From NCBI GenBank assembly GCA_037178675.1, contig JAYMGJ010000457.1:62001-126000 (forward strand): DNA of 64,000 nt. Reading direction: 5' to 3'. Position 1 is the stretch's first letter. Each line of letters starts with the position of its first letter. This document shows, one piece after another, positions 1 through 64,000 of the stretch. The notes under the pieces were generated by a model that was not told the DNA's origin, ran no database searches, and saw nothing but the letters and a program-made list of their open reading frames with translations. This stretch comes from Scleroderma bovista (lineage: Eukaryota > Basidiomycota > Agaricomycetes > Boletales > Sclerodermataceae). A program made the translations under genes and the position numbers.

Positions 1-804
1 ACATAAGCTAAGGTAGAGAGTCCAGTGTCAGTACTACTACCAGCAACTCTACACACCTAGAGACAGGACAGTCTCTACATCGCTCACCTTCAGGAAGGTG
101 AGCCAACTCCCATTCCATATTCTTGACAAAATATTTTGAGTAAGCATTCCATAGGTTCACTGCAGTGGCATGGGACTGTAGGCGGATGTAGCGGTCAAAT
201 ACTTGATGAAAAGGCATCTTCATGTGAGACACTATTTGGCTAAACATCTCATCAATCTCATCAAAGCCTTCACTAAGAATTGCCATGACTGAGTCAGGAA
301 CACGTCCAACTACAGATTCCTGACTGCCCTTTTCAGAGACGACTGCTCCACTACTGTTGGCGGAGTTAAGTGCAGTCAGGATGCCAGGAGGTGTGTGGCT
401 TGGGCCTGGGGTTGGTGAGAGGGTGTAAGGCAACTGGTAGAACCAGTGAGACGAGACAGCAAAAGAACAATCCACCGTACATACCATATCCACTGGCTCA
501 AAGCCCAACTTGTCAAGAGCAGCAGAAGGCGTGAGACCCAGTTTAGTAGCCTGGCGTGATGGTGACACAGAGGGGTTGGTACTAGATCCTCTGGAGAGGG
601 TCCCTCAATGCTCTGCTGCAGGCTCCTCCGTCACAGTGACTGCACTCTTCATCACTGGTTCCTGTGGTGGAACTGATGAGACGAGACAAAGAACAACCCA
701 CTTTACATACTGTATCCACTGGCTCAAAGCCCAGCTTGTTGAGAGCAGCAGAAGGCATGAGACCCAGATTAGTAGCCTGATGAGATGATGGCACAGAGGG
801 GCGG
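1..804 (-). pseudogene. Hypothetical fungal gene fragment with duplicated segment
   Basis: Open coding sequence on the minus strand runs off the left window edge. The best part (about 568 to 90) contains a segment around VNLWNAYSKYF followed by a likely 5' splice site at the GGTGAGCG near 100. A segment with the core SAALDKLGFEPVD occurs twice, about 225 bp apart (near 480-560 and 700-780), so an exon piece is tandemly duplicated. The reading frame breaks between the two copies. The upstream end is cut exactly by the LTR-B end at 805. The fragment at 9003-9777 on the far side of that LTR may be the 5' half of the same gene; this is inference. Function unknown. Confidence 0.4.
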
Positions 805-1601
805 TGTGCACCTAAGTGAGGGAAGAGGTCAGAACAACCAACAACCAACACCAAATGACAGCAATATGCGAGTGGTGGTCTTCCTTTGTGTATCTGGTAT
901 TTAATCTCCTCAGGGGGATGTGCTGCACGCCTTCAGGCAGGATGCAGGAGGGAAGGGAAGGGCTTCTGATGGGGATGATATGCGACTAGGGATGGTATTG
1001 ACTCCTCTTCAGCCTACCACAGTGGTTAGGAAGAGTCCTGGGATTGAAGAGCGATGATAGAACAGCAACAGGGGTGTAACAGCAGTGACAGGACAACAGG
1101 GAAGCAAGGGGACAGTTCCTGCTTCAAGAATGTGATGAACAGTGATGGGATGGAGTGGACAGAGATGCTAGACTGCGCTTCAGCCTAGAGAAATGATCAG
1201 ATACAAGATATATCTGATAAACAGCAATATAGGAGCTTTAGGCCAGCACTGGGTGACCTACAAGTCCAAAGACAGAGATAGAGCTTATAGACAGTGAGGG
1301 AGAGTGAATGTGGTCGCTTTATTGAGGGGGAAGCAGACACTTCCTTGCAGCCTTTGGCTGCTGGTTTATATACAGGAGGGGCTGTGGTCCTGTAAGCACA
1401 AATGACTAAGCTTGGTAAGAGATTGGTAAGCAATTGATAAGCAGTGTAATCAGGCTGAGTCATTGATGGGGAGAGCCTGAACAAGCTGCTGAGCCAAGGG
1501 AAAGAGCAAAAACATAGGTAAAAAGGGGTGCATAACCAAGAATATGGAAAAATCATTGCATGGGGCCCAAAAGAGAGGGGGGGAAAGCATGGGATGAATA
1601 G
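805..1601 (-). repeat. LTR-B copy 1, 3' part
   Basis: Reverse-complement match to the LTR ending at 43054; both end in GGTGCACA on the element strand. It is the 3' portion of one long LTR interrupted by Cop1 at 1602, and the rest resumes at 7517. The joined sequence matches the continuous copy near 42030-42070, which proves the interruption. No coding capacity is claimed; open frames here are shadows. The right flank on the element strand starts CCGC, the tetramer that also borders the other LTR-B copies. Confidence 0.8.
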
Positions 1602-1889
1602 TGTTGAAGTCGCACATGCACCCGGCGTAAACCGTTGACGAAGTGCGCACAAGACTGCAACCCATATTAGTGTAGACTTAGTAATAGTCCTCTTTAGAGT
1701 AGATGTTACATGTCACACGTCACATGTCACAGTCACATGTCACACTATTTGTTGTATATAAACAGCATCCACCGCTTATATAATATAACAGCTCTTAACC
1801 AGCTACCGCTACCATCTCAGGTTGTGCACTCCACCCAACAGGTGAGTTGGAGTAGCAGTTCCTCTACGTATATAGGTATTGCTTCAACA
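1602..1889 (+). repeat. Cop1 5' LTR
   Basis: Begins TGTTGAAGTCGCAC and ends GCTTCAACA, giving TG...CA ends. Contains a TATA box (TATATAAAC, near 1755-1763). It is longer than the 3' LTR because of extra copies of a CACATGT-type microsatellite near 1707-1745. Confidence 0.95.
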
Positions 1890-1908
1890 GGTTATGAGCC
1901 CTGTGAGC
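1890..1908 (+). other. Cop1 primer binding site (half-tRNA type)
   Basis: GGTTATGAGCCC follows the LTR directly and is complementary to the anticodon stem-loop of initiator methionine tRNA (GGGCTCATAACC), not to a tRNA 3' end. Partial complementarity extends several bases further. Drosophila copia is known to prime from a cleaved 5' half of this tRNA. The tRNA comparison is from memory. Confidence 0.8.
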
Positions 1909-1984
1909 GCACTGTGTGCAGCAATGCACCAGGCAGTGCTCCAGCTCCCTGAGCGTCGCTTTAACTAGCTTGACGCTGTGGACC

Positions 1985-2135
1985 ACAGTGAGCTCCTAGC
2001 TGAGCCCCTGCACAGCCACAAGGCGAAGTCGGTCGATGACTTGCGCCAGACAGTGAGCTCCTAGTTGAGCACCTGTACTGCCACAGGCGAAGTTCGTCGA
2101 TGACTTGCGCCAACCATGGCGAACATCGTCGACGA
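1985..2135 (+). repeat. Leader tandem repeat in Cop1
   Basis: A unit of about 65 bp starting CAGTGAGCTCCTAG and ending GATGACTTGCGCC occurs twice (near 1987-2052 and 2051-2113), followed by a partial third copy near 2118-2147. It lies in the untranslated leader between the primer site and gag. A GT...AG intron-like stretch (about 2199-2262) just before the start codon is possible but unproven. Confidence 0.7.
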
Positions 2136-2273
2136 CTTGCACTGGCATGACTTAGTCATGAGTTAGCTGTTGACAGAAGTGCTTTCACTAGCACTCAGGT
2201 GTTTTCTTCTTTTCTTGCTTGTCTGTTGTCACATTCATTTGCTGACTCCGTTGACTCCCAACAGAACATCACC

Positions 2274-5200
2274 ATGTCCAGCGCTCTTGACAAGATGGTC
2301 CCCGTGTTCACTGGCTCCAACTGGCAGCAGTGGCACACCTCTATGCAGGCCTACCTCCGGGCACAAGGCCAATGGTACGTTTACTCAACGATGCAACCCG
2401 CCGCCGGTCACGATGACCGAAAGGAGTGGGACGACAACACCGAGAGAGCGCTCGGTAACATCACCTTGCGCCTCGCCCCCTCCATCCAGGTTGCCGTCTC
2501 GAACCTTGACAATGTTAAGGACGTCTGGGACCACCTCAAGAAGAACTTCGGCGCCCCCAGTATCGGCTCCGCCTATGCCGAGCTTAGCAAGCTCCTGGCG
2601 ACTACCATTCCCGCTGGCTCCCATCCCGCTCCTGCCATCACCAAGGTGCTTAGTCACTTTGCATACCTCAAAGACGCCGGCTTCGAGTTCCCTGCCCCCG
2701 TGCAGGCAATGATCATTCTGTGTAAGCTCCCTCCTACTATGGAGGTCATAGCTCAGATTCTTAGCCAAACGTCGCCAGACGAGATCAAAAACCTCAAGCC
2801 TGACAGGATTGTCAAGGCTGCCACGCTCTCATTCGAGCAGAAAGGCGCCTCTTCACGCGCCGGTGGTAAGGGCCCCCAGGCCAACAAGCTTAGCGCTGTG
2901 AAGTGCAAGCCGGCTGACCCAAAGTTCGCCCAGCAGCAGCAGCAGCCTCAGAGGCAGCAGCAGCAGCAAGGCGTGTCCAACGGCGGTACGAGCGGAAACG
3001 CTCCTGCCCAAGGACAGGGAGGCCGCACTCGACGTGGCGGCAAGAAGGCTCGCGCTCGCCGCGAGAACGCCCAACAAGCCGCCTTCACCACATATGTCCA
3101 CTACGATGGACCAGAGCCCACTGTCGACCCTCACGCCTTGGCCCACACTCCCGGTGCTGCCCACTACGGCCCCCCCGCTTTTGATAATACTATTCGGGCC
3201 TTCGACCTGGCACACCGCTTGGGGGTAGAGCCCTCCTGCCAAACCATCCGCACCCTCGACCAAGTTGTGTCGTTGGCGAGTGCAAACCTGGACCAGCCCG
3301 AGGCCGGTCCCTCCTCGCTGAAGTGCCCTCGTCTTGAGGAGTGCATCACTATGTATGAGGAGGATGCCATCTCCCTTGGGGATGATGAACCATTCGCCCA
3401 CGAGCCCTTCACCGACAACGAGTTCGACGAAATCGACGCGATGGTCCTCGACCGCTACAACGCAATGTCAATGGCGATGGGCGCGGAGGCCAGCCTCTTC
3501 AGGCAAGTACCTTCTGCACGCGTGCTGACCGACACTGACACGCTCCCTTTACATGTGCGCTTTACGCCAGCACTGTATATAGCGAGCAGTAACTACAATT
3601 TGTCGTGTCGTGTCTCAAGTAATGCATATATTTGTTCGTGTTCGAATAATGCACGCTGTGCTGGCTGTAAGGGAAAAACGGTTGATGATAGCGAATTATC
3701 TGGTGCCTTCTGGCTCCTAGACTCTGGCGCATCATGCCACTTTACTGGTGACATAGGTGATTTCGCCTCCTATAATGCGCTAAAGCGAGCACACTATGCC
3801 AAAACGGCTAATGGTGTAGCACTGATTGCTGGCATTGGCACGGTATTACTCCGGTGCCTAGACCACAACTCTGGAGATGAGAAAGTCATTACACTCACCC
3901 AAGTGCTCCATATGCCAGGTGCTACTGCACACCTTATTTCTATGGGCGAAATGCTCCAGCATAACTATAAAGTCACTGGCGATAAGCGAGGCATTAGCCT
4001 TATTCATAAAGCTGAACGCCTATGGTTTGGGCCAGACCCAGAAGACGATCGCAACGTCATTTTCGGGATTAGATCTATCCCGATAATTAGATCTAACTAT
4101 ATTGCCTCCGTGAGCAAAGTCGATTACGACATTATGCACCGGAGATTCGGGCACCCCTCAAAGGAAGTACTCCGACACGCACAAAAACATACGCAGCACT
4201 TCCCGGAGATCCACTTTCCTACTGAGGATTGTGTCTGCCCTGGATGTGCTCTTGGCAAGATGCCCAATCGAGTTTTCCCAGAGAACGAAAAACATGCTTC
4301 TAAGCCCTTCGAGCTAGTGCATTCTGATCTCAAATCCTTCCCGGTTACGTCGTACCGGAAGTTCAAATATGTTATCACCTTCTACGACGACTATACCTCT
4401 CACGCCTGGACTATGCCTCTTCGCTCCAAAGCTGCAGCAATTACGGCTGCCAAAGATTTCCTCGAAATGGTGCGAGTCCAACATGATATGCACGTCGTTG
4501 GATGGATGTCCGATGCCGGCAGAGAGTATAAATCTGATCTATTTGATCGAGCACTCCTTGAGAAAGGAATTAAAATATATCAAAGTGCTCCAAGAACCCC
4601 TATGCAGAATGGCCGCGCTGAGCGTTTAGGGCGCACTCTCATGGATAAAGCTGAGTCTATGCGGCATCAAGCCTGCATTCCTGACTCCTGGTGGGAATTT
4701 GTGTTCGCTCACGCAACCCACATTTACAACCGTACTCCGGTAGCTCGCCTGCGATGGCGCACCCCCCACAAAATGCTTAAGGGGGAGATGCCTAACATCA
4801 ACCACCTACGTGTATTTGGCTGCGGAGCCTTTGTCTACCTCCCAGCCTCGGCTCGAGCAAATAAGATGGCTCCCAAGTCGGAGCTTATGACCTATGTCGG
4901 TGTTGCCCCTGGCAATGAGTGCAACTTTTTGTTTATGCACTCCACCAATGCAGTATTTACCGCTACTCACGCCGTTTTTGACGAGCGCCACTTCCCTCGC
5001 TGCCCCAAAAACAGGCGCGAACCTCTCGAGAACCCTTTCGGAAGGGCAAATCCGAAACCAGCCACTGATCGACCAGGGAATCCCCCTGATGATACCGACA
5101 GTGATGACGATGTGGAACACGACCATGGCTACCCACATCCCCAAGCGCAGGATGACGATCCAAAGCGCGAGGACCCTGAGGCTCCTGAGGAAGAGCCTAA

Positions 5201-7202
5201 TCAAATAAATCCTCCCCATACGCCATCTCCAGTGCCTCCACTGGCACCGAGAACACCTTCACTGGCGAGAAATCTGCCACCTCCGGCACCGCAGCGCCCT
5301 GGCCGAGCTGAATGCCGCCAAAATGTGCCACGACCTCCTGCACTGAACATCCCTGCCCGCCCCCAACGTGAACGTAGAGCGCCATTGCGCCCCGGTAACG
5401 TGTATGGTGAGTGGCGACATCCCGTTGAGCAACTCCGGGATATTGAAAGTGCCTCTCGATGGCAAGAAACTGTGGGTGAGGTCCCTAGACCCCCACAACC
5501 GGACACACCAGACCATGTTCCTGGTGGTTTCCCCGACACCTCTGCAACGCCCAGTGAGGAAGATGTGCAAAAGATGTGCGAGGAAGGGGGAGCAAACCTA
5601 GTCCGTTATCTGATGGGCAAAGCCCTCGAAACCCGCGAGCCTCAATATGAGAGCGTCCGCAACTGGTCCTACAAGGACATCGCTCGCTTACCCCAAGCTG
5701 AGCAGAAACTCTGGCGACTTGCTTGCCAAGAAGAGCTCGACATGCTGTGAAAGCACAAAGTCTTTGAGCTAGTTGACCGTCCCCGAGACCGGAAGGTCAT
5801 AAAGAATTGATGGGTCTTCAACGTGAAGTCGGATGGCCGCAAGAAAGCCCGCTTAGTAGCGAAAGGCTTCTCCCAGGTCGAGGGTTTAGATTTTGACCAG
5901 GTCTTCTCACCAGTCATGCACTTTGAAACAGTGTGCCTCATGCTTGCGCTTGCTGCACTTGAAAACTGGTACATTACTGGACTCGACGTTCGGAGCGCCT
6001 ACTTGTATGGCAAGCTCGACGAAGAGATCTATATGGAACAACCCGAAGGGTTTGCAGTTCCCGGGCAAGAGCGCAAAGTGCTCCGCCTCTGGCGTGCCCT
6101 CTATGGCCTCGAACAGGCCGGCCTAGCTTGGTGGCGCACACTCGATGAGTCTCTCAAGGAACTCGGGTTTGAGCGCCTTAAATCTGAAGCAGGCATTTTC
6201 TTCTACAAGAAGAAAGGCACCAACATCGTCATTGGGATTATCTACGTTGACGACGCACTATTCTGCGGCCCTAACAAGGCTGTTGTTGATGCCATTAAAG
6301 CGCAGTTCATGCGCAAATGGGAGTGCAGAGACCTTGGAGAACCTAAAGAGTTCCTCCGAATGCGAATCACTCGCAAAGGTCGTGCTATCCACCTGGATCA
6401 ATGCGCGTACCTACAAAAGGTCATTGAACGCTGCGGCATGCTCAATGCAAAGTCCGCAAGCACCCCACTGCTGGCTGGCTACTATGCCGCCAAAAATACA
6501 GAGCCTGTTGATGCAGAACTCCACTCCCGTTTCCAGATGGTTATTGGGTCCCTTCTGTACCTTATGTTAGGCACTAGGCCCGACATTGCCTTTGCAGTCA
6601 CCCACCTCTCACGCCATGCCGCGAATCCATCCCAGGACCACCTATCCAAAGTGCTTTATATTTGTCGCTACTTGATTGGTACACCTAATTACTCCCTAGT
6701 GTACAATGGTGGATCCGGTGCTGGCCTGATTGCATGCACGGACTCAGATTGGGGATCAGACCCTACCTCTCGCCTCTCGCAGACAGGTTTTTACCTGAAA
6801 CTTGCAGATGGCTTGATCAGTTGGACTTCTCGTGTGCAGAAGACTATTGCATACTCGTCCACTGAGGCTGAATACATGGCTCTGAGCGATTGCGCTCGCC
6901 AAGTTACCTGGATTCGAAGTTTGCTCGGTGAGCTCAGCTATAAGCTGAAAGCTATCCTGATTTGCGGTGATAATCAGGGGTCCATATTCATGGCATCCAA
7001 CCCTGTAACGGAGCCTCACTCCAAGCACATCGACATCCGCTACCACAGAATCCACGAGTCAGTCGCGAAGGGTAACGTGGAACTATTCTTCATTGATGGT
7101 GCTGAGAATCCCGCTGATCTGCTCACCAAGAACTTACCATGCGAGAAATTTGCGAAGTTCAGAGCTCAACTAGGCTTACAATTTCCCTCTGGCAGAATCT
7201 AG
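2274..7202 (+). pseudogene. gag-pol: Cop1 gag-pol with two premature TGA stops
   Basis: One continuous frame of 1643 codons, broken only by TGA at 5748-5750 and 5808-5810. The start at 2274 (ACCATGTCC) fits better than the upstream ATG at 2199. Gag occupies roughly residues 1-300, with a polyglutamine stretch near 220-240. Visible next: aspartic protease FWLLDSGAS; the HHCC-like zinc segment HRRFGH...CPGC; integrase residues in HSDLK, SDAGREY and NGRAER; RT with YVDD; and Copia RNase H ending in TKNLP. Family knowledge says this polyprotein makes the particle and carries out reverse transcription and integration. Both stops sit where CGA would restore a usual Copia residue (RWVF context at the second). 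Downstream RT and RNase H look undamaged. Confidence 0.93.
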
Positions 7203-7237
7203 CACCTTATTCGCTGAAGTGCTCTACGTGCAGCACA

Positions 7238-7248
7238 GCGAGGGGGAG
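7238..7248 (+). other. Cop1 polypurine tract
   Basis: GCGAGGGGGAG directly abuts the 3' LTR, the expected position and composition for the plus-strand primer of an LTR retrotransposon. Confidence 0.8.
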
Positions 7249-7516
7249 TGTTGAAGTCGCACGTGCACCCGGTGTAAACCATCGACAAAGTGCGCACAAG
7301 ACTGCGACCCATATTAGTGTAGACTGAGTAATAGTCCTCTTTAGAGTAGATGTTACATGTCACACATCACACTATTTGTTGTATATAAACAGCGTCCACC
7401 ACTTATATAATATAACAGCTCTTAACCAGCTACCGCTACCATCTCAGGTTGTGCACTCCACCCAACAGGTGAGTTGGAGTAGCAGTTCCTCTACGTATAT
7501 AGGTATTGCTTCAACA
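7249..7516 (+). repeat. Cop1 3' LTR
   Basis: Starts TGTTGAAGTCGCACG and ends CTTCAACA. Lacks about 20 bp of the microsatellite found in the 5' copy. Substitutions relative to the 5' LTR are mostly C/T or G/A at CpG sites. Confidence 0.95.
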
Positions 7517-8920
7517 AGTAGATCGAAGCTAAATGAGCATATGCAATGACATAATGCATATGAATCATAGGGGCATGAGTCATGAATTGATAAGCAGCAT
7601 GATAAGCATGATTTGAAGGATGATTGGTAAGTGATTGGTAAGGGGAGTAATGGGGATTAGTAATGCCAAGAGGGGATGAATAATGCGCAGCAGAGTGAGT
7701 CAGAGTGAGCCAGAGTGAGCCAGAGTGACTCAGACAGAAGGGAAGCACAACCTGTGATTGATTGAACTTTAGATCTGGAGATGAGCTTCTGAAGCAGTGC
7801 CACTGATGGGAGTGGCTGGGGGATAATAAAAGAATTGATCCGACCAGAAGAGCAGTGTCAGGGGGCCTGGAATGACAAGTAGAGTCACAGCTGGTCACAG
7901 AGTGTCACAAATCCCTTGGATTGAGCTTCTGTAGAGCAAAAATGCGAAATTTGGTGCTCCCGAAGTGCAGTCTTCCCTTGAGCAGTAAGGGGAAGGTTCT
8001 GTACTCTATTAGGGCTCCTAAGAAGGGTTCTAGAGCACTGTTTCATTCGTGTTTGTTGTGGGATAGCAGGGAAGTGAAACGTGAATAGCAGATTCGACAT
8101 GTCCATGGAAGCGAGATGAATGATAGAGGGAGATGGATGTGACAGGACTCTGGGATGAAAGGACCATATGCAGAGGACTCAGGAAACACAGATACGACCA
8201 GGTATGAATTTTCAAGTCTAACAATAGACTTGAGACGACCAAAATATGTGCGCAACGCAGGACTGACGAGGAGAACGCGCTGACTGAGAACAAGAGGGAC
8301 TGAGGGAGCAGGCTGGGAAGATATGTACCAGACAGTACACAGGAGCTTAGGGAGAGGCTGTCCCAAGAGCAGGACATAGTTGAGGTCTGCTGCAATAGCA
8401 GAGAAACATTCCAGGGAAAATGTGGACTCCATAGTGAGTGATGAAGCAGGTGTCTGGATTGTGGGTGGAATATCTCCGTGGGAAATAAACAGATTGATGT
8501 CGGAACTTGACAGGCAGATAGACCATGGTCTAGGCTCCATGATGGTATAGTCACATGATTGATAGCTTCAAAAATGGCGGAGCTATTCAAAATATCGGAA
8601 TGCCAGCACTGGGCACCTAAATTTGACATTTGGGCGCTAAAAATGATTCTTCCTTTTCTCCTTCATTTTTCTATCATTCCTTCTGCTTCTTTGGTTGTTC
8701 TGGTATGGGAGTTGGACTGCAGTAGGTTGCATTCCTTTCTCATACTGAAATGACCATCAATCCTTGGATTCTTGGTGGTTCTCGCGTGAGGGATGATTGC
8801 TGGACATCGGCAGTCATCTCTTGCTCCAGAATAGTCATTCTTGTGTGATAGATGGCTACAACGAGCTTGTATTCATTCCTCACATAAGGATAGTCTTGAC
8901 TTTGCGTGATATGGATAGCG
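7517..8920 (-). repeat. LTR-B copy 1, 5' part
   Basis: Continuation of the LTR interrupted at 1602. The first bases (AGTAGATCGAAGC) are the complement of the uninterrupted sequence near 42045-42065. Homology to the LTRs at 36285, 38371 and 60579 can be followed to about 8920. The true outer end may be a TG near 8995 but is not certain. Open frames in this stretch are shadows. Confidence 0.75.
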
Positions 8921-9002
8921 AGGGCTGTCTGTATCCCTCAAGTCAGGACTTGGCACTCTGCCATGGGTTCCTCCACTGGCGCTGTAGATGTCACACTGAC
9001 TG

Positions 9003-9777
9003 ACCATGGCCAGGGAGGCTGGGGGTGTTTCGCCACCAGCTTCTTGAGATGCCTCGTTTTCCACAGGTGGCATAGAATGACAAACAGATCCATCAGCGTG
9101 ATGGTGTTGCAGAGTTGGCAGTCGATGACTAGTATGTCCCTGAACTTGATGAGGAAAAATAGATAAGGGATCTATGTTAGCAAATTTTGAGCACCAGAAA
9201 TAATCATAACACACCCCATACCTTGTTCACAAACAAAAGTATCTGTGATACCGGAGCCAGGTGGTTGGATGGTTGTCAGTTGTTGAGCAACGTCATTGGA
9301 GGACATCTTCAGCTGCTGCATAAGTGGTTCTGAGAGAAATGGATTGTCATCACCAGTGTCCATCAGGGAAATTTTGAGGGAAAGATAATCCATTATAATC
9401 ACCAAAGGGGGGTTGACAATGGATTATAATCCTATATCTATCATTATCAACCCCCCTTTGATGATTATAATAGATTATCTTTCCCTCAAAATTTCCCTGA
9501 TGTCTGTGATCACTTGAGGCAGAGCAGCTTGAGTAACCAACTGGCTTCAGTGAAAGGTTGCATCCTGAACGAGACTGGTGTCTCATCCAGTGGTCTTGAT
9601 CCTCAGGCACAAACACGTTGGTGTGACAATGACTGGCGCCAACAACTGTTGATGTCTGCCACCCAATTGTACATGAATGTAGTTATTGGAGGAAGAAGAC
9701 ATGTCATCAGGCTCAGTGAGTGGGTCTGTCTCTACAGAGCCTTCCTGGGTGGTGCTTTGTCTGTTATTTGATGGCAT
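9003..9777 (-). pseudogene. Hypothetical gene fragment split by a MITE
   Basis: Minus-strand coding-like sequence starting at an ATG at 9777 (MPSNNRQ). It has one frameshift near 9615, then a foldback element at 9361-9502, then MDTGDDNPF. A GT...AG intron (about 50 nt, roughly 9177-9226, ending CTAACATAG) joins in frame to DPLSIFPHQVQG. The product is rich in Q, S, H and P, with no domain I recognise. It ends where LTR-B sequence begins. Inference: the fragment at 1-804 beyond the nested LTR is its downstream half. Confidence 0.4.
9361..9502. mobile_element. Foldback MITE with 56-bp inverted repeats
   Basis: The left arm 9361-9416 (CATCAGGGAAATTTTGAGGG...) and right arm 9447-9502 are reverse complements with two mismatches in 56 positions, separated by about 30 bp. 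It is AT-rich and has no coding capacity. The inner arm also repeats the outer theme (ATTATAATC). Only an AT dinucleotide could be a target duplication, so the superfamily is unassigned. Confidence 0.85.
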
Positions 9778-10800
9778 CTGTAAATATGTCAGTACTGTTA
9801 ATTCATACTAAACAAAACCAGGCCTACCGACAACAGGATGCATGGGTGAGTGAAGTGGGATAAAGGAGAAACCGAGTTTCGAGGGCACGGCACAGAATAA
9901 ATACAAGAACATTGTTCCATGAAGAAGATCAGCTTATATGATTGATTGAGCTTCATACAAATGAATGCAATGATTGAACAACCCGGTGCATGTAATGGTT
10001 GTTGGCATAAGAATGACACGAAAAGGAAAGAATGGACCAATCATGAGCCCTTAGAAGTAGTATGAGAGCGATATTTGATGGAGAAGAACAGTTCATCCAT
10101 CATTTTGGATTCATGCTGATAAAACAAGTTAGAAATAAACCATAAAATGACCAACAATGATGATACATGATATGGTTGTTAGCATATACAAGCACTGATT
10201 GATGAAAGTTCCTCAGGACACGAAATGAAAGTAGGATAAGCACCATTTGTGACTGTGTGGGAGGAAGCGCCAAGGATAAGAACTGGGAGGGTTGAGTGAG
10301 AGCCTCCGAAGTGATGTGTGGGCATGCTTGCCACAGGATATCTGTGCAAAACAAAGTTGGAGGAGGACTGCACTTGTGAGTGAGCTCTGACCTGTTTGCC
10401 TTTCAGCCAACAGGGGAGTTGATGATGGGAATGGGAGCAGTGCACGATGTTGCTGGCATGTGCTGACTAATATAAGACATGTCACACCAATGTCTGAATG
10501 TCACACCAGGAGTTGGATCAGCCAATCAGGTAGCAGATAGTTGTCATACTGAATTTAAAACATGTCTGGTACTCAATGATCTCCATCTTCTGGGGATCAG
10601 AGTATTGTGAGATGGTTGTATAAGCTCCCTGCATCGACCGGCTGCAAAAAGAGACATAACAAACCTCAGATCTGTACAGAGCTGGCAGTACAGTCGATCA
10701 ATGAGTCTATTGTAGTAACTAGTGGATCATATATTGCTCTGGTTTGGACCAGACTGAATGAAACAAGACCGACTCACCGGACACAATCACCTGGCTGGAA
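9778..10800. other. No gene recognised
   Basis: AT-rich sequence with only short, low-information open frames on both strands. No tandem repeat, LTR end or conserved motif seen. It may hold decayed exons of the neighbouring hypothetical genes, but nothing supports a call. Confidence 0.5.
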
Positions 10801-11080
10801 CTTGCAAATATTGAGGTTTCATGGGCTGCAGAGCCAAATACCTTAATCTTGCTGAAAGGCAAGCCACAGAGCATGCATGGAAATCTCAATATGCAAAATC
10901 TCCTTGGTATGGTATACTATTGGTGACATTGTTATTGCTCACACATGTCCTAGGGCTAGGGAGAAGCAATAATGCCAGAACTCTAGGGCATATCAGAAGA
11001 AACACAGCCGACATCATGCAAGCAAGACTTCCCTACCATCAGACCAACCCCAATTCTCCACAGTCATTCCTTCTCTGCCC

Positions 11081-11540
11081 TTGTCCCTCGTATCACTCAC
11101 TGCAATGCCATTGCCTACATCCAATCTCTTTCATGAAGCATTGTGTAGCGCAGATCTTTTGGACGAATCAGATCTTTATCTCTGGGAACAGGAGCCCCCA
11201 TATGACTATCCCAAACCCTTTATGACAGTACAAGAGGTACGATACACTAAGAATCTAGTAGATGTTCTGTTGGTGCTGGAGGCTGGCAAAAGTGATCAAG
11301 GACGACTGGACACTGTGCTTTGCAAATGGAAAGGTTCAGGAGCTCATGGATGAGATAGTCGAAGGACTTGCTGTGTGCATCCACAGGTGGTCTATGGTAG
11401 CGTCATGCATCACAGAGGTGGAGGCTAACAGAAATATAGTGATGGCAGATTGCTGGTTGCATTGGCAGGCTCAAGAGATATTCACAGACATTGAGGAAGT
11501 AAAAGCACTCAAGAATGGAGAGAATCCTTATTGTACCTAA
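11081..11540 (+). pseudogene. Hypothetical coding fragment, frameshifted
   Basis: Two overlapping plus-strand frames (11081-11353 and 11262-11540) read as one protein if shifted near 11270. The first contains DESDLYLWEQEPPYDYP; the second is a helical stretch with EGLAVCIHRWSMVAS and ends at TAA 11538-11540. It converges on the Ulp1-like gene, whose stop lies 37 bp away. No family recognised; the two may have belonged to one element. Confidence 0.3.
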
Positions 11541-11576
11541 CTAGCGGATGGGTACGGGAATACGGGCTATCAGAAC

Positions 11577-12906
11577 TCATAAATAATAGCGGAATGTAGA
11601 CATGTCACGTTCATGCAAGCCACTGATGTTGAACCCTCTTAGAATGGCGGCCATCTGCGCCAGAACCCAAAGACCACAATCGTGATCATTGCTTTGAATG
11701 CACTCAGTCTGCATATATCAGTGCTAAGACAATTGACATGAGGTGTGGTAACTTACAAGAACTGGCTGAGCAATCCATGCATCCAGGTCTCTTGTAGGTG
11801 CCATAACCCTCTCCGAGGTGATGCGCAACAAGCGGCTGACGAGTTTTTCAATGTCCTAAGTATACTTCAGCAATTTCACATCCAAAGGAAGGATCTATAC
11901 TACCTGGATGTCCCTCTTCCAAGGTTTACGTCCCGTGAGGCTGTCAAAGAGGAACAATTGCTTGTAAAAGAGGTCAATGGTGCATACCACCCAATGACCA
12001 ATGTGTGACAGTTGATGGATGGGGAGAATTCATATGTCCTTCTCCCAGTATTGAGTCCACGAGGTATTGCGCCATAAATCGTTGTCGGACGCATTGTAGC
12101 GAACACGTGTTAAATCATGGGTGGAAAGGATGGCACATCACTGGGCATTAGCAGAAAGGAAAGTAGAGTAGAGTAGAGCTCCACAACCATTGATACATGT
12201 ATCATTCAGGCATGCATCTGCCGTAGAAAGGATGCCAATATCATCTGGCTCAAACGTTTGCCAGGGAAATCCATCACAAGGAGGGCGAACATGCTGGGTC
12301 ACAGCATGTGGATAGAATGTGTCGGTGGTGACGATATTAATGTCAGAGTCAACCCGAAGGGGCTAGGGAGGTATGATTAGAAGCTTCTAAGTGAATGTCA
12401 TGGACCCTCACTGATGGAATCTGCCAGTCCAAATAAATTCTCATGGACTCCTTCTCATCTTCGTCCTTGTTGACAGAACCTTCCATATTGTTACTTGTGT
12501 TGTTGAGAAAATGGTCTGTCAATGCTATCTGGCCCGAGTCTTCATGTTCAACATCCATTATTGTCTCTGGACCTTCGCCCTCTGAGGCATGGTCATCAGA
12601 ATGCAGTTCACAAATGACAGGGCTCAACCACTGTAGCAAATGTACATCAGAGGATTTGAAGAGGGTTGCTGTGAGCTTGGATGCAGAGCGGGCCTCACTG
12701 GCATAGTGGGCAGCAGAGACAAGGGGGTTTGGCCACCGTTCTTGTAATGTAGATATCTTCTCATGCCGCTGTTTCAAAATGAGGTAATATATGGCATCTA
12801 GAAGTTCATGTCACACATAATGCACCTGCATTGTCCTATACAACACGGACAGACGAAGCTGACAATCAGCCGTGCTACATGACCAGCTGAGATAGGGCCC
12901 AGCCAT
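11577..12906 (-). pseudogene. Ulp1-like cysteine protease gene, decayed
   Basis: Assembled by eye from the ATG at 12906 (MAGPYLSWSC) to TGA at 11577-11579. Three introns with correct phase: 12363-12411 (49 nt), 11856-11903 (48 nt) and 11709-11756 (48 nt). The last exons carry the C48/Ulp1 triad signature: His in GHWVV, Asp in LFDSL, Cys in SNDHDCGLWVL. This family removes SUMO-like modifiers, and Ulp1 domains are known passengers of KDZ/Zisupton-type elements. Three in-frame TGA codons interrupt it: before HELLDAI, before CAILSTHD, and in KDI-stop-ILPIH where Trp is expected. The catalytic residues survive, so inactivation is probably recent point decay. Confidence 0.75.
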
Positions 12907-13515
12907 GGTGCATCCCCATGTCATATGAGTGGGCTAATGGTAAGGTGTTTCACCATGTCATATTGGTGGCTCATGGAAAGGTTGTCACCAAGTAATATTG
13001 GTGGGCTGACACACTAGTACACTAGATCAGGATATGGCCTGTGGCAATAGGACCTAATGCGGCAAGGGCGCTGCAGCATGCGGCCAGAGGACTATATGCT
13101 GCAGATTCAGGCCGAGGATTGCAGGGGGCTTGCCGCAGCATTTCAGCAAAAGGACAGTAGTAAGTGCTGCAATGCAGCTAGCCTGTGGACGGGAGTCAAT
13201 AGAAGGGCCTCTGTACCAGTGTCCCATGCTTTGCATTTGGCCGTGGTATTGGTGTCCTGTGCTTTGCATTGGGCTGTACCTTTGGTGTCCCTTTCTTGTT
13301 GCAGGGCCAGCCAAAGAAACAGCATCCCGTGCTTTCCAATGGGCTGCATGCATGGTGTACCTTTAAGAATACCCAGCCATGGGATTGGTGTCCCATGACT
13401 ATGAGTAGGCCCTGGAGCCAGTTTCATCTATTATGTGCAGGGCACATGGCAACAATAGGTACAATGTCCCATAGCATTAGGTGGGCCCTCAGAAAGGTGT
13501 TATCTACCTATATGT
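12907..13515. repeat. Degenerate minisatellites
   Basis: 12910-13010 holds three loose units built around CACCATGTCATATTGGTGG; a related sequence recurs near 35040-35190. 13195-13420 holds units of about 33 bp built around GGTGTCCCATGCTTTGCAT. Open frames here are by-products of the repeats. Confidence 0.6.
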
Positions 13516-13896
13516 GTAACGGTCTAACTTTTTATCTTATCTAATCTACGATTAGATGACATCTTATCTTATCGTACCGTAGTATCTTATCTAGTGCATC
13601 TTATCTGTAGGACTGTCTAGACTACAGCCTTGTGCTGTACATGCTGTATCCCTTGATGTCATTAGCATAGCCTTACCACAGGATGGCAGCTGTGCTCACT
13701 GCCTCGTACAGCATACAGCCTCATGGATAGCCTCGCACAGGACACGTGTAGTGTAGTATATATACTGCTGCAATCCAGCACCCAGAGGCTCTCTATTCGA
13801 GCTCTCTTTGGGTCTTTTCTCTAAGACGCTTGCATCCTTTCCTCTCAGAGTTCGTTGTGTGGTAGTTCTTTGGGTTTTGCCCTTAGGGTTGTCTCA
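13516..13896 (+). repeat. Solo LTR-A with ATATG duplication
   Basis: TGTAACGG...GTTGTCTCA, homologous to the Gyp1 LTRs. The flanking pentamer ATATG is repeated exactly (13511-13515 and 13897-13901). It retains TATATATAC near 13757 and ATTCGAGCTC about 30 bp downstream, the predicted transcript start of the family. Confidence 0.92.
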
Positions 13897-14169
13897 ATAT
13901 GGGAGGGCCTTGCAGTACACTTCAAAGTGACAGGCTATGAATGCGGTGTCCCAGAGCATTAAGCAAGCCCTCCTTCTGGGGACACCTAGCTAGATGGGAA
14001 GGCCAGCTGATATGCTTCCCCTTCAGTATGATCGGCCATAATGTTTGGCCTCCCAATATACACAGCAGGCCCTTAGAACTATATCCCTTGTATAAATGTA
14101 GGGCCGGGCATCTGGTCTTCTCTAAAGTAGCGGTAAGCCAGGTGTGGCACGACACAATCGGCACTACAT

Positions 14170-14386
14170 GGCATTGGCAGAACACACTGTCGGCAGAACA
14201 ACACTGTCGGCAGAACAAGGCTGTTGGCAGAACAAGGCTGTTGGCAGAACACGTTGTCGGCAGAACAACACTGTCGGCAGAACACACTGTCGGCAGAACA
14301 AGGCTGTCAGCAGAACACGTTGTCGGCAGAACAAGGCTGTCAGCAGAACAAGGCTGTCGGCGGAACATGACTGTCAGCAGAATTGT
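14170..14386. repeat. 17-bp minisatellite (GGCAGAACA type)
   Basis: About 13 units of period 17 built around CTGTCGGCAGAACAAGG. Units differ mainly in the last five bases. The 265-codon open frame across it (13941-14738) is produced by the repeat and is not a gene. Confidence 0.85.
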
Positions 14387-15188
14387 TTTTCGGGCAATGT
14401 TGGATTTGAACCGACGACAGCAGCAGCACAACATGTCATCAGCAATCTACCATCGGCATAATAGAATTGCGGCATTACAAGAACGGCACAACATAAATAC
14501 TGGTAATGGCTGTGCAGCCATCGCACAGGTGCCACAATACCTTGCCGAGAATCACAAACATGCTGGAGTAATAGCCGTGCGGCCATCATGCTTGCATGTG
14601 CAGCAATATGGGAATGACCGTGCCATGTGGCAGTGTCAGCACAGTTGTGGACACCGGCATTTGCCACTGACATACTGGCTGGTGGCAGCCAGGCTGGTGG
14701 CTGTGCGAATAAGTACCACAATGATAACATTAAATTAATGATGGCCGTACCGCAATGACTGACATGCGGCATTGATCCCTTTCTCAAGCTGCGGCTGTGT
14801 TAATACATGCCACATCAATTGTTCCCTGAGAGACACACTCCAAAATAAGGCAAATCATAATGCCGATCCGAGATCCCTTATTATTGTGATGGGACAATGC
14901 ACTGTGACAGCCAATCACAAGCAATAGAAACGCGGCCATCATGCAATATGAAATGCGGCAGTGTGGTTCATTAGCCGAATTGTCAGGACAATGATTGGTC
15001 GGACTTGTGGCTGAATTAATAACCTATATTTGATTTAGTCCACTTTGGTGTGTGACCACAATGCAAACATGTTGTGGTGTGAAATGCTTATATAATACGT
15101 TGAACATCCTCCAGGCCGCACAGCAATCGGACCCAGTTCTTCCTCTCCTCAACCACTGCTTTACCATTTCCACATCCTTACAGTCTAT
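14387..15188. other. No gene recognised
   Basis: Many short words containing GCCGTGCGGC or CGGCAT on both strands, resembling decayed copies of the adjacent minisatellite. No ORF with credible composition. The last ~150 bp may contain the promoter of the gene at 15189. Confidence 0.5.
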
Positions 15189-17140
15189 ATGGCAACTTCA
15201 GAAGGTTCTCAGTTCGTCTCCACCTCATCCGTTCAAGAGGACGTGTCAACGGCTACGTCCCTCACTGCAGAAGAAGTCGTCACCCAGGCCGCTGAAATAA
15301 TTCAAAGCCAGATTGATGGCTTGAGAAGCACATGGGAGAAGGGTGTATGGTCAGAAGCAGTGTCAACTATCTGGGCCCAGGTGGTGCGTGGCAAATTTAT
15401 CTGCAATCAATCAACTCACTGATTAGGATATGATAGCGCCGGGTTGAGAATGTCCTGCAGGAGTTACCTGCAGGATTCATTATACCGACTATCATCGTTG
15501 CTGCCGACCAGTTTATGGAGGCGCCAGAGGTGATCCTGTCGACAGGGAAGTGGCCTCTTAACGCCACGGACCACGATATCTGGGACCATCCCTGGTTCCA
15601 ACTAGGCAAGCCACAGAAGAAGGTGGACAAGGGAAAGAGGAGAGCGGTAGAGCCATTGGGGAACAATGCAGTGGCAGGACCATCGGGGGTAAAGGAGACA
15701 GAGGTGCAAGGCAGTCGTGGCCAAGTAGGTGAGCCCAGCGAAACTGAGGACTCACAAGCAGTGCCAGAAGGAGGCCGTGCCATCGAGGATGATGAGGTGC
15801 CTAGGGGCCGCAGTCGCAGTCGCAAGCCGAGGAAGAGTGCCCAATCTGTCGCAACGATCAACAGCGATGGTGATGATGAAGAAGCCTCATTGCAACCATG
15901 GCCAAAGCGACCAAGGCCAAACGTTCGCGACATGCAGACACCAGACGCAGGCTATGAGTGGGTGGATGACAAGGATCGCTGCATCAAGTGCGTACAGCGA
16001 GATTGACGGTGTGCAGCGAACCCAGGCCGTGCTTGCTGGCAATGTTGCTGCAGCAAGATTGCATGCAGTATGATGACAGCAGTCAGAGCGAGGTCAAGGT
16101 CACGTTCACAAGCACCGAGGAAACCTGCACTGCATCGGCATTCACCATCTGCGCCCTCAACGCTCAACCGAGGAAGGTCACAGCGTGCAAAAAGCCAACG
16201 TCAGACCCTGGCACCAGCAGTGGCCAATCCGCCCAGGAAACCAAGTAAGTTGTTCATTATTCGAACAATTTAATATTATTTCTATTGATATTCCATCCAG
16301 TTTTTGATGGGGTACTGATCAATACTCCAGCATGGCTAGGGAAGACATCGAGGATGGCAAGTCCATCGTCAATGGCCACCGGCAGTGGCACGAATCCTCC
16401 CACAACACCGGGAGACAGTACAAATACGTCGAATATACAAGATCTCGAGGAGGAGGTTGTCCGTTTGAGGGAAAAGCAGGCCGAAACGGAACGAAAGGTG
16501 GACGAAGCAAATGCAAGATTGGCCATCGCGCTCGGAGAAGTCGCCAGCTTACGGCAGGTGGTTGAAGCGATGCGGGAACAGCTGTTCCCAACACCATCCC
16601 ATCTTCAACATCCGGCATCGCAGCAGGCATTCGCACCGACACAGCCGGCATCTGACTCAACATGTCCCGAGGTCTCACAGTGCGCTCACCCCAGTCCGCC
16701 AAGCCCGTTGGCACTAGCGCCTACCACAATGCTGGAAGAAATGGCATCGTCCAACAATCCGTCCTGACATGGCTCGAGCGAGCCGACCGGCACCCATGGT
16801 ATGCAGGTTGCGCTGTGCAACAATGCCTCAAGTCTGGAGGTGGCAACTCCAGGCTTGGTCAATGAAAGGGGTGCCAGCAAGCCAACTGGTGATAGCTATG
16901 ACTGGGCCCCACCAAAAGGTAAGTCTGTCAATTACCAAGCCATGTGCTACTGATCACAAGATTGTGTTGTTGACAGCAATTTGTGATGAAGTGGCCGCAA
17001 CCATAGAGACCGGCAATATTCCGGAAATCGAGGTCAGCCCGCCGGAAGATGGAGATGTTGGGCCGGCATCCGATATGGAGATTGGGAGTTCCGATGCCGA
17101 TGCCGGGCATGATGCCGGTGTGCAAATGGAAACGGACTAA
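15189..17140 (+). pseudogene. Cys-cluster plus coiled-coil protein gene, decayed
   Basis: Multi-exon plus-strand gene starting MATSEGSQF at 15189. Introns inferred in phase: about 15379-15434, 16225-16279 (GTAAGT...CATCCAG) and 16918-16976. The product has an acidic/Ser-rich N-terminal half, an Arg/Ser-rich stretch and a cluster CIKC-x6-C-x7-C-x2-C near 15985-16060, with the cysteine order of fungal Zn2Cys6 DNA-binding domains. A heptad-like coiled coil (LEEEVVRLREKQ...) follows, then an acidic tail ending METD. Two in-frame TGA codons break it (after CVQRD, near 16003; and before HGSSEP, near 16765). Its layout resembles the accessory gene inside Gyp2. Regulatory function is inference only. 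Confidence 0.6.
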
Positions 17141-18240
17141 TTTTCTTTTATCATACCTACGTCTTTTGTACAATTTCCACTTCCTATTCCATGTATACCA
17201 TATACATCACATTGTAAAGTATATTTATGCATGTAGAGTTGTCCTTGTGAATCATTGACACAGCCTGAGAACTCTGTCAGAGACATGCCAGTAATGGTCT
17301 CAACCACAGCCATGAATGCATTGCCAATATGTCGCCGGCACATCCCAAATTTACCTGTGGAGTAACTTTTCAACGTTACTGATATACATGAATACCAAGA
17401 GCAGGCTAGATATGTCCTACAGATGTAACTATAATTGCCATGTATGGCGGCATCAAGTATTGGAAGGAGCAACATACTTTTAATCCACTGGCACAACACA
17501 ATCAGCAGAACATACAAGGGAGAACATACACTCGGCACTGCATCGGCACATACAATTGGCATACAATTGGCACAACCATTGGCGGCATTACATCCATGCC
17601 GCTGCAACAGTGATCAGCACTTGCATAACATTGGCACTTGCAAACCATTCGCACAAGACACTATCGGCACAGCAACATCAGCACAACATACCACTGGCAC
17701 AACATACCATCAGCACAACATACTATCGGCACTACATACTATCGGCACTACATACTATCGGCACTACATACCATCGGCACTACATACTATCGGCACATCA
17801 CACTTGTGACACAGCACACTATTGGCACTATGTACATGATACTATCCCAATCTTTTGCCGGAAAATGCAAGATTTACCTTTGCAGTAATTCTTCGATGTT
17901 ACCGATATACATAAATAGCAAGAGTATCTATAATTGCCGTGGATGGCGGCATTAGGTGTTGATTGAGGTAACATACTGTAATCAGCACAGCATTCCATTG
18001 GAACATGCATACGGTAGACAATCGGTACACACCCCGGCAGCAGGACATACATTTGTAATACCATCAGCACTTGTATAACATCGGCACTTGCCGATACCTT
18101 TGGCACAACACACTATCAGCAAATCTTTCCAGTGGTGAGATAAATGAACTATATATGGAAACCATTATTATATAATCATTCAATTGTGATTTCCATTCCA
18201 TGTCAATTCCATCTTGTCAACTTGCATCTTTGCTACCGCT
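17141..18240. repeat. Intergenic DNA with 17-bp minisatellite
   Basis: Between about 17490 and 17835 a unit of period 17 built around ACATACTATCGGCACTA is repeated, most regular at 17690-17790. Looser copies extend to 18130. A sequence around GGAGTAACTTTTCAACGTTACTGATATACAT near 17360 recurs with changes near 17882 (short extracts shared, not a gene). No credible ORF. Confidence 0.65.
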
Positions 18241-18512
18241 ATGCCACCTAAGTCTGTCAGATTTGATAGCGCAAGTCCGCGGAAATTGAGTGAGTAATTT
18301 CTCTCCTCTGAGCTGATCTGCATGACATCGTTATCAGCCATTCCTGCACTGCCAGTGTGGCACCCGCCTCCATCCATTGTCGATGAACGCCTGCCATCAA
18401 GCATGGACTGGATGCCACCCTCTCCCCCATGCCACAGGATGCGCACAGGTGAAACAAATGTGTCTGTGAGGAACAACGATGCAATGTCTGGGGACAGCAA
18501 CAGACAAGCAAT
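18241..18512 (+). pseudogene. 5' end of a hypothetical gene, cut by Gyp1
   Basis: ATG at 18241 opens MPPKSVRFDSASPRKL, followed by a GT...AG intron (GTGAGTAAT...CGTTATCAG, about 18291-18338) that joins in frame to a Pro/Ser-rich exon (PALPVWHPPPS). The frame runs into the Gyp1 LTR at 18513. No continuation was found beyond 24849, so the gene is truncated. Family unknown. Confidence 0.4.
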
Positions 18513-18884
18513 TGAGATGACCCTAGGCAGAACACCAGGGACCCAACTACACGCTAAGGCTCTGAGAGGAAATAGGACGCGAGTATCTAGAGCAAAGACC
18601 CAAGATGAGCTCGAATGGGGAGCCTCTGGGTGCTGGATTGCACGGTATATATACTACTATACACGAGGGCTACGCGAGGCTATCCATGAGGCTACGTGCA
18701 GGTGGAAGGCTATGTAATGACATCACTGTGGAGCTAAGGCTATGCGTAATGATGTCAAGGGTGGCAGCGTGTACAGCACGAGGTACAGGTCTAGACTAGG
18801 TAGATAAGATAGAGGCTGTACACTAAGATAAGATAAACGCTATCTAATCGCAGATTAGATAAGATAAAAAGTCGGACCGTAACA
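18513..18884 (-). repeat. Gyp1 3' LTR
   Basis: On the element strand it reads TGTTACGGTCCGAC...GGTCATCTCA. Paired with 24479-24849. A small group of clustered differences lies near 18537-18595. Confidence 0.95.
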
Positions 18885-18898
18885 CTACTCCCCCCTCA
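18885..18898 (-). other. Gyp1 polypurine tract
   Basis: On the element strand GAGGGGGGAGTAG directly precedes the 3' LTR. It overlaps the end of pol, whose stop is at 18896-18898. Confidence 0.75.
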
Positions 18899-21800
18899 GG
18901 TGCAGGATTCCAGACTGCAGAACTGAGCGTCGCAAACCGTGAGGTTTTCGGGGATACGACTAAACAGCGAGTCAAAGTCCGCTTGGGCCATACGAAGTTT
19001 CCGAGGAGCAGAGGGGTTTTCTCGGTAAAAGCGCTCGACTACCAGAGGAGAATTCTTCAAATTTGACGAGGGTTCCCATGTTCTCTCATGTTCTTCGTAT
19101 CCTTTCCAGTGTACCAGATACTGGAGCTGTCTTTTATAAATACGAGAGGCTACGATATAGTCCACTTCGTACTCTTCATCGCGTTCTTCGGAGACATGTA
19201 CCGGACCGGGCCGAGACACGGGCTGACCGGGAAGAGGACCTAAATAAGGTTTAACCCGAGAAACATTCACAACCGGGTGAATCCGAAGAGTTTTCGGGAG
19301 CTTAAGCTCAACCGCATTCGGGGTTACACGAGTGACCTCATAGGGACCGATCCACTTCTCCGTAAGCTTCTTAGAAGCACGATTTAGCATACGAAGGTTG
19401 TCCGTAGAAAGCCAAACTTGTTGGCCTACAACATAGTCCGGGGCGGGATTTCTATGCTTATCCGCCTGAAGCTTCATATTACGTTTTGCCTTCTCAGAAG
19501 ACTCAACAACTTTATTAAATATGGCGGCAAAGTCCTTAGCCGCTGGGGCTACTGTGTCGACCGGCTCAACACCCATACGAGGGGAATAACTCCGGGTAAT
19601 TCCAAACGGTGAATCAGTGGTTACCTCCGAAACCGTGTTGTTCCAAACGAACTGGGCAATCTTGATCCATTTGGCCCATTCGTTCTGACGATCGTTGACG
19701 TAGGTTCGGAGATACTGATTAATTTCGCGGTTCAACCGCTCCGTTTGACCATCGGTCTGAGGGTGAAATGCCGTAGACATTTTCCTTTTAACGCCTAAGA
19801 GTCTATACAACTCCCCCAGGAAGTTGCTTGCAAAGACCGATCCGCGGTCTGACACAACGGAAGACGGGAGTCCATGCTGACACCAGACATGATCTCTAAA
19901 TAACTCAGCGGTTGACAAGGCGGTTTCCTCTTTAGTGCAAGGCACAAACACGACCTCCTTGGAGAACCGATCAACCACGACTAATATATAATTGTAACCG
20001 AGGGATTCCGGCATCTCGGTAAAGTCCATAGTGACATCAAGCCACGGGCCGCTAGGGGTAGGGAGAGGGATAAGACTTCCAGAAGTCTTTTGATTCGACA
20101 CCTTGGACTGTTGGCACTTTTGACAGTGCTTTACGTAGGTTTGAATCTGCTCTTTCATCCCTTTCCAAGAATAATGCTTCCTGAGCGCGTTATACGTAGC
20201 TTTTACTCCTTTATGACCAGCAACAGGAGTATCGTGAAAGTTCGTAATGAGCGACTGTCGCTCTTCGTAAGACTGATCAGTGACGTCGATCAGTTTAATA
20301 GATACCGGGTTTAACAGGACCTGGTCCTTGTTATCGTCGGAACTAGATACGTAATGGTCCGATCGCCTGCTAAGCGGATCTGCAACGTGCATCTGGGTTC
20401 CCTTTTTATAGATAAGCGAATAGTTAAACCGCGTCATCCACATCTGCCAGCGCGCTTGGCGCTTAGACAAGTTCTGTGACTTGGTGAAGTACGTTAAATT
20501 ATGATGGTCCGTGTAGATCTCAAAGGCATAAGGAGTGGCCTCGAGATAATGGCGCCAGGCCTCAGTTGCTTTTATGATGGCCAGCATCTCTTTATCGTGA
20601 ATAGGATAATTTCGTTCTGGAGGTGTCATGGAATGTGACATGTACGCTACGGGTCTGAATTCGCCGTCTTCGCACTTCACGGATATCACTCCCCCGACGG
20701 CGAACTCAGACGCATCGGTTTCGAGGCGGAATTCGCGGTCTTGGTCGGGGTACTGAAGTACCGGAGCACGAGTAAAGGCGGCTTTCAAAGCTTCAAACGC
20801 AGCGCGTTCCTTTTCTCCAAAGTTAAATACTGTATCTTTACACGTAAGGTCCGTCATGGGTCTAGCCATGATCACATAATCCTTAATAAAGCGTCTATAG
20901 AAATTGCCGAGACCTAGGAACGCGCGAACCTGCTTTACGTTCGTTGGCTCAGGCCATTTCAAAATAGCATTAACTTTTTCAGGGTCCATTTTGATACCCT
21001 CACGTGACACGATCATACCGAGGAAGTCGACTTCGGTGACTCTGAAGCGACACTTCTCAGGTTTGACAAACAAGTCGTTATCACGTAAACGTTTCAAAAC
21101 TTCCAGCACGATTCTATCATGCTTTTCCTGATCGTCCGTATCCGTAAATATCATAAGGTCATCGATATACACCACGCAGACATCCGACATATCGTGGAAG
21201 ATTTCATTCATCATTTTCTGGAATGTCGCGGGTGAATTACAGAGACCGAAATACATAACTAATGGCTCGAAAGCCCCTTTGTGCGTTACAAACGCAGCTT
21301 TCCACTCATCGCCTTCGCGAATCCTCACATTGTTATAACCCCACCGAAGGTCCATTTTCGTGAAGAGTTTACAACCCTTAAGCTTGTCAACAAGCTGAGA
21401 GATAAGCGGCAGCGGATAGTTATTTTTAATCGTCCAGTCGTTTACATAGCGGTAATCCTGTACCATGCGCTTCTTGCCGTCCTTTTTCGGGATAAAGAAG
21501 ACCGGTGACGTCTGCTGACTAATAGAAGGCCGAATGTATCCTTTAGCGAGTTGATCATCAAGGAACGATTCGACTTCTTTTTGTTCATCAACAGAGAGCG
21601 GGATAAGTCTTCCCTTTTTGGGCGGGAAGTCTTCTTTCAGATCAATTCCATGATCCCAAGGTTTTCTTAGCGGCATGCGCTCTGACGACTTTTTACTAAA
21701 TACATCTAAGAACTCCCAGTACTCTTTAGGGACCTGCTTCTGAGCTTCCTCTAGGGTCGACTCATCGATAGTGACCTTTGATTCATGAGCTTTCAAAGCT

Positions 21801-22681
21801 TGTACCCAAGTTTCCTGAGACTCATTTTCTCGTAATAACTTAGCAAAGCGTGTCTCCAAAAGTGACTTGCACTCTGGAGGACACCTAGTTAAATTAACTT
21901 TGCCTGTTACCCAATCTATATCGGGGTTGTGCTTCTGAAGCCAGGTGTGGCCAAGGATAAGCGGCACTTTTCCAAGGCACGTGACGGCACACCACAGCTT
22001 TTCAGCATGTTTCCCAATACCGACTGTCAACAATACATAATGCGTGATGTCACCCTCCTGATTCCTAGTGCCATCTACGTTAAGCACAGGGACGGGTTTC
22101 ACCAGCTTAGATAACTGAAGTCGTCGATCAAGAGCCCAGCTCTTGTCAACAAAACAACCAGTAGCGCCACTGTCTAGCAGAGCGTCTACTTTAATAGTGT
22201 TAAGCGGTCCGCGGATGCAGACCGGTACCGTCACTTCACGTTCCATTGTGAAGGACCTTCGTAAGTCCATGAGAACTTCCAAGTTGCCGGCGGGACTTTC
22301 CGGTTCCTTAGATGCCAAAGAAGGAGAAGAAATATTTTTATTCGATCGGGAATTAAGCACGCTCGATTTTACTTCCGGCGCCGAGCCCTTTGCAGGGACC
22401 CCCTTAGAAGGTACAGTATAGTCCGAGTCACAGTCCATAGTATCAACAGACAACACAGAGTAGCGAGAAGGAGAAACAGAAACAGGAGAAACTACCGAAG
22501 ACACTTTTTTGTGGGTTTTCGCTATTTTTGTACGTAACAAAGCAATGCGGTATTTAAATATTTCCTGCACTGCAGGAGTAGTAGCGCAAGAAAGTCTATA
22601 GTCCAGAATTCGTACAGCTAAGTCCAATGAAGACTCGAGAGCGAGGATGCCCGTTTTATCCTCACTCTTTAGTCTTTTAAA
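18896..22681 (-). CDS. pol: Gyp1 Pol polyprotein with chromodomain
   Basis: Open frame in the -1 phase relative to gag, entered at the slippery site 22675-22681. Without frameshifting the first in-frame ATG is well inside. Domains in order: aspartic protease (LLDSGATGCF, about residue 150); RT with the catalytic YIDD box; RNase H (ETDASEFAVGG); integrase zinc segment (GHKG...HCQKCQQSK); integrase core with Asp in MDFTE, Asp in SDRGS and Glu in DGQTERLN; GPY/F-like linker (KWIGPYEV); and a chromodomain (YLVHWKGYEEHERTWEP) near residue 1150-1200. Chromodomains of this class are known to target integration to marked chromatin. No internal stop over about 1260 codons, so the protein looks functional. 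The YIDD in place of YLDD is a conservative variant. Confidence 0.95.
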   Translation of the reverse strand, partial: FKRLKSEDKTGILALESSLDLAVRILDYRLSCATTPAVQEIFKYRIALLRTKIAKTHKKVSSVVSPVSVSPSRYSVLSVDTMDCDSDYTVPSKGVPAKGSAPEVKSSVLNSRSNKNISSPSLASKEPESPAGNLEVLMDLRRSFTMEREVTVPVCIRGPLNTIKVDALLDSGATGCFVDKSWALDRRLQLSKLVKPVPVLNVDGTRNQEGDITHYVLLTVGIGKHAEKLWCAVTCLGKVPLILGHTWLQKHNPDIDWVTGKVNLTRCPPECKSLLETRFAKLLRENESQETWVQALKAHESKVTIDESTLEEAQKQVPKEYWEFLDVFSKKSSERMPLRKPWDHGIDLKEDFPPKKGRLIPLSVDEQKEVESFLDDQLAKGYIRPSISQQTSPVFFIPKKDGKKRMVQDYRYVNDWTIKNNYPLPLISQLVDKLKGCKLFTKMDLRWGYNNVRIREGDEWKAAFVTHKGAFEPLVMYFGLCNSPATFQKMMNEIFHDMSDVCVVYIDDLMIFTDTDDQEKHDRIVLEVLKRLRDNDLFVKPEKCRFRVTEVDFLGMIVSREGIKMDPEKVNAILKWPEPTNVKQVRAFLGLGNFYRRFIKDYVIMARPMTDLTCKDTVFNFGEKERAAFEALKAAFTRAPVLQYPDQDREFRLETDASEFAVGGVISVKCEDGEFRPVAYMSHSMTPPERNYPIHDKEMLAIIKATEAWRHYLEATPYAFEIYTDHHNLTYFTKSQNLSKRQARWQMWMTRFNYSLIYKKGTQMHVADPLSRRSDHYVSSSDDNKDQVLLNPVSIKLIDVTDQSYEERQSLITNFHDTPVAGHKGVKATYNALRKHYSWKGMKEQIQTYVKHCQKCQQSKVSNQKTSGSLIPLPTPSGPWLDVTMDFTEMPESLGYNYILVVVDRFSKEVVFVPCTKEETALSTAELFRDHVWCQHGLPSSVVSDRGSVFASNFLGELYRLLGVKRKMSTAFHPQTDGQTERLNREINQYLRTYVNDRQNEWAKWIKIAQFVWNNTVSEVTTDSPFGITRSYSPRMGVEPVDTVAPAAKDFAAIFNKVVESSEKAKRNMKLQADKHRNPAPDYVVGQQVWLSTDNLRMLNRASKKLTEKWIGPYEVTRVTPNAVELKLPKTLRIHPVVNVSRVKPYLGPLPGQPVSRPGPVHVSEERDEEYEVDYIVASRIYKRQLQYLVHWKGYEEHERTWEPSSNLKNSPLVVERFYRENPSAPRKLRMAQADFDSLFSRIPENLTVCDAQFCSLESCT

Positions 22682-23667
22682 TCCCTGAAGAACGCCTGCA
22701 TTTCTGCAAACGTCATTCCTCTTACCGCATTTAGCCGGTCATCCTCCGGCTGGGCTTGCGTTGCCCGTGCTTGTGGTTGCCCACGACGAGGGCGGCGCGG
22801 CTTTGTGCACTCACGTGCGATGTGGCCAAACAATTGGCAATTGTAGCATTGGGGCCCTTTACCCCTTTGCTGGTTTGCCTCAACGGCACCTATGTCCATC
22901 GGGACACCACTCCCCGATGCGGTTGAAGACGAATATGACTGGCCCTGGTAATACCGGGCAGAGCCTTGCCCTTGGAGGTTGATGAGGAAGAGTTCCTGGG
23001 CTCTTCCCATCGCACGAGCAGAGTTTGCGAGTCGCTCGTAGGTGTCTCGACGCATTCCCTGTATGTAAATTTGCTCCAGGAGCTTTCTCTGGAGCGCACG
23101 TTCGAGCAAGTCGCGGGCGTACTCATTCCCACAGTCTCCCTGGTTCTTGAGCGCCTCGAACTGCGCTAAGAAGTCATCAATTCTTTGCCTCGGGCCCTGC
23201 CTAAGGCGGAGTAGTTGGGCACGTGCCCACTCGGCATTGTTTCCGGGGAGAAAGAACCTCTCTATCTCCTCCGCGAAGTCAACCCAAGCAGGCCAGGCCG
23301 GAGGGGGCGGGAGCTGTCCGGCTGGGACGGGCGGGGCGTTGGCGAGAGCCTGGGCTGCTGCCATGCAGCTATCCAGACGGACTTGAGCCCACCGACCAGC
23401 TTTCGGGCCAGTGAGCCGGGAGAGAACTGCTGCGGTGACCTGGGCATCGTTTGCCCCCTCCATCGAGATCTGTAACCAAATCTTGATCTTGGACCACCAC
23501 TCGTGGAACTTCTGAGGGGAGCCATCGTAACTCCCGGGATCCGCGACCACCTTCTTGCGCGGCGGCGGTGGAGGGTGAGGCTGTGCAGCCGCAAGGGCTG
23601 CGATATGCGCCTGGAGGTCAATTTGCCCCTGGATAAGCTGTCCGAGGAGCTGGTTAAGGTCTGCCAT
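22669..23667 (-). CDS. gag: Gyp1 Gag
   Basis: 332 residues starting MADLNQLLGQLI. It has a proline run near residue 32, a retrotransposon Gag core (WSKIKIWLQ...FLAQFEALKNQG) and a CCHC zinc knuckle, CYNCQLFGHIARECTK, near residue 275. It forms the particle and binds RNA. The last codons before TAA contain T TTA AAA for -1 entry into pol. In the same frame upstream, a TAG at 23674-23676 separates it from about 115 further open codons without ATG. Confidence 0.95.
   Translation of the reverse strand: MADLNQLLGQLIQGQIDLQAHIAALAAAQPHPPPPPRKKVVADPGSYDGSPQKFHEWWSKIKIWLQISMEGANDAQVTAAVLSRLTGPKAGRWAQVRLDSCMAAAQALANAPPVPAGQLPPPPAWPAWVDFAEEIERFFLPGNNAEWARAQLLRLRQGPRQRIDDFLAQFEALKNQGDCGNEYARDLLERALQRKLLEQIYIQGMRRDTYERLANSARAMGRAQELFLINLQGQGSARYYQGQSYSSSTASGSGVPMDIGAVEANQQRGKGPQCYNCQLFGHIARECTKPRRPRRGQPQARATQAQPEDDRLNAVRGMTFAEMQAFFRDLKD
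22675..22681 (-). promoter_or_regulatory. -1 frameshift slippery site of Gyp1
   Basis: Read on the element strand in the gag frame the heptamer is T TTA AAA, a canonical X XXY YYZ site, followed by GAC and the TAA stop. Slipping one base back yields TTT AAA AGA CTA, the pol frame, which is then open for over 1200 codons. Downstream secondary structure was not assessed. Confidence 0.75.
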
Positions 23668-24465
23668 GAGGACCTAGTAGGGGTGGAGGCGGGAATAGGG
23701 GGTAGGTCTTTGTTTAACCGGTCGAAGACGGGAGGACCGGAACGTGCGGCGGCGAGCGAGCGGGAGGTCTGGCAGGGGCGGAACAGGAAGGGAACGGTGG
23801 AAGCCGAGGAGGACTTGGATTTCGAAGTCGCTGACAAGGCGACTGTAGGCGGCAACGGCGTTGGTGAACTGGAACTCTTCTTCGATTGCTGACTCCCTTT
23901 CTTGTACTTTAACAAGGGTGTCAGGGCGGGGACCGTAGATAATCGCCAAGCGCTCCTGTTGCGCTTCGACGAGGTGACGAGGGAACTGGTAAGGTATGGT
24001 GGTAGCGTAAGGGGTGACGTAGGAGTAAGGTTACTTTCGGGACTAGATCCCCACAGTTGTTCCGCTAAACTAAGCGTAAGACTCTGTTCGCCTGTCGCGC
24101 TCGCCGGGTCAGGGCAGTGGCACAGCTATGCAGAGAACAAACGGCTAGCGGCTGCAGATCACAAGGTCTACCTCTGCACGGACGCAGGAACTACGGAGTA
24201 TGTATGTCTCAATCGCCTTGAGGCTGCGAACCTCTCTTGAACGGGCGCCGACCTTCAGACACCAGGCACGACCCTGGGCTGGTGTACAGTACGTAAAGGT
24301 AACGGTGCTAGAAACTCCCAATGCCGAAGCACTACGGGAACGGCACTAAAGGCTGGCCGTGAACGAAACGGAAGGTATGAAGGTGAAGCTCCTTAACCCT
24401 GGAGTCCGGGTATAGTTTCCTTATAAGGCTAGGAGAGCGCGTAGTAGAGCGAGTAAGATGTATAG
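23668..24465 (-). other. Gyp1 leader region
   Basis: About 0.8 kb between primer site and gag ATG. An open frame in phase with gag (about 24030-23677; RPDTLVKVQERESAIEEE region) ends at TAG just before the gag start. Another frame encodes a Lys/Ser-rich stretch. Neither has an ATG. It may be an untranslated packaging leader, or a gag extension reached by non-ATG start and readthrough. Confidence 0.45.
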
Positions 24466-24476
24466 ATTCGAGCTCA
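24466..24476 (-). other. Gyp1 self-complementary primer binding site
   Basis: On the element strand TGAGCTCGAAT lies two bases after the 5' LTR. It does not begin TGG and matches no tRNA 3' end I know. It is the exact reverse complement of ATTCGAGCTCA inside the LTR (24571-24581), about 30 bp downstream of the TATA box, where the transcript should begin. This is the arrangement of Tf1/sushi self-priming elements. Confidence 0.8.
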
Positions 24477-24478
24477 GG

Positions 24479-24849
24479 TGAGATGACCCTAGGCAGAACA
24501 CCTAAGACCCAACTACACGCGAGGCTCTGAGAGGAAATAGGACGCGAGTATCTAGAGCAATAACCCAAGATGAGCTCGAATGGGGAGCCTCTGGGTGCTG
24601 GATTGCACGGTATATATACTACTATACACGAGGGCTACGCGAGGCTATCCATGAGGCTACGTGCAGGTGGAAGGCTATGTAATGACATCACTGTGGAGCT
24701 AAGGCTATGCGTAATGATGTCAAGGGTGGCAGCGTGTACAGCACGAGGTACAGGTCTAGACTAGGTAGATAAGATAGAGGCTGTACACTAAGATAAGATA
24801 AACGCTATCTAATCGCAGATTAGATAAGATAAAAAGTTGGACCGTAACA
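24479..24849 (-). repeat. Gyp1 5' LTR
   Basis: Reads TGTTACGGTCCAAC...GGTCATCTCA on the element strand. Promoter: TATATATA box (24611-24619), then the predicted transcript start near 24581. Confidence 0.95.
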
Positions 24850-27179
24850 CTTTGCTGTTCCGGTTGACTAGGCCCGGCAACGGCATTGACATGTTGAGCC
24901 CTGGCAATCCGGCGTGTGCTGGCAGCCCGCTTCCCCTTGCCTCCAGAGTGTGTGGCATCATCATCCCCTGATCGACCACCCTCCATCCCATTTGTGTTGC
25001 CAATGGAATGCATAGTTAATTCACCAACTATCATTTGTCGGAATTGCTCAAATGGATATTGAAATAGGCAAACTTACATTCCACCGGCGCATCGGCTGTG
25101 TTCTTTTTAACCCGGGGCTTTGGCTTCATCGGTCCATTAGCATTGACGTTGCCAGGATCCATATGTGCTTTTTCTTATATGAGAATACGTGCCATTTCCA
25201 AGTAATTGAGACCAATACCCACCTTGCTGTTTAGATTCGGCCAGCTGCCATGCCATCAGTGCCGCTGATGCTCTTCGTCAAGATGGTCCCACCGGCATAA
25301 CAAAACCAAGCCCCACGCACCGTTTTCCTTAGCATTATGTCCATCTGAGTCATCCTCTATATATAAACTTCATATTCTGACAACAAAAATATTCAAAGGA
25401 ACTGACCAGGCTGTTCAGTGGGCGTTGTATGGCTTGCTGACAGGGATGTTCCAAATGTAGGAGGATCAAATGCTTGGAATACAGATGGGGTGTACCATCA
25501 TCCTGGTTTGACCAGCATTGGTTTTTGTTTGTTGCACTGGACTCCCTCTCCTCTGGGGCCTCTTCTTTTATGCATGTCAATGGTTGCATAACATGGTTGA
25601 AAGATCCATACCAATTGTGCGCTGCCTCTTCCGACTGCTTGCAAGTTCCACATCTCGTGCTGCAGGTTCTTTGAACCAGTCAAAACAAGTTGATAAAAGT
25701 ATTCAGAGCTAACCTTTCAGGGGCAGCTTTGCTGCACTTATCATTCCAGCCACTGAGTCCTCACAATCTGATACTGGATCTTGTAATCCACCATCCATAT
25801 CTCTCCATTTGTGAAATGTCAGTACATCTTCCAGATCTGTCACTTGCCTATCACGCCAGAATTCCAGTACCTTTGTAACTTCCTGATTTGTGAGCCGGGT
25901 CAGCTCTTTGAACTCCCAATGCCGCGGCAGGTACACAGATGAAATGTAGATACCGGTCTTTGCATGTATGGCAGCCCAAGGAACACAGGCACTTGGCTTG
26001 CCGCATGCCTTGCCTGCAGCAAGGGGTCAATTCTCCGTCTATTTACAAGGAAGAACTTATGATAATGCCATGTCACAAAGGTCCTCATAACATCCTTTCT
26101 CTCCAATGCTTGCATATCGAGGATGATCGGAATCATTGGTGTGCCATCTTCCATTGTTGGTAAAACAGTTTGCGGCCTCTTCTGCCCTTTCTTCCGGCAG
26201 AGCGTCGGTCCGGCATCTTCATCGCTATCATCGTGTTCTTCCCCTCCTATGGCCTGCTGTGCATAGGCATCCCAGTGGTGCTTGATGTCATCCCAATCAG
26301 CAAAGGTCTTCCCTTGTCCCAATGCCGAATTAAAGTCATGCCTGTGAATGTGAGTATACAAATACCACAAGTGAGAAGTGACATACATTCCTATCATGGG
26401 CTGACCATTCCTGCCCTTCCATGCCGCCATCACAACCACCCACATCCCACACTGCCGCCACATTTCCTGCGCAAACTGTTTGACATATTGTCGGCCTTTT
26501 GTCTTGGCCATTCTGTTTGCAGATGAATAATTGTCGAGATAACATGTCAAACTTACTCGGCCTGGACCTCTGCCGGTGGCTGCTCCTCATTCCATTCATC
26601 AGCCTGCTTTGCCGCAGCATCCCTTTCCTCCTGGGTGAGCTTCCCCATGATGCATCCTACTGCCTTTTGGTAGCCTTTAATCATGCCTGTGCTTCCTTGG
26701 GCAATTCCAGCCCGTTCGAATTCGGCTTCAATTTCTTTTTTCTTCAACTTCATTACGACTGATCTGGCAGTCCACCTATGTCCATACATTACTAGGGCCT
26801 TTCGGGCACGGGCTTGGCTGTGGTTATACAACCAATTTTTAATTGCCTGATATCACTGATGCATCAGTAGTCCATGTGAAGTTATGGAAATGGGGCGCAC
26901 TTTTTTTTTCTTCTCCCATTCGTGTCCTTTGAGTGTGCTATTGGCAGGGTGATTTTTGATTTTTGCCTTCATGGCATTCTTCATACCTTTCCTTTGGTTG
27001 CTGTCAGCTGCCTTCCAGTCTTCCAAGGCTTCCTCAAGGACCTCGACCTCATCATCCCGGAGTTTTGTTTTTACCACATTTTGTGGTGCCTCTGTGCCCG
27101 ACGAGTCAGAAGAATGGTCTTGCTCATCTTCTGTATCAGGATTCTCCATAGATCTGCTGGATGAATGACTGCGGGCCAT
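24850..27179 (-). pseudogene. KDZ-partner gene G1, multi-exon, decayed
   Basis: Minus-strand gene starting MARSHSSSRSMEN at 27179, with coding blocks at 27179-26880, 26831-26553, 26510-25930, 25936-25720 and 25160-24850 separated by short introns. One example is GTAAGTTTGCC...AATGATAG near 25070-25020. Recognisable blocks: a charged N-terminus; a helical YNHSQARARKALV segment; QEERDAAAKQADEWNEE; a segment with MWRQCGMWVVVMAAWKG; and an Arg/Gly/Ser-rich tail. The same architecture recurs in G2 (47480-49524). I recall this as a widespread agaricomycete family of unknown function. Stops between 25350 and 25700 indicate decay, and the 3' end is cut by Gyp1. It lies head-to-head with K1, 422 bp apart. 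Confidence 0.6.
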
Positions 27180-27600
27180 GCTGTATGTTGAGTAGACTTA
27201 GATACCTTTTTGAGTGGTGCTGTGCTAGAGAAGTCCCAGACACTTTGTTGAAGGATTCCCGAGCTATTGTTTCTCCCATGTCAATTAGTGTTCAATTCCT
27301 CCACGCCAACCTCTTTTGGAAAGTCCATTGGTGAGCTAGCTACTTCTGGGGCCGGCTATGTTGTTCGGCAGCTAACAAGCTATTTCCGGACTTTAACTTA
27401 GGATCTAATTCAGTAGCGGCCACCATATATGGGATTTTTGCATTGGTGCCTGATCTTCAAGTCCATATTACAAAAGCTAGATCCAAATCGGCAGATCCAA
27501 AGATCCCTTTCCGATCACTGTCCGTGCTGTTTCAATGAGGCTTCAGTGAGATACAATGTGGAAAGACTTTGTGCAGGGATTTCCTCATCAGATACCACTC

Positions 27601-30600
27601 ATGGCAAAGTCCAAGATACAACCTGCTGGTAGCTCTACTCCGGTGGTTCATGTAACATGGCAGGCATTCAAATCAAGGAGGGGATCTATTGATAAGATGG
27701 TGAAGGCAATGCCCCAAAAGAAGGCCCGTCATGGAAAAGCTCCTTCAAATGACACTCCGACCCAGTCAGCATCTATAGGATTAGAACAATCCCAACTGTT
27801 TCCAGATGATGGCCAGCCATACATTTCCATGGATGATCTTCCACCCTGAAAGAGAACAGGTGTGTCAAAGAATCAGGTGTGTGATTTATTCTGATCCTGC
27901 ACTTGCCATGTCCTCCTGAAGGCATAATAGGACAGTTACTTATTGGCATGGTTGCCATACAAGCAGAGGTACCTCCAGGTCCTTCTGGACATGGAGGCAC
28001 CCCCTCACCCAAGGGTCTGCATGTTGTGTCAAGGAGATGGCACGTACAGATGCGCCGAATGCATCCACCAGCCCTTGCTCTGCAGTTCCTGTTGCAGAAA
28101 GGAACACAAGTTGCGGCCCTTCCACCGGGTGGACCAATGGAACGGTACATTCTTTGAGGAATCATCGTTACGACTGGTGAGTCATCAATTCTACGTGGCA
28201 TACAGCAACAACTCATTTAGAAGGCTGGGTTGGTGGTACACCTTGGCCATGGTGGGGATCCGTGTCCGAATGGCGGGATGGATGGTGAGGACATTGCTGG
28301 TGATGTTGAGGATGAATGGGAGGATATTCAGGACCAACCAAGACCACATCATCTTTCTGGAGGAACGGACAGGTCTTGCCTAACTGTAGTGCATACATCT
28401 GGGGTACATTTTTGTGATGTGAGGTATTGTAACTGTCCAGATGCAGGAGCTTTGCATTTGCAGTTGGTCAAAGCAGGACTCTTCCCAGCAACTACAAAGG
28501 AACCTAGGACTGTATTCACCTTCCAAGTATTGGATGACTTCATTATGGATAATGTGGAGTGCGGCACCTCTGCCATGAATTATTACAGCAAGCTTTGGCA
28601 AGTCACATCCAATGCATTTCCCAGCCTTGTACCGGTGAGTTCAAAGCATGATATTAAGGACCCGATGACACCACCAACACTGATCCAAGAACAGATACAG
28701 AGAGCTACTCAGGGTGTCGAGGATGTGGAGGCTGTTAAAGCTGTTGAAATGGCAAGGTTTTCATCCAGGGTCTCCTGATCCCAAGAGGGGGGAATTGGTG
28801 CTGTTCTGTCCGGCATGCCCACAACCAGGAGTAAACATTCCATCCAGTGAAGATATAGACCTCTCAGAGTAAGTAATGTTTTATTTTTACTTGTACTTAT
28901 TGAGCAGCTGCGCGATATAGGTGGAAATATTCTAGGACCATCGTGATGGATGGAAACTTCAAGGCCGAGCATATGCGGCCAAAGAATTCAGCTAATGAAG
29001 TTTGGCTCATGGACGGAATGGGATTCATGGTTACAATGCCGGAATATAAGGATTATCTGGCCAGAACATTGAACCGGGTCGAGGTTTGTGATTGCACATG
29101 TTTACAATACGGTTCAGCATTGTAATGGAATTCACAGAAATCTGACTGTAGCAACCATCAAGCAGTAAACCAGGCAAATGCTAAAAGAAATCAGCATGCA
29201 ATGGTTGACTTTCAGAAGGGAGAGCAGTATGTGCCGACATGTTGCATGCATTCCACCCTAACAGGAAGATAGGCAGGTAAATATGGATTATGCTCTGGCA
29301 CATGCCGTGCAACATGGGATGGATCTGCAACAAAAAGTCATAACCTTTTATGACATCAATTGCCAATACAGCAAAAACCTAAAGCGCTGGCTAGAAGCAA
29401 ACAATTTTATATCCTTACCACCTGGGCTATGGATTCAACCTAGCATTGGGCTCTGGCATGTACATGGTCACAAGGCAGAATGTTTCACCTGATATGCTCC
29501 CAATTTCATTTCTGGTGTAGGCCACGTCGATGGTGAAATTATGGAGACTCTCTGGTCCTCTCTTAACATCATTTCACCATCGGCCCGCAGAATGGCAACG
29601 CTGCATAGACAGGAGCTGCTTGATTTTCAAATGAATGACAACAACTTCTTAAAGATGGTGCGGATGCGTGAGTGGTATCACAATATCTTGCAGATTTTGG
29701 GTGAAGTATGCCAACAACATATTGCACAGCCATCTCCCTGAAAAGAAAATTGAAGAATGCTCAAGAGGCACTCATGTCCACGGAAGGAGCATTTGCGGAG
29801 CTTGATACAAGGGTTCCAGTCGAGTTGCATGAGCTTTGGGCACAGCAAGAGAAATCAGCTTTGGAGAATAGGGCTACTGATCCAAAATCAATGGACATAT
29901 TTGAGGTGCAGCTGGAAAAAGGTATTTACTTGCTTGGCTGATTTCAAACCAATTTGACGTATATGACAGCTCAAATAACGAAGTCGATCGAAATGGATAT
30001 TATAAGTAATCAGGGACCGGATGGTCGTATGCATGGGGCAGCAACATGGATGGCAAGGGTATTGAAAGCCGAAGAATCACAAATTATTTTGGCCATAGAT
30101 GTCCGCCACATTCATGCAAGGGCGATGGAAACACAAAGGTTGTCTATTGCCTGCTGGCAGGACCGCCTGCAGATGCAAATTGATTGGCTCTGTGAATCAG
30201 CTTCCCAATTTCTAGGCGAAGATTGGAATGAGGACATCTTGGATAATCTCATTTCCACAACGGACATCAATGAAGGTGATGGTGAAGATGTATTTTCAGA
30301 CACATTCCACCCACAAGATCCCAACTACTCGGATGCTGTGGTACTGCCCTTGCCATCGTACCTGGGGATGCAGCAAGCCGATAGGTTGGGGCTTTTAACC
30401 ATGGTGGATCAGGAGTTACGATTGAGGGAAGGTCAGGCCAACGATGCTCTACATGAACTAAGGGTTTCGCTGGCACACAAGGCAGTCATCTTCCGGACCG
30501 ATGTCAGACATGCCGGGACATACAATATGACTACGAGGGCCTGGGGGAAGGTGGGTAGTGCCGATGTGAAAGTGCAGCAGCATGCGGCAATATATCGTCG

Positions 30601-31789
30601 GTGCCGGAAACAAATGATAGCATTGAATGCAAGCGGCAACACATTGAACCGATACAAAATGTTGAGGAAAGAAGACCTAAAGATCAGTGCAACCATTGCC
30701 AACCCAAATGCAAGGGGTCATAGGGATGACACTTTGGCCTGGTTTTGGACAATGGATGTGCCGTGGGATACAGAGGTCAATGACACTGCAAGCATTTCTC
30801 AATGTTTTATGACAAAACATTGTAAAAAAATAGAAGAAAGAGATACTCTTTTATTTACAATTTTGTTTAACAAAAAAGACAAATATCATACAGCATCATT
30901 TTTGTTATTTTTTGTGTCAAGGCATGATTTGAGATCATTTCTTATGTTGGGAATATAAAAAATTTAACCTTTTTCTTCTGCCTGTTCCTTGCAGAACAAA
31001 TAAAGAAAAAATAATGTAACTTTTCTCACAGCAAGCATTTTCAATTTTCTGGAGTGAGCAATTGAATCAAAAGATATTCTATTCTATAAAAATAAATGTT
31101 GAGGAAACATGCTATATATTTTTGGTCATAACACTCTAGCCAGCCAATCAGCATCCAGGAACAACCATGTTTCTTGAAGAAAAAATTGCTGTTTTCTTTC
31201 AACATATTTTGAAGAATAATATGGTATCTTATTTCCAATACAACATGCCAAAATGCTTGCTATGAGAAAATTTACATTGTCTTTTCTGTATTTGTTTTGC
31301 AAGAAACAGGCAGAAGAAAAATGTTAATTTTTTTATAGTCCTAACATAAGAAATGATCTCAAATCATGTCTTGACACAAAATATGACAAAAATGATGCTG
31401 TATGATATTTGTCTTTTTTGTTAAACAAAATTGTAAATAAAAGAGTATCTCTTTCTTCTATTTTTTTACAATGTTTTGTCATGAAACATTGAGAAATGCT
31501 TGCAGTGTGATTGGATGTCTGAATGTAAGATGATTGCTCCTCATGTTAACACCGGCTGACATGTATAGTTTACCGGGTGCATTGGTTGAGGGCAAAAGCA
31601 TTGCGAGACAGGTGGGACGAAGAGGTAAAACTATTGACATGTGAAGCCACCTGGACAAGACAATTTCTTTCGTATAGGGAAACACTTTGGAGAGATCAAA
31701 AGGAGGAGGCTAATATGAGCGGAGAGATGGGGAGAGCATGCTATGCAGCAAAGCAATATCAAATGTATGGTAGACTTGGTTGTGTATGA
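27601..31789 (+). pseudogene. KDZ transposase gene K1 with CxC cluster, decayed
   Basis: ATG at 27601 (MAKSKIQPAG). Introns inferred in phase: 27877-27930, 28177-28220, 28635-28689, 28869-28920, 29084-29151, and a final one of about 44 nt near 31527-31570. The N-terminal cysteine cluster has CMLC-x6-RCAEC...CSSC and the second hallmark FCPACPQPG. KDZ core blocks: VMDGNFKAEHM, FYDINCQYSKNL, GLWHVHGHKAECF, DGEIMETLW, and a C-terminal VHWLRAKALRDRWDEEV. KDZ transposases are DDE-type enzymes of class II elements. Damage: TGA at 27847-27849 and 29490-29492, a roughly 55-bp deletion near 29192 relative to K2, and a MITE at 30784-31507. K2 reads CGA where K1 has TGA at 29490. Confidence 0.85.
30784..31507. 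mobile_element. CACTA-like non-autonomous element in K1
   Basis: 724 bp flanked by TGA on both sides (30781-30783, 31508-31510). Ends are CACTGCAAGC and its complement. The inverted repeats are very long, about 265 bp each, with scattered mismatches. K2 has the empty site (AATGATTGG), proving insertion and a 3-bp duplication. CACT ends with a 3-bp duplication fit the CACTA/CMC superfamily. It is strongly AT-rich and has no ORF. Confidence 0.88.
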
Positions 31790-32360
31790 TTGGCATTGAC
31801 CATCGGCATCAAATACCACTATATGGTATGCAAAGAGGACATATTTAAAATGGATCATCGAGTGGCTGTTAGTGGAGAAAACAAGGTGCAACTGCAAGGT
31901 ATTTATGGGGTGCATACCTTGGAATGAATGGATGATGGAATGGGAGGGTCATGAACAGTGGCACGTAGATTCGCTGGTAGCCGGAATGGAAAAGCCATGT
32001 ACCAGCAGCAATTGAATGCCATGCATGCACACCCTTCGGCCAATATGTAAATATAAATCTGCCAAGGGAAGAGGTGCAATCATGGGCCTACCGGCCATGG
32101 TCCTCATAGTTCCACGACTGCTGGCATTGATAACAATCAACTACCGCAGCTAGAAACCATTGTGCGCCGGTGCAACAGCCGTAGTTTGATTGTGTGTATG
32201 AATGGGATGGTTTCCCTTGTTTCGTTGTTAGTGAGCTTCTTATTACCCAATCTGACCAAGTATAGGTCAATGGTATGAGATGGATTGTTTGGTGGTACAT
32301 GTGTGCTGCTATAAGCTACTGATAATGAAAGTTTGGTCTGTCGGGTCGCTGTTCCGTCTG
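31790..32360 (+). other. 3' flank of K1 element
   Basis: Homologous to the reverse complement of about 58870-59291 next to K2, so it belongs to the mobile KDZ unit. Similarity persists to about 32190, where K1 lacks 18 bp present in K2. No terminal inverted repeat could be fixed by eye. No gene seen. Confidence 0.55.
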
Positions 32361-33803
32361 TTACAACAACGACCTGTCCTCTTTTCCCTCGTCTCCCAAG
32401 GCCACCAATCTAACCTCAACTGCTCGGCTTCTGTTGTATGGTCCCAGAATATGTTTGCATATGGTGCGCCATGCTGCTTCCTTGTTGTTGAGTCATGAGG
32501 CATCGCCTTGCGGCACAGGGCACTGTTTGCCTGAGTGTCCATGTGTGCTGCACTTGAAGCACTCTCCCGAGCAGATTGATGCCGTGCCAGGTGTGAGAGA
32601 GTAGGGTGTTAAATCTGTAACTCATGTGTTCTCCCCATGCTTTGCTGTCCACTGGGTAACCTGTGCCTGATGGGCTTGGTGCCCTGTCGTTTTTGGAGGA
32701 TGTTGCTCGTAGGTTTCGATAACGAGGCGTAAAGCCTCTCTTTGTGCTTCTGTGACCAGCTCGGCTGTGTTATAAACCTGTTGCCTCGGTCTCTGTTGGA
32801 CTGCGAAGCAGGTAGCAGTGGGCAGGGTCATATGTGCTATATGGGTGGGGTTATGTATGGCTGGTGTGATGGATGTGCGCTGTAGACAGCTTGTTATGTC
32901 TGAGACAGATGCCCATACTCATCATTCCATCGCTTCCTCGTCTTTCCATCGCTTTTCCAGCTTTGCCTTTCCCTCTTTTAGCTTCCCCATGCTCAGACAT
33001 TTCACCGCCCCTGTAAACATCTCCCAGTTCGTGTATTCTTCGTCCAGTAAGTCCCACACCATTTCTGGTAGCTTTTCCCTGACCTGCCAGATCAAAACGG
33101 CACTCTTCTCTACCTTCGCCAGTTTCGTGAGAGCCAGCACTCCTTCGGCCCATATGACGTGTGTCCATGCCTGTACTCCACTCTTCATCTTGATGGTCCC
33201 TATGTCTTCTTTGGCCAAAGTTAGTTCTAATAATTCTTTTTCATAGTCCTTCGTGTTTTTCACCACTCTCTGGATTGGCGGCCACCTTTGGTCGAATGCG
33301 TATCATAGTTTGTCCCATGAGAGTTGGCATTCAGCTGAAAGTCTGTTGTACCACTCTTCTGCTGCTGATCCGCTGACTATGTAGTCCACTAATGCCTCTA
33401 TCTTTTTGTACTCCATTGTTATAGTAGTGCATTCTCTCATAGCACGGTTGAATGCTTTTATAAAGTCCTGGGGGTTCTCCATAGCGCTATCCTCGCCATG
33501 GAAGGGTTTGACCTCCATCATGGCTTTGCAGTTGCGTCGTGCAGGCTGCGGCTGTGTATGTAACGAGCCTATGGGCTGTGATCGTGGGATGTGTAGAAGT
33601 ATCTGTTGGAGAAGGGACTGGTATGCCTGTGGGACTGGGAAGAAATCGGCTAAGGTAGGACTTTGTGGCAAGTTAGGTCGTGGTGACAGTGGTAGCGGTC
33701 TTGTCGATGCAATGTCCTGTGGGGACTGTGGTTCTTGGTCCGACAGCAGCTGGAAGTCGCTGTTGGTACCCGGGGTATTCGTACCTGTGTGAGGTGTAGA
33801 CAT
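32361..33803 (-). pseudogene. gag: Retrotransposon gag pseudogene
   Basis: A single frame of 481 codons from MSTPHTGTNT at 33803 to TAA at 32361-32363. It is interrupted only by TGA codons (33303-33305, 32922-32924 with an adjacent second, 32622-32624, and one near 32508). It shows a Gag core (GEDSAMENPQDFIKAFNRA; AEEWYNRL) and, near the end, a CCHC knuckle CFKCSTHGHSGKQCP. No protease or RT follows and no LTR was recognised, so it is an isolated gag remnant. The TGA-only damage matches the CpG decay seen across the window. Confidence 0.8.
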
Positions 33804-34249
33804 TTTGCCAATGAAGTGACCTCTGCCATCTCTTTCTGGTAAGCATCTGCAGGACAGTTTGATGGCTTTTTGGTGGCTCGACGGTTTCGTTCGACTACTG
33901 ATATACTGCTGTGCACATGTAAGTCGTGTGTTTGGTTGCTACTGATGGCTGCAGGCTGCTGTGACTGCTGTGCTGATAGCTGCAACTGCATGTAGTTTGA
34001 ATCTGCTCTTGTCACCACATTGGAGTGGGCCCAGAGTGACTTCATCACTGGATGACCTGATGATCTACTCACAGTGGCTGCTGCCCTACTCTACACCTGC
34101 TGACAAATGCTGTGCCTCCTGACCCCCCTACTCCAATGACTACCCACCATCCTGCAGAACGTCTGTCACAAGTGCAACAGAACTTGTCTCATTTCCCTAG
34201 CCACAGTGCCCAATCCCCTCCAATCGGTAAGTGAATATTCAGGTAGAAC

Positions 34250-34965
34250 ATGGTTAATACTATTTTGTCAGATCCCATACTACTTATGGAGGATACACAC
34301 TCCAAAACTGATGTGGTTGAAGAGCACCACTGCCGAAACCATACCCCTCGCGCTCCGGAGCCTCAGCAGCTACTTGGCATTCATCAGGGGTGGTTCCCTG
34401 ATTCCACTGCACCTCCCACCTCTCTGGATAAGTCTACTCCTGATATAGAAGATTATTCTGCGGACATCTCAGCACAAGCATCAATTTCACCTGGCGAGAT
34501 CAGTGGTAACCCAACCAAACTCCATTCTTATCTGTACAAATTTCGTGAAATCATTGAACAAGCGAAGCAACTGGTGCAGTGTGGTGGTGCCACAGATCCT
34601 TTCCTCAGCTGGGCTCAGTTCATAGATGAGAAGAGTTTCGTGTATATCACTGAAGCAATTGCTGAATGTGAGGAAAAGGGGGTGTTAGTTCTGCCTGGTG
34701 AGTCTCATTGCTTCGATGAATGACGCCTCCTAATGGTGAACAGGATATTGGCCACAGTACCACAAGGACCTTGGCATTCTAGTGGGTATTATTATTACAC
34801 ATGTTTACACATTTAGCAGCTCTGGGAGGTGCTCATGACATGGAGATCTACAATCAAAATGAAGGCTCATGAATATGTCTTGCAGCATTATCCTTTGGGT
34901 GGCAATCGATCAGCCAAGGAAAATTTAGAGAATGCACAACAACTGATACACAGTGCAATATGACC
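34250..34965 (+). pseudogene. Hypothetical protein fragment
   Basis: Plus-strand open frame 34250-34723 with an acidic/Pro-rich start and a helical segment (LYKFREIIEQAKQLVQCGG; VYITEAIAECEEKGV). After an intron or break, a KMKAHEYVLQHYPLGG-like exon ends near 34963. The shape resembles basidiomycete DUF6532-type proteins associated with transposons. That assignment is from memory and weak. Confidence 0.35.
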
Positions 34966-35299
34966 CCATGCACCTACTTAGGCCGTCTTACATGGCCACC
35001 CAAAGGTGAAAATTGGCCAAGTGTCATGGGCCAGCAGACAGTAGCCCAAGGATGGACTGTCACCATGTAACATGGGTTGGGCCCAAGTTGGATATTATCA
35101 CCTTGTGATATGGGTGGGCTATGGTGCTGTTTCAGGGGAGTGGATAAAGGTGTAATCACCATGTCATATGTGCAGGCCGAGATTTGCTGTAATGGAAGGT
35201 AATGGGTGGGCTAGGAAACATTAGTACCAATGAATATAGTAGGGCTGAGCCACTGGGCAATAAGGTGGAACTACAAATAGGACTGCAGGTTCACTGCCA
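34966..35299. repeat. Loose repeats related to 12910-13010
   Basis: Several degenerate copies of a word around TCACCATGTAACATGGGTTG (near 35060, 35105 and 35156). No gene. Confidence 0.5.
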
Positions 35300-35478
35300 G
35301 GGTTTGACTACCGCGGGTTGACTACCATGGGTTAACTACTGTGGGTTGACTAACTCAGGTTGACTACTGTGGGTTAACTAACTTGGGTTGACTACCATGG
35401 GTTAACTACTGTGGGTTAACTACCATGGGGTAACTACCGCGGGTTGACTACCTCGGGTTGACTAATGTGGGTTGATGC
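35300..35478. repeat. GGGTTGACTACC minisatellite
   Basis: About eleven units of roughly 15-16 bp, GGGTTGACTACCRYG, alternating with GGGTTAACTACTGTG variants. Confidence 0.85.
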
Positions 35479-35510
35479 AGGCAAGTTACTTCAACCTAGA
35501 GCTGCAGTGG

Positions 35511-36284
35511 ACATGCCCCTAACAAATAAGGCCATACAAACCATGTCCTGGGCATGTACAACTGTGTAAATATGATTTACTATACACATGAAAAATACAA
35601 GTTCTAGCAGCAGGATGGATTATATGGACAAATATGGCTGCGGGAAAATTACTGCGGCCTAGCACAGCCGCGGTACACATGTCCTTAACAAATAAGGTGA
35701 TACAAAACAGTTCCAGGCTATGTACAACTGAGTAAATATGATTTTCACAGTTAATACATGATCCAGTAGTAGGAAGGATTGTATGGACAAATGAGGCTGC
35801 AGGAAAATTACTGCGGCCTAACACAGCAGCAGTACACATGTCCCTTACAAATAAGGCCATACAAAACATTTCCTGGGCATGTACAACTGAGTAAATATGA
35901 TTTGCATAGTTAATGCACTGAGATCCCAGTCCTAGCCACAGGAGGATTGTACAGATAAATAAGGCCACGGGAAAATTACCATGGTGTAGCACAGCTGCGG
36001 TGTACATGTACCTAACAAATAAGGCCATACACACCATGTCCTGGACATGTACAACTGAGTAAATATGACTTGTGCAGTTAATGCACTGAGATCCCAGTCC
36101 TATTTGCAGGAGGGATTGTATGGACACAATGTGGGAAAATTACCGTGGCCTAGCACAGCCACAGTGCACATGCCCCTAATGACTTAGGCCATACAACACA
36201 TTGCATGGGCAGGTACAACTGTGTAAATTATGATTTGCGCAGTTAATGCAACAAGTTCTAGCCACAGGAAGGATTGTATGGACA
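35511..36284. repeat. Satellite with about 164-bp period
   Basis: Five diverged tandem units. The landmark AACAAATAAGGCCATACA recurs near 35521, 35687, 35847, 36014 and (as a variant) 36177. Each unit also carries GTACAACTGWGTAAATATGA and a GGATTGTATGGACA word. The 202-codon minus-strand frame across it is a repeat artefact. The array ends exactly where LTR-B copy 2 starts. Confidence 0.85.
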
Positions 36285-37100
36285 TGTCATACCCACACAG
36301 TGTCATGGAAATTGCAGATCAGACCACTGAGGATCAATTTTCTGCATAGTTGTGTCATTTTATTCCCCACATGGTTTATCAGTCTCGAATGTGTTTAACA
36401 TGGATACTTGTGGCTCAAAAATATCTAAATAGGTACTACTATACTAGACCCAAAGACCAATGATATCTACTAAGGAGGCAACCACTCTATCATGCAAAGT
36501 CAAGACTATTCTTATGCGAAGAATGAATACAATCCTCGTCATAGCCATCTATTGCACAAAAATGCTATCCTGGAGCAAGAGATGAATGCCGACATCTGGC
36601 AGTCATCCCTCGCATGAGAACTGCCAAGAAGCAGAAGAATCCAAGGAATAATGACCATTCCAGTATGAGAAAGGAATGCAACATATTGCAGTCCAACTCC
36701 CATACCAGAACAACCAAAGAAGCAGAAGAAACAATTGAGAAACAAAGGAGAAAAAGAATAATCATTTTTAGCACCCAAATGTCAAATTTAGGCGCCCAGT
36801 GCTGGCATTCTGATATTTTGAATAGCTCCACTGTTTTTGAAGCTATCAGGCATGTGACTATACCATCATGGAGCCTAGACCATGGTCTATCTGCCTGTCA
36901 AGTTCCGACGTAAATCTGTTTATTTCCCACGGAGATATTCCACCCGCAATCCAGACACCCACTTCATCAGTCACTATGGAGTCCGCATTTTCTCTGGAAC
37001 GTTTCTCTGCTATTGCAGCAGACCTCAACTACATCCTGCTCTTGGGACAGCCTCTCCCTGAGCTCCTGTGTACTGCCTGGTACATATCTTCCCAGCCTGC
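36285..37100 (+). repeat. LTR-B copy 2, 5' part
   Basis: Starts TGTCATACCCAC. From about 36485 it closely follows the LTR-B copies at 8920 (minus), 38371 and 60579. It stops at CCCAGCCTGC where Cop2 begins with TGTTGAAACT. The likely 3' remainder is 42030-43054; about 0.7 kb of LTR between them is missing. Confidence 0.75.
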
Positions 37101-37392
37101 TGTTGAAACTCCTATCCTTTCACTACCATTCTTTAGGCTTACTGATAGTTTCCTTATTCATACAGTGAGTATCCTTACATAAGCACGGACTGTTTTTCAT
37201 CCATTCGGGGATTCTTTTCACCTCAGTGTTCGAAGACGAAGCACTGAGGTAAGACACATACTCACATTCATTTAGTTACTCAGTACTAACCTACTTAGCT
37301 TATAGCCTCTGTCTAGGTTAGTTACATAGTGTTCGAAGATGAAGCACTGAGCTTATAGCCTCTGTCTAGTTCCCTGTGCAACCTAGCTCACA
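37101..37392 (+). repeat. Cop2 5' LTR
   Basis: TGTTGAAACTCC...CTAGCTCACA, 292 bp. It contains a duplicated segment around GTTCGAAGAYGAAGCACTGAG (near 37222 and 37331). Followed by AAA and the primer site. Confidence 0.75.
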
Positions 37393-37395
37393 AAA

Positions 37396-37407
37396 GGTTA
37401 TGAGCCC
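37396..37407 (+). other. Cop2 primer binding site (half-tRNA type)
   Basis: GGTTATGAGCCC, identical to the Cop1 primer core and complementary to the initiator tRNA anticodon stem-loop. Here it is three bases after the LTR. Confidence 0.75.
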
Positions 37408-37465
37408 CACTGGCTTATAAAACTAGACAAGCACTGGCACTATTCAAACTATTCCTACGTGAAAC

Positions 37466-40400
37466 ATGTCTGGCCCATCCTCAGCTTCGACAGCCGGGAA
37501 AATGAAGTCTTTGACTGTAGCTGCGTTGGCAGCAGTCAAATCTGCAGGTTCAAGTCATTTGTACGATGTGCCTTCACTGGAAAATGATGGAACAAACTTC
37601 CAGATGTGGAAGTTTCATGTCCGAATGGTTCTAGGTGTCCGAGGCCTATGGAACATTGTTAGTGGAGACAAAGCCCAGCTGGATGAGACAACTCACCCAA
37701 TCGAAAGCGAAGAGTGGCTCTCGAAGGACCGAGAAGCCCACGCCCAAATTACTCTTACCCTAAAGGACGAGCCCCTTAGTGGGGTGCTGTACACAACTAC
37801 GTCTGCAGAAGCCTGGAGGAAGTTGAGTGAGTGTTACGAGGGGAAAGGAAAACAGTCCATCATGTACCTTATAAGTGAGCTCTTCCACAGCACGCTCTCG
37901 GACAACGAGTCTATGGAGACGCAGTTAAACTCCATGCAGCAAAAGGCCAACGTGCTGAAGACACTCGGCCAGCCGCTCAAAGGCTCTCTTATCGCAATTG
38001 CTATGGTAATCTCGCTCCCACCTTCATATTCCACCCTGTGGACCATTTTAATGGCCACCGACGACAAACTTACAACAGATGCTGTAATAAATCAGGCCCT
38101 GATTGAAGAAAAGTCGAGAAAGGTTTCTTCTGCTCATACGGCTCTCACTGCGAAGACGACAGGACGACCTAAAGGGAAAGGGGGATAAGGAAGATAAAGG
38201 AAAGAAATCATGCACTTACTGCTCGAAAAACAGCCACACCAAGGACAAGTGTTGGAAGAAGGCTGCTGAATGCTCGAAGGAGAAAGATGATGTGTTGAAA
38301 GAAAAAATGGACGAGAAAAAGGAGTTAGCGGCTCATGTCGCGAAAGCGGGACTAACCCACTCACCTCCGCTGTCATGCACCAAACAGGTTTGGTACAGTG
38401 AACATGGAAGATAACATCTATATTGAATGATCCTTATGCGAAGGATAAGCACGATGGACCCTCATCATAGCCATCTATCGCACAAGAAGACTATCCTGAT
38501 GCAAGAGATGATTGCCAATGCTGACAGTCATCACTCGCACAAGAACTGCCAAGAAGCAGAAGAAACTGAAGGAATAACATCCATTATGGTATGAGAAAGG
38601 AATGCACTCTATCGCAGTCCAACTCCCATACCAGAACGAGTGAAGAAGTTGAAGAATTGAAGGAGAAACGAAGGAAAGAAGAGAAGAAACGATTTTAGCG
38701 CCAAAATGTCATTTTTAGGCGCCCAGTGCCAGCATTCCGATATTTTGAATAGCTCCACCGTTTCTGAAGCTATCAGGCACGTGACTATACCGTCAGAGAG
38801 CCTAGAGCGTGGTCTATCTGCCTGTCAAGTTCCGACGTAAATCCGTTTATTTCCCACGGAGATATTCCCCCCGCAATCCAGATGCTCGTCTCATCACTCA
38901 CTATGGAGTCCGTATTTTCTCTGGATCATTTCTCTGCTATTGCTGCAGATCTCCACTATGTCCTGCTCTTAGGACAGCCTCTCCCTGAGTTCCTGTGCAC
39001 TTCCTGGCACATATCTTCCCAGCCTGCTCCCTCAGTCCCTCTCATTCTTGGTCAGTGTGTTCTCCTCGTCAGTCCTGCATCAAGGACGTACTTTGGTCGT
39101 CTTAGGTCTATTGTCAAGCTTGAGAAGTCTTCTCTGGTCGTCTCTGTGTCCCCTGAGCCCTCAGCCTATGGTCCCTTCCTCCCAGATACTTGCCATGTCC
39201 ATCTTCCTCTGTCATTCGTCTCGCTTTCCCGGATGCGTCGAATTCAATACTCTATCCACTTCCCTACTTTCAGACGGCATCCCCCAGCACCATGACAGTT
39301 ATACCCCCACTTTAGAGTGCTATTAGGAAGAAGAACCCTCTCGTTCTTTCCCAGAAGAGAGCTCGTCAAGGGAGCCCATGGTTGCGCTACAGCGGCACTA
39401 GAACACATGCATTACACCTTAGTGTATGCTGACCCCCCAAAGACCTCTGGACCCCTGGTACCCTTCTTGTGGCTGTTCTGTCTCGGATCAATCCCCCTAT
39501 TAATCCCAGATCTTCCCCATTGTTGTCCCATCAAACTTCTTAGGCTGTGCATCAATGACTCCCTTCTGCTGTGCAGTGACTCATCCCTTGCTTACTGATG
39601 CTCTCTTGTCATCAGTATTACTCTATCCCTTTCGCATTTTTGGTATATTACTCAGCTGATGACTCACTCCCTTACCAATCAGTTTTGTCATGCAGCTTAC
39701 TCATTTCTTTACTCAGCAGCTTATTCATGTTCCCTATGCTTACTCATTTATGCTTATCCCTTGCTTACTGATCGCTTACAAACCCCTTACAAAGCTCTTA
39801 CCAATCCCTTACCAATCTTTGACAAATTCTGCTTACTCCCTTCTCTTTTTGTACTTTAATGCTGTGCCCCCCCATGTATTTAAACCCCTGGGCTCAGCCC
39901 AGTGGAAGAGAGCCCAATAGCACGAAATTATCCCTCTCTCAGACTCTCCCAATCAGTATCCCTCCAGTCTTTGAGTCCTTGTAGGCTTCAGTGAAGGTCT
40001 AAAGGCTCAATATCTTCAAGTTTATTCAAGTTATTCAAGGTCTATCCTTCTTACTAGGCTCAAGCGGAGTCTAGGCTTCATTCTAGTCAATCTCCCTTGC
40101 CTCTGGACATCTGATGCATCCCTGTCCCCTTGCTGCACTATTTTCTCTGTGTAGCACCCCCTTCCCAACCAACTCCTGTCTGGATTCCGCACAGGCAAAC
40201 CACCACTCTTTCTTTGTCTATTGGTGTTGTGTTTTGGTTGTTGTTTTGACCTAAACCCTCACTCAGACTCACACCGCTCCGCCTGTTTATGGCACAATGA
40301 TTAGCCAGCACCCCTACTCAGAGGGACTGGGTCGTTGATTCTGGCGTGTCCGCACACATGTGCTCGGAACACGATTTATTCGATTCATATCGGCCATTGT

Positions 40401-40687
40401 GGCCTCCCCAGCTCATTGGTCTTTGGGACGGCAGAACCATCCCTGCAACAGGAACTGGAGACATTCGTTTATTGGTATATATTGGAGACGGTCACCGAAG
40501 GGTCTTAACCCTCCGGGATGTCTATCACATCCCAGTATTGGACAAAAATCTTCTGTCTGTCTCAGGTCTTGCTAGGCACAACCTCCAAGTTATTTTTGGC
40601 GCACGATGCTGCCAAATCACAGATGGTCAAGAGACAATTGGAACCACATATAAAAAGGATGCACTATACATACTCTCCATGGCATGA
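37466..40687 (+). pseudogene. gag: Cop2 gag and protease, frameshifted and split
   Basis: ATG at 37466 (MSGPSSASTAG) opens a Copia Gag (NFQMWKFHVRMVL; STLWTILMATDD). A +1 length change in the G run near 38183 shifts it into the frame carrying the CCHC knuckle CTYCSKNSHTKDKC. The solo LTR-B at 38371-40273 follows. When skipped, the frame resumes with one TGA and the protease DWVVDSGVSAHMCS, then HIPVLDKNLLSVS, the usual post-protease block. Broken by frameshift, insertion and stop. Confidence 0.85.
38371..40273 (+). repeat. Solo LTR-B copy 3, CCGC duplication
   Basis: 1903 bp with TGTCATGCACC...GACTCACA ends, flanked by CCGC on both sides (38367-38370, 40274-40277). No internal region. TATTTAAA near 39877 could be its TATA box. 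Open frames inside are shadows. Confidence 0.9.
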
Positions 40688-41278
40688 CGCTCCGATGAGG
40701 CAACCTATGCCAAGAGGGCACCTCTGCGATCTGAAGATCCACGCCCACTGCACACAACGTACTTGAACGTTTGTGGCCCTGTTGATACAGCAATGTGGAC
40801 GGGTGACTACTACTTCGCCACCTTCGTCGACACCTATTCCCATCACGTCGTAGTCAGGCTCATGAAGTCTAAAGGAGAAATATTAAAACTTACCCAAGAA
40901 TATCTTGATCGCGCCGAAACCACAACGGGCGAGCATGCTGCTCACTTCCACATGGCTGACATTGGCAATGGGACTTTCGACACCCTACAAGCCTACCTAA
41001 ACACAAAAGGAATCAGTTGCGAAGTAGCAAACGAGCACATACCAGGAATTGAGAGCGTGGCTGCACAGACAGCCAACAGACTACTCGAAACTGCTCAAAT
41101 GATGTTGACAGACACTGATTGGATCAGCGGGCACTGGGGAGACATCCTCCTGCATGCCGCCCATACCCTGAACTGGGCACCTACGCCCTTAATCGCTGGT
41201 AATTGCATGCCACGCAAAATGTTCACTAAAAAGAAGCTACCAGTCAGAATGCTCCGAGTGCTCAAGTCTAGGGCGTGA
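40688..41278 (+). pseudogene. Cop2 integrase remnant
   Basis: Open frame from about 40700, with an ATG-independent core ATFVDTYSHHVVVRLMKSKG. The Copia integrase pattern is followed: first Asp region, ADIGNG at the second Asp, and EHIPGIESVAAQTANRLLETAQ where family members have an NGVAER-like block. The third acidic residue reads Gln. It ends LRVLKSRA at a TGA (41276-41278). The zinc segment before the core is missing or degraded. Confidence 0.7.
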
Positions 41279-42030
41279 AGGGACATACCTAGCATCAACC
41301 ATCCTGCATACAACCCCAGAACTCTCAACCGAAGGCCTGCAAGTGCAAGCACAAACAGCAGTTAAGTGTCTGAGCCGCAAACGGACAAGCTCGATGGTGA
41401 GTGCCAAAGGCCTGCAAGAGCAGGCACAAACGGCCTCAACCACCTTGCCGTCGATGGAATACACCCAATCGCTGAAAAAACGGAAGGGTTAGCACATGGG
41501 ATGGGGCCACATTTCATCCAAGGCCGCTCAAACTCACCTGTGGGGCTGAGGACGCCAATGAGCGCCGTGGGGAGCTCCGATGGGCTCATTGCTCAGGTAC
41601 CTGGGTGGAAATGTCGAGAGGAAGCTGTAAACAAGTCAGTAAATGCATCTGATTCATCTGATCGAAGCAGATCGTGCCGTCAAGGCGACCTGACCCCAAA
41701 ACTTGAGTTTGGGGGCGAGACGATCAAAATGGATGTTAGAAGCGACGAAGAGCAGACAGACAGGGACGGACATACCTATCAGAGGGCCCACAGTTGACCG
41801 CTCAACCTGCCGACTCGAAACGTGCCTCCTACAGGCAAAACAAACAACTTGGAGGGGCCAGTTTGCAGGTGAGGCAGAGATCCATATGGAAACAACTTGG
41901 AGACCTGTAAAAAGGGACGTCAGTGGATCATAAAGGAAGGAAAAGGTCAGCCGAATGCAAACAGAATCAAGAGCTTACCTTTGTCAGTCGAAATGGACGA
42001 TGACAAGAGCTGCAACGTGGACTGCAGCAA
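41279..42030 (+). other. Cop2 linker region, degraded
   Basis: Contains a frame 41366-41797 of polar, low-complexity composition that could be the remnant of the integrase-RT linker. CCTGCAAGWGCARGCACAAAC occurs twice (near 41336 and 41409). No RT motif. No other gene seen. Confidence 0.45.
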
Positions 42031-43054
42031 GATAAGGATATGCTCATTTAGCTTCAATCTACTCATCCCCTGCTTTCCCCCCCTCTCTTTTGGGCCCCAT
42101 GCAATGATTTTTCCATATTCTTGGTTATGCACCCCTTTTTACCTATGTTTCTGCTCATTCCCTTGGCTCAGCAGCTTGTTTAGGCTTTCCCCATCAATGA
42201 CTCAGCCTGATTACACTGCTTACTGATCACTTACCAATTTCTTACCAATTTCTTACCAAGCACTTAGTCATTTGCACTTACAGGGCCACAGCCCCTCCTG
42301 TATATAAACCAGCAGCCAAAGGCTGCAAGGAAGAGTCTGCTTCCCCCCCAATAAAGCGACCACATTCACTCTCCCTCTCTTTCTATAAGCTCCCTCACTG
42401 TCTTTGGACTTGTAGGTCACTCAGTGCTGGCCTAAAGCTCCACTATTGTTGTTTGTCAGATATATATTGTATCTGATCAATTCTCTAGGCTGAAGCGCAG
42501 TCTAGCATCTCTGTCCACTCTATCCCATCACTCTCCATTGCATTCTTGAAGCAGGAACTGTCCCCTTGCTTCCCTGTTGTCCCATCACTGCTATTACACC
42601 CCTATTGCCAATCTATCATTGTTCTTTAATCCCAGGACTCTTCCTAACCACTGTGGTAGGCTGAAGAGGAGTCAATACCATCCCCAGTCGCATCTATTCC
42701 CCATCAGAAGCCCTTCACTTCCCTCCTGCACCTTGCCTGAAGGTGTGCAGCACATTCCCCAGCGGAGATTAAATACCAGAACCGCAAAGGAAGTTTAAGG
42801 TGGTTGGTAGCTTCTCTGATCCTCACTCAACACAGAACACGACCAATGTGTATTCTTTGAGTATGTAGGATAATAAGAAGTAAGTCTTATATTACATAAC
42901 AAGAAGCAATTAAATAGGAAAGGAAGTATTACATAAGTAAACAAATATGGGTGACCCCTAAGGGCACCCTTACAGGAAGACCACCACTCGCTTTTTGTTG
43001 TCATTTGGTGTTGGTTGTTGGTTGTTCTGATCTCTTCCCTCACTTAGGTGCACA
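42031..43054 (+). repeat. LTR-B copy 2, 3' part, with 180-bp insert
   Basis: Matches the reverse complement of 805-1601 plus the first bases of 7517 onward, so it is the continuous form of the site disrupted by Cop1. Ends GGTGCACA at 43054. Carries an insertion at 42794-42973. Probably the right half of the copy starting at 36285; inference from orientation and spacing. Confidence 0.75.
42794..42973. mobile_element. 180-bp insertion with AGGAAG duplication
   Basis: LTR-B copy 1 reads straight through AAAGGAAGACCACC, whereas this copy has 180 extra bases between two AGGAAG hexamers (42788-42793, 42974-42979). The insert ends with the perfect hairpin TAAGGGCACCCTTA. Its ends are only weakly inverted. 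Unclassified small non-autonomous element. Confidence 0.75.
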
Positions 43055-43088
43055 CTGTCTATTTACATCACAACTAATGCATTGACAG

Positions 43089-43358
43089 GTTGAGAAAGCT
43101 TTTCGAGCATGGTCAACAGGAGAGTATGCTCCACCACACAAGGCCCATCAAAGGTTTAGTTGAAAAGTCTGGGGGTTTGCTACTAATGAGGTGATGGAAT
43201 CTGTTGATCATCTTTCTGGTAATCAGTGGAAGAAGATTTTGACAGCTGCTGCAAAGTTCAGGGGGGCTTATCATCCTCAGCCTACTTTGGATGCTGTGGT
43301 GGCCCAGTTGAGGAGGCCATCTGGAAGGGCTAGATGCATTGAACAGGACTCTGAATAG
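43089..43358 (+). pseudogene. Hypothetical exon fragment
   Basis: After an acceptor-like TGCATTGACAG, a frame of 90 codons (VEKAFRAWSTGEY; NEVMESVDHLSGNQWKK) contains one in-frame TGA and ends at TAG 43356-43358. No family recognised. It may be an upstream exon of gene P. Confidence 0.35.
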
Positions 43359-43429
43359 TGTTTAGTTGCTTATTGATTTGCATTGTTGATGGTGGTTTTT
43401 TACTGAGTTTGTGAAAATCTGGATAAATC

Positions 43430-44216
43430 AGAGAAATTGATGATCTGAGAGTCTGAGAAACTAGTAAGCTCAGAACTACTGACAATCAGAGAAACTGGTA
43501 AGCTAAGCATTACTGATAGTCTGACAGTCTGAGAAACTAGTAAGCTCAGAACTACTGACAATCAGAGAAACTGGTAAGCTGAGAACTACTGACAATCTGA
43601 CAATCTGAGAAACTGGTAAGTTGATTACTAATAGTCTGATAGTCCTGGACAGCTAGTAAGCTAAAAACTACTGACAGTCTGAGAAACTATTAAACTGATA
43701 ACTACTGACACTCTGAGAGTCTGAAGAAATGATGGGCTGAAAATAACTGATGGTCTGATCATTTGAGAGACTGAGGTACTGGAAATTACTGATACACTGA
43801 GAGGGTCTGATGTTCTATTAAACTGTTTGACTGCAAATAACTGACTATCTGATACTATCTGAGAATTACTGGCAATCTGATATGCTGCCTTGCTGGACAA
43901 CTGTTAGGCTGACATTATCTGATAAATTATGGTGTTCTGTGTAACTGCTAAACTGCTGAACTAAAAATAACTGCTGGGCTGACATTATCTGATAAATTCT
44001 TGTGTTCTCTGTGACTGCTGGACTGCTGAACTGAAAATAACTGACATATTCTGACAGTCTGAATATATGAAAAACTGCTGACCTGAAAATAACTGAAGGT
44101 CTGTGTAACTGCTGAACTGATATCAGAAGGGCAAATTCTGAATTACTGACTGACTGCTGGTCTGAAAATGTCTGAGAATGTCTGATCTCAGATTTTCAGA
44201 TTTTTTCAGTTCTTCA
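43430..44216. repeat. CTGA-rich degenerate minisatellite
   Basis: Units near 34 bp built around CTGACAATCTGAGAAACTGG, regular at 43440-43620 and increasingly degenerate to 44200. No coding sequence. Confidence 0.75.
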
Positions 44217-46203
44217 GAAAATTTGTCAAGTTGCTGATGCATATGAGACAAACTGCCAAAAAGTCTGCAGGTGGAACTGCAAATCATATCTCCATCCCAG
44301 AGCTATGCAGAAATGCAAGAGCAGCAGTGAGACAACCCTAAGGGACAAGCCCAAAGAACTATCACGCAAGCTCCGAGGAGGGATAGGAGTCGAGTCTTAG
44401 AGCATAAACCCAAAGAGAGCTTGAATGGAGAGCTCCAGGGTGCTGGATTCACCAGTACATATACTACAGAGCATGCACCAGGCATGAGGTATACATGAGA
44501 CTACAGCATGTATGTAGGTAGTGGTATGACATCAAGGGTGTAGGTATGGCTACCAGAAGACATACATGAGGCAAGGGACTAGGCTACATATAGCATTCCA
44601 GGTTGTATACAGGCTGCTTACAGGTTGTAATCAGGTTGCATACAGGTCTGATAAGTTAGGATGTCATCTAATCACAGATTAGATAAGATAAAAAGTCATG
44701 GTCCATTACAAGCAGGCGCTCCACCAGTAATGCCAATTATTTGTGTCCCTCCCCTCCGACGGTGTGCAGATAAGGTAACAGCTGGGAAGCCACCCAAGAT
44801 ACTGGTAAGTACATTTTTCTCTTGATTTCCCCCCAGGACTAAGATATACTAGTTTTGTTATCTGTGCCAGGATGGCGGCTTCCTCTACAAGTGCGATGAC
44901 TGCCTGCACACTATGTGTTTGAAATGCATTCAGGTCCCTGCAGAGCATCAGGCCACCCTCGTAGAAGATGATGTATGCTTCCAGTGCGTTTCTTGCCACT
45001 GGCTCCTTATCCAGCAGCAAAAAGTATGCAGACCATACGCGGTGCATGGCTTCATTTCTTGTCTAGTTATAAACCTCCTACAGGGATTTACAAAGGATAA
45101 TGTTCCAATACTCCCCACATTCCTTCCCATGTCTGGAAGGTTTGAGTTAGGGACTTGTGGCCACATCCTTTCACCCACTGTTCTTCTCATCCATTTCTAT
45201 CTCTCATTGATCACCTCCACATTCCATGCCAGAATAATTCACCAGAGTCTTTCAGACTATTTCCCCCATGGTGGCCTTGACACGCTCAATGTACCATTGG
45301 TACAGATGAGGCAGCTGCAGAGTATACCCACCATGCCACATACTTGATAGAGGGCCTTAGGCAGGATTATGAGTATGTTTTGATTATTCTCACTGACCAC
45401 AGCGATGCAGATAGGGGGGATCTATTTGTTGGTGCTGATGGGTCTGGCTGTAGTGCAGCTGCTCACATTGACAATGTAGGTCTCCAAAGTCTTTTTTAAT
45501 TCATGGGACTAACTATTCTTGGAGTTCCTTGATAGCCTTTTCCAACCTTTCAAAAAATTCATCCCAAATAGCTTTATGTACATCGCTGTCTGCGGTTCTG
45601 TTGTCAACCAAAGAGAATCATTTAATTTGCTGCGTGACAGCCTAGCAAAGTAAGTAAGCAATAGTTTCTCATTTGCTAACTTATTGCATTTTATCTAGGT
45701 TTCAAGTATCCAATGCCCTGGCATTTGACGCTCCCTGTCTACAGATGTGCAACATTGCGGAACTTTTGATGTGCATCACAAAATCAATCGTCATCCACGG
45801 ATTCATATTTATGGTTGCCCTTGAGCATATGTTGAAGGAGTCAACAACACTTGGAATGCACACCGGCATTGTGCACTTTTTTCTGGGAAATTCTGGTGAT
45901 GGGAAGAGCATATTTCAGGTCACGAAATATGTGTGGATGCACTGGGACTGCCAGCCATGGGGACAGCCCCTGCCAATACAATGCCCCCAGTGTGGGGCTC
46001 TTCAGAAATGGCTGTTGGTGCAGCATAGGGATGGATTGTACTCCTTTGAGTGCAGGTACAGGTGCTGTGGGTATGGCGGGGATAACCGCAAGAAGCCAAC
46101 CCATTCGTGGAGGGTTAAGTGCCCTGAAGGAGCAGTCATGATAAAGTGCCATGGTGGCCACAGTGCATGGATGTGGCAGTCAGTAATGGGTGAAGATTCA
46201 TAG
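44217..46203 (+). pseudogene. Gene P, Cys-rich agaricomycete family, split by solo LTR
   Basis: Coding blocks continue across the solo LTR: KSAGGTANHISIPELCRNARAA before 44328 joins APPVMPIICVPP after 44715 when one AGCAG copy is removed. Intron 44815-44870 leads to a PHD/RING-like cluster (YKCDDCLHTMCLKC...CFQCVSCHW). Further blocks: PILPTFLPMSG, YFPHGG, LTDHSDADRGDLF, FLDSLFQPFKKF and GMHTGIVHFFLG. The end is a second Cys cluster (QPWGQPLPIQCPQCGALQKW...CRYRCCGYGG), with stop TAG at 46201-46203. I recall this block order from many mushroom genomes, of unknown function. Apart from the LTR it looks nearly intact. Confidence 0.55.
44328..44710 (-). repeat. Solo LTR-A with AGCAG duplication
   Basis: Plus strand reads TGAGACAACCC...GGTCCATTACA, a diverged member of the Gyp1 LTR family. 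Flanked by AGCAG on both sides (44323-44327, 44711-44715). Inserted in an exon of gene P. Confidence 0.92.
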
Positions 46204-46462
46204 TTTTACTCTTATACATTCACTCTACATTTGTGACTATGTAAACCCTTTTTTTCTGCAATTAATGTAGCTGCACGTAAACTTGGTACTACAGATTGAA
46301 TGGCCACGCCTATGACAATCTTTGTGACAACAAAAATGAATATACAGGTTGCAAATCCGGAGTCACCTGATGCGCATCACATGACAGTTGAAACTTGATG
46401 GCGTGGCAGTGGCATTCCTCTCTCAATACATTCCTAAGTAATATTGCATCTAGCAATGGCTC

Positions 46463-47093
46463 TGTCAAATCTGGGTCCACTCAGGACAAAATCCAGATGA
46501 AATCCAGTTAAGATCTCGAACGTGGGAGGGGCAGAGGTTGGCCTAGGCTGGGGGTTGCTCAGGGGGCAGGATAGACTGATTGGGTACAACGACAGAAGTC
46601 AAGCATTGACCCCTTGCATGGATTCTGGTCAAGACAAGAGGGAGCAGGGACGAGAGATATGGAGTGGGTGACTTAGTTGATTTCAGACTAAAGATACAGG
46701 ACTGAGTACAGGACTTTATATATGGAGATGGAAGTAACCTGAGTATATACAGTGACAAGTAAACAACCAGAAACCGGAACAAGGGAACGAGAGTGAAAGG
46801 AATAGGTCGGTAAAATAAACAGGGACAGGAAAATAACCAGGGAGTCAGGCTCGAAGCAGACACGGGGAACTGGAAATATACAGGGACGACGGAATGGGTG
46901 CAGGAACAATGTGGTAAGTGGAACTAAACCGGATTGGAGAAATGGATAGGGTTTAGTACGGACTTGACAGATACTATGTGCACAAGTCTAGTTCAGGACC
47001 GGGGATGAAGCACAAGGCCTGGGATCAAGCTGTATAGCTGCGATGAAGCCGGAGTAACCGGGTGAATGACCAGAACTGGATATGGTCGTGACA
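46463..47093 (+). repeat. Solo LTR of the Gyp2 family, GGCTC duplication
   Basis: 631 bp, the same length as the Gyp2 LTRs, TGTCAAATCTGG...GGTCGTGACA, with perfect flanking GGCTC (46458-46462, 47094-47098). Orientation is stated as the TGTCAA...GACA strand; Gyp2 itself is transcribed on the other strand. Differences from Gyp2 are largely C-to-T and G-to-A. The self-primer word ATTTCAGACT is kept near 46679. Confidence 0.92.
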
Positions 47094-47133
47094 GGCTCCC
47101 TGGACTGTGGTTTTTGCTAAGATACTTGCAGAT

Positions 47134-47479
47134 TGAGGCGACCCTAGGCGAAAACACCAAGGACACAACTACATGCTGGAACTCTGAGAGGAATAGGATG
47201 TGAGAGACTAGGGCAAAAACCCAAGATGAGCTCGAATGGAGAGCCTCTGGGTGCTGGATTGCACTGTATATATACCACTATACACAAGGGCTACACAAGG
47301 CTATCCATGAGGCTATGTACTGTGCAAAGCTATGTTAGTGATGTCATAGTGGAGCTAAGGCTATGCGGAATGACATCAAGGGAGGCAGTGTGTACAGCAT
47401 GAGGCACAGGTCTAGACTAGGTAGATAAGATATGGCTGTACACTAAGATAAGATAAGATGAAAAAGTTGGTCTGTTACA
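47134..47479 (-). repeat. Solo LTR-A with CAGAT duplication
   Basis: Plus strand TGAGGCGACCC...GGTCTGTTACA, flanked by CAGAT exactly (47129-47133, 47480-47484). Retains TATATATA and GATGAGCTCGAAT at the predicted transcript start. It lies 40 bp right of the preceding solo LTR; the 40 bp look like the 3' end of an intron of G2. Confidence 0.92.
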
Positions 47480-49524
47480 CAGATCATCACAAAGCTTACA
47501 TCAAATGAAGGGGAGACAACAAGGCTAGGGTGCAGATCCTCAGGGATTGTTGCAAGGAAATTCTGGATGCTAGCCAGGACCACCCATCCACCACCCTGCC
47601 AGATCATCTATGAATGGTGAGTACTGAGTATATTGTCATCTACTTCGTATTTTCCTGACTTACTTTGTTCGATCCCAAGGTGATCAGGAAGGAGTACCTC
47701 AGACATCTTGCTGATTCTGATCAGGAAGATGAGGAGTCAGCCATCAACACCAGTGAGGAAAAAAGACACCACATGAAAATATCTGCAGAAGAACACAAAC
47801 AAGCTGCTCGTCTGTTACGACCATGTCCAACTCCGGGTCCTATCCAGTCACTCCGGTCACTTCGCAGCTTTACAGCTCAACTCCGGTCGCCCACCAGTTA
47901 CTCCGGTCGCGCTCACGCAGATAACCTTCCGTTAAGCACGACCCTTGGTCTATGCTCTATTCGTTCGTTACCACACCTCGCCGTCAACCCTGCTTGGTCG
48001 TGAGTTCTCCGTGTACTTGTTATATCTCCTGCCTTGTGTTATTTTCACCAGACCTGATTTATTTTACCCGGACCTGACTTTATTTTCATCGGACCTGACC
48101 TAGTACTTTCTCCGGTTATCCCTTGTCCGCCCTTTGGGCTGTTTACTTGTCACCGTAAATACTCGACCCTAGTTCTCCGTAGTATAAGTACCCTGTACTC
48201 CGTCCTGTATACCTCAGTCTGAAATCAACATAAGTCACTACTCCTGTTCCCGTCCATCTCCGTCTCCGTCTCCGTCTCCTTCCCTTGACCGGAACCTACG
48301 CAAGGGGTCAACGCTCGTTGTCCTTAGTCGTTGAACCCAATCGGTCACCAACTCCGGCCGGACTAATCTCTTGTCCAGCATCTGCCCTCCTCCTTCGTCC
48401 GCTCTCGTCCAGACTTGACCGGACCTCTTACCGGAGTAGACCCGGACTTGACATCATCCACAGAAGGTGGGGGATTACAGGAGACTGTGGGATGCCTTCC
48501 GAGCTGCCTGTAAACTTTTCAAGGACGAACTGGATGCCCTTGACAAAGCCTCCAGGGACCAGACTGATAAGTTGACGTTCAGGAAGAGAATGAAAACTGT
48601 GCACGAGTGGTTTGAGGGGCTTTCCAAGGAGAAGAAGAGGGAAGCAGAGTTGGCTGCCAACAAGTGGAATCAGGAGGGTGCACCAAAGCACCAGAAAGTT
48701 GTGTCAGTGTCTCACTGTCCATTCATATTTTATCTTCACACTTCTATTTTTCTAGTTATCAGAAAAAAAATATCAAACACATGTTGACCAAATTTTTATC
48801 ATTGCTTAAATGTACAATGGGAGTCCACACAGTCATGTTGATTGGCTATGAGAAAGGGGAAAGTGTGGCAACCAATATGTGCATAAAGTCTTCTCTTTGC
48901 CACACAATTTACTTATTCAAATTCTTCATATTAAGCTTGGAGGCTGAGCCCCCCAATTGTCAGTCCAAACCTTTTTCAAAGCACTTGAATGAGGCCAAGA
49001 CCTGGGCAGCGGGAGGTGCAGATCTCATAGTGACCTATCTGACACATCATGGTACATTGCATTTTGTACAGATATTTCTTTGCTAATGCAACCTATGCAG
49101 AGTCAGACGAAAGTGGAGAGTCATCAGGTGAGGAAGAAGTCATACCTGACATCCCCTTGGATTGTTCAGGCAATCCAAGGCTCCCAGATCGATTGGGACT
49201 GAAGCTGAAAACACAACAGCTCCTTGTACAGGATATATTTAAGAAGGCCTATGGTGAGTTCACCTTGATCAACATGCACTCGGTATGCATTGAGATAATT
49301 TTTTAGTGAAATTTACTAAATCCTTGAGGGTCTTGGTTCCTTGGCTACTGCTTGCCAAGGATCCTGAAGAGTACATTTATTCCGACTGCAACCCTGAGGG
49401 ATTCCTCATCCGAGATCCCTCCAAACTCACCAAGATTAACGTTGACAAACTCTGGTGTCACTGGGATGAAATAGAGAAGAAGAAGAAGGTTATATTAAAT
49501 GATATGGATACCTGTGAGACCTGA
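47480..49524 (+). pseudogene. KDZ-partner gene G2, split by solo LTR
   Basis: Same family as G1. Blocks: DNKARVQILRDCCKEILDAS, then an intron (about 47617-47679) joining IRKEYLRHLADSDQEDEE, a solo LTR at 47813-48453, GDYRRLWDAFRAACKLFKDELDAL, RKRMKTVHEWFEGLSKEKK, TMGVHTVMLIGYEKGES, and a C-terminal PEEYIYSDCNPEGFLIRDPS ending at TGA 49522-49524. Upstream TGA codons near 47509 and 47611 sit where Arg (CGA) is expected. The family is known to me only from agaricomycete genomes, near KDZ transposases. Function unknown. Confidence 0.6.
47813..48453 (-). repeat. Solo LTR of the Gyp2 family in G2
   Basis: TGTTACGACCATG...CGGACTTGACA on the plus strand, 641 bp. Flanks TCGTC (47808-47812) and TCATC (48454-48458) form a duplication with one G/A mismatch. 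Retains CAGTCTGAAATCAA near 48217, downstream of TATAAGTA. Strand given relative to the LTR at 46463; it matches the transcribed strand of Gyp2. Confidence 0.88.
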
Positions 49525-50609
49525 CTATCTAAACATGGACTGCCTCAAACATGGTGGTGAGGAAGACACCTAGATAGCTAGTGGAATAGTGATTGTTGTT
49601 ATGCTGGTGGGTGGGGCTGTTGACATTTGTCAACAGGGGTGGTGGCAGTGGTGGTGCTGGTGTCAGGTGTCATTGTTGTGCTGGTGCTGGAGGGACCATA
49701 GTTGTCATGCTGGTAGTAGTTGTCATTGCCTGGCTGGTGAGGCTTGTATATGCTGCAATACAATCATTTGTACCAAATATTGTTGCAGATGGAGGTGATG
49801 CTTACCCTCTGAAGAACCTCTGATAGATCTCCCCACAATGTTGTCAATCTTACTTGATAGACCCAATAGACTGGTGGGAGGGATGTGATACCCTCAGTGC
49901 ACCTTCCTCACAATGTTGATTGGGCCCAATAGACTTCTGTCAGGGGCTCTCAACCATTTCTGGAATTGGCATTGGAAGAGGGCATATATTAGGTACATTG
50001 TCAGGTACACAAAAATTATTATATCTAAAGACCATGGGAACACAAACAAACTGCTGCCAAGGGTGGTGCCATGCCACTGGTGTGTTACTGATCTTTCCTC
50101 AAGAGATCTGGGGGTCAGGTGTTGGCCTAGCATTAAGGCCAAGGTGCTATGTAGCATAGTTGTGCTTCCCAAAGATTAGAAAGGCTGAACAAATACTTAA
50201 GCATGAGACTGAAGGGTATGGTCAAAGACTGACTTAGTATGAGTGCAGACACAGTGAGGGGAAAAGGCACATTACATATGGTAAGAGTACCCAAGATTGA
50301 TTTAGCCATTGGCATTAAAGCTCCATGAAAAACTCTAGCTGGGAGTTATTGATGCAACTCTGAGGTGTCCTGAGATCTTGTGGCCACCCACATGATGACA
50401 ACAATGATGGCAGTGGCCAGCCAACACCGCTATGACAAAAACCAACTTATGTGTTAATGTCAATGGCTCAACCACCTGTGAGCATGATGGCAAGTGCCAA
50501 CACTACTCACTACAGACAACACCACTACTGTCCATGGCCATTGATGTGGACAGCCTGACCACCACATGAGCATGCCAAGCATGAGTGCCACCACAGCTTA
50601 TTGCTGATG
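49525..50609. other. No gene recognised
   Basis: 49590-49730 is GGTGGTGCTGG-type low-complexity sequence. CCCAATAGACT occurs twice (near 49861 and 49925) within a possible imperfect duplication. The rest has no credible ORF, LTR end or repeat. Confidence 0.5.
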
Positions 50610-51240
50610 TGTCAAGTCCGGGTCTACTCCGGTAGGGGGTCCGGTCAAGTCCGGACGAAAGCGGACGAGAGGGGAGGTCAGAGGTTTGGGCAGAGGTTAG
50701 CCCGGGCCGGAGTTGCGACCGTTTGGATTCAACGACAAGGACGGCGAGCGTTGATCCCTTGCGTAGGTTCCGGTCAGACGGAGATAGAGACGGAGACGGA
50801 CAGAGGATCAGGAGTAGTGACTTAGATGATTTCAGACTGAGGTGTACAAGGTAAACTGGAGGGTACTTATACTAAGTAGAACTAGGGTCGAGTACATACG
50901 GTGACAAGTAAACAACCTAATAGCGGACAAGGGATGACCGGAGTTAGGACTAGGTCAGGTCCGGTGAAAATAAAGTCAGGTCCGGATAAAATAAAGTCAG
51001 GTCCGGTGAAAATGCTACAAGGTATAGGATATATCGAGTTCACGGAGAACTCACGTCAAGGCAGGGCAGACGGCGAAGTGTAGTAAGAGTGAATGGAGTA
51101 TAGACCAAGGGTCGTACTTAACGGAAGGTTATCGGCGCGTCCGTGACCGGAGTAAGTGACGAGCGACCGGAGTTGAGCTAGAGAGCTGCGACGCGACCGG
51201 AGCGACCGGATGAGACCTGGAGTTGGACATGGTCGTAACA
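50610..51240 (-). repeat. Gyp2 3' LTR
   Basis: On the element strand TGTTACGACCATG...CCGGACTTGACA. Rich in the word CCGGA. Near-identical to 57885-58515. Confidence 0.95.
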
Positions 51241-51253
51241 GTATCCCCCTTTT
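51241..51253 (-). other. Gyp2 polypurine tract
   Basis: On the element strand AAAAGGGGGATAC directly abuts the 3' LTR, as expected for the plus-strand primer. Confidence 0.75.
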
Positions 51254-51347
51254 AGGGGCCGAACCCATGAGGCCCCAACGAGGTGTCGTGTGGTCGCCTA
51301 ACACAATGCGGAGTCCGGAGTGGTTGTCTGAGTACGAATTTTGGATC

Positions 51348-51354
51348 TATAAAG
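51348..51354 (+). promoter_or_regulatory. TATA box of the Gyp2 accessory gene
   Basis: TATAAAG, 48 bp before the accessory ATG and outside the LTR. A start about 30 bp downstream would leave a leader of about 20-25 nt. Confidence 0.5.
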
Positions 51355-51401
51355 ATCAGACCGGTTTTGCTTTCACCCCCAGTTTTCTGCCTTCTACCAA
51401 C

Positions 51402-52487
51402 ATGTCCGCACCAGCCAAGCCTACCACCCCCGCCGCTACTTCCACTGTCGAGTCCAAGGACTGGACAAAGGCCACCACACCGGAGCTACTGTCCGGTAGC
51501 GAGGACGAGTCGAGCGTTCTCGACGCGAAGGCGAAGGAGCGTCGTCGCCGCAAGCAGGTGAGGAGAGAGGAGAGACAGCGTCGGGAGGCGGAAGAGAAGA
51601 GAGCACGCGAGGAGGCGGAGCGTGCAAAGGCGGAGGCAGAGCGAAAGGCAAGGGAGGAGGCGGAGCGCAAGGTGCGAGAGCAGGCGGAGAAGGAGAGGGC
51701 GGAATCGCAAGCGAGGGCGGAGTCGGAGCAGAGAAAGGCGGCGGAGGTGGCTGCCAAGCAGAGGGCGGTGGAGGTAGCCGCCAAGCAAAAGGAAACGGCG
51801 CAGGAGGCGTCGAAGAAGAGAGCAAGGGAGGAACCGGAGGCACGTCCGGTAGGAGAGGCCCGGTAGGTTTTATTTTATTCTATTTCTGCTTTTGTTTTGC
51901 TGACTGCTTTTGGTAGATGCGTGCGTTGCGCAAAGCATCGCGCAGTGTGCGAGCGCGACCCGGAGAAGCCAAAACAGCGGGCGTGCATGAAGTGCGCCGG
52001 CCTCAAGGAGAAGTGCGAGTGGCCGGAGGTGGGGGGTCCCGGTCCGGTAGTGAACAAAGGCAAGGGTAAGGCGAAGGAGAAGGAGGTGGCGACGTCACCG
52101 CGAGGCGGTGAAAAGCGGAAGAAGAAGAAGCTGGCGAAGGTCGTCAACGACGACGACGAGGTTGTGGAGGTGGCAGGCCCATCTGGGTCAAGGTCCGGTT
52201 TCAACACCGGGCCTTTCTTGGAGCGGATGGACCGGCTGACAGCCGCGGTGGAGGCGATGACCAGACAGATGGCCCGGATCGTGGACTCCACGCGGTCCGT
52301 ATCCCGGTCCAACGACCGACTCAGCGCCGGCCTCGAAACCTTTTTCGAGGAGTGCCGGTTCTTTACAACGGACTTTGCCAGGTCGGAGGAGGAGAGTGAC
52401 GAAGAAGTCGATCCAGAGGAGATTGACCAGGAGTTGGAAGGGCTCCAGAAGGACCTGGAGGAGCAGGAAGGTCCTGCGCCGGAGTAG
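51402..52487 (+). CDS. Gyp2 antisense accessory protein, Zn2Cys6-like
   Basis: Two exons, 51402-51862 and 51917-52487, with a 54-nt GTAGGT...GGTAG intron; spliced length 343 residues. Start MSAPAKPTTPAA. Regions: a Ser/Thr-rich start; a long Arg/Glu/Ala coiled coil (about residues 45-150); then CVRC-x6-C-x12-C-x2-C-x5-C, very close to the fungal Zn2Cys6 DNA-binding pattern; a Lys-rich basic patch; a helix around MDRLTAAVEAMTRQM; and a strongly acidic tail. It lies on the strand opposite gag-pol, between pol and the 3' LTR, and converges on pol with 163 bp of A/T-run DNA between. The frame is undamaged. A role in DNA binding or control of the element is inference; capture of a host gene is the alternative. 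Confidence 0.8.
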
Positions 52488-52650
52488 GTAGTCCGGTCCG
52501 GCGCCTTGTAAATAGAAACTGTACTTTTTTTTTTTTTTTAGTTATGAAAGGTTTTTTTTTTTGTTTATAAGAGAAAAGTTGACTGGACTGGAGAGTGATA
52601 TTACTTGAGACAGAGTGAAACAGATAAAAGAAACGGAGGCGAGAGTAATA

Positions 52651-55600
52651 CTACATGGACGCGAGTGGTCCGGGTTTGTCCGGGTACCAGACATGATAAT
52701 CTTCTAGTAGTTCCGTAGCGTTGCCTAGTTCAGTGGCGAGTAGCCAAGACGTTTCTTCGTCAGTTCCTTCGTAACCGGACCAACGCACCAAGTAGAGTAA
52801 CTTGCACGTTTTGCGTCGACGGTCAACCTTGGAGTCGAGGATCTCAGCGATCTCGAACTCCGGTTCACCATCTACTTCGACCGGTGGCGGAGGAGGTTGT
52901 ATCCGGTCTGGTATGGTGTTGGGTATGGCCGGTTCGAGTTGGGAGACATGGAAGACGGGGTGAACTGCGCGCATGGAATCTGGAAGACGGAGCGTAAAAG
53001 AGAGGGAGCCTACTTGCGCGATGATAGTGTAGGGCCCCAGGTTCTTCTCTGATAGCTTTTTGGATGGTCGTGTTGACCGGAAGTATTTGGCTTTCACGTA
53101 CACTTGGTCGCCAACCTTGAAGTCCGGTGCCGGAGTACGTTTGGCATCAGCCGGACCTTGGTAGCGAAGTTGCGCGTTGGCCATTTCTTCTCGAAGATAT
53201 TGATGTAGTGACTCGAGGTCGACTGCGTAGTCACGAGCCCGTGTAGAGGTCATATCGCGCTCCGGATAGACGGAGATGTTAGGATGATAACCTTTGTTAG
53301 CGAAGAATGGTGAGACTCCGGTGGTAGCACTAGGTGCGTTATTATAAGCAAACTCCGCCAAAGGGAGTAGGTCCGCCCAGTTGTCCTGCTGGTAGTTGCA
53401 GTAGACGCGGAGGTATTGTTCGAGTGTCTGGTTGGATCGCTCTGTCTGGCCATCGCCCTCCGGGTGGTAACCGGAGGTGAAGTGGAGGCGCATGTCGAGG
53501 GCTTTTCCGAGTGACCGGAAGAAGTGGGAGACGAACTCGGTACCGCGATCTGAAGTGACGTGGGCGGGAACACCGTGCTTGGAGAATACATGGAGTAGGA
53601 AGAGCTTCGCGAGCTCCGGGCTAGTGATGGTGTCGTGAGTAGGAATGAAGGTGGCCTGTTTAGAGAGCCTATCTACTACGACCAAGATAGCTGTGAATCC
53701 GGTAGAGGCAGGGAGCTGCTCTATAAAGTCCATGGATATGGAGTTCCAAGGTCTTTCCGGGACAGGGAGCTGTTTTAGTAACCCATAGGGTCGGTGGCGC
53801 GGTGTCTTAGCTCGAGCGCAGGAGGTGCATGACCGGACGTAGTCTTTGACGAAGGTCCTGAGGCCAGGCCAGGTATACTTACGCCGGATTAGTTCCAGAG
53901 TCCGGTTTTGCCCAAAGTGGCCAGAGAGTGGGTGATCATGGTGATACCGGAGTACCCGGAGACGGAGACCGTCCAGGTCCGGTACATAGATGCGACCATC
54001 TAGGCGGAGGAATCCTGCCTCATCTGCGGACCAGCGAGAGTCCGGAGGGTCAGAGAGGTGGATCTGGGCAATGGGATCTGAGGGGAGAGCAGATAAGATG
54101 TCGTTGTGGAGTGTTTCCACGTCCATGATGGCAACTGCTCGACGGAGGACCGGAAACTCTAGAATGGTTGCGCGAAGGGAGTTAGTCAGTTGTTCTTGGG
54201 TGAACACCGGCCTGAGATTTTGTGGATTAACACGGGCGTAGCCACTATCCCCCTCTTTGGGGTAGACGTCCCATCGTCTAGTGAGAGCGTCCGGCTTGGC
54301 ACCGAGTTTTCCGGGGCGGAAACGAATGACGAGGTTAAACTGGGAGAGAAATTCAGACCACCGGGCTTGCCGGCGGGAGAGGACTTTGGAGGTAGAGAAA
54401 TACTCTAGGTTCTTGTGGTCGGTGACGACGTCAATAGGGGAGGCGGAGCCTTCAAGGTAATGGCGCCAGTTCCGGAATGCCTCGAAGATGGCAAGGAGTT
54501 CCTTATCGTGGGTGTCGTAGTTCAGCTCCGGAGCAGTCAAGGTCCGGGAGTAGAATGCTACCGGACGAATCTCTCCGTCGGAGCAAGTGATAGACAGGAT
54601 ACCAGCGACTGCGTAGTCGGAGGCGTCCGTTTCCACGATGATAGGGGTGTCCGGAATAAAGTGAGTGAGTATGGGCGCGGTAGTGAAGGCGTGCTTGAGA
54701 GCATTGAAAGCGCGTCGACAGTCCTCGGAGAAGACCCAAGGAGCATCTTTCCGGGTGAGCCGGGTGAGAGGGACCACAATGTCGGAGTAGTTGAAAATGA
54801 ACCGGCGGTAGAAGTTGGCAAATCCCAAGAAGGACTGAATGTCCTTTACCTTACGAGGTTCAGGCCAATCAGAGATGGTTTGTATTTTGTCCGGAGACAT
54901 AGTCAGACCTTCAGGGGATAGACGGTAGCCAAGGTATTCCACTGAGTCCGAGTGGAACTCGCACTTCTCCGGTTTGGCGAAGAGGCCATGTAACCGGAGT
55001 CGCCGGAGTACCTCCCGGACATGCTGCTGGTGAGACTCCATATCCTCGGAGTAGATGAGGATGTCGTCGAGGTACACGACGACACAGACATCCAGCATGT
55101 CAGCAAAGACGGTGTTGACAAAGCGCTGGAATGCTGCAGGGGCGTTAGTGAGGCCAAAGGGCATTACTAACCACTCGTAGGACCCATAGCGCGTACGGAA
55201 GGCGGTCTTCCATTCATCGCCCGGAGCAATCCGGACTAGATGGTACGCGTGCCGGAGGTCAATCTTGGAATAGATTTTAGCACGGCTGGGTGAGTCCAAT
55301 AGATCAGAGATAAGGGGGAGTGGGTAGCGATCCTTCTTGGTGATTTTGTTAAGGCCTCTAAAGTCAACGCATAGTCGTAAGGAGCCGTCCTTCTTTTTAA
55401 CGAAAAGGACCGGAGCAGCGTGAGAGGAAGCGGTAGGGCGAATGAAACCTGTAGTGAGATTCTCATCGATGAACGTCCGGAGAGCGGAGAGCTCGACCGG
55501 AGACAGTGAGTAAAGGGTTCCCAGGGGTGGTGAAGTACCTTCTTCGAGTTCGATCTTCAAATCGTAATCGCGATGCGGGGGAAGTTCAGAGGCTTTCGCC

Positions 55601-56376
55601 TTACTGAACACATCCGCATAATCGCGGTATTCCGGAGGGACGATGTCCAAGTCCGGCGGAGTTGATATAGAAGAAGACCGGGCCTTTGCTGAGTCCACAG
55701 GACGCAGCTGGAGTTGGTACTTCGTGGATCCTTCCAAACTGCACGCACGCACGAATGCTGCTGCGTTGATTAGAGAGATAAGCGGAGGGTTGCAAACCGG
55801 AGTGTCGACAGATGGCACGAGGCCTGGGGTAGACTGGCCGGAGAGGCCGGAGTCAGAGTTTCCGGGCAGAACCGGAGAGGGAGTCGACGGGGGCGCTGGC
55901 AAACTTCCTGCAAGAGTCCGGAATGTTAAACTACTCAATACCCAGTCAATCAACGGATTATAGCGGGTGAGCCAGTTATGTCCAAGGACAATCGAGCATT
56001 CAGAATCCAACGGAGCGAGATAAAAAGTCATGGGGGTGACATCACCGGATGCGGGGAACTGCACTGATAAATCGATAGCTTGAGTAATTACATAGTTTGA
56101 TGTACCGTCGAATAACCGGAGTTGGACGGGAGAGACGGAATAGGAGGTAAGGTTGTTTTTGTGCGCGAATTGTAAATCTACAAAGCAATGCGTGGACCCG
56201 GAGTCCACAAGTGCGCGGATTTTAGGTATATCATGAGATAAAAGAGAAACATAAGGCATAAGAGAGTTTGGGTCGAAAAGAGCGGACGCGTTGAGGCGGG
56301 CCTCCTTGGGTGCACTTCCGGAGTCAACGCAGCTCGCCGGTTGTGCGGAGGGCCGGGAGCTGCTTACTCTTTTTTT
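52651..56376 (-). CDS. pol: Gyp2 Pol polyprotein with chromodomain
   Basis: Entered by -1 frameshift at 56370-56376; the first in-frame ATG is at 56259. Protease (ALVDSGSTHCF) lies near the start. RT carries VVYLDDILIYS, RNase H has ETDASDYAVAG, and the integrase zinc segment reads GHFGQ...SCTSCARAK. The core has Asp in SMDFIEQ, Asp in SDRGTEF and Glu in DGQTERSN. A GPY/F segment (KNLGPYTI) and a terminal chromodomain (LYLVRWSGYEGTDEETSW) follow. About 1240 codons with no stop. Reverse transcribes and integrates the element; the chromodomain places it in the chromovirus clade. Confidence 0.95.
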   Translation of the reverse strand, partial: KKRVSSSRPSAQPASCVDSGSAPKEARLNASALFDPNSLMPYVSLLSHDIPKIRALVDSGSTHCFVDLQFAHKNNLTSYSVSPVQLRLFDGTSNYVITQAIDLSVQFPASGDVTPMTFYLAPLDSECSIVLGHNWLTRYNPLIDWVLSSLTFRTLAGSLPAPPSTPSPVLPGNSDSGLSGQSTPGLVPSVDTPVCNPPLISLINAAAFVRACSLEGSTKYQLQLRPVDSAKARSSSISTPPDLDIVPPEYRDYADVFSKAKASELPPHRDYDLKIELEEGTSPPLGTLYSLSPVELSALRTFIDENLTTGFIRPTASSHAAPVLFVKKKDGSLRLCVDFRGLNKITKKDRYPLPLISDLLDSPSRAKIYSKIDLRHAYHLVRIAPGDEWKTAFRTRYGSYEWLVMPFGLTNAPAAFQRFVNTVFADMLDVCVVVYLDDILIYSEDMESHQQHVREVLRRLRLHGLFAKPEKCEFHSDSVEYLGYRLSPEGLTMSPDKIQTISDWPEPRKVKDIQSFLGFANFYRRFIFNYSDIVVPLTRLTRKDAPWVFSEDCRRAFNALKHAFTTAPILTHFIPDTPIIVETDASDYAVAGILSITCSDGEIRPVAFYSRTLTAPELNYDTHDKELLAIFEAFRNWRHYLEGSASPIDVVTDHKNLEYFSTSKVLSRRQARWSEFLSQFNLVIRFRPGKLGAKPDALTRRWDVYPKEGDSGYARVNPQNLRPVFTQEQLTNSLRATILEFPVLRRAVAIMDVETLHNDILSALPSDPIAQIHLSDPPDSRWSADEAGFLRLDGRIYVPDLDGLRLRVLRYHHDHPLSGHFGQNRTLELIRRKYTWPGLRTFVKDYVRSCTSCARAKTPRHRPYGLLKQLPVPERPWNSISMDFIEQLPASTGFTAILVVVDRLSKQATFIPTHDTITSPELAKLFLLHVFSKHGVPAHVTSDRGTEFVSHFFRSLGKALDMRLHFTSGYHPEGDGQTERSNQTLEQYLRVYCNYQQDNWADLLPLAEFAYNNAPSATTGVSPFFANKGYHPNISVYPERDMTSTRARDYAVDLESLHQYLREEMANAQLRYQGPADAKRTPAPDFKVGDQVYVKAKYFRSTRPSKKLSEKNLGPYTIIAQVGSLSFTLRLPDSMRAVHPVFHVSQLEPAIPNTIPDRIQPPPPPVEVDGEPEFEIAEILDSKVDRRRKTCKLLYLVRWSGYEGTDEETSWLLATELGNATELLEDYHVWYPDKPGPLASM

Positions 56377-57815
56377 GACTCGGAGTTGGCACCCGAGTTA
56401 GTAGAGTCCGTTTTACCGGACTCAGCAGCGACGGCCGCAGCGCGAGCCTTGGCCTTTTTGGACTTCTTTGGACAGTTGTCCGCGAAGTGTCCGGTACCTC
56501 CACAGAACATGCAGAGGTTGTTTTCGAGCCGCCGTTTGCGCTCGTCAGCAGTCAGCTTCCCGTCCTTACCAAGCTTGTTGGTTAAGTCCGGTTTGGAACC
56601 GGACGAGGACTGGTTGCTGGTCGGTTTTGACGAGCCAGAGGTGTTGGCGGAGCTGGGGGAGTTGCCGGTCTTGGCTTGACCGGACTTGGGGGTGTTGCCT
56701 CCGGAGTTGGAGGGCTTGGGAGTGGACGAGGTAGGCTGGCTCTTCGTCGTACGGGAGATCTCGTCTTTGCGCTCCCAATAGCGCGCGTCGATCTCTTGAC
56801 AAAGGGCTCTCAACCCGTTTAGAGTCAGGGGTTTCCCGACTCGTGCAATCTCATCCTTGAGACGGTCCGGTAAACCGGAATAAAATAGGCGACGGAGTGC
56901 GCCATCTCCATAGTCTTGGACCTGCGAAGCAAGACGGTTGAAATCTACGATGTACCGTGTAACACGGTACGAGTCTTTCATCCGGAGATGCTCGAGCTGG
57001 TGCTCAGCATCAGCAACTGGGTCGTGAGGTCCAAAGGTACTTTGGAGTTCTGCGACAAAGTGGACCCAGCTGTCCATCCAGCGCGGACGGTCAGCCGGAT
57101 TGCCGGAGTTGAGGAGGTCCGGTTCGAACCATTCCAGTGTCATACCTTTTAGATAGGACTGGGCGAACGTCACCCTTGCCCTATCTTGGCGGAAAGCTTT
57201 GGCGCGATCCTGGAAACATAGTTCGCACTGGACCAAGAAGGTCCGGAGTTTCTTGGGGTCCGTGCCATCGAAGGTGTCCGGCTCACGGACCTTGGCGCGG
57301 GAGGAAGAGGAGTCGCTGGTACGACGAGAGGAGCGGGAGAGGCGGTTGACAGCGACAGCGAGATTGTGGAAGACAGCCAGACCAGGGTCTAGCTCCTCCG
57401 CGGCGTCGAGAAATTCATCATCGTTGTTGTTGTTGTTGTTGTTGTTGTTATCGTCTCCGGGGTCGTCCGGATCATCTCCGGGACCATCCTCAGGGCCGAA
57501 CCATTGGAAACGACCGGATTCGCGACGTTCCGGAGTGGGGTCGCGACGGTAGGGGAAACGATCACCAGAGGCGGACTCATGGCGACCTGGGTCTGCAGAA
57601 CCACGAAGGCTCTGAGACGCAGCGTCTCGACGCGGAGTCAGAGGCGCTGTGGGGTTTCGAGCTGTGAAGCTCCGGAATTGGCTAACGGAAGCCGGAGGTT
57701 GCCTGCGGTTAGACAGGGCTTGCTGGGCAGCAGAAAGGTGGAGATCATTTACTGCACCTGCTTCTTCAGCGAGTGCGGCAGCAGTACGAGCGCGAGAGCG
57801 CGTAGTCATGGTCAT
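56364..57815 (-). CDS. gag: Gyp2 Gag
   Basis: Start placed at 57815 (MTMTTRSRARTAAAL) because the upstream frame would begin inside the LTR. 483 residues. A disordered N-terminal third includes an asparagine run encoded by GTT/AAC repeats near 57422-57448. Then the Gag core (FDGTDPKKLRTFLVQCELCF; FNRLASQVQDYG), a Ser/Thr/Asn-rich region and one CCHC knuckle CMFCGGTGHFADNCPK. The end is a lysine-rich tail coded partly by the slippery A7. Confidence 0.95.
   Translation of the reverse strand: MTMTTRSRARTAAALAEEAGAVNDLHLSAAQQALSNRRQPPASVSQFRSFTARNPTAPLTPRRDAASQSLRGSADPGRHESASGDRFPYRRDPTPERRESGRFQWFGPEDGPGDDPDDPGDDNNNNNNNNNDDEFLDAAEELDPGLAVFHNLAVAVNRLSRSSRRTSDSSSSRAKVREPDTFDGTDPKKLRTFLVQCELCFQDRAKAFRQDRARVTFAQSYLKGMTLEWFEPDLLNSGNPADRPRWMDSWVHFVAELQSTFGPHDPVADAEHQLEHLRMKDSYRVTRYIVDFNRLASQVQDYGDGALRRLFYSGLPDRLKDEIARVGKPLTLNGLRALCQEIDARYWERKDEISRTTKSQPTSSTPKPSNSGGNTPKSGQAKTGNSPSSANTSGSSKPTSNQSSSGSKPDLTNKLGKDGKLTADERKRRLENNLCMFCGGTGHFADNCPKKSKKAKARAAAVAAESGKTDSTNSGANSESKKE
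56370..56376 (-). promoter_or_regulatory. -1 frameshift slippery site of Gyp2
   Basis: On the element strand seven A residues read A AAA AAA in the gag frame, followed by GAG and TAA. A one-base slip enters the pol frame, which is open from this point through protease. Confidence 0.75.
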
Positions 57816-57872
57816 GAGGAAATGGAAACTAGTTTGCGTACGAGGTTTGTATAGTGAACCCACACAAGTGTG

Positions 57873-57882
57873 AGTCTGAAAT
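57873..57882 (-). other. Gyp2 self-complementary primer binding site
   Basis: On the element strand ATTTCAGACT lies two bases after the 5' LTR. It is the exact complement of AGTCTGAAAT inside the LTR (58104-58113), about 33 bp downstream of a TATAAGTA box (58139-58146). Same layout and same 2-bp spacing as Gyp1. Confidence 0.8.
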
Positions 57883-57884
57883 AC

Positions 57885-58515
57885 TGTCAAGTCCGGGTCT
57901 ACTCCGGTAGGGGGTCCGGTCAAGTCCGGACGAAAGCGGACGAGAGGGGAGGTCAGAGGTTTGGGCAGAGGTTAGCCCGGGCCGGAGTTGCGACCGTTTG
58001 GATTCAACGACAAGGACGGCGAGCGTTGATCCCTTGCGTAGGTTCCGGTCAGACGGAGATAGAGACGGAGACGGACAGAGGATCAGGAGTAGTGACTTAG
58101 ATGATTTCAGACTGAGGTGTACAAGGTAAACTGGAGGGTACTTATACTAAGTAGAACTAGGGTCGAGTACATACGGTGACAAGTAAACAACCTAATAGCG
58201 GACAAGGGATGACCGGAGTTAGGACTAGGTCAGGTCCGGTGAAAATAAAGTCAGGTCCGGATAAAATAAAGTCAGGTCCGGTGAAAATGCTACAAGGTAT
58301 AGGATATATCGAGTTCACGGAGAACTCACGTCAAGGCAGGGCAGACGGCGAAGTGTAGTAAGAGTGAATGGAGTATAGACCAAGGGTCGTACTTAACGGA
58401 AGGTTATCGGCGCGTCCGTGACCGGAGTAAGTGACGAGCGACCGGAGTTGAGCTAGAGAGCTGCGACGCGACCGGAGCGACCGGATGAGACCCGGAGTTG
58501 GACATGGTCGTAACA
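57885..58515 (-). repeat. Gyp2 5' LTR
   Basis: Promoter LTR: on the element strand TATAAGTA, then the predicted transcript start CAGTCTGAAATC. Ends CGGACTTGACA. Confidence 0.95.
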
Positions 58516-58869
58516 CACAGTCAACACTCCGGCAGGATCCACATCCCGGCAGTCAACAGGCTGGCACAATCAACACTCCGTCGGCACCATCATTAGTCTG
58601 GCCCAGTCAACACTCCGGCACACTCAACCCTCCGGCACAGGCAACATTGCGGCCGAGCCAACACTGTGGCACAATCATCATTTCGGCACAATCACCATTC
58701 TGGCTCAACATTGCGGCAGAGTCAGCCCTCCGGCACAATCAACTGTTCGGCACAATCATCATTCCGGCACAGTCAACATTCCAGCACAATCAACAATTCG
58801 GCACCATCATCATTGCGGCACACGCTGCTGGAAACATCCTGACACGCCGCTACACAACAGCATGATTGA
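58516..58869. repeat. 17-bp minisatellite (CGGCACAAT type)
   Basis: About 18 diverged units of period near 17 built around CATTCCGGCACAATCAT. Related in period and core (CGGCA) to the arrays at 14170 and 17490. Confidence 0.75.
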
Positions 58870-59291
58870 TGCAGTGAACTACGGCACATATGTTATAGCT
58901 AGCTGTTGCACCGGCACACAATGGTTTCTAGCTGCGGTAGTTGATTGTTATCAATGCCAGCAGTCGTGGAACTACGAGGACCATGGCCGGTAGGCCCATG
59001 TTTGCACATCTTCCCTTGGCAGATTTATATTTACATATTGGCCGAAGGGTGTTCATGCATGGCATTCAATTGCTGCTGGTGCATGGCTTTGCCATTGCGG
59101 CTACCAGCGAATCTATGTGCCACTGTCCATGACCCTCCCATTCCATCATCCATTCATTCCAAGGTATGCACCCCATAAATACCTTGCAGTTGCACCTTGT
59201 TTTTTCCACTAACAGCCACTTGATGATCCATTTCAAATATGTCCTCTTTGCATACCATATAGCGGTATTTGATGCCGATGGTCAATGCCAA
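58870..59291 (-). other. 3' flank of K2 element
   Basis: Reverse-complement homolog of 31790-32200 downstream of K1. Differs by point changes and an 18-bp segment present only here. No gene. Confidence 0.6.
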
Positions 59292-62200
59292 TCATACACA
59301 ACCAAGTCTACCATACATTTGACATTGCTTTGCTGCATAGCATGCTCTCCCCATCTCTCCGCTCATATTAGCCTCCTCCTTCTGATCTCTCCAAAGTGTT
59401 TCCCTATACGAAAGAAATTGTCTTGTCCACGTGGCTTCACATGTCAATAGTTTTACCTCTTCGTCCCACCTGTCTCGCAATGCTTTCGCCCTCAACCAAT
59501 GCACCCGGTAAACTATACATGTCAGCTGGTGTTAACATGAGGAGCAATCATCTTACATTCAGACATCCAATCATTGACTTCTGTATCCCGCGGCACATCC
59601 ATTGTCCAAAACCAGGCCAAAGTGTCATCCCTATGACCCCTTGCATTTGGGTCGGCAATGGTTGCACTGATCTTTAGGTCTTCTTTCCTCAACATTTTGT
59701 ATCGGTTCAATGTGTTGCCACTTGCATTCAATGCTATCATTTGTTTCCGGCACCGACGATATATTGCCGCATGCCGCTGCACTTTCACATCGGCACTACC
59801 CACCTTCCCCCAGGCCCTCGTAGTCATATTGTATGTCCCGGCATGTCTGACATCGGTCCGGAAGATGACTGCCTTGTGTGCCAGCGAAACCCTTAGTTCA
59901 TGTAGAGCATCGTTGGCCTGACCTTCCCTCAATCGTAACTCCTGATCCACCATGGTTAAAAGCCCCAACCTATCGGCTTGCTGCATCCCCAGGTACGACG
60001 GAAAGGGCAGTACCACAGCATCCGAGTAGTTGGGATCTTGTGGGTGGAATGTGTCTGAAAATACATCTTCACCATCACCTTCATCGATGTCCGTTGTGGA
60101 AATGAGATTATCCGAGATGTCCTCATTCCAATCTTCGCCTAGAAATTGGGAAGCTGATTCACAGAGCCGATCAATTTGCATCTGCAGGCGGTCCTGCCGG
60201 CGGGCAATAGACAACCTTTGTGTTTCCGTCGCCCTTGCATGAATGTGGCGGACATCTATGGCCAAAATAATTTGTGATTCTTCGGCTTTCAATACCCTTG
60301 CCATCCATGTTGCTGCCCCACGCATACGACCATCCGGTCCCTGATTACTTATAATATCCATTTCGATCGACTTAGTTGTTTGAGCTGTCATTATAATACA
60401 TCAAATTCGTTTGAAATCAGCCAAGCAAGTAAATACCTTTTTCCAGCTGCACCTCAAATATGTCCATTGATTTTGGATCAGTAACCCTATTCTCCAAAGC
60501 CGATTTCTCTTGCTGTGCCCAAAGCTCATGCAACTTGACCAGAACCCTTGTATCAAGCTCCGCAAATGCTCCTTCCGCTGTCACGCACCAAACAGGTTTG
60601 GTACAGTGAACATGGAAGATAACGCCTATATTGAATGATCCTTATGCGAAGGATAAGCACGACGGACCCTCATCGTAGCCATCTATCGCACAAGACGACT
60701 ATCCTGATGCGAGAGATGAATGCCAATGCAGACAGTCATCTATCGCACGAGAACCGCCAAGAAGCAGAAGAAACTGAAGGAATAACGTCAATTGTGGTAT
60801 GAGAAAGGAATGCACACGTCTGCAGTCCAACTCCCATACCAGAACGATCAAAGAAGCCGAAGAATTGATGGAGAAACGAAGGAGAAAGAGAAGAAATGAT
60901 TTTTAGCGCCCAAATGTCATTTTTAGGCGCCCAGTGCCAGCATTCCGATATTTTGAATAGCTCCGTCGTTTCTGAAGCTATCAGGCACGTGACTATACCA
61001 TCAGAGAGCCTAGAACGTGGTCTATCTGCCTGTCAAGTTCCGACGCAAATCCGTTCATTTCCCACGGAGATATTCCCCCCGCAATCCAGACGTTCGCTTC
61101 ATCGCTCACTATGGAGTCTGTATTTTCTCTGGATCATTTCTCCGCTATTGCTGCAGATCTCCACTATGTCCTGCTCTTAGGACAGCCTCTCCCAGAGTTC
61201 CCGTGCACTGCCTGGCACATATCTTCCCAGCCTGCTCCCTCAGTCCCTCTCGTTCTCGGTCAGCGCATTCTCCTCGTCAGTCCTGCGTCAAGGACGTACT
61301 TTGGTCATCTTAGGTCTATTGTCAAGCTTGAGAAGTCTTCTCTGGTCGTCTCTGTGTCCCCTAAGCCCTCAGCCTATGGTCCCTTCCTCCCAGATACTTG
61401 CCATGTCCATCTTCCTCTGTCGTTCGTCTCACTTCCCTGGATGCGTCGAATTCAATACTCTATCCGCTTCCCTACTTTCAGACGACGTCCCCCAGCACCA
61501 TGACAGTTATTCCCCCCACTTTATAGTGCTATTAGGAAGAAGAACCCTCTCTCGTTCTTTCCCAGAAGAGAGCTCGTCAAGGGAGCCCATGGTTGCGCTT
61601 CAGCGGCGCTAGAACACATGCACTATACCTTAGTGTATGCTGACCCCCCAAAAAGACCTCTGGACCCCTGGTACCCTTCTTGTGGCTGTTTTGTCTCGGA
61701 TCAATCCCCCTATTAATCCCAGATCTTCCCCATTGTTGTCCCATCAAATTCCTGATGGTACACAGCCCCCCCATCAAACTTCTTAGGCTGTGCATCAATG
61801 ACTCCTTCTGCTGTGCAGTGACTCATCCCTTGCTTACTGATGCTCTCTTGTCATCAGTATTACTCTATCCCTTTCGCATTTTTGGTATATTACTCAGCTG
61901 ATGACTCACTCCCTTACCAATCAATCTTGTCATGCAGCTTACTCATTCCTTTACTCAGCAGCTTATTCATGCTTCCTATGCTTACTCATTCCTGCTTATC
62001 CCTTGCTTACTGATCGCTTACAAACCCCTTACAAAGCTCTTACCAATCCCTTACCAATCCTTGACAAATTCTGCTTACTCCCTTCTCTTTTTGTACTTTA
62101 ATGCTGTGCCCCCCCATGTATTTAAACCCCTGGGCTCAGCCCAGTGAAGAAGACCCAATTGCACGAAATTATCCCTCTCTCAGACTCTCTCAGTCAGTAT

Positions 62201-64000
62201 CCCCTCAGCTCTTTGAGTCTTGTAGGCTTCAGTGAAGGTCTAAAGGCTCAATATTGTCAAGTTTATCCAAGTTATTCAAGATCTATTCTTTATACTAGGC
62301 TCAAGCGGAGTCTAGGCTTCATACCAGTCAATCCTCCTCGCCTCTGGACATCAGAGGCATCCCTGCCCCTTTGCTGCACCAATCTCTAGGTGTAGTATCG
62401 CTGTTTCAGTCTCAGTCTACCCAATCCCCGCTTTGACACTTCCTAGGCTTTAGGAAGAGTCCAGACCCCTATCCCCTTCGTCTTCTATTACTCCTGTACC
62501 CCAGGAGTATCCTGCATCATCGTCTGCATCACCCTGTTGGTGTAGATCCCCTTCCCCCCTCCTCAGCACATCCTCTCTGGACACTGCGGAGGTAAACCAC
62601 CACTCGCACTTTTTCGTAGTCCTTTGTTGGTGTTGTGTTTGGGTTATTACTCCAACCCAAATCCACACTTTGACTCACACCGTGGACATCAGTGCCTCTT
62701 GAGCATTCTTCAATTTTCTTTTCAGGGCGATGGCTGTGCAATATGTCGTCGGCATACTTCACCCAAAATCTGCAAGATATTGTGATACCACTCATGCATC
62801 CGCACCATCTTTAAGAAGTTGTTGTCATTCATTTGAAAATCAAGCAGCTCCTGTCTATGCGGCGTTGCCATTCCGCGGGCCGATGGCGAAATGATGTTAA
62901 GAGAGGACCAGAGAGTCTCCATAATTTCACCATCGACGCGGCCTACACCAGAAATGAAATTGGGAGCATATCGGGTGAAACATTCTGCCTTGTGACCATG
63001 TACATGCCAGAGCCCAATGCTAGGTTGAATCCATAGCCCACATGGTAAGGATATAAAATTGTTTGCTTCTAGCCGGCGCTTTAGGTTTTTGCTGTATTGG
63101 CAATTGATGTCATAAAAGGTTATGACTTTTTGTTGCGGATCCATCCATGTTGCACGGCATGTGCCAGAGCATAATCCATATTTACCTGCCTATCTTCCTG
63201 TTAGGGTGGAATGCATGCAACATGTCGGCACATACTGCTCTCCCTTCTGAAAGTCAACCATTGCATGGGGTACAAAGCATCCATGCCACGCACATGCACA
63301 CCCGCCAATTCAGTAGATGCCAGCTGATTTCTTTTAGCATTTGCCTGGTTTACTGCTCGATGGTTGCTACAGTCAGATTTCTGTGAATTCCATTACAATG
63401 CTGAACCATATTGTAAACATGTGCAATCACAAACCTCGACCCGGTTCAATGTTCCGGCCAGATAATCCTTATATTCTGGCATTGTAACCATGAATCCCAT
63501 TCCGTCCATGAGCCAAACTTCATTAGCTGAATTCTTTGGCTGCATATGCTCGGCCTTGAAGTTTCCATCCATCACAATGGTCCTAGAATATTTCCACCTA
63601 TATCGCACAGCTGCTCAATAAGTACAAGTAAAAATAAAACATTACTTACTCCGAGAGGTCTACATCTTCACTGGATGGAATGTTTACTCCTGGTTGTGGG
63701 CATGCTGGACAGAACAGCACCAATTCCCCCCTCTTGGGATCAGGAGACCCTGGATGAAAACCTTGCCATTTCAACAGCTTCAACAGCCTCCACATCCTCG
63801 ACACCCTGAGTAGCTCTCTGTATCTGTTCTTGGATCAGTGTTGGTGGTGTCATCGGGTCCTTAATATCATGCTTTGAACTCACTGGTACAAGGCCAGGAA
63901 ATGCATTGGATGTGACTCACCGAAGCTTGCTGTAATAATTCATGCCAGATGTGCCACACTCCACATTATCCATAATGAAGTCATCCAATACTTGGAAGGT
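59292..64000 (-). pseudogene. KDZ transposase gene K2, split by solo LTR, partial
   Basis: Second copy of the K1 gene, entering from the right window edge and ending at the stop at 59292-59294 (GRLGCV). Core blocks as in K1: VMDGNFKAEHM, FYDINCQYSKNL, WHVHGHKAECFTRYAPNF and DGEIMETLW. The C-terminal VHWLRAKALRDRW exon is joined through a roughly 44-nt intron near 59510-59555. Several K1 stops and Trp/Cys changes read Arg (CGN) here, so K2 is the better-preserved copy. It is disrupted only by the solo LTR-B at 60579-62679 as far as I can see. The cysteine-cluster N-terminus lies beyond the window. Confidence 0.85.
60579..62679 (+). repeat. Solo LTR-B copy 4 in K2
   Basis: 2101 bp, TGTCACGCACC...GACTCACA, flanked by CCGC (60575-60578) and CCGT (62680-62683). 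K1 provides the empty site (GCTCCTTCCGTGGACATG on the coding complement), so the insertion point is exact. About 200 bp longer than copy 3, mainly near its 3' end. Open frames inside are shadows. Confidence 0.92.

What the first reader, a model, noticed from the sequence alone, without database searches (positions are those of the whole stretch)
50610..58515. Chromovirus carrying a spliced antisense Zn2Cys6-like gene
Seen: between pol and the 3' LTR of Gyp2 lies an intact two-exon gene on the opposite strand, with a TATA box outside the LTR, a 54-nt intron, a coiled coil, a C-x2-C-x6-C-x12-C-x2-C-x5-C cluster and an acidic tail. The LTRs differ by one base, so the gene moved with a recently active element. 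Extra ORFs are known in some plant LTR elements. An antisense, intron-bearing zinc-cluster gene in a fungal chromovirus is not something I know as described. It could regulate the element, its host, or be captured cargo.
Basis: partly seen in the sequence, partly recalled or inferred. Interest (0 to 1): 0.9.

Follow-up and report, generated by a model that had tools for sequence, protein, structure and literature searches.

The report
Retrotransposon with a backwards zinc-cluster gene
A mushroom jumping gene carries a second, backwards gene for a likely DNA-binding protein, and its whole sequence is evenly dotted with a short motif that a related family has swapped for another, which suggests that the protein recognises its own element.

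Summary

They are more even than any of 46 comparable 4-mers and, in pol, exceed synonymous-codon shuffles. CCGA is avoided. A sister family with a homologous but very different gene, and pol 87% identical over the stretch read, shows the reverse in the same codons (matched parts: Fisher p 7e-29). Two unrelated elements of the window show no comparable excess.

Best reading: a Gal4-type zinc-cluster protein that recognises its own family's DNA, most likely to keep it active against silencing; in logic like Arabidopsis VANC/VANDAL, but in a retroelement and inside codons. Binding, expression and function are inferred. Coding DNA of only one sister copy was read, zinc-cluster membership stays below Pfam's cut-off, and the youngest copies lack target-site duplications.

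The parts
50610..51240 (-). 3' LTR of the element (element reads on the - strand), 15 CCGG sites against 3.1 expected
51241..51260 (-). candidate polypurine tract next to the 3' LTR (on - strand: CCCCTAAAAGGGGGATAC)
   Evidence: read from the sequence; not tested
51348..51353 (+). TATAAA, 54 nt before the ATG of the antisense gene, outside the LTR; present in 44 of 45 spacers
51402..51862 (+). exon 1 of the antisense gene (N-terminus, charged stretch that reads as a coiled coil)
51863..51916 (+). 54-nt intron; in 34 of 45 modelled copies the best model has an intron of 42-57 nt at this place
51917..52487 (+). exon 2 (zinc cluster, basic linker, long helix, acidic tail, stop)
51918..52016 (+). 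Zn2Cys6-like cluster C-x2-C-x6-C-x11-C-x2-C-x6-C
52209..52367 (+). predicted 53-residue helix (pLDDT mostly 90-96), likely dimerisation coil
52371..52484 (+). acidic tail, the least constrained region (pN/pS 0.40)
52651..56397 (-). pol open frame: protease, RT, RNase H, integrase, chromodomain
56364..57815 (-). gag, with a zinc-knuckle-like stretch (zf-CCHC 18.6 bits, below its cut-off of 20.8)
57885..58515 (-). 5' LTR of the element
50610..58515 (.). 141 CCGG sites spread evenly through the element (125 when one LTR is counted), preferred form A/T-CCGG-A

Best explanation
The antisense gene encodes a Gal4-type (Zn2Cys6) DNA-binding protein with a dimerising coil and an acidic, activation-like tail. 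It is made from its own promoter between the LTR and the gene, so it does not depend on LTR transcription. It recognises CCGG-core sites (A/T-CCGG-A) spread about every 57 bases over the element's DNA and acts in trans on its own family, most likely keeping chromatin open or activating the LTR against silencing by the host. A sister family carries a homologous but very different protein and CCGA sites instead, so each family has its own protein-and-motif pair. Shown here: the gene, its conservation and selection, the motif, its evenness, and its switch between two families. Inferred: that this protein is what reads the motif (I put about 0.75), and that the result is activation or anti-silencing (about 0.55 overall).
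For: Gene kept: at least 164 places; 122 of 150 listed pol ends have a gene facing them, 118 of these at a gap of 140-230 nt. Selection: dN/dS median 0.17 in the 176 pairs with dS of 0.4 or more; zinc region pN/pS 0.17, the lowest. Motif: CCGG 141 against 44.3 expected; pol codon shuffles 66 against 35.7, z 6.8; in three pol blocks top or tied top of all 4-mers (z 4.3-4.4); dispersion 0.20, lowest of 46 4-mers. Nearly strand-symmetric (27 to 22 in the window), so more likely a feature of double-stranded DNA than of RNA. Preferential keeping: window against L048, CpG kept in 114 of 125 CCGG sites and 322 of 426 elsewhere, p 9e-5. Switch: same 1332 nt of pol, CCGG/CCGA 25/3 in the window and 2/39 in the sister family, z +4.6/-3.9 and -2.5/+6.4; matched parts 62/9 and 5/87, Fisher p 7e-29. 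The two protein families are homologous (hhalign probability 99.3). Zinc cluster: six of seven Foldseek hits are Leu3, Pho7, Put3 and Gal4 domains; Zn_clus matches 13 of 25 sister-family members. Gal4-type clusters read CGG triplets (recalled). 82 CpG decays between the LTR pairs of 10 elements, with 126 mismatches in all, suggest that the host methylates these elements.
Against: No expression, binding or methylation data. Zn_clus does not match the window protein and stays under its cut-off in the sister family (best 19.7 against 21 bits). Foldseek E-values are 2.8 and worse, the models are weak (mean pLDDT 70.7 and 59.5), and the sister model finds no zinc cluster. After insertion CCGG decays as fast as other CpG (25 of 137 against 57 of 299, p 0.90), so no lasting protection is seen. 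Gene types A and B, about 30% diverged, keep the same motif. Coding DNA of only one sister copy was read (L056, L058). Single-block z values of CCGG (4.3-4.4) do not exceed the best 4-mer of one control block (GCAC in copia, 4.4); in gag CCGG reaches only 2.9 and CGGA leads, and in the gene's own exons it is 1.3 and 2.6. A control 4-mer can also be even (AGTG in copia, index 0.26). Weak CCGG-type excess exists elsewhere: window 24500-50000 z 4.1, copia ACCGGA 7 against 1.8, copia CCGGT z 3.5. Evenness is not significant in L047, L052 and L043 (three of nine elements).
Confidence: 0.55

Rival explanations
1. The protein binds the dispersed motif but limits the element: a self-repressor or copy-number control, like antisense regulators of some retroviruses.
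For: Same anatomy and motif data. The antisense HBZ of HTLV-1 and plant antisense ORFs are discussed as regulators (PMC11963269, passages).
Against: Acidic tail and Gal4-like layout suggest activation (inference). Evenly coating coding DNA is more than a repressor of one promoter needs (inference). The family is abundant: 275 exact LTR 30-mers.
Confidence: 0.15
2. The motif is read by something else (integrase, Gag, a host factor), and the antisense gene is conserved for another task.
For: Binding by this protein is not shown. pol also differs between the families (86.7% identity over 444 aa).
Against: The antisense protein is the element's candidate sequence-specific binder and differs far more between the families than pol does (about 30% identity against 86.7%). 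A host factor would not easily explain opposite motifs in two families of one genome.
Confidence: 0.17
3. Self-marking of cDNA or inserted copies to avoid self-integration (target immunity), or an aid to packaging or integration.
For: Even coverage of the whole element, coding part included, would suit a coat or mark.
Against: Same-family LTRs do sit inside family members: in gag of L041 and in pol of L051. The gene's intron and separate promoter point to nuclear expression after integration (inference).
Confidence: 0.08
4. CCGG and CCGA counts reflect mutation or codon-pair bias, not binding.
For: CpG-containing words are affected by methylation and decay. A mild CCGG excess exists elsewhere in the window (142 against 109.4 outside the element; z 4.1 in 24500-50000).
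Against: Two families in one genome have opposite biases. Codon shuffles keep protein and codon use. The non-coding LTR shows it too (15 against 3.1). CCGG is not less mutable after insertion. Copia and the other gypsy have CCGG near expectation (22 against 18.1, 23 against 18.8; codon-shuffle z -0.7 to 1.0).
Confidence: 0.04
5. One-off captured cargo without function.
For: None found.
Against: At least 164 places, dN/dS about 0.17, homologues in other species.
Confidence: 0.01

Closest known systems
VANC / VANDAL anti-silencing system of Arabidopsis (PMC5735166: abstract and Results read in part; PMC10398659: abstract)
   Same: A mobile element encodes a sequence-specific DNA-binding protein; short motifs are repeated through the element; related families have diverged proteins and different motifs.
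   Different: VANDALs are DNA transposons (recalled); VANC motifs (YAGTATTAY; AGTTGTCC and AGTTGTAC) sit in non-coding regions, often as tandem repeats, while here a 4-base core runs evenly through coding and non-coding DNA. The proteins differ (DUF1985/DUF287 in VANC, zinc cluster here). Anti-silencing is shown for VANC, only inferred here.
Retand-lineage plant LTR retrotransposons with antisense TRP28 ORFs (PMC11963269, passages read)
   Same: Gypsy element with a conserved antisense ORF between pol and the 3' LTR, predicted DNA binding, suspected regulatory role.
   Different: Plant non-chromoviruses; TRP28 domain, not a zinc cluster; the word intron does not occur in that paper's main text, and the passages I read describe no element-wide motif and no motif switch.
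Gal4-type Zn2Cys6 transcription factors of fungi (Pfam PF00172)
   Same: Six-cysteine spacing, two short helices after Cys1 and Cys4 in the model, following coil, acidic tail; CGG-type target (recalled).
   Different: Element-borne, below Pfam's cut-off, first cysteine nearly at the exon junction, sites overlap as CCGG instead of spaced triplets.
TET/JBP-carrying DNA transposons of fungi (PMC12730594, abstract)
   Same: Fungal elements carrying a protein thought to help them escape methylation-based silencing.
   Different: Enzyme instead of a sequence-specific binder; DNA transposons.

Membership tests
Chromovirus (Ty3/gypsy, chromodomain integrase) | RT, RNase H, integrase in Ty3 order with a C-terminal chromodomain, LTRs | tested here: met
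   (Chromo 25.7 bits against cut-off 25.1)
Zn2Cys6 (PF00172) proteins | CX2CX6CX5-12CX2CX6-8C spacing (pattern recalled) | tested here: met
   window C-x2-C-x6-C-x11-C-x2-C-x6-C; the sister family, C-x2-C-x8-C-x10-C-x2-C-x6-C, departs at the first loop
Zn2Cys6 (PF00172) proteins | Match to the Pfam model over its cut-off | tested here: not met
   window protein none; 4 of 27 members of alignment A1 at best E 0.014; sister family 13 of 25, best 19.7 bits against 21
Zn2Cys6 (PF00172) proteins | Zinc-cluster fold | tested here: inconclusive
VANC-like anti-silencing systems | Element-borne gene plus repeated short motif in the same element | tested here: met
VANC-like anti-silencing systems | Protein and motif change together between related families | tested here: met
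   two families only, one coding copy of the second
VANC-like anti-silencing systems | Protein binds motif and removes silencing marks | not testable with these tools
   needs EMSA/ChIP and methylome data
VANC (DUF1985/DUF287) family by descent | VANC protein domains | tested here: not met
   no such Pfam match for the window protein or sister family
Retand antisense ORF | TRP28 (PF04195) domain | tested here: not met
   no PF04195 match

The most novel reading that the evidence does not exclude
The retroelement's whole genome, codons included, is written in a family-specific binding-site code that its own antisense zinc-cluster protein reads. Co-resident sister families use mutually avoided codes (CCGG against CCGA), giving each family private self-recognition and private control.
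Probability: 0.5. Interest if true: 0.95.

Novelty: new variant of a known kind. Interest (0 to 1): 0.9.

Why it matters
If right, this is a sequence-specific self-recognition system in an LTR retrotransposon. It extends the VANC idea to a fungal retroelement and into coding sequence, and it offers two co-resident families whose proteins and motifs differ together: a natural experiment on how zinc-cluster proteins change DNA specificity. The predictions (which protein binds which 4-base core) can be tested in vitro with two proteins and two DNA probes. It would also show how a selfish element can carry an intron: the antisense strand hides the intron from splicing of the genomic RNA (inference).

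Tried and rejected
Rejected: cargo or one-off capture. Rejected: the open frame on the opposite strand as cause of the constraint, since differences peak at codon position 3 of the antisense gene (0.11/0.12/0.31 in exon 1, 0.14/0.10/0.30 in exon 2; 18 of 21 copies, L019, L020 and L034 dropped). Made less likely: an RNA-level motif, as ACCGGA and TCCGGT are near balance (27 to 22 in the window; but ACCGGA leads in eight of nine related elements, 216 to 161 in all). Tested and not found: lower post-insertion decay at CCGG. Weakened: 'gene cassette exchange'. L046 and L050 have gag and pol nearly identical to the window (gag dS 0.006 and 0, pol dS 0.036) but a gene only 68-69% like it in exon 2; L046 has the type-B cluster, and L050's cluster is broken. 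Neither has matching flanks, so assembly chimeras are possible. Gene dS is still about twice pol dS over 187 of 210 pairs (0.76 and 0.36).

Dropped rows: dN/dS used 21 copies passing length, cluster, intron (40-60 nt) and ATG filters, out of 47 loci plus window, with L012 dropped as the window copy; 6 of 210 pairs with dS 0.02 or less were left out. In 11 of 45 models the script chose an intron over 57 nt, several with poor donors (L016, L017, L022-L025, L027, L033, L046, L050, L054); these were thereby excluded. Three loci gave no model (L009, L036, L037). The intron search was confined to the expected place, so its position is partly by construction.
Full report
Observation. The element spans 50610-58515. 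Its two 631-nt LTRs differ at one base. gag and pol lie on the - strand; pol carries RT, RNase H, integrase and a chromodomain just over Pfam's cut-off. Between pol and the 3' LTR lies a + strand gene of two exons (51402-51862, 51917-52487) with a 54-nt intron that joins in frame to 343 aa. The zinc cluster is C-x2-C-x6-C-x11-C-x2-C-x6-C. TATAAA stands at 51348, outside the LTR. The flanks of this copy, TGATG and CACAG, show no target-site duplication.

Copies. The host genome (51.8 Mb, 850 contigs, unnamed) has 275 exact copies of the LTR's first 30 bases. Two protein searches, which score only part of their candidates, give at least 164 distinct places for the gene. Of 150 listed pol C-ends, 122 have the gene facing them, 118 of these at a gap of 140-230 nt. 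Of the 28 without, four (C96, C327, C372, C554) belong to the sister family and carry its gene, and one (C28) holds a remnant; 23 were not read. Two listed pol ends have a same-strand gene within 3 kb. Of 47 fetched loci (L009-L055; L012 is the window copy itself), 44 have pol next to the gene on the opposite strand; L009, L029 and L042 do not. Four of ten full-length elements have matching flanks (L039, L043, L045, L047).

Selection and anatomy. In 21 intact copies median dN/dS is 0.18 over 204 pairs, and 0.17 over the 176 pairs with dS of at least 0.4; for the 17 closest pairs (dS under 0.15) it is 0.32. The zinc region has the lowest pN/pS (0.17), the acidic tail the highest (0.40). Differences peak at codon position 3. 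The best splice model has an intron of 42-57 nt in 34 of 45 modelled copies, with GT..AG ends, usually a CTGAC- or TTAAC-like box before the acceptor, and diverged sequence between; the search was confined to that place. TATAAA is in 44 of 45 spacers. Over 187 of 210 pairs the gene has median dS 0.76 and dN 0.13, while pol (residues 809-1248) has 0.36 and 0.03, so the gene diverges faster than pol but stays constrained. Two cluster types occur, HRAVC and HKAKC.

Relatives. Homologues were found in Scleroderma citrinum (many), Melanogaster broomeanus (several), weakly Astraeus odoratus (E 1.2e-5), and in unnamed metagenome records; the listed 120 of 151 hits name no other organism, and that search scored only the 7992 best candidates. 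These are Boletales (recalled). The sister-type protein is also multi-copy in S. citrinum, so both types look older than the species split (inference).

The motif. The element holds 141 CCGG sites against 44.3 expected from its dinucleotides; with one LTR counted, 125 against 40.9. The LTR alone has 15 against 3.1. The copia (22 against 18.1) and the other gypsy (23 against 18.8) of the window are near expectation; the window outside the element has a mild excess, 142 against 109.4, strongest in 24500-50000 (z 4.1). Preferred forms are ACCGGA/TCCGGT (49) and TCCGGA (20); copia has a weak excess of ACCGGA too, 7 against 1.8, and of CCGGT (z 3.5). The two strand forms are 27 and 22 in the window; ACCGGA leads in eight of nine related elements, 216 to 161 in all. 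Sites lie 6-11 per 500 bases in all 14 full bins. The dispersion index of 0.20 is the lowest of 46 4-mers with 40-140 copies (median 1.18). Of nine elements, not independent of each other, seven have an index of 0.49 or less and six have p under 0.05; L047 (p 0.07), L052 (index 0.67) and L043 (1.31) do not. Shuffling synonymous codons leaves the excess: in pol 66 against 35.7 with SD 4.4, z 6.8. By block of up to 1332 nt CCGG has z 4.3, 4.4 and 4.3 in pol and 2.9 in gag, and CCGA has -3.1, -3.7, -3.8 and -4.1. In five control blocks the best 4-mer reached 2.6-4.4, while CCGG lay between -0.7 and 1.0 and CCGA between -2.4 and 0.9; so no single block is beyond the control maximum, but the same word recurs in each. 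In the gene's own exons CCGG has z 1.3 and 2.6.

Conservation of sites. Between the window copy and L048 (86.8% identical) 109 of 125 CCGG sites are shared, against 23 of 41 CGCG, 26 of 39 GCGC, 29 of 42 TCGA and 22 of 33 GGCC. CpG is kept in 114 of 125 CCGG sites and in 322 of 426 elsewhere (p 9e-5). The same comparison with L045, L039 and L047 gives p 0.01-0.02. After insertion, judged by LTR pairs of ten elements, CCGG decays like other CpG (25 of 137 and 57 of 299, p 0.90). So the sites seem to be kept by selection while the element replicates, not by low mutability. The 82 CpG decays, with 126 LTR mismatches in all, suggest that the host methylates these elements (inference).

The switch. 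A sister family (L056, L058; more than 50 places at 70% identity or more) has pol 86.7% identical over 444 aa and a homologous two-exon antisense gene (hhalign probability 99.3 over 260 columns, part of them charged low-complexity sequence) with cluster CDRCRRSGNSGGCELADGARTPTCSRCQRSKIKC. In the same 1332 nt of pol the window family has CCGG 25 (expected 14.1) and CCGA 3 (14.5); the sister has CCGG 2 (6.7) and CCGA 39 (19.9). Over matched parts the counts are 62:9 and 5:87 (Fisher p 7e-29); the sister sites are again even (250-base bins, index 0.21, p 0.003; at 500 bases p 0.06) and symmetric, 46 to 41. For comparison CCGG:CCGA is 22:32 in copia, 23:43 in the other gypsy and 142:249 in the rest of the window. 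Two further sister-type LTR pieces, in L044 and L036, lean the same way (2:12 and 0:6). Of 30 window-type loci (L009-L038, whole fetched pieces) 29 have more CCGG than CCGA; the exception, L036, contains a sister-type LTR piece.

Mechanism. Steps shown: gene, promoter-like TATA, intron, selection, motif, motif switch between two families. Steps inferred: transcription after integration from the gene's own promoter; a dimeric zinc-cluster protein; binding to the family's core; and as the effect activation or anti-silencing. The antisense position would let the gene keep its intron, because splicing signals are invisible in the genomic RNA, and let it act when the LTR is silent. Repression, a different reader of the motif, and self-marking remain possible. 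Same-family LTRs inside L041 gag and L051 pol speak against full self-immunity.

Known systems. VANC of Arabidopsis VANDAL transposons binds short motifs in non-coding regions, often tandem repeats, causes loss of methylation, and differs between families with its motif (PMC5735166, Results read in part; PMC10398659, abstract). Plant Retand elements carry antisense TRP28 ORFs between pol and the 3' LTR, with predicted DNA binding and unknown function (PMC11963269, passages). Fungal DNA transposons carry TET/JBP enzymes (PMC12730594, abstract). Nine searches of the open-access library (of these I saw the top listings only, one search returned no paper, and most subscription journals are not held) showed no paper on a fungal chromovirus with an antisense zinc-cluster gene and none on an element-wide motif code in coding sequence.

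Noticed in passing
G000:C300:7427-7900 and 8 further places: A third multi-copy family with a 399-aa (in one place 279-aa) open frame, about 34-36% identical to the sister-family protein; its DNA could not be read.
   Followed up: no
window 8000-18000: CGGC and TCGGCA/ATCGGC are over-represented (TCGGCA 22 against 3.4 expected, both strands), possibly a satellite or tandem repeat.
   Followed up: no
window 58518-58820: Imperfect 17-nt tandem repeat (CAGTCAACACTCCGGCA type) right beside the element.
   Followed up: no
window 2151-7202: Copia-like element with excess of GCAC and TGCA in codon shuffles (z 4.4 and 3.9 in single blocks) and an evenly spread AGTG (index 0.26); overall counts far weaker than CCGG in the element here.
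   Followed up: partly
window 24500-50000: Mild CCGG excess outside the element (z 4.1 by dinucleotide expectation); which sequences carry it was not looked at.
   Followed up: no
window 29942-30958 and 59522-60400: Two related long open frames (MTAQ(I/T)TKSIEMDIISNQGPDGRM...) on opposite strands, some 29 kb apart: another repeat family.
   Followed up: no
L046, L048 and the window element: The three elements with 0-1 LTR differences all lack matching 5-nt flanks; of seven older ones four have them and three do not: assembly joins or recombination between copies.
   Followed up: partly
L042: A gene copy with no LTR, gag or pol match in 9.8 kb; in the script's model it reads open for only 66 aa: a stray, decayed copy.
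   Followed up: no
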